DNA from: Bryoerythrophyllum caledonicum
Taxonomy: Eukaryota > Streptophyta > Bryopsida > Pottiales > Pottiaceae
Assembly: GCA_963971425.1 (NCBI GenBank)
Contig: OZ020517.1
Coordinates: 6,388,501-6,452,500 of the forward strand
DNA length: 64,000 bases
Direction of reading: 5' to 3'
Part shown: in pieces, positions 1 to 64,000 of the stretch
How positions within the stretch are numbered: position 1 is the first letter of the stretch
Layout of the letters: every line of letters begins with the position of its first letter
Position numbers and translations under genes: made by a program
Notes under the pieces: model-generated
Seen by the model: the letters and a program-made list of their open reading frames with translations, nothing else
Databases searched by the model: none
Told to the model about the DNA's origin: nothing

Positions 1-34
1 AAGTTTAATGTGGAAAGGAAGAATTATTTTTGGT

Positions 35-1194
35 CTCGGGGGGGACACTTCCCGTTTTTTAATAACCCACGTGCGGCGGAATATAGGGTACATTTAAATA
101 ATCTTGGATAAAATTTATAAGAAATTTACATATAAATTAGGAGACATTAAAAGTGGCATGCCCTTTATAAGTAATATAGGGAAACGGAAAATATGGTCCA
201 TTAAAATTTAGGTAGATATAAATTAGGGGCAAAAGAATGGGATCCTAGGAATTAAGTTTAGTAGGTTCAATTAATATTTACTTATAGTACTAGTTAGATG
301 CTCCATATTCCGGTCTGTACCTTCTTATGTACAATCGCATGCAGATATTCATGAAAGGTATTCTTCCCTTCCCAGTTGGTATCAGTCGATTATGATTTAG
401 TATTCGTGTTTGCTTTGACTTTGGTGGCAAACCATAATCCACGATGTGTTGCAGAGAGTCTGCCGAATGGAACGCCGCAAGCCGCTGGTAATTTCTTAGC
501 AGGTATTTTCAGGTACAAGAGTTGTCCTAATTATGGCATTGCACTTCATGATTTTTGATTTTGAAGTATTGTGGATGAAATGGCAGATTTAATGATCTGA
601 CTCCGTCGATGTTTGCAATCTGGTTGGGTGCAGGAGTTCGTGCTTCGAATGACCTCTCTAAAGTTTGGGTAGCACCATGTCATAAAGCTTGATTTTGTTT
701 TCTCACATGTGGTGGAGGGCATTAGAATGGCGTATTTTTAATGTAATTTTTTTATATGAGGCATATATTTGTGGTCAAAGTTCACAGATGAACTTCATGT
801 CTATGTTTTTAAACACATTTTGTCCCTAAAATCTCTTCAATACTTTTTCAACCCTAATGTCTTGTTTTTTATTCTCATTCATGCATGTATTCGTGTTGTA
901 TTTGTATTCATGCATTGTTATAACTTGAATCCTTTTTTCTATAAGGTATTTGTTAGTCACTTGTATTTTCATTATTTTTTAGTTAGTTTTTTTCCTTACA
1001 AAGAAAATAGCCTCTAATATATTCCTTTGACCTACATATTATAAGTAATGATAGATATGATAATATGAATAATTTTTTTGCTTTATGTAATAATAGGGGT
1101 CCTTTAAATGCTTTCTAGGAGGTAAATAGCCCCCCAAAAAATACCCCACCGCCGCACGTGGGTCCCCCAAATACTCAAGGAGTGTCCCCCCAAG
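35..1194. mobile_element. 1,160-bp non-autonomous element with inverted termini and 8-bp target duplication
   Basis: The left end begins CTCGGGGGGGACACT and the right end, read on the other strand, begins CTTGGGGGGACACT. A second inner match, CCCACGTGCGGCGG, follows in both arms. The element is flanked on both sides by TTTTTGGT (27-34 and 1195-1202), an 8-bp direct duplication as expected for hAT-type insertion. Removing it joins flanks that match the uninterrupted repeat copy near 8985-9030, which therefore acts as an empty site. The interior has no coding frame longer than about 80 codons and no recognisable protein, so it must depend on a transposase elsewhere. Superfamily assignment rests only on the 8-bp duplication and is tentative. 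Confidence 0.75.
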
Positions 1195-2010
1195 TTTTTG
1201 GTACCTTGCCCGACAATGTGTGACAATGTGTGAAAATGTTTGACTTGGGTTAATATGCTACTTTTCACTAAAGACAGGATCTTTTTTTTGACAATGTGAA
1301 GGGAAAATATAACTCGCTAGTATTGAAAATCTCATATTCAACAGAGCATTGTAGAAATTTTTTTGGAGGTGCCCGAAGTGCTAGTTCTCCCCATTTGAAA
1401 TTCAAAACCCTATAACTTTTTTTTATCATGTGTCGGATTTAGGAAAACATTATTCTCCCACCGAGGTCTTAGTAATGTCCTTTATTAGTAAAAATTTCAA
1501 AGTGGAATGTTGGAAAAGAAACCTGACCGAACTTTCAAAATGCCCACTTTTGACACTTGATCCTTTAGGAGCCATTTTCTATATAATTAAAAAATAAAAT
1601 AGCTTTCCTAAGTAAAGAGCCATTTTCTATACCGCTGGTCGTTGCAGGTCTATTTATCTTATTGTAAACACCTCCATTACTTGTAATTTTTGGCATGCAA
1701 TGACTTAATGCAAGGTAGAATATAGATTTATTGAGCTTATGCAATGTGTAGTGGAAAAACATGTCATTATCTTGAGTCAAAATACGCTGGTCTAGTCAGG
1801 GCACAGTAGAAAAAAACAATTTTGCACTCTTCAAATGCATGTATCTTACAATCCACACGGTCAAAGGTTTACTAAATTTTTTGGGTGTCTTCTTTTAGTA
1901 GTTAGCTTGAATATTCTATGATGGAAAATAGAAAACGGATGTTTCAATTAGTCTGATAATATCTCATGTCAAAGTGGCACTTTTGGGGTGGTTTTGGTGA
2001 AGCACAAGAC
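1195..2010 (+). repeat. Dispersed repeat, copy A
   Basis: This AT-rich stretch continues the repeat begun at 1-34 and interrupted by the 1,160-bp element. It shares long similar blocks with 8985-9377 (for example the block containing GCCCGACAATGTGTGACAAT) and, in its later part, with 34640-35150 (shared words such as CTTGAGTCAAA and TTACAATCC.ACGGTCAAA). No protein is recognisable. It is probably a non-coding transposon remnant. Confidence 0.6.
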
Positions 2011-2749
2011 CCGGTCCCTTAGGGATTAATATGACACATTTGAGAAACAAGAAAAATATTGTTATAGCGAGGTGTCACATCATGATTAATATGACATTTT
2101 GTACCTCAATGTCGTATTGTCGAGGTTTTATTATAATGCACAATAATAGATGCCTAAAGGTTGCCAAAAAGTATTTACAAGAAAAAAAGCACAAGAAGCG
2201 TATTGTGAATAACTTACAGGAACTTCATTACATTGCAAATATCACATTAAAAATCCTCTAGTCTACAAATTATGTATAAAAATGGTGTCTATTGTTCACA
2301 ACTTATTCCTAGCATGATAACATCATACATGTTTCCAATGCATTGACTCCCTTTATGATATGACAAAGTGGGGGTCTCAAAGTGTTGCAATACCAAGTGT
2401 CATAGTTGTATTATAAAGGGAGTTTTAGACTACAAAAATTTGGTCACTCAAAAATGTATCATATCATTGAGGTTATCGTATAATGGAGTGTTGTATGAAA
2501 GAGGTTAGAGTGTAGTCAATTAGGACATGTGATAGCACTTTCTAGAAGGGTGGGTATTTGTACCAAGTGTGTTAAGTAATGTTCTCTTGTAATTGCACTA
2601 ACTATGGCATGAGGTATGGCTTCATACTTCTTGTTGCTTACTTCACTCTCAATGTAATTAAGTTAAAATTTAGAGTTTGTTGGATAATGAGGTAAATAGC
2701 ATTAACTATTGAGTTAGGGAGGTGGAAAGGATCATATTAACCCCTAAAA
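2011..2749. other. AT-rich intergenic DNA, no gene seen
   Basis: Only short frames without recognisable protein content are present. I see no RNA gene, splice-supported exon or clear repeat boundary here. Confidence 0.5.
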
Positions 2750-3660
2750 GGCCAAGTGTACGTGGGGCGTACGTTTTGGATTTTGGATAGGTTCCTAAAA
2801 TTTGAAAAAAAAGCTTTTTTTTGAAACTCTTATACTATATTGTCTCTAATAAGAGCTCCATGGAGATATTTTTATTATTATTTCTAGATTCGTGGTTTGA
2901 AAGTTAGTACCGGTCAAAGTTGGAAATGGGGACTCCGGGCAGCTCCAAAATTTTGCTAGAAGTCTCTATTGACATTGAGATTTTCCATATATGTCGAGAA
3001 TAATACCTTCTTTGAAAGTGTCAAAAAGAATTCTTTTCTGTAGTGTTAAGAAAACATTTTAACTCAACTCAAACATTTTTACACATCTCAGGCAAGCGGA
3101 GAAAAAACTTCATCTTTTCAACATAAAACCTAGAGATCTTCATATTTTTCACTTCCTATTTTTTCTACAACAATATAGTTTAAACCTTCTTATTGGAGTT
3201 TAGATTATCATCCTAAAACATATTAAATTCTTAAAAAAATTAATCGTGAATTGACAATTTTTGAACCTCCACTCCTTGCACACTTGTTTTGAATATGCTA
3301 CACCCATTCTCTACCTCTAAAAATTGTTGTATACAGAACTAACATCATGCTCAACACAATGGTAAAAGATTTTGACCTTGTGTAGTGCAAAAATTTAATA
3401 CCAAGTGAAGTCAAAGTCTGCTGATCCACTCAACGCAGGAAAGAAAATGAACCATTTTCTTGACTTCAAACGCTATAATCTTTCAATCCGTGCGGTCAAA
3501 GTGTATGAAATTTTGCGAATATGTTACTTAGTAAGTTTTTATGGAGATCCTACGGTCAAAAGGATAAATATGAGATTTCATTTCCTTCCTTACTCATTGC
3601 ACTAGATTCAACAATTTTGAAGTGTTTTTGGTGTGAAATTGTCACGGACTTTTAGGGGTT
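2750..3660 (-). repeat. Dispersed repeat, copy C (inverted)
   Basis: Read on the minus strand, 2750-3380 matches 8730-9377: the block around GAGATCTTCATATTTTTCAC, the adjacent AAACCTTCTTATTGG, and the block with TACCTCTAAAAATTG all occur in inverted order in copy B. The 3600-3660 end (TGGTGTGAAATTGTCA then AGGGGTTAA) also matches copy D near 35100. No coding content is seen. Confidence 0.6.
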
Positions 3661-5730
3661 AATTTGCAGTACGAGCTTCCTCTGGGGTGTTGGGACAGAG
3701 CCTCTCCCATATTCTATGTTGGAGGGGAGCCCTAGATCAACCATGATGGGACCTCTAAGGGTAATTCAGGCCGACAAGCCCCAAATTTGACAAGCAATTT
3801 CTTGAAAAAGTCTATGGATCCTCCAAAATAAGAGGGCTAGAAAAATAACCCCATGCCATTAAAATGAGAGCCCACCCTCCAAAATAAGCTCATGGCACCA
3901 CACTAGTGGCATCCATGTTACACCTTATCTTTCAATTTATTACATAGATGTCGAGTTGTATGGTTTTTATTGCATGGTTAAGGTAAAGGCACCCAATTCC
4001 AATCGGCCACCCAATTCCGATCAGTATAGTACGCATGACATGGTGCCTGAAAATGGCAAATGCATGAAATGGTGCATGAAGTGACCCAAAACCGATAACT
4101 CAAAATCTGAAAATAACAATCATTATCCGCATTGGATCATGAAGTGTGCAATTTTGGGTTGCTCCATCTCAATTGAGCTCTCATTGGTGGCATTGCCTCA
4201 GAAGTCGAACAAGGCCGATCGGCATTGGGTACCCTCCATGAGTTGGTTATTCATGGCATGTCATCTCTCTTTTACTCACTCTCACTTGTTGGCATTGGGC
4301 AAAGGAGGGCACTAAATCTCACCTACTCTATCGTTTGATTATGGGCTCCGGTGGTTTTTGGGCTTTTAAATTCTATACCAATTCCAAATCTTTGTGATTA
4401 AATTTGAAAAAAAGATTTGTTGAGTTTCATTCCTAATTCCGCATCTTTCTACATAAATGTTTCTGACATACAATGTCATTTGAGTCCCCAACTATCTTAT
4501 TTACTTTTCTTTTCCTCCTTTGTCATTGTTTTTATTCTACAAAATTTGGTTACTACCTTCACATAGACTAATTTCTTGGGGGATATATTTAGAAATTTTC
4601 ACATGTTGTGTAGGGTGATGCAACATTTTGTGTAAACAAAACTTCATTTTTTACAAAGACACCAATATCTATGTGAACAAAAGATGCCTTTTATTTTGCA
4701 ATGGATTCATTTTTTTGTAAGTAGAAGATCCAAGTAGTGAAAACTAGGTTCATATCTCTTCTTATTGAAGAAAATAAATAAAATGACAAAATTCAAGATC
4801 TTTCAGTTATATGAAGATATAAACTGCTGTTTTTCACCTTGTTTGAAAAAGGCAATAAAAATTTGCCTTAACTTGAAAAGAAAATTCTACACTATAAAAT
4901 GTTAATATTTATTTTAGACAAACTCAAATAAGAATAAAGTGACTTGCTTGTAATAAATAGCTCAATGACGTATATAACTAAATCTAGACTATGCAAAGTC
5001 TAGAAATATAGACTGTTGATCACATCTCCGCCTCACATTTTGTAGTGGCTTGTACCCTACACATTTTTGTAGTAACTTGTATCCTACATAATTAATGCAA
5101 AATTGAGAATGTCTCAAAATTTTAAAATTTCAAGAGATTTGTCTAGGTGATAACTATGTAATGCCAAGGTGATACTCATGCAACACATATGTGATACCCA
5201 CACAACACCGAGGTGATACCCAATGATATCCATTGTGTCCAAACCACTACGATCGAGAAAATAATTTGTTCGGCAAGTAGTGTCCAAAAGTGCCCACTTC
5301 GTGTGGAATAGCAAATTCAGGCTCTAGTTCGTTCCGTATTGAAATCCCACCCGGCCTTTTTCATTACTTTCCTCATCAGGAAGGACTTTGAGGAAACTTC
5401 TTATTGCCAGCCTAAGTCAGACAAGACAAGACAAGAGAATGCTGGTTTGACGACCACAACTCCAGCCAGAATCGGAGGCTTGAAAGTCACTCTGGCCAAG
5501 GGAGTAAAGTCGGACACAAGCGTCAGAAAGCCAACAATTATGCTCGAACAGAAAGTTCGTTCTTTTCGTGAAAAAAAAACCATGTTCATGTTGCAAGGTT
5601 CCTGATGCAGACGACCAACCGAGCACCGCGGCTGCAATGATTCAACAACTGCATCCAACGCATTCAGTCAACGAGAGAGCGAGAGAGCACGCGGTTGACC
5701 TATCCCTCATATCGTCAGAGGTGACGAGTA
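3661..5730. other. AT-rich intergenic DNA, no gene seen
   Basis: No protein I recognise and no splice-consistent exon chain. The frame at 5339-5605 resembles no known family and has no supporting splice or codon evidence, so I do not call it. Two short local repeats of ACCCAATTCC.ATC occur near 3990-4020. Confidence 0.5.
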
Positions 5731-7899
5731 TTCCTCTACGAAATACCCGTGACGGGTATTGCCTCCTCTGAAGCTTGTGTGTGTAGGAGCACGTGTAGGG
5801 TTCGTTTCTGTACCTCCCCAAGTGTTTTCAACTGTGTGTCCATCTGACACTAACATTGAATATATTATTTTCTTCCATGGTTTCCATTCCGCATAGATTG
5901 ATCCTTAAAGCTCATCTTTTGTGCTTAGGTATGTTGTGATTGAGAACTAGGGTTTGAGTCTTGTATTTTCAACTTTCTTGAGTGACACATTAGTTTCTTC
6001 AATAAGTGATTGATTATAGTTTAGGATATGAGACATATTTCAATCATTCCATTTAGTGTGACTTAGGGTTTTTATGGCACAACTTTATGCTAGCTACATC
6101 TTAGATGTAGACACTGACTAATTTATTTAATTTGATTCTATGCGTGAGAGGTATTGCGATTGGTATGCAAAGGCTCATAGGGACGTTTTAGGGAACTTTT
6201 AGTACGCGTGACGGGAATTGCCTTTTAATGTACACTCAAGTACATTTACTGAGACCTTTTTCCTTCATGACGAATATTGTGATAAGAAACCATAGACGTT
6301 TTGTTTCATATTCTTGTAGCGTGACGGGTATTTTGCTTGAAAACAGAGTAACCAAGGAAATGTTTTGTAGTCATCATCTCCGTGAAGGATATTGCTATGT
6401 ATATTTTATCTTCCCTACCCTTAGAATCACTTAAATTTCTCGTAATTCATATAGATTTTTTTTCATATCTACTACATTAAAAAGAATGAATATTTATGTA
6501 CTCAAATTGATCTATCTGCCACTTTACTTTCCACTACTCAAATTACCTTTTTTACATTCTAACTTTTTCTTATAGAGTCAACATGCCAAAATCACGGAAG
6601 ACTATCAACGTCCAGAATCCTCCGCCTAGACCTATTTCATTCTATGACATTACATGGGAGTATGCTAGTAGACAAGAATGGAGCAATGCAAGTGCAATCG
6701 TGTATTCATACATTCCTTTTTTTGGTTGAAAATGCGGTGAAGATCCTTCAATTTCGAAATCTCCAACTCGTTCGCGCCATGGCCCAATTTCAACTTTGTA
6801 ACCACGTTGGCAAAATCGGACTGGCGCGGTAGTGCATCAAGCCATGCCGCATCCAATTCTCCAACTCCTTCCTTCTTTGCCCCAAGGTGAGCGGCATACT
6901 TCTTCTCCATTGCTATGGCAATAAAAGGTTATTTCTATGCATTATAGTCAATGGTGGCTGCCATCTCCATCCGTGCCCATAACACCTCCGCCGCCTTTGT
7001 CCACACTTGGAGTTTTTCCAAAACTTCTTCCCTTGTCTCTTGAATGGCTTTGTTAAAATTCTTGCATTCATAAGTCCGGAGTTGATGTTGAGAAGTCGTT
7101 CTACCTTCCGCGGATGACCAAGTGTTTGCGTTGTGAGCTCTATGCAATGGCGATGACAAAGATGATTATTCAAGTCTCGCCAATTCTTCTACGGATCCAA
7201 GCCACAATTCTCAACCTTGCAATGCCATCGCTTCTCCGCACGAGGGACTTCCTTGTAGTCCCAGTCGAGAGCGGCAAGTGGTAAGCCGGATAATTCCATC
7301 CCGCGGAATGGAAAAAACTATATGTAAGCAAGAATGACATAAGAATTTTACATCTTCAAACCTCTATAAGTAGTACGAGACCTAATCATAGCACTAAAAA
7401 GAATGAAAGAGAGTATCTTAAAATACTAATACCTGTTATGATTTTAAAACACACCAAATACAACATTATGTAATGGAAAAATTGAAGCAATACTTGTTAG
7501 GACCCCCCCAAATAGCATAAAGTTGTGCCGTAAAAACCCTAAGTCACTCTAAATGGAATGATTGAAATATGTCTCATATCCTAAACTATAATCAATCCCT
7601 TATTGAAGAAACTAATGTGTCACTCAAGAAACTATTGTATCACTCAAGAAACTTGAAAATACAATAATCAAACCCTAGTTCTCAATGACAACATACCTAA
7701 GCACAATAGATGAGCTCGAAGGAACAATCTATGTGGAATGGAAACCATGAAAGAAAATAATATGTTTAATATTAGTATCAGATGGACACAAACGATAGCA
7801 CTTGAGAACACTTAGGGAGGTATAGAAATGAACCCTACACGTGCTCCTACACACAAGCTTCAGAAGAGGCAATATCCGTCACAGGTATTTCGTAGAGAA
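5731..7899. mobile_element. Foldback-type element with about 370-bp inverted termini
   Basis: The left arm 5731-6092 reappears inverted at 7518-7899 with high similarity: CTCTACGAAATACC, GTGACGG.TATTGCCTC, GAAGCTTGTGTG, GGAGCACGTGTAGGGTTC and further in GATATGAGACATATTTCAAT. The arms surround about 1.4 kb of unique DNA containing several spaced copies of a GTGACGGGTATTGCC-like motif (5719, 5749, 6208, 6268, 6321, 6382) and a decayed coding remnant. I could not find an unambiguous target duplication; the outermost bases just outside the arms (GTGAC) are also similar, so the true ends may lie a few bases further out. Superfamily is not determined. Confidence 0.6.
6584..7300. pseudogene. Decayed coding remnant inside the foldback element
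   Basis: On the plus strand a frame opens at 6584 with residues MPKSRKTINVQNPPPRP and stops after about 50 codons. On the minus strand, frames covering 7300-6665 contain a Cys/His-containing stretch (CKVENCGLDP, a stop, then KNWRDLNNHLCHRHC) followed in a shifted frame by a lysine-rich helical region. Such short zinc-finger or Myb-like proteins are common in plant DNA transposons, but the stops and frame shifts leave no intact gene and I cannot assign a family. Confidence 0.3.
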
Positions 7900-8729
7900 A
7901 TGTGTCACGACGGGCGAATGAAGCGCACAAGCCAGGGCACATGCCGGGAGGGGGGAAGGTTTGTGTGCCAACCGGCTGGGAGGAATGCTTCATCCCACGG
8001 GCAACTGTCCTCCTCATCCCACAAGCAACCCCCAAATCTTTTGCTCTGAGTTGCCATTTGCGGCATGCTACAACTCCTTCTATCCCAATCATTTCCCACC
8101 ACTCCCACATTGACCGGAAAGTTTGGTGCCCCCTCAAGTGTCTCCTCAAGTTGCAGTGAATTTGTCATGATTTGGCAAGACGAAAAATTTGGAGTGGACG
8201 ATGGACTCTGGAGTGTGCAGTGGAGGGTTGTTGGTGTTGGTGTGGTGGATGGAGTGCCGGTTGCGGAAGCTCGCACACCATATTTGTTGTATCTATGCTT
8301 TGGGTGGGCAATCGCCAATGGAATATCTAGGCTCCACTTGGAAAAAAATTTGATGGATACAGCAGGGGTAGAAATGGGGCTGCTTCCGGGTTTTCACTTT
8401 AAGAAGTTTTTTCACATGGAAGTGGGAATTAGTTCGGGGACCTTCACCACTTTACCATTTTGACATAGGTGGTGACATCACGCAAATTTGTATTAAATTT
8501 TAGAGGTATATACTCCATATTGTATCAATATAGTTTTCACATGGATTGAAGAGGGGTATATTTTTGTGATGGATAAGAAGGTTGTTTTGACTGCACAAAG
8601 GTTGTTGCACCCTCCTTGCGTGCTTACAATCCATTCTCTGATCTCAAGCTTGCTGCCCATGCGAAAATGGTGAAGTGGTGAAGGTCCATGCACTGATTCC
8701 CACTTCCACGTGAAACAACTTTGCACTAC
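7900..8729. other. Intergenic DNA, no gene seen
   Basis: Overlapping frames of about 100-137 codons exist on both strands near 7850-8460. They resemble no family I know and overlap each other antisense, so I treat them as chance frames. Confidence 0.4.
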
Positions 8730-9377
8730 CCAAGATCTAAATCCATTACCATTGTGTTGAGCATGATGATACTTCCCTGTACACCAATTTTTAGAGGTAG
8801 GAGAGGGATTTAACATATTCAAAACAAATGTGCAAGTAGTGGAAGTTCAAAAATTGCCAATTCACGCTTTAATTTTTTGTGAACCCAATATATTTTAAAA
8901 TGATAATCCAATCGGCCATTAAGAAGGTTTACAACTCATATTTTTATGGGAAAAACAAAAATAAAAAACATGAAGATCTCTAAGTTTTATGTGGAAAGGA
9001 AGAAGTTTTTTGGTACATTGCCCGACAATGTGTGACAATGTGTGAAAGTGTTTGACTTAGGATAATATGCTTTTTTTTTGCTAAAGACAAGAACTTTTTT
9101 TTGAAAATACAAAGGGATATAATATTGTTTGTGAGTACTAAAAATCTCAAATTCAATAGAGTGTCCCAGCAAAAGTTTTTGGAGGTGCCCGAGGTGCCCG
9201 CTCTCTCCATTTGAAATTCAAAACCCCATAACTTTTTCATCAAATGTTGGATTTAGGAAAAAATTCTTCTCCCACTAAGGTCTTAGTAATGCCCCCCTAC
9301 AACAAAAAATTCAAAGAAGAATGTTGGAAATTGACACCATAGGAATCATTTTTGACACTTGGTCCTTTAGGGGTTAA
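8730..9377 (+). repeat. Dispersed repeat, copy B (uninterrupted)
   Basis: Matches copy A (direct) and copy C (inverted). The stretch around 8985-9030 is the uninterrupted version of the site occupied by the 1,160-bp element at 35-1194. It ends near TCCTTTAGGGGTTAA, a word also near the ends of copies A, C and D. Confidence 0.6.
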
Positions 9378-9944
9378 TGGCCATCCACATGGGCCGGCAC
9401 CACATCACTAACAACGCACCAATTCCCTTCTCCATCTCACTAAAGGCCACTTCACACCAAGACCAGGGTCAAGAAGCCATCAAATTCCACCACTGAGATT
9501 GCGAGAATGGCCAAAGTTTGGCCTCTACGCCTCCACACTAGAGGCTAAAGTCCAAAGGCCACCACCTTCCATCATGCTTACATGACAACATCTTTTAGGG
9601 AGTTTTGGCACCAAAACAACTGCCTCCCAAGAGCAAACTTGGATTGTTATCTTGAACCCACCCAAACTTCCTTTTAGAGGCTGTCAACTTCCTTCAATTT
9701 GTAAAATTTAATGAATTCCATTAGCACAAAATTTTGGCCTCTCACCATTGTTTGGACTGAAATTTTGACAGTCGGCCTCTCGACTTGGTCCCAGTGTGAA
9801 GCATCCCTAATTCTGAACCAGCATCTCTAGTTCGCCTTGTCCTTTTCGACTATGCTGTTTTGAACTCGCCTTATCTTCAACATGTCAACAGAAAGGAAGG
9901 CATATTGGAGGCCATAGCCTTCATTGTGCAGCTTAGGTACACCG
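9378..9944. other. Intergenic DNA, no gene seen
   Basis: No coding frame with recognisable content, no RNA gene and no clear repeat. Confidence 0.5.
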
Positions 9945-10135
9945 TTCCGTGAATATAGTGTAGACCAGACTATTTGAAATTTCCTACACTAATTGAAAAT
10001 TTACATGCAATAGTTGACTGACACACACTTGCTTGAGAATAAATACTCAATCAGAACTTGGCATGCACATGCTTCGATGGAAATTAGTGTGAGTGATCTA
10101 CATCAATAATCCCTCTACACTATATTCAGTGTTTA
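9945..10135. mobile_element. MITE with ATATAGTGTAG termini
   Basis: The left end reads GAATATAGTGTAGACCAGAC and the right end contains CTACACTATATTC, giving inverted termini around GAATATAGTGTAG. The whole unit reappears in inverted orientation at about 23168-23340 with many shared blocks, so this is a mobile family rather than a chance hairpin. Length about 190 bp, non-coding. The target duplication is not clear. Confidence 0.55.
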
Positions 10136-11123
10136 GTGTAGTACTGTACTAACCGTACGTCCTCACAACCCCAGCTAAATTTAGCGCTATGCCAGCTAAG
10201 CAAGCAGACATCCCACTTTGACGAAGAAAAAAGAGAGACCAACAACCAGCCCTTATTCTATTGTTTTAGTGGAATAGTGTCTACAGAGGCCAGGGAGCTG
10301 TAGCACTTCTGGCTTTCTCCTAATACCAGACAAAAACCAAATTTTCTCCATAAATATCCATTTTGCAGAATTCATCTCCATAAACATAGAATCGTACATC
10401 CTTTTTGGCGATAGGATGGAGCCATTAGTGGCAATATGGCGATATAGCAACGGCCATGAATGAAGTTTTGGCGACATGAAATCATAAATTTTCCACTTTT
10501 TTCGCATTTTTGGAAATTTGGGAAAAAAAATTCGCAAGTTGGCTCCACTTCGACAAAAAAAAAAAAAAAAAAGAGAGAAAAAAGGGCTGCCAGCAACTGT
10601 TCACTCTGAGAAGAAGAAGCTGCACCTACAGCGGCCAACTTTAGATCGACCTCGACTTTGGTCTTCGCATTGACGCGTGACGAGCTCGGCCAACGTCGCG
10701 TCTCCGAGACGAAATTTGTCGCAGGCAAAATCAGGCTGGAGCAAGCAACTCTGCTTTGTCGGAGCGGCTGGCTCGCTCCGATGTGCACCTTGTTGACTAT
10801 GGAGCTGTTGTTATAATTCTGAGGCAAGCTTAGAGATGTCAATATCAAGTAGGTTTGCACTTCGATATCTTGCCTGTCCTTTCCATCGTACCAACAATCT
10901 AGACACAAGCTCCTGGCTGCTGATATCGATCAGTACTAGCTAGTGATCCAGGGTTTGAGGCTGATCAGTTGAGTTGGTGGTTCGCTGGGTGAAAAAGGTT
11001 GCTGGTTAGAGGAATGGTGGACAGTTTTGAAGTGAAGAGGAGGTTCTATCTGTGCAGCTTTTTGGATTCGAAGTGAGAGGAGCGGAGGGGTTTTTGAGTT
11101 GGGGGAGGGAAGGTTTTGCAGTG
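10136..11123. promoter_or_regulatory. Upstream region of the 11124-13798 gene
   Basis: No coding content. The DNA shifts from AT-rich to GC-rich approaching 11100. It contains a pure A run near 10554-10571. I cannot point to a TATA box or other specific element with confidence. Confidence 0.3.
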
Positions 11124-13798
11124 ATGGGTGCAGGGGAGGAGGAGCGGGGTTTGGTGGTGACGCTGGAGGAGGCGCTGGAGGAGGCGGAGCGGCGCGCGGT
11201 GAAGACGAAGGGGCCGTGTGACTTGGAGCAGGCGCTGGAAATCGCCGCGACGGATGCGCAGCACCCGAGTGTGGCGGCGGTGTGGCGTGACACGGCCGAT
11301 TTGGGTGCGGTGCCCATGATCGAGGACTCGGTGCAGCTGCAGGCGGTGGGGCACGCGCTCGTGCTGGCTGCGTGCGGGGGCTACATCCACTGCGTGCGGC
11401 GCCTGCGTGAGATTGTGCGTGAGCAGAGCGGGAGCGTGCTTGTGAGCCGCTTCACCGCGTTCGCGTTCCTGAAGGCGGCGGAGAATGGCCACCAGGAGGT
11501 CATTCGGGAGCTTCTGCGCCCGGCGCCGTCGTCGAGCACGGCCATGATGGGGTACGTTATTGCTACGAGGTGGAAAGATCGCGACGCAGCGGCGTATCCT
11601 TTTATTAAGCAATCTGCGACTATCCCTAACAAGGACTGGAACCACAAGCTCGCGTCCACGAGGGCGATGCTCCCCGCAGCCGCGCCCATCCTCCGTGGGA
11701 GCGGCGGATGGGACCTCCAGGGCATGCCTAGCGTGGCGGCGGAGCTGCACGAGTGCATCCGCGCGACCTACAGCATTTTCCTGCTCTGGCACGCAGCCGT
11801 GATCGCGGCCGCGCATTGTCACGTCGAGGTGTTCAAGGTTCTTCTTCGGCAGCGCGCGCTGGAGAATACCATGCTCGCGGACTCGTTCCACGACTCGACC
11901 GCGCCGACGCGCGGGATCGACAAGAAGTTAGTGAGCGAGCGCGCCAAGATGGACACTCTCATGTACCAGCTCGTGGAGGAGCTGAGCACGAAGAACTACC
12001 ACGACGGGATCCTGTACGCGCTGTGGGGCCACATCCAGCGCGGCGGGCGCGACTCGCCGCGGCCTGAGTCCGGGCGGCCGCGGTGCGTGGCGCAGGCCAC
12101 GAATGGGCTGTGGGAAATGCAACTGGAGGTGCCGCTGCTGATGATGCCCGTTGAGCACGCACTACAGGAGGAGGAGCCGTTCCGGCGCTACAAGCAGCTC
12201 ACGCAGCTGTTCGGACAGCGCGCGAAGGTCAACATCCAGCTCACCGCGTCCGTCGAAGCGCTCCCGAATTGCCTCCAGGTCCCGATCCATGAAACTCTCA
12301 AATTCTGATGCGTGATACATTTGGTTTTCAATTCTCAGTTGGCGCATCCGTTTGCTTTCTGATCGTGTGACGGATCCGTTTGGTTTCAATCCTCACCTTA
12401 TGCATGCCATCTGGTTTTATGTTTCAGCTGATGCATTGATCCATTTAGTTTCAATCCTCAGCTGATGCATGATTTATTTGGTCAATTCTATCCTCTGATG
12501 ATGCATCCATGTGGTTTCAATCCTTCATCATATGGTTAATTCAATCCTGTGCTGGTGCATTCATCATGTCGCTGATTGTGTGATCGTCCGGGTTTTTTCT
12601 GCAGGTTGTGGTGGGCATCAAGCACGTGAGATTCAAGGTGGAGAATTCTCGGTGGGACGCGGAGTCCATGGGCCACTTTCCGAGCCTGGTAACTCTGGCC
12701 GTGACGCCCGTGGCGACCGAGGGCACCGGCGTGACAATGACGAACTCCTCGTCTAACATCATCGTCAAGATCGGCAAGTTGGAGCGCATCCAAGTGGGCA
12801 CGCAAGCGGGCGATGGCGCGACGCGCGGCATCGGCGGCGCCTTGGGTGCCGCGGCCTCCGTGGGCGTGACGTCCACCGTGAAGAACAGGCCGTGGCGGTT
12901 CGAGCAGCTGCCCATGAAGGACGAGCGCGGCGGCAGCTTCGTGTGGACGCTACAATCAATGAAAGGATTGGTGTTCGATCGCTCGAACCCGATGCGCATG
13001 GCGGAGCGCAACTCTAAGTGGCGCTTCGGCCGCCGAATGCCCAGCAATCCCCTCGATGAGCTCCCCTTCACCTCCGAGGGCGGCGTCATCTTCACCAACG
13101 CCGAATTCGACGACACCATGATGTGGCGCTTCCCCAAGCACATGGAAGGCAAGAAGATGCGCTGGAGCATCGAGGGCCAAATCCACTCCACCTACACCAC
13201 CACTCGCTACTTCGAAACCCGCATGGCCACCTTCTGCGGCGACATCGAGGAGGCCCTCAAACCCCTCGAAGTCAAAGACAAGAACGGCAACGTCAAAAAC
13301 CCCAAACCCGCCGCCGCCACCGACGAAACCAAATCCCCCAAATCCGACTCCAAGCCGTCCAAGCTCCTCCACACCTCCACCATGCCAGAACTCTCCGACG
13401 CGGACTACATGGAGTTTCTAGAATTCAAGAAGTTCAAGGAGCGGATGCGGCGTCAGAGCATGGGCTCCATCGACAAGGAGGTCTCCGAGTCCGCCGTCCC
13501 CGAGAAAGACATCCTGGGAAACGCAGTCGCCATCGAGATCATGTCCAGATCAGGGAGTCTCGCACAGCACCAACGAAGCGCCAGCGACGGCGAGATCGAG
13601 TCTTCAGCTCCAGCACACGACGAGGATACGCTCTGGGGCCGGCGACTGGCGGCGGCGCGCGCCAACGGCGACGATGAGGACGACCAGTATGACAGGATCG
13701 CGAGTTCCAGTGACGACTCGCTCGGGCACAGCGCGCGGCGGATCGCGGGGCTGTCGGTGCGCACGCGCTCCGGGAATCTCACCAACTTGGGAAGATGA
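11124..13798 (+). CDS. GC-rich two-exon protein of unknown function with weak ankyrin-like repeats
   Basis: Two exons, 11124-12278 and 12605-13798, give 782 residues. The acceptor is TTTTTTCTGCAG; the donor CAG|GTCCCG is weak, but the junction keeps phase and a smooth sequence (NCLQ-VVVGIK). I start at the first ATG after a G-rich leader. The N-terminal half is helical, with two segments resembling ankyrin repeats (AFAFLKAAENGHQEVIRELL and WHAAVIAAAHCHVEVFKVLL). The central part looks like beta structure (about residues 385-560). The C-terminal 200 residues are charged and low-complexity and probably disordered. There is no signal peptide or membrane segment. GC content is far above the flanking DNA. 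The gene is convergent with ZMYND10 (464 bp between stops). I do not recognise the family, so function is unknown. Confidence is for a real gene. Confidence 0.75.
12306..12545. repeat. Degenerate tandem repeat within the intron
   Basis: The intron at 12279-12604 consists largely of about five imperfect units of roughly 45-55 bp, each with a core like TTTGGTTTCAATCCTCAGCTGATGCAT written with variation (for example near 12320, 12380, 12420, 12460 and 12510). Confidence 0.55.
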
Positions 13799-14262
13799 CA
13801 GCGACCTCGTGGCGACCAGCTCGTCGCTGTACATGTGTAGAGTATGTTGACAGGCACAGATGATTTTTTTGACGATTCTCCAACTTCAAGGGTCGTCCCA
13901 AATTCTCCTTTCCCTCACCATCTGTAAGAGTTTTTCCAATTTTAGCTTAGACGTGTCTCTACCTGTCCTCCGATTCAATAAATTTTAGCGGAATATCCTT
14001 GTGCCTTCAAATTTGTAGCTGAAGGCCTATTCGCAGTCTGAGAAGCACAACTAGTGCGAATGGGCCTCTTTTGCCCTTAAATAGGTGCGTCTTCGGTTTC
14101 TATCAATATTTTCTGTGATGAAGTGGTTGTTTTGATGGATGTCGGCATTAATCAGCTGTAACAGGATAGGTCCGCGTCGCTGTAATACGTGAGGAGTCCA
14201 GGTTATGAGCTGTAATCCAGGTTGACTCATGTCTGCATTATCGCTGTAACATGATGTCTGCA
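13799..14262. other. Short convergent intergenic region
   Basis: This separates the stop of the 11124-13798 gene from the ZMYND10 stop. AATAAA-like sequence at 13977-13982 could serve polyadenylation of the plus-strand gene. The 14140-14262 part has several scattered GCTGTAA words and repeated GTC.GCATTA and GTCCAGGTTGA words, a small degenerate repeat that runs into the last codons of ZMYND10. Confidence 0.4.
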
Positions 14263-17200
14263 TTAGCTGTAATATGACGAGTCCAGGTTGACGTCGGCAT
14301 TAGCAGCGCCTACTTTGCCGGCGAGTATATCACAAGCGTTCTTGTGGGCCTTCCATACAGCGACTTGGCAGTCGCGCCCACAATACCTGCAGCAACAGGT
14401 GACGATAGTGAGTTCATTCCATTCTTCTTGCGCCTCTGACCTTGTGGAAAGCAACCTAAATGTGGAGAAGGTGCACGGACATATCCACAGGAGCAATGCA
14501 GCGTGACCTTTTAATTCTAGATTGTGGGAGATTCGTTTCAGTCAAAATTACCATTCGCTTTTGCAGCGTGAGCATCTTTGAACTGCAGGTTTTTTGCACG
14601 CCGCACAAGTGGGCTGCTCCATCAGTTCCTGCACATGACAAGTTTGAAGGGAAGTCCTGACTTAAGCCCCAGCAAAAAACAATGGAAATGGGACTTCAAA
14701 CCTACATAGAACATGGTAAAGGCTTCTTGTATGTATTCAAACCACCCCATGTCGGAGGACAAACTTTCTTCTTTTCATTTGACCCCTTCCTAAGCATTTC
14801 AGATTTAGTGAGCACTTTTGTCCTCAACGATGAATGTGGTGTGAGGGTAAATACAGAAGTTAAGGACAATTTTTTTCTTTCTGATTTGATGCATGTGAAT
14901 TGATGACAGGCGTGTTGAACTGTACCCCAAATTGGAACAGCTTAAGCATCTCCTGAGCTTGGTGTTGTGTGGCGCTAGAGGCTTCTGAAAATGCACTTTT
15001 CAGCTGGTTTTCGGCGACAGATCCTGCAGAGAAAGGGAAAATTGTCGTTTGAAGTATCGTTAGTGGAGCTTTTCTGAGACAAATTTCTAGCCACACGTTT
15101 TTCCTTCTACCCAGTAGTACCACATGAACTAACACTCCTGAAACGACATCTCAGGATAAGTAACAATGTGAGTCCTCACGCCAATTCTTCCCAGTCATGA
15201 GTTTTTCTCGGAGCTCAGGCACCTGCCACAAAATATATAGTGGTTCTACATTAGATCCGCTTCCTCTAAATCGGAGTCGGCGTAGAAATCCCTATTCTAT
15301 ATCATCAGACCTATGAAACAGATGAGAAGGAGCGAGGTTGGTGACCTGCTCAATGATCAGCCGGCCTGATGCAGACTCAGCGGTGGTCTGAGGCACCTGT
15401 ATCACTAGCTGCTCCACCGCCTGAAATTCTAATAAAACAGTGGATTATAATGAAGAATCAGAGACCACCTCATGCTTCCATTGAGAGTGAGGAAATAGTA
15501 TTATCATAAATAAAAAGAGGGGTATCTTATTCAAACTTTGGGTGACTTCACTGTTCTCACAACCAAAGGGTTGCTTTGAAGTTACGATGCCGTTGCTTTC
15601 TGACTGACAAGATATGTCCGGTAATGTGCAAGCAGCCCCTGATCATAGAAATAACATGGCTCGTTCTCATAATCAGGAGCTGCTTATACATGACCTAGTC
15701 CATGAAGTGCAGAGAAGGTGTGTTGACTGACCCATTTAAGATCTTTCAGAACAGGCAGCTGATCTGTGAGCACGTCATTCAGGTACTTCCGCAGCTGCGT
15801 GGAAATCAATACATATGTTCAGACGAGTCACACAAGCAAAAAAAATCTAAGTAAATCACTGGAGAGAGAGAGAAAAAAATTTGACCTTGAGAACGGTTGA
15901 TCGTCTGAAATCATCGTAATTATACTTGAGCCGGCATCGCTTGTCTATAATCAGATTGTATATACATAACCACAGCTGCAACAGGCCATGGATGAAAGAT
16001 TATACAAATTATTCTACGTCCAAATAAGGTAGCTCACTCTTTATTGACTTGATCAAAGTGGGATATGGAAACCTGGGCATCGGTTTTTGTCAGCTTGAAG
16101 CGGTCAGATGCTGGCACTTCTGTCCACCTTCCTTCTGCATATTTCTCTGTCTGCATGTGAAACTTGTGAACTGTAAGAACACACTATTTTCCTATTCTTC
16201 ACCAAGAGTTTTGGCCTCTTCTGTAATTTTAATCAGTCCTTTAATAGTTATAAACTAATTCATAATTAACCCAAAGAGGAAAAAGGCGGCTAAGCCTCAT
16301 GGTACTACAACATGACCTTCCTTCTCAAAGGTGGCTAAAACTGGTTCTTACTTGAGTTGAGAGACCATCAAGCTCTTCCATTGATCTAATAGCTATTCAG
16401 AGTGAGGAAAGAGCAGTATCATTAATCAAAAGAGGAGGTTTCTTTGGGTGACGTTACAAATAACGCAAATAAGCATGAGAATTTGTAGAAGAATGCGTAG
16501 AGTTGTAGAGGCTCCCACCACAGGTTTTCCGGAGCGTGTTCTTTTTCGTTGCCATGAGGGATTCTCAACCAGTGGAATGAGCGCCATGAGAATATCATGA
16601 GAGTCCAGCATTCGTGCCTGCAATCGCCATATGTGAAGTTAGAGAAACTAAAATGACAGAGAATGAGATGGAAACGGTTCTGTAATATGCTTGAAAACGT
16701 AGTTTCTTATGTGACTCACCATGACAGAAAGAGGAAGATCGCTCATGAAGTCTGTCAGATATCTGCAACGCAAGTAAGACAAACACCACTTCAGGTTGTA
16801 GATAAACTATGGAAACACCATAGGCTAGAACTCTTTCAGTGACATACCTCAGAATGGAAATTGAGCAGACCGCGATCCCAAACTTCATACCGCTTATCTG
16901 AACAAACAACATAAACATCCATTAATCATAACAGTCTTCCTATAGTTGTAACATTTGAAAAGAAATACAAGACTTTATCACAGCAGAATTTGTACCAGAA
17001 TTCTAGTAACTACACAAGCGTTCCTTTCGAATCTGCAGGGCACAAGTGTGAGGTTCGAACCTTTTCCTGAAGATCCTCCAAAGCAGTCATGTCTTGAATT
17101 TCTCTGCCACTTCGTTCTGCACATGTGATAGACCATGGAATATTACTCCAATCTATTAAAATTTAAATCACTGGAGAAACCTGAAAGTACAGACTCCAAT

Positions 17201-18657
17201 AGTGTGGCAGTGGAGGACACTTTTTCAGTTTTTGGTTTGGAAAATACTAGAGGAGATAAACACAGAAATAGTGAACCTTTGTATGTTGCATCCTCGGCTC
17301 CCCGAGTGTTGAGATACACGACTTTGCGGTAGCAATAATCTGTGAGCTGGTATATTAACCAGAAATGAAATCATGTCACTTCAAGGCACTGGAATCATAA
17401 CATTCCCTTCATATGAAAAGAACAACAGGTATCGAGAAATGAATGAGCATGTGAGGAGACGACATGCTCACCTCAAGTAATGAGTCTGCATCCATAGCTT
17501 CGCACACTTCTCGGTGATACAAAATCACCTACGCCAAGACCTTCCAAATGTCACGACAGAAAATATTACACTTTATTCATTGCCTCAGTAAGGTGTGTTC
17601 AAAACATATTATTTTCCAAATAGGACCGACTCAATTGGAGTAGCAGAAATATTCATGGAATCAATGATGAAAAAACCTCGAACAAGTTGACGATGGTCGT
17701 TTCCTGGTACAAGACGAGGTGAATGTTGATGTTGGAAGCCTGCTCTGCAAGTTGCTTGAGGATGTGTGGGAGAACCTTTTCTCTCCAAATCTGCCACAGC
17801 AATTTGACAACTCTAAATACCTTTCTCAAAATGAATGCTTCCAGAATATGAAAAACAGAGTTATTGATACTGACCTCAACCACTAGCAGCTCATGTATAA
17901 GCACTCCCAACTTGTCATGAGACGTCAACGCCTGCAAATGCAAGTTGCCTCAATTTCTACCTTACTCACGTCACATACACAAAGAGATGTTTACCACTAC
18001 AACCTGACGTGGTTGAATATGACATACCAACATCACAAACTCATCACAATGCACCATTGTGTTGTAATGCGCCTGTCAAAGAAACCATCCAACACCTGAT
18101 CAGCCTCAAAATTCAAAACGAACATGTTGAGATAACTTTTTTCAAGGTAACAATATACTCATCAATGCTTGTGGAGGTGCAACACATGTTGATTGATGAT
18201 GCATATGCTTCAAACCCTAAAATGTCTGTAACCCTAAAATCACAAATCCTCCAGAAAGAGAATTCACCTGCAAGTTCAGCTTCTCCAGATTTGCGTGCTG
18301 TGCCAGCCACTTCCTACTTCCAACCTGGACGCAGATCAAAATCCCATCATGTGCGGGTGAAATTACAGCAAATGTGATAAACGCCAACTTGTGAAGAAGC
18401 TAAAAATGAATTCTAGGATCAAAGCACAATCCACACAAGGATTCACACAATGATACCTGCTCAATTGCGAAGAGAGCGAGGCTTTGCGCTATACATTCAG
18501 CGTCCATTCTATTCAACAACTCCTGCACACACAAGACAGCCCGTTTCAAGCGAGAAAATCCTCAACAAAATCACACCCAATCCGCAACAGTACTCACCAC
18601 ATCATCGTACTTCAAGTAACCCGGGCGCACGGCCTGTCCTTCCACCGACACATCCAT
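14263..18657 (-). CDS. ZMYND10: ZMYND10 orthologue, cytoplasmic dynein-arm assembly factor
   Basis: Twenty exons, all phase-consistent, give about 473 residues (family near 440): 18657-18598, 18522-18457, 18324-18268, 18072-18028, 17931-17875, 17790-17677, 17528-17472, 17346-17277, 17116-17061, 16897-16848, 16762-16720, 16617-16519, 16150-16073, 15975-15886, 15794-15732, 15420-15346, 15222-15180, 15023-14926, 14628-14552, 14386-14263. Signatures of ZMYND10 include NLEKLNLQ, HREVCE, LTDYCYRK and LTDQLPVL, and a C-terminal MYND zinc finger split over the last two exons (C..C, RCSRCKSEW, YCGRDCQ, HKNAC). Exon 12 may end at 16519 and exon 18 at 14926 or 14908; these two donors are the uncertain ones. 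Known role: ZMYND10 acts in the cytoplasm with chaperones to preassemble axonemal dynein arms and is kept only in lineages with motile cilia. It is head-to-head with PGR. Confidence 0.92.
15465..15560. repeat. Dispersed short repeat, copy 1 of 3
   Basis: The words GAGTGAGGAAA.AG, ATTAT..ATCAAAAGAG and CTTTGGGTGAC recur in the same order at about 16350-16455 (another ZMYND10 intron) and 20885-20975 (an intron of the uS9m gene). Each copy is about 95 bp, intronic and in the same orientation on the plus strand. Probably a small transposon family. Confidence 0.5.
15606..15692. mobile_element. Short foldback MITE copy in a ZMYND10 intron
   Basis: TATGTCCGGTAATGTGCAAG with AGCAGCCCCTGAT on the left pairs with ATAATCAGGAGCTGCTTATA followed by CATGAC on the right. 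A longer relative lies at 25893-26027. It sits within an intron and leaves the exons intact. Confidence 0.5.
16350..16455. repeat. Dispersed short repeat, copy 2 of 3
   Basis: Same ordered words as 15465-15560, including AGTGAGGAAAGAGCAGTAT and TTTGGGTGAC. Confidence 0.5.
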
Positions 18658-18850
18658 AGCTATCGCCAATCCTACACAACAAATGGCAATCATGTACACA
18701 TGAAAACACAATGGGACCATTCCCCGAAGAACTCAGGCAGTTACGAGAACGGAGATACGCTATCCGTACCGTATTCGAGAACCCTATTACTCGAGAGCAT
18801 TTGAGGTTTGGGATATGTCTAGTAACTTACTTTGAAGACGACTTGCAGCG
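18658..18850. promoter_or_regulatory. Bidirectional promoter between ZMYND10 and PGR
   Basis: Only 193 bp separate the two divergent start codons. Any core promoters and 5' leaders must share this interval. No TATA box is evident in either direction. Confidence 0.55.
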
Positions 18851-20035
18851 ATGGAGATGGTGAATGGGTTGGGCGTGGCGCGTCCTCTCGTTGCCGCCGG
18901 AGTGTCTACCCTGATCGCCTTGCGTTCATGGCGGAAGAAATCTCTGTCGACTTCGGGAGCTCTCGCGGGCGTGGTGGTGCTCACGCTCTCCTTGATGGCC
19001 GGCCCTAGGTCAGAAACCTCTCCATAGCTGAAGATCTAGGTTCATGTGTGCGTATATCATCATCATCATCTTCGTCATCTTCATCTGATTCAGGTTTGGA
19101 GCGGTGATTCTGGCGTTCTTCTTCAGCTCATCTCAGCTGACCAAGTATAGATCCGACGTGAAGAAGAGCATCGAAGAGGATTTCAAGGAAGGAGGGCAGC
19201 GTGACTGGTAAGGTTTTTCGAAGTGGGTAGGAATTTGGGTTGTAGCGTATGATGGAACATGATTTGCAGGTTGCAGGTGTTGGCGAATGGATTGGTGGGG
19301 ACGCTGCTGTCAGTGGGGGTGGCGGTGATGACCGGGTGGCAGGAGGTTTGCTTGGATGCGCGGACCGGTCCGCTGGTGACGGCCATGACGGCGGGCGTGC
19401 TGGGGCACTACGCTTGCTGCAACGGCGACACATGGTCGTCGGAAGTGGGCGTTCTCAGCAAGACGCAGCCACGCCTCATCACCACTTTCAAGGCTAGTGG
19501 ATTTGTTGCATTGTTCCTAGTGAGGTGATTGGGATGTTGTTTGTGAGGTTTCTGAATTGGGATTCGGTAACAGACGGTGCCTCGTGGGACGAATGGAGGT
19601 GTGTCTGTGCTGGGCACGGCGGCTGCCGCGGCGGGCGGGGCGTTCATTGGTTTCGTGTTTGTGGTGGTGGGGTTGGTGTCCACACGCTGTGAGGAGGGCG
19701 GTGTGCAGTTGCTGGCGCTGCCGCTAGGCGCGCTCTGTGGCTTGCTGGGAAGCGTGCTGGACTCGTTTCTGGGAGCCACTGTCCAGTTTAGTGGATACTG
19801 CGCTGTGCGGAAGAAGGTGAATGCTGTGTTTTTTGCCATGTTTCTACTCACCTATCGTCTCGTGTTGTACTTCTCCATACTCATCGTCTCTTTTCTGTTG
19901 CAGGTGGTTGGAAAACCGGGGCCGACAGTTCAGAGGATATCAGGCTATGATTTCATGTCAAACACGGATGTGAACTTTGTGTCTGCGCTGGTCACAGCGT
20001 TGGCTTCAGCCGCCGCTTCTCGGTATATTTTCTGA
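18851..20035 (+). CDS. PGR: PGR/TMEM19-family (DUF92) membrane protein
   Basis: Five exons: 18851-19008, 19094-19207, 19270-19492, 19574-19816 and 19904-20035, encoding 289 residues, close to the plant PGR length. Diagnostic DUF92/TMEM19 motifs are present: RFGA.ILAFFFSSSQLTK, EGGQRDW.QVLANG, GHYACCNGDTWSSEVG.LS, PRLITTFK, GTNGGVS and LGTAAAAAGGAFIGFVFVVV. Five or six hydrophobic segments span the protein. The family includes Arabidopsis PGR (linked to glucose response) and the chloroplast VTE6 phytyl-phosphate kinase; this one resembles PGR/TMEM19 more than VTE6, and its biochemical reaction is not known from the sequence. The exon 3-4 junction needs a GC-AG intron (AAG|GCTAGT) to retain the conserved FKTVPRGTNGG; the alternative GT donor at 19526 would insert nine residues. 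The gene is divergent from ZMYND10. Confidence 0.9.
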
Positions 20036-20659
20036 ATGGAATCTTATTTGGCTTAAGATTTACTTATTACTTTTGAGAAGGTAGCTCTGAGTATCTAGCA
20101 CTGAAAACTTGTGTATACTAGCATTTCCTAAAGTTCACTCACTGTGGCCACCCAATCGACGATTTGACAGTATGACCTTCAATGGTAAGTATGTAAGGTT
20201 CGAAGATTCACACTGAAAATTGTCTGAAAACTTGTGTATAATAGCGTTTCCTGAAGCTTTCTCACTGCTGTATCTGAAAGGCAGTGCATGATTAATCTTC
20301 ACAAAAATGATTTGACCGTAGCGACTACTAAGATGGATGCTGTGGAGTTTATCCTTCGACTTTATAGATGGCGTAAATCAAGGTAGCACTCAAAGGAAAT
20401 CAGACGTTTGATGTTTGCTTCCAAAACATTCTGAGTTTCCAGACTAAACATCCCCTTGTGATGCAGCTTTCGCTCACTTGACGTCCACTTAAAAATGCCG
20501 TGGTCTGAACTATACTCGCTCTACTGTGGAAGATGTGGGAAACAGGTCTCAGGTTTCCCAGGTTCAATGAGAGGCACATGGCGAGGAGGCAGCTCCACAT
20601 AGCTCCACGATTAAATTTAAGGCAGATTAGATAAACCACTGCCGTCTGTATCACCAGGA
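20036..20659. other. Intergenic DNA with a local direct duplication
   Basis: Two copies of a segment with words CTGAAAACTTGTGTATA, TAGC.TTTCCT and CTCACTG lie at about 20100-20145 and 20224-20270. Nothing else is recognised. This interval holds the 3' ends of the convergent PGR and uS9m genes. Confidence 0.45.
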
Positions 20660-22598
20660 TTACCTCTTGACCCATTGGAAACTCTTGCGGGCCTTAGCCT
20701 TTCCAGGCTTTTTCCTCTCTACTACTCTCGAGTCCCTCGTCAACATACCAGCTGTTACAGACACAGCCGAAGAGAAGGATTAGAAAGGAAAAGAATGCAG
20801 ACACTCTAAATTCACCTACAGTATCAATAAACTACCCCCCATGTTCATCAGGGTGGATCTCAGCCTACAACCAACACTTGATTGGAAGACCAGCGAGCTC
20901 TTCCAAGTCTAATAACTATTTAGAGTGAGGAAAGAGTAGTATTATGAATCAAAAGAGAGGAAACTTTGGGTGACATGTAACATGAACTAGATCAAAACAC
21001 AATCCGCAGCAAAAATTTGGAAATGAAAGGAAAACATGTCTATATCATACCTGACTTCAGTAACGGTCGAAGGCTGGGATCAAAGAGTTGCAACGCTTTA
21101 CTGATACCATGCCGGATTGCACCCGATTGACCTGAACAATGTCCACCCCAAATAGTAGCATTTAAGCGACAAAAGATGGCTACAGAAGCAATAGTTGCTA
21201 CATCTAAAAGTTCGATTAGCCCTTCAACGTCAGAAGGTAGCACTGGTGGCCACAGTATTCTACATGTATGGTGTCGTATTTAAACATGATAAGGTTCACA
21301 TATTGAAACGACCTCCGAGTGAAAGATGTTAGTTGAAGAATCTTCAATCCAAAGGTGTAAGTCTTGCTAAACTTTCATACGTTTTTTGTATTCTACAGAG
21401 TAAATTATATGTAGCTCCCGACTCACGTTTAAGGGTTAAGGTACAAAAAACAGGTTGAAATTCACTGAGCACCAAGATGTTTGACCTGTTGTGCCGCCTC
21501 CCTTGACAGTTGAGCGCACATCGAAGGCGCCAAGCGTGTTGGTCTGCACCAGCGGCTCCAGCATGTGGACGCGGTTGGAGATGTCAGGGAAGTAGTTGTC
21601 GAACACCTTGCCGTTGATGGTGAACTTGCCCTCGCCTTGAGAGATCCACACTCTGGCGATGCTCTCCTTCCGCTTTCCGGTGGCGTAGGCTCGTCCGAAC
21701 TCGTCCACCGTCTTCACGCGGGTCTTGTCGATCTCCTCCTGCTTGCGCCGCTCGATCTCCCTCCGCATGGCCTTCTTCTCGCCCTCCGGGTCCATCTCCT
21801 CGATCAGCTCCAGGGGGGGAAGCCCCTCGATGCCGGTGAAGTCCTTCAGCGCTATCAAGCTGTCGAGGGCGTCCTCCGTTAGCCCGGATTGCGCTAGCAA
21901 GTGCCCGAACGTGCCTGGAGCCGGAGGAGCCTCCCGTTCTCCAACTGCCATCACCCAAAAAACACCCTCAAAATTCCCTCATCTCACACCATGCCATCAT
22001 CCAAAGCCCACAGTAATTGCCTTACTCTCATCCTAGCCACTGAACCCTAAACCTTAATCCTCCATTTCACATTCAACACACTAGAATCTCACACCATCGC
22101 CAACTCCAACCACACCTAAACCCTAAATTACCCAGAATGCTTCGACTGACAAATGTAATTCCACCCAATCTGTTCTCATATAAACTCAACACTTTTCTCC
22201 ACCGTTAAACCAGCGATCTGACACCGTCGCCATCAGAAAAACTGCTGAACTTTCTGATGGTAATCCTTAAACACAAAACCCTAATTCCGCTAAAATGCCT
22301 ATTCGTATAAACTCAGAAATTCGAATCTATCTATAACTAAGTAGAGGAAACTATCAGAGCCATTCAACCACCAAGGCAATTGCCAACCAATTCGGATCCT
22401 AACCCTTAAACCCTAAACCCTAAACCCCAGCCCAAACGGGAAAGTCATCACCGTACCTCCCGAGAATCGTCTGGAGCTGAAGAGGCTGCGGTGCGGAAGC
22501 GGCGCCAACGCAGGCTTCTCCAGAAACGAGGGCGCCATGGAGTTAGCATGGTGGCGGAGCGGAAGGAGCAGCCTGCGCAGCGTGGCGAGAGAAGCCAT
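20660..22598 (-). CDS. RPS9M: Mitochondrial small-subunit ribosomal protein uS9
   Basis: Four exons, 22598-22457, 21944-21486, 21131-21051 and 20751-20660, join in phase to 257 residues. Exon 1 encodes an Arg/Ser/Leu-rich start without acids ([17 protein letters not shown]), a typical mitochondrial presequence. A linker of about 130 residues follows, then the uS9 fold: [43 protein letters not shown] across a splice junction, HGISKAL, and the C-terminal tail SFQWVKR that contacts P-site tRNA in ribosomes. The splice of exon 1 to exon 2 reads RRFSG-VGERE. The long N-terminal extension is usual for plant mitochondrial uS9. Intron 1 carries telo-box repeats, common in plant ribosomal-protein genes. 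A plastid location is less likely given the presequence and the extension. Confidence 0.92.
20885..20975. repeat. Dispersed short repeat, copy 3 of 3
   Basis: Contains the ordered words TAGAGTGAGGAAAGAGTAGTA, AATCAAAAGAGA and CTTTGGGTGAC shared with 15465-15560 and 16350-16455. It lies in the last intron of the uS9m gene. Confidence 0.5.
22405..22428. promoter_or_regulatory. Telo-box cluster in intron 1 of the uS9m gene
   Basis: Three near-consecutive AAACCCTAA-type units lie about 30 bp downstream of the exon 1 donor, on the strand opposite to transcription. Telo-boxes near the start are a known feature of plant ribosomal-protein and translation-factor genes and cooperate with TCP-type sites. 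Other ACCCTAA words occur at 22040-22290. Confidence 0.5.
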
Positions 22599-22921
22599 GA
22601 GTGGACAAGTGCGAGTGCGATGGGAGGGTCGTGGCGTCGTCCAGGGATAACGATGCTGCGGGTGCAGTCGCGGTGGAGATGACCATGCCCCACCCGATCG
22701 ATCGACCTCCGCAGTTGCAATCGAGCCGCCTCGCACCGCAGCAGCAACAGCTTGTTCTGTGTCTTGCACCATTCTTCGGGTGGACGACAACCGGTGGATG
22801 AACGATTTCGTTGCTCTCGTCGGGATGGGTGGACGTATTCGTTGCGAGATGACGATTTCGTTGCTCTCGCCGGGAGATTTTTGTTTCTGGTTTTGATAGA
22901 ATCTGATGATTTAACCCTTTA

Positions 22922-23029
22922 AGGCCGGGCTGGCTATGACTGATGGAAAATCTTCGAGGGTAGTAGACAATATTCTTCAGAATCTATTACAGTCATAGAT
23001 TTGGCCATCAGCCATAGCCAACCCGGCCT
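22922..23029. mobile_element. Stowaway-like MITE, 108 bp
   Basis: Inverted termini AGGCCGGGCTGGCTATG and its partner AGGCCGGGTTGGCTATG enclose 108 bp, flanked by TA on both sides (22920-22921 and 23030-23031). The TA duplication and small size suit a Tc1/mariner-derived MITE. A diverged relative lies at 27626-27741. Confidence 0.6.
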
Positions 23030-23167
23030 TAGAGAGTATTCGTGAAAGTGAGGGCTTGACTCAATATGTCATCCCCTATTTTATGATCCTATGTTAGTAA
23101 CCGGGACCACGTGGAGAGGGTGACTTGGCATGGGAGAGAAGTGGAGGAGCTACATCGTTCGGCGTTC

Positions 23168-23340
23168 ATTGTTATGGTGTGGATTTCTTATTGATGTGAA
23201 TCACCTACACTAATTCACATCAAACACATGCATGTCAAATTCTGGTTGGATATTTGTCTGTGCCAATCGACAACTGTATTGTAAATTTCAAATTACTGTA
23301 GAAACTCGAATCGCTCTAGTCTACACTACATTCAATGGAT
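23168..23340. mobile_element. MITE with TAGTGTAG-type termini, inverted relative of 9945-10135
   Basis: Reading the plus strand here matches the minus strand of 9945-10135 through blocks such as TTATTGATGT.GATCAC, TACACTAATT.C.ATC, CATGC and TCTACACTA.ATTCA. It is non-coding. Confidence 0.55.
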
Positions 23341-24450
23341 GATGTACCCGTCAACTCTTTGGGAACTTTCGAATACTAATCAAATGCACATGACGACCAT
23401 ATGGGGCTTCATCTCCCAGATAAGGTCCCTAAAAGTCCGGGTTGGACTCCTCATGCTCACACCAATTTCGAGGTAAAATTCGATGTGGTTCCAAACCAAA
23501 CCATTTGGTTACCTTCTTCTGATGTGACCTTTTAAACCATATTGTTACCACAACTTTCCCATTACATTCCCGATGAGTTTCCATGTGTTCCCCACGTTCC
23601 CAACGCATTCCCCATGTTCCCAAAGAGTTCCCAATGCGTTTACACCTGGGAACCAATTTAGATATTTAAATTTTATCCAAAATTTACCGTTTGTTTAATG
23701 GGGCCCACCACCCATCGTTGGGGCCCCAACGGAGGCTCATTCGCACACATGTGCGTCTGCTTATGTAGGAGAGCTTTATATGCTTTGGATGTTGCCGTGA
23801 CTGAGATCTAGGAAGGGTATAGAAGAGAGCGGTACCAGCTCGGCGTGGGGTCGTCCTACCTCAGCCGACAGAAAGACACTCAAACAGGATGACATTCTTG
23901 CAATAGGAACTGTGCACCACGTCAACTCCCAAACTCAAAACATGAGTGCGAAAGGGAATTAGCAACAACGCGTGTCTAAACAACACTAATCTAGATCTAA
24001 CTCCTCGCATCTACAAGATGCGATGATCAGTCCCTGTTCACTGTACCGGGTCGGAATCTGAACGTGGACCCCATTAGCGTCCAGATTCAATCCTGGTCAA
24101 TCCCCCGACATGACAACATTCCTGCTCACGAGGCAAGTCAGCGTGACTCGCGCTGCAACTCAGAATGTTTCGCCGGCCCCCAACAAAAGCCCCCTCCGCA
24201 TGATTTTCAGCCTAGTCTCACGCGAATAAGTTATAAACACACATTATTCATCACCAAGCTTTCCATTACTTGTCTCTGAGGGCGAGACTGTAGCTGGAGG
24301 TTCTGACGGCGAGTGTGTTCATTTCGGTTCATTCATGTATGCGTCGTGCATTTGCAGATTCGAAGTTGCATTTTCCTCTGACTGAGAGCACATTGTTGTC
24401 TAGGAATGTGGTGATAAGTTATTCATTTCTGTGGCTGGGAGTTTGGCTTT

Positions 24451-24634
24451 GCGTTGATGGTTAAACCTCGTTCTTGCCGCAAACTGTTAGAGGAGATCTT
24501 TACTGATTAGGTCCGCTACGTCTGTGGTTGCAGTGAACATTATCCCTGTAGCAGCGTTGATGGTTAAACTCGCCGCAAACTAGTGTTGGAGGAGATCTTC
24601 ACTAATAGGACGGACGCTACTGTGGTTGCAGTCT
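24451..24634 (+). repeat. Tandem duplication, about 103-bp period, upstream of the UPF0643-like gene
   Basis: GCGTTGATGGTTAAAC, CGCAAACT, GGAGGAGATCTT, ACT.AT.AGG and TGTGGTTGCAGT appear in the same order from 24451 and again from 24554. The second copy ends 15 bp before the start codon, so the 5' leader has been duplicated. Confidence 0.6.
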
Positions 24635-24648
24635 GTGAGTTTCTTACG

Positions 24649-25300
24649 ATGCCGGAAGAAGGGGGAGGAGGCCGAGAAGCAGCAGGGATGTACTTGAGTA
24701 AAAGCGTGACTTCGCCGGGGGCGTACACGGTGAAGGAGCTTGCGGCCAACCAGTACGCGCACACGGATCCGCTCACGACGCCGGTGGAGGATTGCTTCGA
24801 CTGGGACCATGAGCTAAAAGACTTGCCCGGGCAAGAGTTTTACCTCGTCGTGTTCCGCTCCATTCGCAAGGCGTCCGCCGACTCCGAAATGCTCTACCAC
24901 GCCGACGCCGCCGCGCAGGAAGAAGCTCGCCTCAGCGGCGGACTCTTCAAGGTACGTGCACTCCTCAGACATGGTTCCCAACAGTGTCGACCAGGAATTA
25001 GACTAGTATCACCTGAGTAAAGAATCATACCATGTATTCTCTTGTATAGTTGTGTTCATGTTTTTTTTTGCTTTTGTGCAGTATTGGTATGGAATTTTGA
25101 ACGAGCGGCGTGAGTGTCTGGCGATGTGCATCTGGGCGAGCCGGGAGGACGCCGTGAAGGCGATTCACAAGCCGGCGCACCGCGTGGCCATGAAGCTGGC
25201 GTCCGCCATGTACGACATGTACACTTTGGAGCGGTACTCGCTCAAAGTGGACGACGATCTCGTCCCCACGTTCACGCTGCTCGGAAGCATGTCCTCCTAA
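24649..25300 (+). CDS. UPF0643-like small protein
   Basis: Two exons, 24649-24951 and 25082-25300, give 173 residues. The donor AAG|GTACGT and acceptor TTTTGTGCAG|T are good and the phase is zero. The C-terminal half has the pattern YWYG.LNERRECLAMCIWASR, then EDAVKAIHKPAHRVA and MYTLERYSL, which I recall from the UPF0643 family of fungi and green plants, whose function is unknown. The N-terminal part (FDWDHELKDLPGQEFYLVVFRS) fits the same family. There is no signal peptide or membrane segment. The start at 24649 gives a compact protein; upstream in-frame codons lack an ATG. High GC, like the other genes of this island. The family name is recalled rather than searched. Confidence 0.65.
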
Positions 25301-25655
25301 CAGTTCCTCTTCATAATATTGGTGTATATATTCCAATTCCTTTACTTATTATCCTAGAGACAAGCGTTGTCCGTGTCTGTTTTTGCCTCGACTTGGATAT
25401 TTCTACAATTTGAGGGACCCTTGTCTGAACCATTATAGTGAAATTCAGGACCTGGATGATCAGCTAGCAATTCTTTTGTATTAAAGTATGGTGAGATTCA
25501 TGAGGACTGTTGCGCCGGCGGCAAATAAAAGATTTCCTGGTATTAATTTGCTTCTACTTTGCGACGGGTTTATTGCCAAATGCCCAGTCTAAGTGATTGA
25601 AACAGCAATAATGGAGCCAATATGAGACACAATGATCACTGAAGCTATTTGCTCT

Positions 25656-25772
25656 CACTAGTACATATGGGGCTGTTTTCTACATTTCACACAGTTTTCC
25701 AACACTTTTTCGACACTTCACCAAAAAATTGTTGAATTTAGAGTGTCGAAAACAGCCCCATTTGTACTAGTG
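25656..25772. mobile_element. 117-bp MITE with CACTA termini
   Basis: The left end CACTAGTACATATGGGGCTG pairs with the right end CAGCCCCATTTGTACTAGTG with two mismatches, so both ends begin CACTAGTAC. The element is flanked by TCT on both sides (25653-25655 and 25773-25775). CACTA ends and a 3-bp duplication fit a CACTA (EnSpm)-derived MITE. Confidence 0.75.
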
Positions 25773-25892
25773 TCTCTTAAAGCCCTGCAGACGTGAAATT
25801 CACACCGTAATTTTAGAGACAACATGCAACATTTCCTGATAGCACCCTTCTTTGGTGACCCTGGATTTGAGGAGAATTGATGAAGATGGAGA

Positions 25893-26027
25893 TTATGTCC
25901 CGTAATGTGCAAGCAGCTCTTGATCTACTTGAAAGTAATGAAAACTACGTCATACCTTATCTCGTCTGGGAGAGGATTGTCTCATAACCAGAGCTGCTTG
26001 CACATTTCCTGACTTATGAGACATAAC
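25893..26027. mobile_element. Foldback MITE, about 135 bp
   Basis: ATGTCCCGTAATGTGCAAGC with AGCTCTTGAT on the left pairs with AACCAGAGCTGCTTGCACAT and GAGACATAAC on the right. A shorter relative lies in a ZMYND10 intron at 15606-15692. Confidence 0.55.
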
Positions 26028-26137
26028 TAGTCGAGACTCTAAGATTCTTTTTGAATAAAAAAGGTCTGAACACTTCACGTGAGTGAAACTGAGACACTGG
26101 CATGAGCTCTAAAACATGAGATTCTTCCAAGTTCATT

Positions 26138-26271
26138 CTGACATCCTCTCAGAATCAGCATTAAAAGTACAGACAAACAAGCTGCAAAAAAGCTGACATC
26201 CTCTCAGAATCAGCATTAAAAGTACAGACAAACAAGCTGCAAAAAAGCTGACATCCTCTCAGAATCTGCTT
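26138..26271 (+). repeat. 55-bp tandem repeat, 2.4 copies
   Basis: Units beginning CTGACATCCTCTCAGAATCA start at 26138, 26193 and 26248. The first two are identical over 55 bp and the third is partial. Confidence 0.9.
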
Positions 26272-27625
26272 CAGCTTTTCATGGTGATTCCAAATTCCAA
26301 GGAAGACAACCGACAAGAAACAGATCCTGCAACATGACAATTAGCAGATTCTTTTAGATGAAAGATGGGAAGCTACGCATAAGCCTTGAAACCTGAAATT
26401 TCATCAGCTGCCCTGAATTTTTTTGTTTATTTAGAAGTTTTGCCACTGATTTTAACAAAGGAAAAATTCATCTTGGATAGGGAATGGAAATCTTTGCATC
26501 TACTGTTCGGATTTTTTAATTTCAAAAGTATGAGAAGGATATGCTATATGCAAAACTTGAAGTGTATTGTTGATTTTCAGCACATAAGGTAAGCCCCCTC
26601 CAAGACCAACAAAAACCCATAGCCAACGCCTATAAAATTGGGGTATATCCAACCCTCTTCCATCCCATTACCACCAACTCAGCTCCAAATGGAGGTTTGC
26701 TATTAATCAAGATCCTTACTTTTGGTCGTTGGTTATGGGGGTACCTACTGCTGGCCACCCACTAAACATGACTGCAGAGTTTGAAAATTCATAACTACTT
26801 TAGTTTTCATCAAAAAAAATATGAAATCACTTGGGTTGGAATTATAATTCTATTGGCTATTGCTGAAATTAATAGTATAATTATCTCCTCTCTCCATATA
26901 TGCACATTCCTTAACTTGTTGGTTTTAGGGGGGCTTACCTTAGTTGCATTGCAGGACTTTTAAGGACATTGTCTACCCCTCTTCTACTCCTAAAATTTGG
27001 TGCACATGTGCCTAGTATTATATTTATTGAGTTAAAATTAGAAAACCATGGATGGTAGTGCAAAAAGTTGCCATAGAAGGTGGTGGAAGTTTGTTGAAGG
27101 TGTTTAGTATGACCTCAAGAATAGTTTATGTCTCCGTTCAAACTAAACAAAAAAAATTCCTCGCACTTGTACAAACATAGTACAAGATCCTATGGTAAAA
27201 ATTGTGTTTGTTTGCATTTTGAGTTGACTGCATTGAAAATGGCAGTTTGAATGCATATCTGTGGAACTGATGGTCAATCCGATGATAGTGCATAATATTG
27301 GCTGCATTTCACAAACTTTGGTATTCAAGAAATTAGAAATACCTGAAATTTATTCATGATACTAGAATAAAATGCAATGTTGTCTAGTACTGTATGTGAA
27401 ATGCCACCAAATTGGTTCCCAATATCTCAATCCTTATGCCGTGTTTTTCTTAAATATATGCACCATGTATTAGAATTTATATCTATGTTTAAGAATATTT
27501 GTAGTCTATATTCTTTTTTATCTATAATACGGGTACTTAAGAATATTTGTAGTTAAAGATATTGTAGTCTAAGAATCTATTGCAGCCTCTCCTTTACTTT
27601 AATGTAGCGTAATTGTAACTCTTTA

Positions 27626-27741
27626 ACGCCGAGGTGGCTATGGATGATGGTTGAATCTACAAACATAGTAGATTATGTAAAATATCATCTATTACCCTCG
27701 TAGATTCTCCATCAGCCACAGCTAGGTCAATGCTACAGGAT
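27626..27741. mobile_element. Diverged Stowaway-like MITE, 116 bp
   Basis: Its left end ACGCCGAGGTGGCTATGGATGATGG resembles (written here in parts: GCCG, GTGGCTATG, GATGG) the 22922-23029 MITE. The right end contains CCATCAGCCACAGC, and TA lies on both sides. Confidence 0.5.
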
Positions 27742-28029
27742 TAAAGACAATGCTTAAGGACATGGGCATCTTAAATGTATTGACTTGAAGTTTGTTATAG
27801 GGTTCTTTGACTATATTATCTTTATCCACTTGTTTTTAAGTCTCAAGTATTTTATCTAAGTACAACCATGTATAATTTGTAGCTTGAGAGAAAGTGAAGT
27901 TGGACTATGTAACGTGCAACCCCTCTTGTATGAGAATAAATCTTGTTGTACGAGGGTAGTTGCGACACAAGTCATATCCATATTCTCAATTCATACAATG
28001 ACAAAAGGCTTATAAGTTATCGCCCTTCT

Positions 28030-28741
28030 ACATATGGGTAGTGAACAAGGTACGTTAAACAATTCGAGACCTATTACATTACTTAACATATTAAACAAAT
28101 TTTATGCAAAGGTCCTTCAAGTGAGATTGCATCTAGTGCTAATGGAACTAATTAGTCCAGACCAATCGGCATTTTTGCCAATGCAGTTTATACTAGACAA
28201 CATATTCCTAACACAATAAACAATTCATTACGCAAAAACCACCAACCAACCTCTTATCTTCTTGAAATTAGACTTTTCTAAAGCATATGATATGGAAATA
28301 AATCTCACGTTTCTATTCCTTGCTTTAGAGTATATGGGCTTTTCCCAAGTGCTTAGAGATACGGTAGCTCTATTCTTCACAGGAGCACATGCATGCATAA
28401 GCGTGAATGGGCGTATCATCAAACCATTTACAATAGAACAAGGGATAAGACAACAATGTCTCTTTTCCTCATATATCTTTTTAGTCATCGGTGAAGTCCT
28501 CAAAAATTGTATAAAGGCTGAGGTACTTAGAGGCAAGTTGAAAGGTTGTAAGGTTCTAGGTATTGATATCCAATAGGTCATCCTCCAGTTCGCCGACAAC
28601 ACATCCTTTATAATAGCTGTAGAGGTGGTTTGTAATGTAGTTGACTGCATATAAGAGAGGGCACCGGGACTGGTGATGAATATGGAGAAGTCTGCGGCAT
28701 ACTATTGGAGGCGAAAAAAGGCGTCCCATCCTCGATGGATA
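28030..28741 (+). pseudogene. LINE reverse-transcriptase relic, 5' portion
   Basis: Reading frames at 28034-28219 and 28262-28576 show non-LTR reverse-transcriptase blocks in order: NSRPITLLNILNKFYAKVL, a segment near ISPDQSAFLP, LKLDFSKAYD (catalytic-region motif), GFSQVLRDTVA, FTIEQGIRQQC and finally FADNT in place of the usual FADD catalytic box. Stops (28217, 28574) and the loss of the second aspartate show decay. The frame ends in PRWIDNL at 28741-28751, where the 14.5-kb transposon is inserted, and resumes at 43312. The upstream endonuclease domain is absent. Confidence 0.8.
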
Positions 28742-28751
28742 GATAACCTTA
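28742..28751 (+). repeat. Left 10-bp target-site duplication of copy 1
   Basis: GATAACCTTA, identical to 43312-43321. In the LINE frame it encodes the D-N-L residues that are repeated at the right side. Confidence 0.88.
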
Positions 28752-28814
28752 CAACGACGCTAGCATGTGAGCAATGAGCAGTGAGCGGTGAGCAGTGAGC
28801 AGTGAGCAATGAGC
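28752..28814 (+). repeat. Left terminal inverted repeat of copy 1
   Basis: The end CAACGACGCTAGCATG is followed by heptamers GAGCAAT, GAGCAGT and GAGCGGT. It aligns without gaps to the right terminus read on the minus strand, including the single GAGCGGT variant at the same register. Confidence 0.88.
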
Positions 28815-29926
28815 CCTTTAGCTAAATTTGGAAAAAATAGTACTAAAAAGGAATTATTACTATTTTAAAATATTAGGAATTACTTAAATTAGTATATTTG
28901 ATGGTCCTATGACAAAGTGTTTATGATTGCCTTTGGCAATAAAAAAGTCGTGAAGGAGTTGTGAATGTGGCCGTTTTGAAGTGAATTGTCTAATTAACAG
29001 GCATTGTTGAAATCACTCATTGCTTTTGAGTAATTCCATTTGGTGTCGTTGCTAGATGAAACATACTGGAAATTGAATATTTGGATGAACAGAGACTGGA
29101 TGAAACAAAAAAAATATTTCTGTTCGTCTATGCCAATTCAGATGTGAAATTTTTTATTTTGTAGTGAAAAGTAAGAAACCTAATAACAAGCAAGAAGAAA
29201 TCTAATTGACTCCAATATACGATTAAAAGCAGGGAACACATTTTCTTTTCTGAGAAAAATGCCTCCTTGATACCAAAGAGGCCATTTGATGCTCCAATTA
29301 AACAAAAAATTGCAAAAAAAAAAAGAACATCGAATGGACCTTTCACAAATCCATTTAGCAGCCCTAAATTGAATCCAATGTTTCAAACAGGTGAAGAGGG
29401 ATAAAATCCACACAAAAAAAAACCAAAAAAACTAAAATAAACCTAAAAAAAACACAAAGAACACTACAGAAAAAAAAAAAAAAAAAAAAAAACTACAAAA
29501 AGACAATACACAGAAAATAAAAATGAATGAAAGACATTATACAAAAAGAATTACACCAAAAAACCACTAAAAAAATTAGAAAAGCAGAAAAATTAACACA
29601 AACATAAACACAAAAAAACACCAGAACAAATTTATAAAAAAAAAAAAAAAAAACCAAAAAAAAACTAGAATAAAAAACAAATTAAAAAAGGATAGAAGAA
29701 AAATATTGCTAGGGTGAAATGGGCTCTTCGGTACCGAAGAGCATAATTGGAGCTCCAATTTTTTTTAAAACCATTAGAATGGATAAATGACTTCCTAACA
29801 AAGTGAAGGACAATGCAATTATATAACCTATCAATATAACAGTTTTGCAGTTTAGGTCCCTATGCACATGAAAGAAATAACCATGCGCCTAACTATATGA
29901 AGGCGACCTAGGTTTAGGCTAACAGT
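28815..29926. other. Left subterminal non-coding region of copy 1
   Basis: It contains A-rich low-complexity DNA (about 29400-29690) and a perfect 20-bp palindrome at 29723-29742. No gene is seen. It lies downstream of the transposase stop codon and presumably includes its 3' UTR. Confidence 0.5.
29723..29742. repeat. Perfect 20-bp palindrome, left-most member of the copy 1 palindrome set
   Basis: GCTCTTCGGTACCGAAGAGC is identical to its own reverse complement. It shares the CTTCGG..CCGAAG core with ten other sites in this element. Confidence 0.85.
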
Positions 29927-32900
29927 TTAGAGATCAGTGCCTCGCAGAAGTTGTTGAATCTCATCAAAACTGAGACTCGCAGCGTGAACATATTTGTCGA
30001 CTTGGCAATCAGCCTTACAGAGGTATCTGTAAACATAATACAAATGCTTGCAGTTCAGCCACGGTTTCCGTTTGCCAAGTGCACCAGTGCTCATGGTAAC
30101 AAAATAATCACAAGTGCAAGACGGCAAGTCACTAAGTGAAATTAGATAGGTCTTCTGCTTCGGGAAGATACCCGAGTCCAATGTGATGATTCTGCCATAA
30201 CCAGGGTATGGAATCATGGTAACGGATTTCACGGTTGCCCGAACATTCCTAGCAGTCTCCCATTTGTTAAGGTGATCCACGGTGGGTGCCTTTGGATTCC
30301 TCTTTATCGTCCTTCCATAACGCTTTGTTGGATGGCCACCCGCATCTGGGGGGGTGGGGCTTGGAGTGTTTGAAGTAGCTACAGAAGGAGACGTGTTGAA
30401 AAGGCGTCTAGGAGACATATTAAAGTCCTTCGTCTGAAGCTCAAATCCCCCATCTTCCAATGCCAGAATCTCAGCCTTAGTGAGATTTGTACCACGTGCA
30501 ATTGGCCAAGTAGTTGGAAGAGGGGGCCAATCGTGCACATATCTAAACTTGCCAGCTTGGACACAACGCACAATATCGTCCGAACAAAACCAGAAATCAG
30601 AAGAAATAATTAATCTGGTCCCCCACTCTGTCATTTTACCATTGTAAGTAGGGGCAGGAGTGCCCTTTACCTTGTCACGGCATACCTTGGCACCACATTT
30701 GGTCTTCTGGCCCACTTGGACGGCATAGCACTTCTTGGTGACTTTAGTGCACCGAGCAATGTGCCATTGATGTGGATTGCACTCAGTTTCTAGGATTGAA
30801 GTTGCGTGGCCCCGGTCTGACAATGGTTCTATGGGTGGAGTAATAACCACACTTGAAGGACCGGCGTCTGTTCGAGATCGAGTAGAGCGGGTTTGTACAC
30901 GGGGATGAGAGTAGTTCACCTTATCATGGCGGTGAGAGTCTTCATCAGATCCCGGCGGAAGATCTAGTTTTCGCTTCGTGGATCCAAATACCTCCTCGCC
31001 TTCCAAATGGGGAACTCGAGTAGCAAATTGATTTGCGCCCGGGAGCTTTTTGATTGCTGTAGCAACCTTTAGTGGATCCTTAGATCGTCGGGCTGCCCGT
31101 AAACGAAGTTCGTCGAGGTGGGGCCCAGTTCCCGAAGCGTGACCCTGTAAATAGGCCCAATAGTTTGTGGTTTGCATCATTGCACGCATCATATCGTCCG
31201 TCGTAGCAACATATAAGCACGTCCCTCTGTTGCCCGACATTTGTAACCATCTATTGTGCACCGTCTCAGATAGGTTGCAGGATGGCATTTCAGCCAATTC
31301 TTCAATGTCGAGGTCCTGTCGAGCAGTCAACAGAATTCAGGGATTTAGGTTAGGGCATGTGAAATCGAAGAGCGAAGATACATAGGCTTAGGGTTAGTGT
31401 TTAGAAGACGTAGAGTATGTATAGAAGGAGGTAAATCAATGTAGGGTTAGGTTTGTGATAACTTACCATGTCCATGAAGCTACCCCATTGGCGGTAGCGG
31501 AAGTGCCAAAAACCGAGCCAATCGTCCAACTCACGTACAGCCTCCTCCGTTGCTGCACGAGATGAGAGCCACCAACCTTTAATGCCGAGGTATAATACTT
31601 CGGCCTCTTCAAATGATTTTGCATCTCTATACTGTCTACATAGCTTGATATGTTGGTCTTGTAAATCAGTTCGGATAAGCTTCTTTGTGTGCCGATTGAG
31701 TGACGTTACCCAGTGAAGAAAGCATGTCCTCTCTCTATCAACCATCTTTGCTGTTGGGTCGCCGCTTCCGTAGATTATCCTCACAGCGTTCCAGTTAGCC
31801 TGCGCACTATCCGCCATGAAACCCTTGAAATTAGGGTTTGTGATACCGTGGCGAGCCATCACATTGTTGAGAGCTGACCACATCAACTTCTGAGACTCAA
31901 CGTCCTCGCTCTGCATATCACATATGGCGATGCTCATCACCCGACAGTATTCAGGATCGTACACATGGCATGCCATTGTAGTCCAACTCTTCACACGTTT
32001 GACATGGTCGAACATGATCCAGGAGTTCTGCAGGTCTCCGCCAATTTGCATTCGCCTTACGAGATCCACACCGCTCCCTGGACCTTCTTCAGACATCTTA
32101 AAGAGGTACACCTTATCTTTTCCTTGTCCCGGGAAAACGCTATCTTGGATGTATGCGTAGGGACTCTTCAACTTGAGTTTGATGATGTTGTCTAGTGGTC
32201 CTCCATTTGCATTGGGACGTAATGTAGAGATAGCGTTGCGGATGTTGGGTGAGCTTAGGATTCGAAATCTCTCCATCACCGCCACAAGGGAATCTCCACG
32301 AAGGGGTTCAGGGACTCCCTCCCGATCAAGTGCAAACAATTCGGTGGACAAGAACTCTTTACTTGCGGCAAGAGCAATTGCAGAGTTCTTGCCAGTTGGG
32401 GTTCTGTGGACCTCATTACTCACAAGCTCAGAAACTCTTTGAACAGACTCTCGACATACTCCTTTTGCGGTCGGATGTTGGTGGGTGCCCACGTGAATAC
32501 AAGCTCTTCCAATTCCACTCTTGTTAAGAATGTAATACATTCTGCACGGACAAGAGGCAATGCAAGAGGGCGGAGACTTACAAATTCGACATTGGACAGT
32601 GGAATGCGCCGGTGGCTGCTCCCCTACAAGAAATACGTGTGTTGTAATGCCATCCCACTCCGTGTCGTTGTGGAAGCCGGAGCGACGCAATCTCGGACAA
32701 CTATCGTTCATGCATTGGAGGTGACCGACACAACTTGAGTATCTGAAGGTAAGACCATAGTCATTGACAATGTTAGTAGTATGTGTTTTGGTCCATAGAT
32801 GACCATCATATCTTTTGTCCATCCCTTCCATCTTACGAGCGTATGATGGAGACAAATTACTCGGCATGGGTGGGAACTCAAACATTATGTCACCATTGAA

Positions 32901-33551
32901 CTCTGAAGGAAGAAATTGGACTTTCTCACACCGTAGAGCATCTAGATCCAAAAATTTCAAATCACTCTTTCCACGTGGTCTGCACTGTAACTGCTTAAGA
33001 CAATTGAGGATGCTTGTAGGATCTGAGGCTGGATGAAGAGGAGGACGTGAATTCTGAAATGGCAGAGTAGAGACTGACTGTGACAAAGTTTCAGGGACTT
33101 CAAAGACAGTTTCTGTAATTGGAGATAGGAAGGAGAAACGGGAATTTGATCTAGGAACGGATTCATCATCTGAGGACTCACTAAGTAGGATAGTCGCACT
33201 ATCAAATGATTCAACTTTGACTGGAGCTGGACGAGACAAATGCACAGTCGGCTTCTTTGATTCTGAAGTGGGAACAGAGGGGCAAAGGATTGGATTTCCG
33301 TAAACCCTATATTTTCCTGGCAAAAGTCTCCAGAGAAGGTCACCATCATGGATATGTTTCTTCTGCATAATTGTAGACAGTACTAACTCTCCGTTTGGAT
33401 CAAAGACTTCCTCCTCAATCCACATAGACCTCATAGCATAATTGAAACGATGAGTGAGCATCGATTCAAAGACCCATGCTACGTCATCGTCACCTAGAGG
33501 GACGAAGATCGGAACGCTTCCATCTCCACCACGAATAGTTGCCATAGCCAT
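29927..33551 (-). CDS. Mutator-like (MULE) transposase with SWIM zinc finger, copy 1
   Basis: Two exons, 33551-31467 and 31315-29927, joined by a 151-bp GT-AG intron (donor GTAAGT, acceptor CTCGACAG), encode 1,157 residues with no stop or frameshift. A Cys/His cluster (C274, C280, C285, C321, C324, C330, C334, C351, H353, H357, H359, with HQHP) resembles the WRKY-GCM1/FLYWCH-type domain of MULE transposases. The DDE core shows D515 (FDHVKR), D581 (FMADSAQANWNAV) and the downstream C610-H613 pair (CFLHW) typical of Mutator transposases; the third acidic residue is not certain, with E669-E674 or a nearby residue the candidates. A SWIM-type zinc finger (C1095-x-C1097...C1117-x-H1119) closes the protein. 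It is divergent from the ParB-methylase gene. The homologue at 53514-57303 has the same intron position. Expected role: cut-and-paste of this element. Confidence 0.85.
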
Positions 33552-34222
33552 GGCGTGTGGGGGGACGTAAACTGCTGCTACTACTACGGAACTAACCCGG
33601 TACGAACACTCTTACGAATGTGGGAATTTGTATGAATGGATATATGGTAGAAAAAGAAGGGTTGAAATAGAATAGAGACGTTGTGAGTATATTAATTTAG
33701 TGAATTTAAAATGTAAGTTTTAGTAGTTTGGTAAGTTTTTTAGAAGTGCTAGTTACAGATGAGCAGCAGCTGGCGGCTAGCATGTATAAAATTAGAAATG
33801 TCTAAAATTATGTTACGATACACGTTGATCTAATAGTCTAATGAAAAAGTGGAAAGGAAGCTAAAATGATGGCTACAAGAAAGGTTATTGCAAGTTAAAT
33901 CTTAAAGCATTAATCTCGTGGGGTGCAAGTGACAATGCTTTAATCTCGTGGGGTACGAGTATTTAGAAATTGGGTTTTAAATATTGTGATACTTGAGTTT
34001 ATTTCTAACATATCATAGTAGAAGGTAGTGGGCAAATAATGCAAATGACAGTTAGCATTGATTAATTTTGGTTATGAACTAATATTGTCATTACATATAA
34101 TATTTACGCCTATTCAATATAGCTGAGTGGTTGGTATCTTTGAACTTTAGGGTAGCAAGTGGGACCGCATAACTATAGTGTGGAAATGCTTTAACGTTAA
34201 TGTGTAGTGGTTGAAAAGAGGA
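33552..34222. promoter_or_regulatory. Divergent promoter region of copy 1
   Basis: 671 bp lie between the divergent start codons of the transposase and ParB-methylase genes. It contains a short tandem duplication (GC.TTAATCTCGTGGGGT, at about 33908 and 33939). No specific factor site is recognised. Confidence 0.5.
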
Positions 34223-37200
34223 ATGCAGGAAGAGGTGAAGCGCAGACGCTATAAGTCTAGATTCAGGTTTTCCACTCCAAAGCAGCTCCTGAAGTCTAGA
34301 ATGGCACGACGAACAAGGTCTAGGAGATTGGATTTGGATGGGACTTCGCTTAGTTCAACTTTTGATAACATGGTGTGTGGTGACCATTTCGAGCGCGAGG
34401 AGGAGGAGACCGGCATTGCGAGTTTATTAGGCAATAGGGACGACATCGTTCAAGGAATGCAAAGTGTTATAGTCATGGGAGAAGATGACAATTTGCGCAT
34501 GACCAACAACAACCCTGTGGAGTCAGCATATGACAAGGAAAACATGGATTTTTCGGGCGATGAATCTCAAAGGGTAATTTCATAACTTTTCTGATGTGGT
34601 GTAATATTTTGAATTTTCTAATGAGGTTTTGAATTTTTGTCTACATCATGAGTGGGCTTTGGGGGCTTTGCAGTATGTTTGGATTTTAGATCTAAATTTT
34701 TTTTCTATCTAAAAAATTAAATTGCTTTCCAAAATACATGGCTACTTTTTAAACCTGAAGTATCTGCGATATATTTTCTTATTATAAACACCTTCACTAT
34801 GTGTGATTTTGAGCGTGTAATGACCACCACATGGTAGAACATAGATCCATAGAATTATGCAATGTGTAGTACAAATGTATGCCAAAATCTTGAGTCAAAG
34901 AACGCTGACACTGTCCGCACTGGGATCGAAAAAACCACAGTGCATTTTTCACTAGACTCTGATTTTTACAATCCGTACGGTCAAATTTTATGAAATTTTT
35001 TATGTGTCACATTGTAGTAGTGAACTAGAAGATCCTACGGTTGGATATAGTAGGAAGTTTTTACACCCAGTATTGCAACGCCACATCTTAGAAGGGTAGT
35101 TTTGAAGTGTTTTTGGTGTGAAATTGTCAAGGAATTCTAGGGGTACGTCAAGGGGAAGCGGAAAGTATGCCTATATCTTGAGTCAAAGTATGATGACTAA
35201 AATTTTAGATCAAATGGTTAATAGTGGTAATAAATTGTTTCAATTAGTCTTTCAACCATGCATCTCCAAGTAGTTCTATTTAAGTGTTTTGGTGTGAAAC
35301 GGGATGTAATCATGTGAATGAAGTTGTGCCTTTGAATGGATGTGCGTATAATGGATGAGAAGTTGGTAGGTCATTGGGGAGGTTCACGTCTGTTTGATTT
35401 CTCCTTTGAGTGTTGTCGGAGAGGGGGCGAAGTTGTTTTCAGGGAGATTTTTGGGAGCGGCCTGATGTTCTCAGTGTTGCAGTGCGTGCGCGAAGGGTTT
35501 GAGAGGGTTTGAGTTCGCAAGGATTGCAAGCATTTCGCCACTTCGTCAGGTGTGTTCGGCAGTCGATCATCTCAGTCCGCCACTCTTATGCTTCAAGCAC
35601 ATTCGCAAAGTTTGTCGATCATTGCTGAAATGAATCGTCAGTTTGAATCTGGATTCTAGATTTCGGTGTCGGATCTGGATTTTGAACTATTCTTTGTTGG
35701 GGTACTGAGACTTTAACGCTAGATCTTGATTCTATGAAGCTCCATAGTATGATCTCGACTCTGAAGATGTGAAGTAACTTTGAAGTTCTGTCGGATCTGG
35801 AACTTCGACGTCGATCTCGATCTCGATCTTGATGTCGATCTCGATCTCGATCTTGATGTCGATCTCGATCTCGATCTGGATCTGAAGACGTGAAGTTCGC
35901 AAGGGTCAATGAGACTCCTTCGCTGCCGAAGGAGCATGCTTTCCACTGCTTAGCATCCGAGACTCATCACCTTCGAGACCTATGATAACCTAGTAGCAGA
36001 ATGTTGCTTCTACTGCGGCAGCCTCGTGAGTTTGGTGGCGCCTGCATCGTAAGTCGGTGTAGATGTAGGAAGCAACCGACTCTGAACTTTTCTATAAACT
36101 GACGGCCTTCGGTGCCGAAGGAGGTGATCCAGCCTGCCTTCGGTGTCTATTTCGTGTCAAGGGTTTGACTTCGTTGGATGAAGAAGCGACGTCAATATTA
36201 TATAATAAGCTGTTTTCTTGGGGGGTGACGGTGGGGAAGGCTGAGTGTTGTGGGAACATGATTGAGGGCACCACGTGTTGGGACAAGCGTCTTGGGGTTG
36301 GGTGTGTTGTACGGGTTGGCCTGGGTTACGATCACAGTGGTGGTGGGGGACCATATGACACTGGTCAGCACCTAAAGCAATGATCGATAGAATTGGGACT
36401 TTCTGTTGCTACGGCATGAAATGAGTGAAGGAATATTGGGGGGCTGTACTTTTGAAAGGAATAGCGACCTGGTTGATCCTGCCAGTAGTCATATGGACGT
36501 CTCAAAGATTAAGCCATGCATGTGTAAGTATAAACTCTTTTGTTCTGTGAAACAGCGAATGGCTTATTAAATCAGTTTTCGTCGATGGTACCTTGAAACT
36601 GCGATTGGCTTATTAAATCAGTTTTCGTCGATGGTACCTTGAAACTGCGAATGGCTTATTAAATCAGTTTTCGTCGATGGTACCTTGAAACTGCGATTGG
36701 CTTATTAAATCAGTTTTCTTCGATGGTACCTTGAAACTGCGAATGGCTTATTAAATCAGTTTTCTTCGATGGTACCTTGGCTACTCGGATAATCGTAGTA
36801 ATTCTAGAACTAATATGTGCACAAACTCCCGACTCGGCTGGCCAGGAAGGGACGTATTTATTAGATGAAATGCCGATGCCGGTATTGCGGTGAATCATGA
36901 TAACTTGTTGAATCGCACGGCCTCTTGCCAGCGTCGTGGTTTCATTCAAATTTCCGCCCTATCAACTTTCGATGGTAGGATAGAGGCCTACCATGGTGGT
37001 AACGAGTGATGAGCCTCACCTTTCACGTGTCGATGGCCTGTCATGAGCTCGTGTCGATGGCCTGTGTCGAGCTCGTGACTTTGCAGGAGGGAGTGTTGTC
37101 AACCTGTAACGCGAGGGGGTGGGGAGAAGTGTATGCTACTGGTGCCAAGTTCCGCCGGGTCAGGCCCACCTTGTCCGGCATCAGTGCGCACATTGTGTTG

Positions 37201-40200
37201 ACTTGCAGTCCCACTAGGGTTTCGGTGCCGAAGTGTATGGTTTTTGGTGCCGAAGTATGGAAAGTATTATCAGGGTTTCGGTGCCGAAGTATAGAAAGTG
37301 CTGATGTTCAAGGGAGCACCTTAGTGCTGCATGATCGACTGGAGCTCATGCGGCCGCGACACGACACGACACAACAGAGGCGGCCGCACCATCGACAGTG
37401 TGCCATATTATTCAGTGTCGAGCATGAGCTCATAATTTTCAGTGTGCCATATTATTCATATGTATGCTCGTGCAGATGTGTATGCCTGTGTCGCAGCCGT
37501 GGTGTGGGCCTGGAGGTTACACTGAGGTTGGAATGTGAGGTTCCAAGTATTGATCGCGACCTTCACTTCACTTCAATTATTCTTGACACTGAGGGCCTTC
37601 GGTGGCGAAGGAGATGATCTAGCAGGCCGAATTTTTCTAGAAATTACGTTTAAGGTCAAAGTAATATTGACATCCAGTATGGTTCAACGTATAATCATAG
37701 AAACCTGTGAGTCTCGGATGCTAGCTCCTGACGTCTATTTGAGAACTCTATTACACATCATCATGTCGTTGAGAACTTAGGTGACCACAGGGCTTTCGGT
37801 GCCGAAGGACGAAATTAGTGATGAGTTCACGACTTTCTGCATCAGATGATGACGTGGGTGCTTTTAGAACTTGACAAGTCCGTCATGGAAATTTAATATA
37901 TTGTGTCCCGATCCGTGGCCTTCGGTGCCGAAAGACCCTCTCTTCCAGACTTTTGATAATCGCTCGTTTGCAGCTTCTTCGATTTTGAAGGTTGAGGCTG
38001 GCAAAGTTTCTTTATCTCGAGATCTACTTCCAGCCTGATTTTTATCCTTCGGTGCCAAAGACAGTTTCACAATTATTTTATTTTCCCATTCCGATCTCGA
38101 CTCTGAAAAGTGATGCTTGTTGAAATGGTTTGATCTGTAAGCGTTGATTTCTTGGTCCATTGTCTTTTGTTCTAACATGGAATTACAATTTGCAGATGGA
38201 CGTTAACGAGAAGATACGGGAAGTCACTGTTCAGGCTACACATGGGAGAGATCAGGCTGACGGTGAAAGAATTGCTTCGTTAGGGGATGAGGTTTCGCGT
38301 AGAGTCGAGGATGTAATTGGAGGCTCGGTTGTTATCGGCGACTCACCTAATCATGAAGGTGCAGCGGCTGTAGCGGGCGAGGCGATAGCTGGAGGCCAAT
38401 CAAAGAGCATTGATGGTTTGGGTGGAAACAACAGTATGAGTCATCTAACCGTAGATGAGGCTGAGGACGCATTCAAACTAAAGGAAAAACTTGATTCGAA
38501 TTCAATCATTCAAGAGTTAAGGTTCAATCCATTTTCTCAGTCCAGGTTGAAGATTCCATTGTGCAGGATGATACCTCTACCATTAGTTCGACCACTTCTG
38601 CTCTCCGATGTCAGAAGGTTGGAGTCTGAGTTTGTACATGGATACCGTGAGGGTGACCGTGTATTTTATGTTTCCATTACCGACGACAATGGGAACAGTC
38701 GCCAGGTTGATGATGAGATTATCAAAACTTGGGACCTCCAATGGGTGTATGAGAACGACGATTTTGAATCGGAACTGTTAAAGCATGCCAGTTGGTCCCA
38801 GTTCTCTTGTAAGATGTTCTTTATCTGGGACGGCAATCACAGGCATCAGGCCTGGTCAGGATATATTTCACGCATGCATTTTGCGGATCGGAAGTGGCAT
38901 TACTCGGTAGACTGTATCATATTGAATTCCAAGGGGAGTACTGGGATTTTACTTAATGCAATGAATGACATCAATCGGTGAGTTTTCAAGACACATGTTC
39001 AAGGTCAATTACCAATGGTTTTTCGTTGGATTTTTATGGCTAGATATTAACGAATATGATGTTCTCACTTCCAGCTCTACTGAGAACGCTCATGTGAAGA
39101 CTAATCTAGTCCATCGTTTGCACCGCATCAACACATATGGACAATTGAAGCTAACCGATTTTAAGGACCTTCTCACCCACGAAGAATATAAGTCCTGTGA
39201 GAATCGGCCCAAGACTACGGCTTGGTATCCTCTGACATCAGAAGTGTTCATCAAGTTTTTAAATCGGGTATAGTTTCCTAAATTTTTTGGACTCAGAATT
39301 TGGGTTAACCATTTAGGTATGCTCGATGAGCTAAATTGTATGGAATTTGCAGCATGAGATTGCCGCAGCTGCAGATGAAGCAGGTCGACTCTATTTGGAG
39401 CGAACTTCTCCACAGAGCAGGACTTCTCAAGGTATTCACAACGCAATGAATGAAGCATCCGTCGCAAAGTTAAAAAGTTTCAGGACAGAATTCGACAAAA
39501 TGGCAACAGTGGCTAATCCAAAGCATGGCCCCGAATTCTTGGATGCGGTCAGTTCTCCTCCACTCTCTAATTTATGTTCTGATTCAATTTGATTTCATTC
39601 TATTGAGAAATCTACTCATGCTTGCAGATTAACTACCATTGGTCCAATTTCGAGAAGCCGGAGATGTCTTTAGAAAAACTACAGAAGGTTTCGGGAACTA
39701 CTGTGCCATCGCAATTCAAGGTTCGTTGGTTGCAATGGTGGAACGCTGGCGAAATGAATCGAGTTGCTCTAAGATTCCCACCTACTGGAGTGACAGATGA
39801 GAAACTCGATGTTTGGTTGCATAAAGCTTCGTTTTGGGCTGAGGTAAGTCATGTCATTGCTTCAATCATTATATCTACTTCTCTGTAAGTATGATCACTA
39901 ATGTGGTTTTTTTTAATCTATCAGTTGGAGGCCGCGACAGTAAGAGTCGTTAAAGAGACTCTAGCATTGGAGAAGTTGAATGTGGACTGGGAAACGAACT
40001 CCAACGTTGACGAGATTGCTGATTACATTGAGAAGTACCGTATCATTGTATGGGACCAAGCCTTCTACTCTATATTCAGAAAGCAAGGAGGATTCGATCG
40101 GACAGCTATCTTCCTCAAAAATGAGGGAAATGAAAAGGCCATGCAACGACTCGTTTACCGGTAAGTTCACCTCAGGTGTATAATGTCTTAATGAAATTGA

Positions 40201-42531
40201 CTTTGATAAGTTAGCTTCAATACTTAAGAATTTGTAGTTTTATGATTTTTGGATTTATTTCTGCGAGAGAACAATTTGATTTCTTTGGTGCCAAAAGGGA
40301 GAGTCCGGAGTTACATAGAAATTTAGATCCAAAGCATGTATATGAAATGTCTAATGATCCCTTCTTATTGTGTAGATATTTTAAAAGAGAACTGCACGGC
40401 AAAGGTGTCATTGATCGAAAATCAATGCCCAAGTTTTTCGGCGCCTGGACAGAAAAGGGTTCAATGTGTATGCTTACTGCTGCCCAACTGCGAGCGTTCA
40501 ATTCATCCGAGCACCAGTCCTGTCCATGGTACCTTGAGTGCCCTCGCAAGTTTGCTCCAGCGGACGAGGAGGAAGAGAAGGCTAAACAAGCACCACCTAC
40601 TGAACTAGTTCAGGATCTCGATGATCTTGCAGAAGACTTAACTGATTTAACTGAGCCAGCTATAATTGTGACAAAGAAGGGTGGCAAAAAGGCTTTGGAG
40701 ACGATGGAGGGGAAGAAGAAGAAGGATCCAATAGTTGGTAAGAAAGCGAAAGCTAGTGTCTCTAAGGGGAAGGAATTGGAATCATCCACAGTTGAAGTGG
40801 ACCAGCCTCATGTTCCTTCAGCTACAACTACAGTTCCATCTCAAGTTCATACGGTGACCGACACTCCCTTGTACCCTCCTGAATTGCTTTCTGTCACGAC
40901 TGAAGAATTTGCTGCTTCGCAGCTCTATACCAAGAGCTTCACACGCACTGTTACACACGGGGTTGAGGCAACCGTTTTACCATTGTGTACTTCCATTCCA
41001 ACGCTCATTGACTTCATGGTTTCGAATCATCAACTTCCTCCAGAGTGGTTGAAAATCTTGTCTTTTGCTCAAAAGGTATTAAATTCAAACCTCTCGTACT
41101 AATTGTACTTAATTAATTTTTAAGATCATATACATGTGCATAGTTTTCCATGATACTGTTGTTGATTATATATGCCCTCTGTGCTAGGCTGGTCGAGGGA
41201 TGGAGCGGCGCCTTGGTGGAATTCCCAAGCGTGAGGCTTGCCTCGATCTCATTATAGCGGACATGCCAGATGGTTTGCCCATTCCTGGTTTGTCTCTTAG
41301 CCACTCAGTCATTCCAAGTTGGAATGATTTGACAGAGGACTGGTCGGAGCCAATTTTTGAGTTCGCTAGGGACACTCTCCAGGATGACGGAGCTATTGTA
41401 CTCTTCCATCCTGATAATCCAACCGTTCGTGAAGCAACAGACTCTTTTGCGGAGGCCTACGGATTTGCGCCCCTCCATGATTGGTGGGGCGTTAACGAGA
41501 TGCATCTCACGTCTTATAAGAGTGAGAAGTGCACTGTAAGTTTGACACCACACTTAGTCCATCTTGGGGTTCAATTTAATTTCATTTCCTTTATCCTTCT
41601 CATTTTTTTATTTTTGCAATACGCAGACAAAGCGATTCTGGATCATTCTTTTCATCAAGACATCCTATAAAGATAAGAAGGTTCATTCAAGGTTTTCAAT
41701 TGAGAAAAACTTGGATGTTAGCAAAGTGGAGACTGACATCGTTGGTGAGGGAGTTCTCCATAACTTTTTGACCGCCAAAATGTCATTGAAGAATGGAGAC
41801 GTACCTTGGCGAGGGGCTAGAGAAAAGAGCCCTATTCTACTCCAATTGTTGATAGAAAGCTTCTCGCAACCAGGGCATGTTGTCCTAGACTGCAACGCAT
41901 CTACCGGTAACTTCTTCTACTTTCTATTCTCTTTAATCTTGTTCTATCATCACTCATTATTTACAAGTCTAATGGTGCCTCAATGATCCTAGGTGCGAGC
42001 GTGCATGCTTGCAAGAAAATTGGGCGCCACGTGGTTGTCTTGGAGGCCGAAGCAGACATCTTTGAAGCTGTGCTTGCCCCTCTCGAATCATTGGAGATGT
42101 CAGAGGACTTAATGCAGAAGAAACGGAAAGAACCGGATTCTTCTGGCAACTCCCTTGTGGTTAGGCCTTCTAAAAGGGTCCCTAAAAACCGATTGAGTAA
42201 GTAAGTCAAATCCTTGCATTCTCATTGTTCTGGTGAATTTCCTATCCTACAAATTGTCATTGTTGTAGTATAATTTCTCACTTCTCTTCACTAATGTAAC
42301 AATGTTTTCTTAATCAGTTTGGTAGATCAAATGAAGAGTCCGCCTAGCCCGATGTCTTTGCCTTGTTATATTGAGGCTATTGCGATTCAGCTCGCGGAGA
42401 TTCAAACGCCACATCGTGCGCCAATTTCACGAGTATATGATAGTAGAGTGCACAAATATCTTGATTTGGAGGCTGTGGAAGCTTTAGAGGATGGATCTAG
42501 TGCTGGATCAGCCAGTGCTGGAAGTTCCTAA
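34223..42531 (+). CDS. ParB-like domain fused to N4/N6 DNA-methyltransferase-like domain, copy 1
   Basis: Eleven phase-consistent exons: 34223-34573, 38196-38977, 39075-39267, 39353-39547, 39628-39843, 39925-40160, 40376-41075, 41188-41535, 41627-41906, 41993-42200, 42318-42531; 1,240 residues, no stops. An Arg/Lys-rich start is followed by a ParB-like domain (about residues 236-370: IPLCRMIPLPLV, then DGNHR at 329-333 with HQAW). A helical middle and a Lys-rich linker lead to a beta-class amino-methyltransferase fold: DLIIADMPDG (910-919) replaces the DPPY motif, LQDDGAIVLF follows, and VVLDCNASTG (about 1092-1101) replaces the FxGxG SAM loop. Order and spacing match the Pfam N6_N4_Mtase family, but the catalytic motifs are altered, so methylation activity is doubtful. 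The first exon joins across a 3.6-kb intron by phase and by its basic character matching copy 2; that link is the weakest. It may act on the element's palindromes (inference). Confidence 0.8.
34640..35150 (+). repeat. Dispersed repeat, copy D, inside intron 1 of the ParB-methylase gene
   Basis: Blocks such as ATGCAATGTGTAGTA, CTTGAGTCAAAGAACGCTG, TTACAATCCGTACGGTCAAA and TTTTGGTGTGAAATTGTCAA match copies A and C. It is probably a passenger insertion. Confidence 0.55.
35812..35882. repeat. GATCTC-type minisatellite
   Basis: Hexamers of GTCGATCTCGATCTCGATCT recur about three times with GATGTC interruptions every 24-30 bp. It produces an artificial Asp-Arg repeat frame on the minus strand, which I do not call. 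Confidence 0.8.
36468..37010 (+). pseudogene. Diverged 5' fragment of 18S rRNA with internal tandem duplication
   Basis: From GACCTGGTTGATCCTGCCAG the sequence follows the 5' end of nuclear 18S rRNA through GATTAAGCCATGCATGTG, GGTACCTTG, CTACTCGGATAA.CGTAGTAA, TTATTAGAT, TTCATGATAACT, ATCGCACGGCC, ATTCAAATTTC.GCCC and GGTAGGATAG.GGCCTACC, about the first 340 bases of the gene. A 46-bp segment (36550-36595) is present five times in tandem to 36779. Many substitutions and missing helix arms show it is not a working rRNA. It lies in the 3.6-kb first intron of the ParB-methylase gene, in the same orientation. MULEs are known to capture host gene pieces; that is the likely origin. Confidence 0.88.
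36550..36779 (+). repeat. 46-bp tandem repeat, five copies, derived from 18S rRNA
   Basis: Units start at 36550, 36596, 36642, 36688 and 36734 and end in GATGGTACCTTG. Odd copies read GCGAATGG and even copies GCGATTGG, so duplication proceeded at least partly in pairs. The last two copies share TTTTCTTCG where the first three have TTTTCGTCG. Confidence 0.9.
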
Positions 42532-43242
42532 ATCACCAGGGTTGTTGGTAGGCTTACGGCTACTTCAGTATGTTTTATTTTGTGCAATTTTGTTTCCTGA
42601 CCATGCGACGGTTACCATTGTTTTTTCTTTTAATTTTGAACTTAATAGTGCGACTAAAAGGGCCACTATTTTTGTGTTCTAATACATCTTAAAGCCGTTG
42701 CATTGCAAGTCCAAGAACTCTATTTCCTGAATTTTGAGTATTTGTTCCCCTTGATCCCACGCATCTCTAATCTTGATTTTTGTCACTAGTTATTTTTAAA
42801 CGACAACCAACAAGCTTCTTCGGCACCGAAGGTTGCTCTCACCTTTTTTTCTAGTTAATTTGTTGTTTGTCTGAGTTCTCTGCCTTGTCTCGTATATATC
42901 TCTAAAATTCTATAAACTTACTTCACTCATTGCGGTTTTCTGATTGTCCCAGTACCCCAACTAACATCTTTCATTTCCAAGTCATTAAAAAATCTGAGTC
43001 TTAACATCCTTAAAAACATCACCATTTATGGACAGAGTCATTCATCTCCATTCATCCATGCAATCTATCATCCATCTACATTCATCTTTGTTCTCCAAAG
43101 ACGTAGAATAATGGCCTAAATACCACCATTACTCTACTTTTAATGACTTATTTCTTCAATGGATGTAGGATTCTCGACTAAATTTTTAACTAAACTTCAA
43201 ACAAATTTCTAGGTAATTGGCCTAAAATTTCAAAAATATTAC
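42532..43242. other. Right subterminal non-coding region of copy 1
   Basis: It lies between the ParB-methylase stop and the right terminal repeat. It holds one palindrome (42818-42831) and several short CATC-rich words at about 43030-43100. No gene is seen. Confidence 0.5.
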
Positions 43243-43311
43243 CTCACTGCTCACTGCTCACTGCTCACTGCTCACCGCTCACTGCTCACTGCTCGCATGT
43301 TAGCAACCCTG
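43243..43311 (-). repeat. Right terminal inverted repeat of copy 1
   Basis: Read inward it starts CAGGGTTGCTAACATG, followed by about seven heptamers, mostly GAGCAGT with one GAGCGGT. It is the inverted partner of 28752-28814. Confidence 0.88.
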
Positions 43312-43416
43312 GATAACCTTAGATTCGATTCGACAGTTGAATTAGAGATTTCCGAGTTGTTTGGAACGCCGTTCGGGCTCAGCCTCTTAGCAACGAATGT
43401 AGACCAATTTTTTTAA
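43312..43416 (+). pseudogene. LINE reverse-transcriptase relic, continuation after the transposon
   Basis: Starting with the duplicated DNL codons, the frame reads RFDSTVELEISELFGTPFGL and then about 13 more codons to a stop near 43416, typical of the conserved region downstream of the RT core in plant LINEs. It is the direct continuation of the 28030-28741 frame. The first 10 bp are also the right target-site duplication. Confidence 0.8.
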
Positions 43417-45734
43417 TAAAAATCTCAGTAAGAAGCAACAATATTCGTCCACGGTAAAGACAAATAACACTAGGCGTACCATTATTGTCAATAGCATTCT
43501 AGTTTCTACCCTTCTCTTCTTCCTTGCAATCTGGAGAGGTAATGTTTCTGGCATCAAGAAGGTGTGAGGGAGTGGCTTGCAAGGGCTGCCCTTCTCCTTT
43601 TCTCACTCTATTTGTCTTGTGTATATGGGAATAAGTGTGTAGAAGAAGATAGAAAACTAGGGTGGGAGCTAGGTAGAAAAGTCCGTACCATTGAATCAAA
43701 AGTACAGCTAGAGTAGGAACAAGTTGTAGTTGATATTTTGTAGATGTAAACACAACAAGATCACAATTCCAAAGAGCTAAGGCTCATGCAATTTGGAGCA
43801 TCAAAGGAGTGACGGCCAATCAAAGATTGAGGGATCTACTGTCGGCACAATTTGAAGCACCAACTTTAAACCACAAGATCTGAGGAACAACGATGATTTT
43901 GGAGTTCATTTTGGTGTGCAGAAGGATCAGTTAGGTAGGTTTCGACAACCTTAACCTTAAGTCATTTGAAGCAACAACATAGGAGCAACGGCCAATCAAA
44001 AGTTGGAGACTCTGCTACCAACACCGAGTTCGAGCATCAACTTTTGAAGGCGTTTCTTGGAGCTGAAGAAGAATCAAGGTTTGGATTTTGGCTGTATGAA
44101 TCACTCTCAAGTTAGCTTTCAAATGAGTGTAAACTTGAGGCGTTTGGAGCAACAAAGAAGGAGATACATCTATCGAAATGCTTGAAGGTCCAGTTGCCCA
44201 TGCTACTAGTATTCTTTTACAGTTGTAGTGTCAATTACATTGCATTAAATGCTTGAATTGTTTTTACATATGTAGTAGTGCATGAATTGAATCTTCCTAT
44301 CTAGACTAAATTTTCCATTGCTTGGAGGCATTTAAAGTTCCCACTCTCAACCGGCCCAACATCCATAGCATTTTCACCATCACTGGTGGAATTGCACATA
44401 GAAGGCAACCAATGTTAAAAGAAGATTTTAGATTACTCTTTGAATAACTCAATTGAATCTTCTTAATTTCCAAAGGTCCGGAGGGTCAAAAGTAGATCCA
44501 ACATCTAGACCTTATCCGAACCCGGATCCAGATCCGGACTTTTTAGGATTTTGATTGTAGATTTGATAATAATTTGCACAAGAAATCTGATGTCATTATG
44601 CTGATTTTTGGATGTCTAGGCACTTAAAACATAGGTCTCAAATGTTACATACTCTCTATCCACTTAAATTGAATTAGGTTTGATTGATTAGGCTAGGTCT
44701 AGATTAGATCTAGTGTTATACCTCCCAATCTACACAATCCAAAACACCTTCTACTCCAAATCACAATCTAACCACAAGATCTATCGACTCAACATTCAAC
44801 CATATTCCAAACACAAGTTAGGGTTTCAAAAAGAGTGTCATTCCCTCATAAAACCAACATTAACCACTTGGTGTGCAATTCCGTAACTCTAGCAATACGA
44901 CTAACACTCCAACTGCACCTCTCTCAGACACCATGAATCCAACTCCACAAGAAGTGGAAATGAGAGAGTGAGGGTGTGCGCCTTCATGCCCCTCCAAACC
45001 CTAGCCGTCATGATCCTAAGTCTAATTTTCATGCGCACTGATCTTCATCAAGCACTACTCTTCATCCGCAATAGTTTTCATCCGCATCAATCTTCATCTA
45101 GTAGCGATCTTCATCCACTATCCACTTTCATCCACTTCTACCGGATTCAAATAAACTACCATATCCACTAATATTACTGTAGACCAATTCTCCGGTTAAC
45201 AACCAACAAGATATGGAATTTCACCTAGGCTAGCACGCTACAACCAACTCAGCCCCATGTGGCATGGCAGACATAATATCAATGGAAGGAGGAAGGTGGC
45301 TTTAACCTTTTGGATCCGCTAGAGGTCATGAATGTGCAAGTGGATTATTTCTACATGTAGGTGTCGTACCACGAATTTTCAAAAAATTTTAGTTAGTCAA
45401 TTCAGAGGAGTTAGCTTACATCAAATAGTTGGTTGGAAGGATAAGGTTTAACCAAGTGATAATCTTTAGATAGTATTAGTCTAGTAAAAACAAAGAGAAA
45501 GTAGAAATCATTAAGATGGATAAGTATTGATCCGAGACCGCCCTTTAAATCCAGGGCACCTCGAGGATTCTAGTTCGTGAACACCAGCTCACGGGTTGGG
45601 AGGCACACCGAGTCTCTAGCCCATGCCGAGATTCGAACCAAACATGAGTCAATCCAAGGACCGTGAGATACCCTGAGAAGGAGTAAGGTAAGGGAGGGTA
45701 GGGTTGACTTGGGGAAAAGAGCTCTTCACAGGAA
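43417..45734. other. Intergenic DNA, no gene seen
   Basis: A degenerate duplication shares GACGGCCAATCAAA, a CTAC.G..GGCAC-like stretch and ACCAACTTT between about 43795-43870 and 43985-44050. On the minus strand near 45610, GGTTCGAATCTC resembles an RNA polymerase III B box, but no A box or tRNA fold accompanies it. No coding gene is recognised. Confidence 0.45.
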
Positions 45735-46075
45735 GGCAAAGACCGAGCGGTGGCAGACCTCTGTCACAGGCTGTACGCGGAAACGCGTGAACCAAAACCG
45801 CGGCACCTACAGTGCAGCTGAGGAGAGGTGAAGGCGGACCTCATCAAGACAAACATGGCCAACAAGAGGAGAGTGCGGACCTCTTTCACAGGTTGTACGC
45901 AGACCCCACCAAGGAAGGGTGCGCAGACCTCATCAAGACAAGCAGGAGCAGCAAGAGGAGTGCCAGACCTCACCGACTTGGAGCGGAGCAAGGCCAGCAA
46001 GAAGGGTGTGCGGACCTCACCAAGACGAACAAGACCAGCGAGGAGGAACGCGGACCTCTTTCACAGGCTGTACGC
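45735..46075 (+). repeat. GC-rich GGACCTC repeat array, left part
   Basis: Irregular units of about 40-60 bp, most beginning GCGGACCTC and containing ATCAAGACGAGCA, ACCGACTTGGAGCGGAGCAA or TCACAGGCTGTACGC. The same unit types fill 49983-50710. The array stays largely open in several frames, but the predicted peptides are simple repeat translations and I do not call a protein. Confidence 0.7.
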
Positions 46076-46608
46076 GTGTGGGACTCCGTTCCCACATGGG
46101 GCCGGAAGTTAACCTTAAATTTTGGCCAAAAAAAAAAATGAATTAGTGGGGATAATTCGTGTTAAAGACAGCCTATAGTCTTCATGTAGAAATAAATTCT
46201 GATGGGCCGGACTGTAAACCCTAATTAAGCCTAAAATTATTAAAAGCAAAACCGGAGTAATTACCGGAATTCGGGGGCTGGGAGTTATCCGGAGCCGTTA
46301 GCCGGAAAGGTCACCATCAACTGTCATCATGATTCTGTACTAACGGCCGAGCTACTTAAGGCTGGGGTTTGGGGGGAAGAACTCTTTCTTTCATTTCTTC
46401 TTCGCGTGTCAAGGGTTTTCGCTCCAGCTCCCTCTTCCTTCCTTGCTCGCTCTTTTCCCCCCCTCACTCTTACGGTTGCTTGAACCGCCTGCCGTTAGGG
46501 TTTGGAACTAAGGTAGTTAGAACGGATGTGCGTCCGTTAGGAGAGCTTCTGTGAGGTCGGTGCGTGCAGGGACTACCTTGAGGGAATGTGAGGTTAGAGG
46601 AAGCCTTC

Positions 46609-48681
46609 ATGAAGTCTGCACCGATGGCAAAGAAGAAGAGGACAGATAGAGATGGGCACGGCCGGAGAAACGAGGAGCCGGCAGTGGTGCTTCCACCCTT
46701 GGCCCGCGTCCTATCGGACATCCCCGAGGACCTGGACGAGTTCAACCTCCTGAAGTTGAGCCTGAAGACGATGGGCTGCGGGAGTTTGTTCGAAGTTCCA
46801 TGGGGCATGTGGGAAGAGGTCTACGTCCGGGAACTAATAGGCACCCCGGACGAGAAGTACAAGGGGCTGATGAGAGCCCATCCGGAAAATTGGGGAGTCC
46901 CGGAGTGGTCTCAAGCGTATGACTTCCGGGGCGGCCGCACCAAGGTAGTAGAACGGCGGGACGAGTTCCTGACGGACGAGTTGGCCGGATTGGCGGACCC
47001 GAAGGACGGCTACAACCTGCAGGACCTTAAGCACCTGGACGCCCAACTAGTGCTAGGGTTTTTAAACCCTATCTTCCATCCGGAAAAGACGAAGCGGGTG
47101 GTGGCGAAATGGGCCTGCACCTTCCTTGGGGCACTCCGGGAGAAGATAGTCGTAGACTAGGGGACGCTCATGACAGACATGATCAACCATCTTATAGCCA
47201 ACCTCTAGAGGGTGAAGAAGATGGCAACACCCCTGGCATCCTATGTGGTGCACCTCCATGCGCACCATGAGCAGCTCACCTCAGCGGAAATCCGGAAGTA
47301 TGACGAGGTCCTCAACTTCCAGAAGTACGGAGGGGACGAGTCTGAAGAGGAAGAATCCGGAGAGGAGGAGCCAACTTCGGAAGCAGCCACCACCAACACT
47401 CCGGAAGGCCAGAAGGCCCTGAAGAGACCTCGGAGGAAGGAGCCCGAGACGGAGAGTCCGGACATCCGCAGCTCATCCGCGTCGTCCGGAGAAGACGAGT
47501 CCGGACCGTCAGAAGGGACCAACCGGAAGAAGAGGAAGGTGGACCGGGACGACTCCAAGGGTAAGCTCAAGCTCATGGATGAGCTCACCTGCGACATTGG
47601 CTGGAGGGTTGGGCTCCTTAAAGAGACCAACTACATCATCACCAACAGCGTGGAGCAAATCTTCCGGAGTCTGGGCGTCGAACGGCTGGAGGACGCCATC
47701 AACAAGGTGGAGGAACTCCGGAGCCGGGAGGTGGGCACGAAGGCGCTGTCCAACCAGATCGCTTCTCTGTACAAGGCCAGTAATGATATGGAGCGGAAGA
47801 TGAAGCAATACCTTGCGGAGGCAGCTCTGGCCGTGACGGCCCGGAAACTAGCCGAGGAGAAGGCCAACGCGTCTGCAACAGCCCTACTTAAAGTCCGGGC
47901 CGCCCTGGATATTCCGGTTGTCGTGGTCAACCGGAGCCGGCTCTTCACCAAACTAGTGGAGAAGAAAGAGAAGGTCACTCGGACCAACATCATCAGGTTC
48001 CTTCTCGATGAGGCGGATAAGATGGGACGGACCTGGCAGCAGATATAGCTGCTAATCGACAACATCGTCGTGGAGTTTTCGGAAGAACCAGCAGCACCTG
48101 GACCGGAAGGCACCCCGACCACAACACGAACCTCAGGCCCTCCAAAACCACCAACCAAGACCACTCTAGCTCCGGGCACTTCAGCAAATCCAGAGTCTCT
48201 GGACACTCCGTCACCCCAGACGCCAACGGAGGACATCGTACTTCCCAATCCAAGTACGAGTGAGATCCTGAAGACCCTTCCGGATATCCTGTCACCACCC
48301 AACATGCGTCTGCCAGATCGTCTGGCGGAAGGTGGCCTCCCTGTCTCACCAAGGTCCGTCTCCCGGAGGTTGGCGCCCGTATCAAGGAGTCCGTCCGGAA
48401 GTTACAGGGACTTGGTCCAAGAGACCAGGTCAGCTTCTGCGGCGAGGACATCGGCACCTCTGATTCTGGAAGGATCACCGCAACAGCCCCCTCCACCGCC
48501 GGACGCCAGTACTCCGATGGTGGTTGTTCCTCCAAGAGCTGGACCATCGACCAAGAAGACCAACTTTCAACGGAAACTTCAAAGAAGACGAAAGGCAAGG
48601 CGCTTAAACCGGTGGAGATCTCCCCCTCCCGCCGGAATGGGAGTAATCGGGGCCCAGGTGCTCCCACTTAGGATTAGTTAG
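46609..48681 (+). pseudogene. gag-like protein frame interrupted by three UAG codons
   Basis: A single frame runs about 690 codons, broken only by TAG at 47158, 47206 and 48046. The N-terminal 200 residues are globular (LSDIPEDLDEFNLLKLSLKT, MGCGSLFEVPWGMWEEVY, GYNLQDLKHLDAQLVLGFL), followed by PLASYVVHLHAHHEQLT, an acidic and Lys/Arg-rich region, a coiled-coil segment (about codons 320-440) and a Pro/Thr/Ser-rich tail. The architecture resembles the gag-type proteins of plant retroelements, and a related relic lies at 50820-51245, but I do not recognise a named family. All three stops are one transition from Trp or Gln codons, the pattern left by cytosine deamination. Confidence 0.5.
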
Positions 48682-49976
48682 ATTTTATGTTTTTTTTTCT
48701 TTTTTTTTCAGGGTTAGAGCCCGGATCAGTAGCGACTAACGATGGGGCCCCAAGTGCACCCGGCTGCTGCCGGAATCAATAACCCATTTTGTAGTTAGAG
48801 TAGGAATTCCGAAGGCCGGATCTGTTATGAGATTTTAGGATCTGAGATCCGATCTGGGACTTTTCCGGATTTCTCGGATCTTTTAGAGAAGATCTAGCGG
48901 ATTTTCCATAGGAGTAGGTAGAAGGAAATCTGAATTTAGAGAATTCAGAGAGTACTTAGTAGTGAGGTTTTGGACAAAACCTCTTATCTTGTCTTCTCAC
49001 TTAGTAATATACATCACCCTTTTTTGTACCAGCGTTGCTATCTCGTACTTATGGGTGGTGTGTGGAACTTTGTGAGTGTCGGATCCGTTCTTGTGGGTAT
49101 GGTTGTGTGAGTATTTCTTCCGGAATTAGAGTAACTCAGTTGTTTGCCGGAGGGGGAAGCTATCTAGGTCATTATTAGGAGATTGCCTAGGAGAGCTGGA
49201 GAGAGCTATTGCAGAGGTGTTCCTTGTAGTCTCCAGGGTCCAGAAGTAGCCAGGAGGGGAAGAGACGAACTGCAGAGGTGTTTCTAGTAATCTCTAGTTC
49301 ACGGCAGAGTCCGTGTTAAACTGGATTCCGGTCATTTCCGGAGTCCTCCCCCAAGATAGGAAAAAAGCCTGATAACAATAGCTAGACGGAACAACCATAG
49401 TGAATGGTGAGGTCTGTTATGTGGAAATGCAACCGTACCCACCGGAATGTCGTTGTAATTTGGACGTGTCGCTGTGTGACCGCATCCGGAAGGCCTTCCG
49501 GATGTCGTGAGAGTCTACGTCTGGCATCAACAATTCAAATCACCAGTTAGCAGAGTAGGGAGAGTGGTGTTCGGTCACTATAAGTTCCGGACAGTGGGTG
49601 CCTAGCCACTTAAAGTCACAGGGCAGTGGAAAATCCAGCCACGTACACAAAACATGATCAATGGACTCCGGCCACTCGTTTAAAAACTCCAGGAGCCCCT
49701 CTAAGGAGGAACAGAGACAAATCAAACTACCCTCCCGACTTCCGGAAATTACTTTCCGGAAAACATTGTACATAATCCGGATTCTGGAAGGATCCGGATC
49801 TACCCTACTAAAGCTAATAAGATTACTAACGATTGTTGTATTAAGATAAGGAAGTGGGCGTATTTGGAAAATAACATTAGGTCTTTGTGGGAACGAAATC
49901 GGAGCGGTTACTTTGGAAGGCATTTAGTGACGATTGGGTGCACTCCGGAGGAATACTGTCTCTACGAACTGCAACA
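48682..49976. other. 3' non-coding part of the gag-like element
   Basis: No recognised protein. Repeated TCCGGA-type words are frequent. A minus-strand frame at 49540-49923 has plausible composition but no family I recognise. Confidence 0.35.
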
Positions 49977-50710
49977 ACACGGACTCACCAAGGAAAAGAG
50001 CGTGGACCTCATCAAGACGAGCAAGACCAGCGAGAGGAGTGCCCGACCTCACCGACCTGGAGCGGAGCAAGGCCAACGAGAAGGGTGCGCGGACCTCACC
50101 AAGACAAACAAGACCAACGAGGAGGAGCGCGGACCTCTCTCACAGGCTATACGTGGACCTCACCAAGGAAGGGTGTGCGGACCTCATGAAGACGAGCAGG
50201 GCCAATGAGAGGAGTGCCGAACCTCACCGACCTGGAGCGGAGCAAGGCCAGCGAGAAGGGTGCGCGGACCTCACCGACCTGGAGCGGAGCACGGCCAACA
50301 AGGAGGTGAGTAGGATCTCACCGACTAAGGGTACGCGGACCTCACCAAGACAAACAAGACCAACGAGGAGGAGCGCGGACCTCTCTCACAGGCTATACGC
50401 GGACCTTACCAAGGAACAGTGCGCGGACCTCATCAAGACGAGCAGGGCCAGCAAGAGGAGTGCCGGACCTCACCGACCTGGAGCGGAGCAAGGCCAGAGA
50501 GAAGGGTGCGCGGACCTCTCTCACAGGCTGTACGCAGACCTTATCGAAGAAGGGTGCGCGGACCTCTCTCACAGGCTGTACGCAGACCTCATCGAAGAAG
50601 GGTGCGCGGACCTAATTAAAACGAGCAAGGCCAGCGAGAAGGGTGCAGACCTCATCGACCTAGAACGGAGCAAGGCCAGCGAGGAAGAGAGCATGACCTC
50701 ACCAACCAGA
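49977..50710 (+). repeat. GC-rich GGACCTC repeat array, right part
   Basis: It continues the 45735-46075 array with about fifteen GCGGACCTC-type units. Larger composite units of roughly 180 bp recur (the order GACCTCACCAAGACAAACAA, then CTCACAGGCTATACG, then ACCGACCTGGAGCGGAGCAA appears from about 50095 and again from 50335). Confidence 0.7.
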
Positions 50711-50819
50711 AGAAGGCGAGCAGCACCGTATGGCAGAGTAGTGGAAGAACTATAGGTGGAGCAAAGACGACGACGAGGGCAAGGGGAGTCGGCAACAATC
50801 TCCTGGGCTCAGCTTTAGC

Positions 50820-51245
50820 ATGGCTCTCTCGGTGGTAAGAGATATCCCTCCTACCATTCCCAAGGACCCTCTTGAACTCACGGAGCTCAGGGAGGACCTT
50901 CTCCGCATGGGATGTCTCTCTCTCCTTGATTTCTATCGGGGATTTTGTATCAAGTCCACGGTGCAAGAGATGTGTCAGGAGCCCTTACCGGAGCCGGAGG
51001 GAGATAGTATCCGTGCTTGCTCCGAGAGGTGGACCATGGGGAGGTGGTAGGAGGTGTACGGGTTTCCACGCCAAGGCGCGGGATGGACGAGTTTGAAGGA
51101 GGAGTATGCCAAGGGGAGGTTTGGGCCCAAGGACACCAAGAATGGCTACGCATTGCAAGATTGTGTGGACCCTCGTGCCAAACGGGTCTTCTCCTTCCTT
51201 GTACATCAACCTCCGTGGTTGACACATTCACTACAACGTCTCTAA
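50820..51245 (+). pseudogene. Second gag-like relic
   Basis: A frame beginning MALSVVRDIPPTIPKDPLEL aligns with the N-terminal part of the 46609-48681 protein: MGCLSLLDFYRGF parallels MGCGSLFEVPWGM, and KNGYALQDCVDPRAKRVFSFL parallels GYNLQDLKHLDAQLVLGFL. A TAG stop at 51048 interrupts it. It abuts the hAT relic at its right. Confidence 0.5.
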
Positions 51246-52866
51246 TAGGCGTGGATAACCCTTGAACATTTGAAGTCGTAATACATGGCAGATTGGAATT
51301 GCCATTGCAAACCACCCTCAATGGCACAAGAGTCGTATCACCCGCCGGTGTAGTGGCCTCCTCATCCCTGTGATCAGGGATATGTTGCATTTCCCCACCA
51401 AATGATAACGAATCACTTTCACGCTGGGATGGCAAGTCAACGTTTGCATGGACGGCCTGGTGGTGAATGCCCCCTTCCTGTTCACGCCAAAGTCCTTGTC
51501 CTGCACAAAGTTGTCCAAATGACGGCCCATCATCATCCTCGCGAAGGTTAAATGGCAATTGAACATGTTGTGGTTCTTCACATTCGATAAACTCAAAAAT
51601 ACCAATATCTCTAGTTCTACGATCACCATCAAAGTGAAGACCGTCATAATCCGAACTGTTATCCCCATCACGGTGACCCTCACCACCGTCACCATCTGAA
51701 TCTTCATTGTCCGAATCAAAAGTACCAACGTCCATGTCAAAATCACCAAGTCCATCATGATCGACATGATGGCCATCATCATTTGCATCATCAGAATCGT
51801 CTCCATTGCTTTCATCATCGGAATGCACGCCGTTCAACTCAAGCCACTGAGCAACCCTCGTTCCTCTTCGATGCCTAAGGAGCCTAGAATTGGTGTAAAT
51901 GTAAACGAGGTCCTCCGCCTGACTATGTTGTAGGCGATTGCGGGATTTGTTGTGAACATATGAGTACATGCTCCAATTGCGTTCGCATGCCGAAGCAAAA
52001 CATACTTGAGTAAGGATGCGTCTTGCTATAATCTGCAATTGCTTTGCCCCGCCTTCCATGGCATCCCACCATTCATGGGGCGGTACATTTAAGACATTTG
52101 GTTGCATGGAATCTGCAAATGTCCCTCTGTTCTCAATGAAATCTTGGTACTGATTGAGGACCAAATCTAGATCATCCTCCCTCGTAACTAGGTTCCGAAG
52201 AACACGATTCAAGATTGGTCTTGCAAGCTCGTGCTCGTGCAAGGGGGCCCATCCACGCAAAGAAGGATTCAACATAGCCCCCGCCCAATGAAGGTCAGTA
52301 ATCATGAGCCTCCACCTTGCGTTAAAGGCATCTAATGCCCTTGTTGCCAAATCTTGTTCCAAGCAGAACGGAGCATTGCGAAATCCTTGAACATGGATCC
52401 CCAATTCATGCATGACCTTCCATGCATGACACATAGCGGGAGCATTGCCGTCAAACACACGAAGAGCACGTACCACCGGCAACACCATGTACTCAAAATT
52501 CACACAAACGTCCCAAAATCCATCCGAGCGTATAACGCGTCGTGCATAAAGGCCTTTTGCATGTGCCCTTGTATTTTGAGTTCGCAATCCCGCTAGAAAA
52601 GCATGCCATTCTTCATCAACCACCATTTGCTTCAATGCCTGGCGAACGTGGAGGAGGCGTTGTATCGTGAGAAAGTTTGTTGCAAACCGTGTCTCATTGG
52701 GCAAACGAATAGAAAGATCAGGTGATAATCTACGAAATATTGCTTGTGGAGCATGGTGGTTCTTGATGAATAAACAAACAACCCTTGCCTTCTTAACAAT
52801 CCTTTGTACCCACGCTTCTTTGCCCCAATCTTCCAGTAAAAGATCCAAACAATGGACAGCACATCC
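50950..52866 (-). pseudogene. hAT transposase relic lacking its N-terminal half
   Basis: The minus-strand frame starts at the junction with the copy 2 transposon and contains GCAVHCLDLLLEDWGKEAWV, a middle region of DUF659/RNase-H-like character, and the hAT C-terminal dimerisation block (WWDAMEGGAKQLQIIARRIL, then SACERNWSMYSYVHNK, RNRL, AEDLVYIYTNSRLL), followed by an acidic Asp-rich tail. The BED finger and first catalytic region are missing, and a TAA lies at the junction. The part below about 51250 is only antisense readthrough of the gag-like relic. The missing half should lie beyond the right end of copy 2, outside the window. Confidence 0.85.
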
Positions 52867-52872
52867 TTAAAC

Positions 52873-52932
52873 GAGGGAGGCGTGTTCATGAGCGGAGAGC
52901 GGAGAGCGGAGAGCAATGAGCAGAAATTCCAG
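52873..52932 (+). repeat. Left terminal repeat of copy 2
   Basis: GAGGGAGGCGTGTTCATG leads into GAGCGGA heptamers (three) and GAGCAATGAGCAG. The CATG followed by heptamers is the arrangement of both copy 1 termini. Confidence 0.7.
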
Positions 52933-53513
52933 CCATTGAGAGCAGAGAAAAATAAAGGATATCAAGAATATTCAAATATATTTCTAAAATTCAGGAAAGA
53001 ATTGGTATATTTTTAGATTTAAAAAAAAAAACTAAAACTAGAATTTTTCAATGTCTCAAAATTGTGTAAATTATTGCAGCACCTTCTTAATTTTTTTAAA
53101 TAAACAATGATATATTATGACAAATTTGTACTTATTTGTATTTTATAATGACTGTTATCTCCTTCACCATATTCAATGATATAAAGGTATAAAAAGATTG
53201 CACACAACAGCTGTAAGAATGAAGAATACAATCAAAGATGAAATTGTCTTCCTACAGTCTCCTTTTGGTACCAAGACATCAAATTGTCACTTCTCGGTAC
53301 CAGGATATCAAATCCGTCACCTCTCGGTACCAAGACATCAAACACTACGATTACTGAAATGAATGGAATTAATTTGACATGAATGCTTAAAAACATAATG
53401 ATTTGAATAAATCCAAATACACCAACTACATTTCCATGTTCTCTTTGCCACTACTTTGAAGTCTTGGGCTAGAATTGTGATTCCCTCTATATTAAGAAAT
53501 AGACAAAAAAATA
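52933..53513. other. Left subterminal non-coding region of copy 2
   Basis: AT-rich, containing three closely spaced GGTACCAAGACATCAAA-type units (53265-53345). No gene is seen. Confidence 0.5.
53265..53345 (+). repeat. Three tandem GGTACC-centred units, about 30-bp period
   Basis: TTGGTACCAAGACATCAAAT, then CTCGGTACCAGGATATCAAA, then CTCGGTACCAAGACATCAAA, with GTCAC linking them. The CGGTACC core recalls the palindrome at 29723-29742 in the equivalent subterminal position of copy 1. Confidence 0.8.
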
Positions 53514-56500
53514 CTAAGTCCAAGGGTGTGTCAAAATGCCATGTTCAAGCACCTCCTTCACCTCATTCCAGCTAAAGGTAGAAGCATGGATGAATTCAAT
53601 GGTAGGTTTGAATCCACAAATCTTCAAGAGGATGAAATAGAGATGTTTGCAATGAGAATATAGGTTCCTCCCCCTAAATGTTTTTGACGTCTTCTTGTAC
53701 GAAGGACATGAACAGTGGGGGAATGAACTCACTGTAACGGAATAGGTTGCTATTTCGGGTGGAGTACCAAGAGAAACAAGGAAAATGTGACACCCCAACC
53801 CAGGACCTGGGAGCATTCTGACGGACTTAATGGACGCCGTGAGGGAGTCAACGGACCCCATTGACTTTCTTTGTTTCTCATTGCGAGCCTTGGAGGTGCG
53901 CTTCACCCCCTTTCCATCCCTCTTGCAAGGAACTTTGGCAGCATCAAGGGGCACAGGGATCGAACTCAAGTCTTTTGGTGGCCGATCGTTGGAAAACAAT
54001 CGACTTGGAGGAACGTGTTGCCTTTGAGGGAGTTGAAATCCAGCCGCCTCGAGATCCTCAACCTCCCCACGTGTAAGATTAGTACCCACCACAACAGGCC
54101 ATACGTCGGGGATAGGAGGCCTATCTTGATTCTTTTTATATTGAACCACCCACCTACGCCTTGTACCCTTCACACACCGATCAATGTCATCGTTGCAAAA
54201 GTAGAATTCAGTGGGCTCCAAGACAGTCTTCGTTGGGTGTCGATAAAAACCACTGTATGTTGGTGCCGGAGTTGCTATTCCACATCTCACAATCCTCTCC
54301 TCACATTTCTTCTTTGTTACGGCCCGTTGTGCCCAACAAGCCTTTGCTGAGTTCTTTGGCAACCGAGCAATGTGCCACTCCGTCAATGCAACATGGGTCT
54401 CTTGAACTGCTGTGACACGGCGTAGTCCAACCCTTTGAACTAGAGACAACAATGGTGTCACTTGTGCTTGTTGTATCGGAGACAGATCATCATCAGAGAC
54501 GCCTAGGTCAACACGGACGCCGTTATCTTCATCGATGATGGGAAGAGGGTTGGAAGTATAGCGGGGATAAGAGAAGTTGACCTTATCCGGTCGATGAGAT
54601 TCCTCCTCTGCACCAATTGGCACGTTTGCTTTGCGCTTGCGTGAACCAAAAACCTCTTCGCCGGCCTTGTTTGTTGTGCGGATACAAAATTCTACCGCCC
54701 CAGGCATACCTAGCATAGACTCCTTGAGCACACTAGGATCGCCAGTCCTTTGAGCTCTTCTCTCGGCTACTCGGAGCTTTAGCTCTTCCTTACTAGGCCC
54801 CGTTCCACCTACATCACCCTTGAGGAATTGATAATAGTTCACAACCTGCAGGAATGCACGCACGTAGTCGTCGACGGTTGCGACGTATAAGTCGGGACTT
54901 CTATTCCCCGAGCCTTGCTTCCATTTGTTGTGAATGGTCTCGGCTAGATTGCATGAAGGCACTTCGGCCAATTCATCGGCGGTCATGTTCTGCAATAGAA
55001 CAACAACAATGTGAAAAATCAAGAATTAAAAAGCCAAGTGACCAGTCATAAAAACCCATGTCTGTAACAACACATGAAAAGCGAAACCTCAGGGACCTAG
55101 GGTATCAATCACATCATATAGGGACGCAAGACAACATACAGATCCGAAAGAGAAGCAATACCGTGGTCATAAATCCACCCCATTGACGGTAACGAAAATG
55201 CCAGAATCCAAGCCAAGTAGTGATTTTTTCGAAACCCTTTTCCGAAACAGCTCCGGATATCCTATACCATGCTTGAAGCGCGTCGTATAGTCTATCGGCA
55301 TCCTCCATGGTGGTTGCCTTCCTGTATTGGTTACACAGGCTCTTATGTTGCTCTTGAAATCCTTCGGCAATGCACTTCTCTGTATACTTGATCATACTTT
55401 GTGCCCAATAAAAAAGACATGTTCGCTCCTTGTCCACCATGGCTTCTCCGCCTCCATATACAGCTCTCACCGCATTCCAGTTTGCCTGAGCACCGTCCGC
55501 CATGAATCCTTTGAAAGTCGGACATGCCACACCATGTCGTCCCATCACGTCATTTAGGTTCTCCCAGAATAGTACTTGCGCGTCTTTATCCTCCGACATC
55601 AAGTCGCAGCATGCAATGGTCATCACTCTGCAATATGTTGTGTCATAAACGTGACAACCCATGGTTGTCCAATCCATTAGGCGTTTGACGTGGTCGAACA
55701 TCAACCATGCATTCTCCAGATCATTGCCCGGTTGCATCCGCTTTACAAGGTCAACGCCCGAGCCTGGTCCAACTTTGGACATCTTGAAGACAAAGACTTT
55801 GGCTTCTCCTCCTACAGCCGCTTCTGAACCTTGACTCGGGAACTTGTTATTTTGTACAAACGCCCAATTACTCATTGACCTAAGTTTAAGGATAGCGTCC
55901 ATGACACCGTACCTCTTAAGGTACCGAAACGTCACCACCTTGTTTCGAATGCTAGGGGATCCTAGGTCTTTGCATTTATCTAGCATGAGGGCTAACTCAT
56001 CGACACTGAGGATGTTCCGCGGTTCACCCTCTTCACTCAACAGGAACTCTCCAAGGAGTTCTTTGCTAGCTTCTAACACAATGGCACTCTTAGTCGCTCG
56101 TGGAGTTCTCTCTACTTGCTCACTTATTAGACTATTGATCTTATCTTTCACCTCACGATAGGCACCAATCTTAACAGGATGCACATGTCTACCAAGGTGG
56201 ATACAAGCACGAGTGCAGTGGCGCTGACCACTCACATAATACACTACAGCATCACACGTGGCAATACACATTGGTGGCTCTCCACAGATCTTGCAAAGTA
56301 GCGTGTTTTTGGGAGCTTTCTGACCTACCTCAAATGTCATCGATGTCATTCCATCAAACTCCAGCTCGTTCACTTCCGAAATACGATTATCTCGTTGAAC
56401 GAACGCGCAGTTGACGTTCTCGCAACGCAGATGCCCAACGCATTTAGATGTACGAAAGTGGAGGCCATCGTCATTCATGATGTTTGTCGTGATTGTCTTA

Positions 56501-57303
56501 GTCCAGAGGTGACCATCGTACCGCTTGTCCATGCCATGCATGTTACGAGCCTGTGTAGATGACGCTGATCGTGGAGCGGGTGGTAGTTCGAATATCACAT
56601 TGCCATTGAAATCGGCGGGAAGACAGTTGACCTGCTCGTGTGGTATGATGTCAAAGTCCAATTTCTTCAATGGATTCTTGCCGCCAACACGAGAAGACAA
56701 CCGCTTCAGACCTGCAATAACACTGACGATACCAAGTACCTTGTCCTGTTTCGGAGAGCAAGACATGGGGGGACAGGATATCGGTGGAGTAGATGTAAAA
56801 GAAGTGGCTCTAGGACGACACGACTTAAGAACACTTAGCTTTGGAGGGCAAGTCTTAGGGGGGGTGTCCTCATTGTCAGATGAGAGTAGGATGACAGGCT
56901 CAGTGTCTGGTTCGATCTTAACATTGACAAGAGCAGGAAGCAGTGTCTGCATACTACATGTTGTGGATTGACGAGAAGTAAGGTCTATAGAGGACGCACT
57001 TACCTGTGAATCTAGGCGACCATAGACCCTGTATTGGCCTTTTCCAAGTTTCCACTCTTTGTCAAAACTCTCATTCACTACCGTTTGTCGAGGTGTTGTA
57101 TACAACAGCTTCAAACAGTCATCATCATAGACTTCCTCCTCGACACATATACTCTGCTGTTGAAAACAAAATCGAACACTTAACGCCGCACTGGTAACTG
57201 TTGCAAACCCCTCATCACTCAAAGGATACGCAACAGGATCGCCAATGCCATTTGCACGGAGCATAACCATGGCGGGAAAAGTAGACCGAGAGGAGGAAGT
57301 CAT
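53514..57303 (-). CDS. Mutator-like (MULE) transposase with SWIM zinc finger, copy 2
   Basis: Two exons, 57303-55162 and 54989-53514, with an intron at the same place as in copy 1 (FMTT-NMTADELAEVPSCNL here, FMDM-DLDIEELAEMPSCNL there), encode 1,205 residues without interruption. Shared landmarks: KRYDGHLWTKT, the Cys/His cluster ending GRHVHPV, the FDHVKR aspartate, FMADGAQANWNAV with the second aspartate, and a CLFYW segment where copy 1 has CFLHW, so the histidine of the Mutator C..H pair is replaced by tyrosine here. The C-terminal SWIM finger is CSC...CKH followed by LYFILLK. The loss of that histidine may affect activity. Divergent from the ParB-methylase gene, as in copy 1. Confidence 0.84.
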
Positions 57304-58141
57304 GAGAATATCGAGACAGGTAAGTGAGATTAAACTCTAGAAGGGTATTGGAATATGGAGATGGAAGGTCAATATATGTATTACATCAAGATACTTTAAG
57401 AGAGAAGGAGCCATTGGATATTAAAAGGGTGATCGTTGAAAAACAGCGTTTGCCAGGGCTAAAAGAAGGGATCTAAAATAAATTTTGAATTGTAACCATG
57501 AATATAATTCAAAACAATCATTATTCTTTCAGTGGATGCCTAGGGAGGTGTAAAGTAGCTGTCCGCATTTAAGAATTAGACAGTCCTTGCTCGGATGGAT
57601 GTTCATAATTGGAAAGTCTTGCTTTAAAGGAGGGAGAAAAGCGGCGCAAATCTCCACTCCTTGTAGGATTCTCAACAATCACCTAATTTTAAAGATAGAA
57701 CAATTCGTCAGTGGGAAGGTTAGTGAACAGATCTTTTGGACTTAAGTAGAATGCTGATGAAGAAGGTATAAAGCAGCCTTCCGCAGTCAAGAATTAGACA
57801 ATCTTTACTTCGACGGATTTTCATATTTGGGAAGTATCGGTTGAAATGAGGTAGAGAAGCGGCGCAAGTCTCTACTTAGTTAAGAAAATAATACTACCAA
57901 AAATTATGAATTCATATAAAATCCTTGTAGGATTCTCAAATCACCTAATTGTAAAGATAGAACAAATCGTCAGTGGAAAGGTCAGTAGACAAATATTTTG
58001 GACTTAAAATAGATGTGAGCACATGCCGATGGAGGGTGTTATAGGGAACGAGGTTTGAATGTAGCATGGAATGAGATAGCCCTAGATATATCGACTTAGT
58101 AGAAAGGGTGGATATCAGACCGTAAGTAGCCTCTCTTTCAG
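57304..58141. promoter_or_regulatory. Divergent promoter region of copy 2 with tandem duplication
   Basis: 838 bp lie between the two start codons. Two large imperfect units (about 57540-57745 and 57755-58010) share AAGAATTAGACA.TC, AGCGGCGCAA.TCTC, CTTGTAGGATTCTCAA, TCACCTAATT and TTTTGGACTTAA in order; the second has about 50 extra bases. Such repeated promoter blocks could carry regulatory sites, but none is identified. Confidence 0.6.
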
Positions 58142-61100
58142 ATGGATCTGCGCGAGGAGGAATGCGGTGCGATCACGCGTGCAAGACGGCGCCGCGAGGG
58201 AAAGGAGATTTGCAAAATGCCCGCAGACGTTGGGGTGACGAAGAGGCGCCTAGGTGGAGAGTTTGCTAAGTTACCTGCAACAACAGTGGCTAGACGGATT
58301 TCACCAACAACTCCCATCCTCGAAGAAGAGGTACTAGTATTAGTTGACATGTCGCCTTTGGAAGTGATTGGAGCACATACAGCAGAGTGCGTCGCTAGGG
58401 AGGTTGAAGTAGCTTTCGAGCCATCCCGCTTAACAGACATTCAGGTATTTTTTTCATCTAATGTGTCGTCTAGTGGGTTCTGATTTGGAGCTACAAGGAT
58501 GTAGAAAATGAAAAGCCGCCTTCTAGAAGTCAAGGTGTTAAATAATGATGATTAGTCGCGGTTGCCATGTCACCAATTTCTCACAATAAAGAGAGGGGTG
58601 GAGGCCAAGCTGAAGTCCTTTCCTTTTCATGTGGTGGATAGAATTTGTGGGTCGAGTTAGTGCTATCACTTTGTAGCGTTGCTTGTATGCTCGTCATTAA
58701 GTTGAGCGCATTGCCATGAGGGGAACACATGTGAGATTGGTAAAAGGTTATGGAGTCAATTCATACAAAAAGTTTGGAAGGAAGAGTGTGAGGAAGTCTG
58801 AGAGGAACATTCGCAAGAGGAAGTTGCAAAAACAGGTCCGTTCACAATAGATTGGATAGTTTGTAGGTCTGAAATTAGGTGTGTTTGAAAGGTTTTGCGG
58901 TCTTGGAGGAATTAGGGTTTGAACAATTATCTCGGTTTTTGAGGTTTAGGGTTTGTGGGTTTGTGCGTTTTGAGGGTTTTGAAGGCTTTCTGGATTTCTG
59001 GGTGTGAAATTTGTTTGTTATAGGTATAATCCGGATTTTGTCCTTGTGTGATTGGTTTAGGCGGCTGACCAGGAGGAGAGGGCTGACGAGGCTATGGAGA
59101 ATGTGGACGAGGAGGGTGAGAACACTTATTGCGCCAACGGTAGCGGCGACGGCCAGGAGAAAAATGCCGAAAACGTTGTGGGTGATGACGAAGAGATGAG
59201 TGCGGAAGAGGGTGAACATGCCTACGCCTCAGACGCCGATGTTGAAGGCGCCAAGGCTGATGTGGATGCCATCCTGGATCTCTCAATGGAAGGGTCAGAT
59301 GGTAGCCCAGCGATTGAAGGGAAGAGGAAGAAGGGGAGGGGACGGAAGATGGCAATGGTGGAGGACGACGGTGACAATCTTGGCAGGGAGGAAGAGATTG
59401 ATGTGAAGGAGATTGAGAAGCGGATGGGAATACTTTACAACCCTGATTCCTTTGCAGCCATCACGTACATGCGTCGACAGCCACAGGACAAGTTCGACAG
59501 GTTACGCGTGCCTCTTTGCCGCATGGTGCCAATGCCGGAGCTTCGTAGCGTGCAAGAGACTGACAAACACAGATTGATGGACCAGTTCGAGCATGGTTAT
59601 TGACCTGGAACGGCCGTCTTCCATCTTGCACTAACGGGTCGTGACGGAGAGGAGATGGCAGTGTCAAGCGCAGTGGTCGAGCAGTGGTCGGAAGAGTGGA
59701 TCATAATCAACAAAGACTTTGAAGAACGGTTGAAGGGAGATGCGGATCTTGAGCATCTGAGTGGAAAGATGTTCTATATCTACGACGGCAACCACCGCTA
59801 TGAAGCTTGGAGGGAGTTCTTGGAGGAAAGAAAGGCTGGTGACATGGAGTTCATGCAAAGGAATGGTGAACCAGAGAGCATCATCCTTGATGTTGGGCCG
59901 AAAGGATTTCCGAAGATACTTGCGGCTATGCATGCTCTGAACAAGTAAGTCTACTACATATTATGCACATTGTTGGATTTGAAATCAAGACTGAATGTTT
60001 GTGCATGATAAACAGTGCTACAGAGAAGGCGCACATAAAGACGAATACAATGCACGAACTGGACAGGGTGAGCATATTTGGACAACGAGACATTTCATAC
60101 TTCAAGGACTTGATTCCTGAGATGGCGTACAACAAGTGTCTCAAGAGACAAAGGGATGCGTGGTATCCAATTCCTACAAGTCAAATGGTGAAAATCTTAT
60201 TCCAGGTAAGGTGTCATACATATACTATTGCAAATCAAGTATTTCAGTATTTCTAATGTTGATATATGCTGGAGTAGGACGAGATACAAGAGGCAGCCTC
60301 AAACGAGTGAGTTGCATACAAATTAGAGATTGAAAAGACAAAGCAGAGCGGTGTGGAGTTACGGAAGTTTGTCGAAGAGGGACTATCCGCCAAGAAGATG
60401 AAACTCCAAAAGCGCTTTGGGAAGCTCGCGGCTGTGGCCAACCCTGAATTAGGGCGTGAGTTCCTTGATCAGGTTTGAATCAACCAAGTTTTTCTTGTCA
60501 TCTTTTTGTAATGTCATTGTTCTTCCTCATCATGGTCAAGATGGTATGGGATGCCATGATGTTTTTTATTGGTTGTCAGGGCATTAGAGTTCAGCAAGCA
60601 CCCCATAGAGTGATGCCTTGGAAGCCCAAAACACGGGTTTGTTACGAGAACCAATATTTTTGGTTCTCGAGGCATCAGTCTATAATGAGCCTTGATGAGC
60701 ATTAGTACTCTTGGTATTGATGCGCCGGAGGCCTTGAAATTGGATCTCGTAACTAGACCCATTATATGGGCCTCCATTTCATCAATACCAAGTTCCCTGT
60801 GATACCTAATAGCAATTTTGGAATAGATGCCTCGGTGACCCTTTTATCATGTCTCGTTACGAGACATGTTTTAGGGACGTCTAGGGCGTACTTTCCTGGC
60901 TTGCTGTGGTAGCCATTAGCAAGCCCGGCCTTGATGGAAGGTGGCCTTGATTATAGGTCTTGTAACGAGACACACTTTCAGGGCCTCCGGTGCATCAATG
61001 CCCCGTTTGCCTTGGAACCAAATGGCAAATTTGGCATTGATCACCCGGTGGCCTTGATATCAAGTCTCGTAACGAGGCATGCTTTTTGGGTGAGCTAGGC

Positions 61101-63915
61101 ATCAACGACCGGCTTGCCATTGAGGCCGTTAGCAAGCTCGGCATTGATGCGCCATAGACCCGGAAAACAAGTCTCGTGACGAGACCCGATTTCAGGGCCT
61201 ATGGCGGATCCATGTCAACGGGTGATTTTGGTAATTTCTAAGTGGTTTTCCAATATGAAGTGCACCAATATGTTGCATCATGCATAGAAGTAGAGAAAAC
61301 TTGCTCAAAAAAATGGTTAGTGTAAAATTTGCACATTTATCATTCATGTTGTTGGATTGGTCAGGTTCGTCTACACTACGGAAAGTATCACATTGACAAG
61401 GTTGACATGGGGTTGGAAAAGCTCCAAATTATTGCGACATCGCCCGTGCCTGCAAAGTATAAAGTGGAGTGGCTGAAAATCTGGAATAGTCCCAGTTTTT
61501 ACCGGAAGGAGAAGCACTGGCCTCAACCATGTTCAGAATCTCAAATGAAGTTGTACCTCGATCGAGCAGTATTCTGGGCACTTGTAAGTGATCATGCAAC
61601 ATGTGATGATGTGAGGTTGAATGTGCTAAATCTATTGTTTGCTAATGCAGCTTCAAGAAGAAATTGCGGAGGACATCGACGATGTATTGGAGCAGCTCAA
61701 CCTGAATCCAGATGTTGAAGTAGAAGAATGGACATTGTACTTGGAAACTTGGAAATGTCGACTATGGACGCATGCATACCCGGGTGTCTTTGGTGGAACT
61801 TCACCGTTCCAACGATTAACAAAGTGGGAAGACGTGAAGGGCCGGAAAGATATTGCCAAGCGGTTCATTTACCGCTACATTCGCCATGAGCTGTTTGGCA
61901 AGAATGCGATTTCTAGAGTACCCGACTGGATGAAGTCTGCCTATCCAACCAACTCAGACACTTGCATGTATAATGCATATCAGAAGTCCGTGTTTTCCCT
62001 CGACCATCTGAAGGAATGCTTGTGGTACGTTGAGTGTAACAAGAACTACTGCTATGACACAGAGCTGGATTCGAAGAATTTTCTTGGTCCACTTTCAGGA
62101 CCCGAAGTTGAAGCGGTGCAGGTAGCGCCCACGGGAAGAGGCCGTGCTTCCCGGCAGCCAAGATTACCACCACTGAGTCCAGAATCAAAGAAGAAGAAAC
62201 AATACGCCAAGGCCAAGGAACGTAGAGTTGCAAAGAAGAATGCGTTGAAGAGAGCGGCGGAAAACAAGGTACGCAAAGAACGCGGCGAGTCTCCTTTACC
62301 TGAGGAAGAAGAGTGCCAACCGGAACCCACAGAGATTGATACCGCATTTTCTCAAGACGTTGTCCACATTCACGACAATGAAGGCGACCAAGAGGATGAA
62401 CGAGAGAATGAGGACCTTGATGTACAAGAGGAAGAGGTTACGGTGAATGAATTGATACTCGAGCGTTCAGCGCCAATCCGGCGAAGAGAGACGCACCAAC
62501 TGGTCAAGTCTCCAGGCACACTTATCTCGGCGTCAGTGGAGCCAACTCGTTCAATTGCATCTGGAGCTTCACTAGGTGATCCCACCCCTTACTGCACGGT
62601 CATGCCAACCCTTGGATGTGTGCCTCGTTTAGTTTCCAACCTGCTTCTAAATGCCTCTATCTCCCGAGATATATGGCAGGAGATTGCTGAGTTTACTGCA
62701 GATTGCAATGACGGAAAGAAATGCATTGTGGACGGAAAGATGGTTGACAAGGAAGCGAAGGTAGACCTTGTCATTGCAGAGATCCCCGACGGCAAGGCAG
62801 TCCCGGGCGTATCAGACGAGGTTCCCGCATGGAACGTGGTTGACCCTACTGGCTTGAAAAACTTGTTTGCTTATGCTAACAAGTTTCTACATGACGATGG
62901 CGCATTGTTCTTAATCTACAGCGATGATGGTGGCGTTACCAAACAGATGTTCTCCGATTACTTCCCACTCCTCGGTTTCAGGATTCAGAAGGAATGGGTC
63001 GGTGTGAATCGAATGTATACATATGCAATGACAGGGACTACTTTGACGGCGCTTTTCAAGATTGCACTAATTGTGCGCGACTCAACCGCTACAATTCGCC
63101 GGATATCCCGGTTTCATTTTCGGACCCATCCTGCGCTTGCTGGAAATTCAATAGACATCTGTCAGGGGGATGCAATCTGGAACTTCACCACAAATGATAC
63201 TCAAACGACAACAAACGGTAGAGTGTGGCGCGGACCAAAGGAGCGTGGGACTCACTTCTTAACATCGCTAATATTATCCGCCACCGATGTCGAGGGTGTT
63301 GTTCTCGATGCCACAACAGGCGTTGGTAAGTATGATTGATGTGTTTCGAGGTAATGAAAATCATGTTCTACCAATCTGATGTTGGCTTCTTGCAGGTACC
63401 TCGGTGAAGCTGTGTAAGGAATATGGAAGACATATTGTGGCTTTAGAGGCCGAAAAGGAGGTTTTCAACACCTTTTTGTTGCCGTTACAAAGTGAAATTG
63501 AACGCGACCATGAAGGAAGCTCCTCCACTGATCAAGATGAGGTGCCCATCAAGCCTGCCCTCGTTCAGTTTGACAAAGAAGACTTCATCGACGTCGACCT
63601 TTCAGGACGTGTAAAGAAGCGTAAGCGCAGCGTGAACGAGTAAGTAGTATCGCTCGTGTAGTAATATTTTCGGGCTTTCGGCATTTACAACGCAGTTTGT
63701 GTAATGGACATAGCTCAATGTTTATCCTTTTTATGTCACGCAGCAGAAGAATAAAATGCAGCCCTACCCGGTTTGCATATATGCCAGAATACGCATTGCA
63801 AATGGCAAGCATATATGCAGCAATGAAGTCCCCTCCACGAAGACAAAAAGATCGACAACTCTATGATCCTGCAGTGATAAGGCTTTTTGAAATTGATGCC
63901 GTCGTTGATAAGTGA
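58142..63915 (+). pseudogene. ParB-like/N4-N6 methyltransferase-like fusion, copy 2, with two in-frame UGA codons
   Basis: Eight exons keep phase: 58142-58444, 59061-59944, 60016-60205, 60278-60472, 61365-61583, 61651-63325, 63396-63639, 63744-63915 (1,293 codons before the stop). Landmarks match copy 1: a basic first exon, PLCRMVPMPEL, DGNHRYEAW, a middle segment with YRYIRHELFGKNAISR, then VDLVIAEIPDGKAVPG in place of DPPY, FLHDDGALFLIY, and GVVLDATTGVG for the SAM loop. TGA codons interrupt it at 59601-59603 (after FEHGY) and 60308-60310 (after AASNE); the first would truncate before the DGNHR motif. The large sixth exon corresponds to exons 6 to 9 of copy 1 joined. Unless the stops are bypassed, only copy 1 makes a full protein. 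Confidence 0.8.
60610..61230. repeat. Tandem array of about 105-bp hairpin units in intron 4 of copy 2
   Basis: Five units begin near 60718, 60827, 60933, 61038 and 61144, with a diverged sixth before them. Each starts with a TTGATGCGCC-like word and carries, about 28-30 bp in, a palindrome of type GTCTCGTAACGAGAC (60855-60869 and 61171-61185 are the clearest; 60743, 60960 and 61064 are near matches). Outer arms such as GGAGGCC and GGCCTCC also pair within units. This explains the unusual 892-bp length of intron 4. Confidence 0.82.
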
Positions 63916-64000
63916 TTAGAGTCGTCAGTTGACTCCACTTTGAAGATTTAAACTCCATTGTCCCTTTACAACGCATTCAAAATAATGGAATAAAGTTTAT

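Follow-up and report, generated by a model that had tools for sequence, protein, structure and literature searches.

A MULE-like transposon of the moss Bryoerythrophyllum caledonicum pairs its transposase with a divergent ParB-like/methylase gene and carries subfamily-specific palindromes

In ParB-parS systems, clustered palindromic sites of 14-15 bp lie beside a ParB-like gene. Transposons can also carry a gene of this type. Sola1-1_Ec32 of Ectocarpus has a ParB-like/DNA-methyltransferase accessory gene, called ParB-like by its authors, who suggest that proteins of this kind bind the element that encodes them and modify it (PMC12477816). That paper describes proteins in other algal transposons, of green and red algae, as similar (among them Bostrychia, for which it cites Petroll 2025). 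ParB-methylase genes have thus already been reported in algal transposons, and the pairing itself is not new. In Arabidopsis, VANC proteins of VANDAL elements bind family-specific short motifs and cause methylation loss; these motifs lie in non-coding DNA, often within tandem repeats, and differ between related families (PMC5735166). VANDALs are counted among the MULEs (PMC6446971).

We analyzed a window of 64,000 nucleotides of B. caledonicum (contig OZ020517.1 of assembly GCA_963971425.1, forward strand, positions 6,388,501 to 6,452,500) and searched the genome (437 Mb, 894 contigs) for relatives of what it contains. The window holds a large transposon, element 1 (Table 1), whose ends were set by comparing two near-identical copies at other sites. 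The arms of its terminal inverted repeats (TIRs) are 56 bp long and the left is 92.9% like the right. Three copies of the element show 100% (rounded) identity over 1,001 bases of an intron, and their target duplications differ (GATAACCTTA, CAAAGAAGG and ATTGTTTGTC; 10, 9 and 10 bp). Three near-identical copies, each with its own target duplication, indicate that the whole 14.56-kb unit, including the second gene, transposed recently. The ParB-methylase gene therefore lies inside the transposon and moves along with it; that such a gene is transposon-borne had been claimed in a first-pass annotation of the window, and its position within the TIRs and target duplications of three copies bears this out.

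Table 1. Coordinates (positions in the window) of the features of elements 1 and 2.
Feature	Position	Strand	Basis or remark
Element 1, whole transposon	28752..43311	.	14,560 bp; ends CAACGACG...CCCTG; TIR match and two-copy comparison
Element 1, left target-site duplication GATAACCTTA	28742..28751	.	
Element 1, right target-site duplication GATAACCTTA	43312..43321	.	
Element 1, left terminal inverted repeat, 7-bp unit (GAGCAGT)n	28759..28814	.	TRF
Element 1, right terminal inverted repeat	43249..43304	.	TRF and inverted-repeat match
Element 1 transposase, second exon, CxC..CxH SWIM-like end	29930..31336	-	Translation
Element 1 transposase, first large exon, MULE-like motifs	31404..33611	-	Frame open in the top four listed copies
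ParB-methylase gene, exon 1	34223..34573	+	Gene model
ParB-methylase gene, exon 2, ParB-like DGNHR region	38196..38977	+	Gene model
ParB-methylase gene, exon 3	39075..39267	+	Gene model
ParB-methylase gene, exon 4	39353..39547	+	Gene model
ParB-methylase gene, exon 5	39628..39843	+	Gene model
ParB-methylase gene, exon 6	39925..40160	+	Gene model
ParB-methylase gene, exon 7, linker and methylase domain start	40376..41075	+	Gene model
ParB-methylase gene, exon 8, methylase motif IV ADMPDG	41188..41535	+	Gene model, motif alignment
ParB-methylase gene, exon 9, methylase	41627..41906	+	Gene model, PF01555 match
ParB-methylase gene, exon 10, methylase, from the end of motif I onward	41993..42200	+	Gene model, PF01555 match
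ParB-methylase gene, exon 11, C-terminus and stop	42318..42531	+	Gene model
Palindrome CTTCGGTACCGAAG	29726..29739	.	974 bp from left end
Nine palindromes, 0-2 mismatches, intron 1	35918..38060		At 35918, 36107, 37220, 37242, 37276, 37597, 37794, 37920, 38047
Palindrome CTTCGGCACCGAAG	42818..42831	.	287 bp past methylase stop, 480 bp from right end
Element 2, probable left terminal repeat (GAGCGGA)n	52890..52914	.	TRF; by resemblance to element 1
Element 2 transposase, exons 53517-55025 and 55117-57336	53517..57336	-	
Element 2 ParB-methylase gene, 8 exons	58142..63915	+	Exon 5 start 61365, stop ends 63915
Element 2, five palindromes GTCTCGTNACGAGAC, 0-2 mismatches, intron	60744..61185	.	106-107-bp spacing

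The transposase gene of element 1 (29930-33611, minus strand) stands head to head with the ParB-methylase gene (34223-42531), which was modeled with 11 exons from the ATG at 34223 to the TAA ending at 42531. The model encodes 1240 amino acids, its frame is open throughout, and 10 of 10 introns are GT-AG. From these reading frames we deduce splicing and hence a single fused protein, with exon 1 as the least certain exon of the model; the putative methylase spans exons 7-10. The ParB exon has five matches at 100% identity, of which four are open and one, the copy at C4:15.55 Mb that was used for dating, has a stop. Between close copies this exon is under purifying selection (dN/dS 0.22 and 0.24 in two comparisons), and the transposase gives 0.26 in one close-copy comparison; synonymous sites are saturated for most of the farther copies.

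Intron 1 of this gene also contains an 18S rRNA-like fragment (36514..37090, plus strand; Rfam RF01960, 117.7 bits). A 46-bp tandem array at 36548-36779 (TRF) expands this 5' fragment, and the bases from 36470 on look like the 18S start, as judged by eye. In a comparison covering a hand-picked part of the ParB matches, DNA resembling the fragment was found 1.3-1.8 kb from ParB matches in four elements with 48-50% identical protein (C4:15372606, C9:12815443, C10:22371991 and C14:249916).

By profile match, the C-terminal domain belongs to the PF01555 DNA methylase family and is of beta-class type, in line with the fold first proposed for it. The spliced methylase of element 1 scores 38.9 bits against a cut-off of 26.7 (1.2e-9), that of element 2 likewise matches PF01555, and the order of the motifs, IV ahead of I, is that of the beta class; the matched stretch (83-267) starts downstream of motif IV. 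A profile built from the two sequences has CcrM as its best PDB match (8.6e-9), with DpnA and MboIIA also found, and in a phage collection 231 records match with E values no higher than 1, each at less than 60% identity. Prokaryote-like relatives of the methylase, which had been anticipated, are thus at hand in CcrM, DpnA, MboIIA and phage methylases.

In such enzymes the aromatic residue of motif IV stacks on the flipped base. The motif reads DLPFG and DLPYG in two aligned phage relatives, ADMPDG in element 1 and AEIPDG in element 2. In 20 sampled copies it is mostly D[ILM]P[DE]: the first position is D in 19, and the aromatic position is D or E in 18, N in one and Y in one (the Y copy is without the other motif residues), such that the normal aromatic motif appears in 0 of 20 and neither (D/N)PP(Y/F/W) nor DLPY is present among them. 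Decay of single copies was considered and rejected as an explanation, since the change is shared by copies without a stop in their exon matches (20 of the 20 sampled). Motif I of element 1 is one glycine short of the phage motif. With the aromatic motif IV lost in all 20 sampled copies, canonical methylation by the transposon protein appears doubtful.

The N-terminal half had been read as a ParB domain. Its motif stands: there is a conserved IPLCRMIPLP...DGNHR pattern, with likeness to ParB, DndB and DUF1015. The library matches that accompany it are below significance, the best scores being single matches to DUF1015 (0.0014), DndB (0.045) and a PHROG ParB-like family (0.11). PDB searches with this half gave unrelated weak matches or none, and it has no match in the phages searched. 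A pattern-then-tblastn search based on short exact peptides returned no relatives from viral contigs or from the genomes of 84,980 prokaryote species. The DGNHR motif and the sub-significance matches hint at a ParB relationship, and on the same grounds the half may adopt a ParB fold.

The transposase is termed MULE-like here, a tentative assignment made from termini and motifs. MULE target-site duplications are about 9-11 bp (PMC6446971); element 1 has target duplications of 9-10 bp together with terminal inverted repeats, and D...D...C..H...E and CxC..CxH patterns were read by eye in its transposase. This part of the first-pass assignment to MULEs holds, while profile methods give it no backing. 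The first exon of the element 1 transposase has no Pfam match above chance, PF10551 matches 0 of 9 transposase members, and the hhalign probability to a MULE transposase is 0.6%. The SWIM domain PF04434 gives a sub-threshold match in the element 2 transposase only (E 1.2; 9.2 bits, cut-off 19.6). The genome does contain 138 canonical PF10551 MULE domains (from the best 150 of 384 candidates, which were scored), and for each of the 128 listed transposase matches the first 3 kb around its start are free of them. A canonical MULE as defined by Pfam was thus not found among the listed transposase matches and scored PF10551 domains.

The window contains a second pair, element 2, in the same divergent layout (transposase on the minus strand, ParB-methylase gene on the plus strand), as had been noted from the window alone. 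The first transposase exons of the two elements are 43.7% identical, and the element 2 ParB-methylase gene has two in-frame stops in the window copy. Directly to the left of element 2, at 50953-52848, is a hAT transposase C-terminal dimerisation domain (PF05699, 2.4e-10), and positions 49705-50755 hold a tandem-repeat region (unit length 47-87 bp) that contains long open frames and is related to 45791-46143. Elsewhere in the window, a DUF92 membrane protein fragment at 19577-20032 (PF01940, 5.2e-27) is probably a host gene exon.

Genome-wide, the family is very large, with first-look candidates numbering 1,775 for ParB, 1,649 for the methylase exon and 3,195 for the transposase, mostly unscored. 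We compared all matches listed, namely 66 (clade 1) and 62 (clade 2) for the transposase, 147 and 150 for ParB, and 150 for the methylase exon; these come from scoring the best of 1,505 to 3,195 candidates, and some transposase matches are pieces of one transposase. For 88 of the 128 listed transposase matches (42/66 in clade 1, 46/62 in clade 2), the nearest partner within 20 kb is a divergent ParB or methylase match. A single one (1/128) has a same-strand partner, 15 kb away, and 39 are without a partner within 20 kb among the matches listed. Hence 88 of the 89 listed transposase matches with a partner are divergent, and the divergent pairing of transposase and ParB-methylase gene is inherited, beyond chance, as the first-pass annotation had concluded from the two copies in the window. 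The co-occurrence survey it had called for also places the gene beside a transposase for most listed matches. A conserved host gene located away from transposases was rejected on this count, since most listed transposase matches have a ParB-methylase gene alongside.

Both elements carry short palindromes in non-coding DNA: CTTCGGTGCCGAAG is repeated within element 1, element 2 has GTCTCGTNACGAGAC, and other subfamilies have CCTCGGNNCCGAGG. The window contains seven occurrences of the word TTCGGNNCCGAA, all of them in element 1, against an expectation of 0.04. When up to two mismatches are allowed, element 1 has 11 sites outside coding sequence, nine in intron 1 and one beyond each gene; a coding match at 42039 (two mismatches) is excluded from this count. 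Ten aligned sites (37242 is left out of the flank comparison) have a mean pairwise identity of 0.87 inside the 14-bp site and 0.28 in the sequence to its left and right, and with flanks this dissimilar the sites are not pieces of one tandem repeat. Sites also stand out in the related locus L035 (0.88 vs. flanks of 0.40/0.41). In element 2 each site is the well-kept centre (0.85) of a repeat that has otherwise diverged (0.55 and 0.52), and in two further loci tandem-repeat sites are hardly or not above their flanks (L031, 0.87 vs. 0.80/0.72; L034, 0.89 vs. 0.90/0.83). Element 2 has one site 294 bp after its methylase stop, compared with 287 bp in element 1, though the sites differ.

The palindromes were discovered by a palindrome-only scan seeded on perfect palindromes, so that their symmetry is partly by construction. 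Against 60 shuffles, element 1 has 12 sites (maximum in shuffles, 7), L035 has 6 (maximum, 4) and L034 has 6 (maximum, 3); the count for element 2 is not beyond shuffles (5 sites; maximum, 7). In an unbiased 12-mer scan the palindrome comes first in L035 and L037, ranks behind two A-rich words in element 1, and is not among the eight words listed for element 2. In the scan of related loci, the majority of those in the 68% and 64% groups have CCTCGGNNCCGAGG; in L032 another word leads. Between subfamilies both arms change together (CTTCGG/CCGAAG vs. CCTCGG/CCGAGG). RNA hairpins are unlikely to be what the palindromes mean, as the stems are short and sites also occur outside the gene. CpG depletion as a sign of silencing was rejected as well: observed/expected CpG is alike in the elements (0.77-0.79) and outside them (0.74-0.77).

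Two of the three palindromes are subfamily-specific across the genome. The exact element 1 14-mer occurs 69 times, compared with 4 for a reversed control, and 53 of the 69 places (but not the other 16) have a close relative among the matches listed no more than 10 kb away, a close relative being a ParB match of at least 77% or a methylase match of at least 84% identity. Within 8 kb, this site is found near 23 of the 24 listed ParB matches of at least 77% identity and 1 of 123 other listed ParB matches, and near 22 of 25 close and 2 of 125 other listed methylase matches; for the listed element 2-type ParB matches the figures are 0/150 at 8 kb and 1/150 at 12 kb. The element 2 palindrome has 65 places in the genome (50 of them listed; reversed control, 0). 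On contigs C1-C6, the fully listed ones, it lies near the close listed element 2 relatives in 13/13 cases at 12 kb and 12/13 at 8 kb, and within 12 kb of 0/75 distant and 0/72 element 1-type listed matches. For the third, CCTCGGTACCGAGG, there are 300 occurrences and none of the reversed control; on C1-C2, the contigs for which its places are fully listed, 14 of 40 places have some listed ParB or methylase match no farther than 10 kb away. It occurs within 8 kb of 3/10 listed ParB matches of 60-76% identity and in 0/1, 0/21 and 0/48 of the other listed ParB classes (C1-C2). On these counts CCTCGGTACCGAGG is less completely tied to the elements than the other two palindromes. At C1:11.29 Mb and C2:38.51 Mb, copies of the element carry it in the stretch separating the two genes as well as on the far side of each. 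Common descent by itself would make members of a subfamily share a site, and function is therefore argued from the dyad symmetry, the unrelated flanks (element 1, L035) and the paired change between subfamilies.

We propose that this is a MULE-like transposon whose divergent second gene encodes a protein that recognizes its own element, a reading for which we consider the chances evenly balanced. The ParB-like N-terminal region, probably dimeric, would bind the subfamily-specific palindromes, which cluster in the element's non-coding DNA with more sites beyond the genes. The C-terminal beta-class methylase-type domain would act at the bound sites, where it could either mark element DNA or serve as a SAM-binding or structural module; the latter role is considered because motif IV is without its aromatic residue. 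The likely benefit would be that the element stays expressible, through anti-silencing or self-marking. The sequences thus suggest that the element may mark or shield its own DNA, both palindrome binding by the ParB-methylase protein and an effect on silencing being predicted steps. A narrower version is possible, though we hold it only tentatively: the palindromes would form a private parS-like code, on which each ParB-like protein nucleates and with which it co-diverges without cross-reaction, the methylase fold being a reader or catalyzing some other anti-silencing reaction.

It is rather unlikely, in our estimate, that the palindromes instead serve the transposase or a host factor (in promoter control or synapsis) while the ParB-methylase protein acts elsewhere or non-specifically. 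Such a role would suit sites located between the divergent genes and beyond both, a transposase with cysteine/histidine-rich regions (read by eye), and the many CCTCGGTACCGAGG places away from listed ParB or methylase matches. It fits poorly with the nine of 11 non-coding element 1 sites that lie in intron 1, thousands of bases from the ends, with the five window sites of element 2 in another ParB-methylase intron, and with 30 transposase loci (L039-L068) in which no site with up to two mismatches was found.

For the Ectocarpus protein, marking of the element by DNA amino-methylation has been proposed; we consider it improbable that the present protein marks its element as an active methyltransferase of this kind (on N6 of adenine or N4 of cytosine). 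The PF01555 and CcrM/DpnA matches and the first acidic residue of motif IV, retained in 19/20 sampled copies, speak for activity, while D or E at the fourth position in 18/20 (vs. DLPFG and DLPYG in phages) and the glycine missing from motif I of element 1 relative to the phage motif speak against it. Transposons often pick up genes, and some copies here contain stops, as would be expected of a captured passenger gene that does nothing for the transposon. This is nonetheless highly improbable given that partner and orientation are constant in two clades with 43.7% identical transposases, that dN/dS is about 0.2, and that the ParB exon is open in 4/5 copies at 100%.

Like the Ectocarpus-type elements, this transposon encodes a ParB-like and methylase protein on the strand opposite to the transposase, between the element ends; here the ParB assignment is by motif and the splicing is deduced. 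The transposase differs, being Sola-1 there and MULE-like here, so that the architecture would be tied to more than one transposase class. Recognition sites are absent from the portions of the Ectocarpus account consulted (PMC12477816), whereas palindromes are found here. The literature searched, with most subscription papers outside its scope, yielded no report of recognition palindromes for ParB-methylase transposons, and within it the subfamily-specific palindromes are the new part. Self-marking by transposons with DNA-modification genes has so far been a suggestion; with subfamily-specific palindromes in hand, it can be tested as the binding of one protein to one 14-mer, for which a relative whose protein and site both differ serves as a built-in control.

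With CcrM, DpnA, MboIIA and the phage DLPYG methylases, the domain shares its PF01555 type and a motif IV ahead of motif I; unlike them, it has D/E for the aromatic residue, is fused to a ParB-like part, and is encoded by an intron-bearing transposon gene. This altered motif IV challenges the assumption that such proteins methylate DNA. With ParB-parS the element has in common clustered palindromes by a ParB-like gene, here in a nuclear transposon and with a ParB relationship that is not significant by sequence. As with VANC, a MULE accessory protein goes together with a family-specific motif that is repeated in the non-coding DNA of its own element, though the motifs here are palindromic and the protein has ParB-like and methylase parts. 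By this analogy, the ParB-methylase transposon looks like a different protein doing a VANC-like job and, if that is true, a VANC-like self-recognition system would have been built on a different protein.
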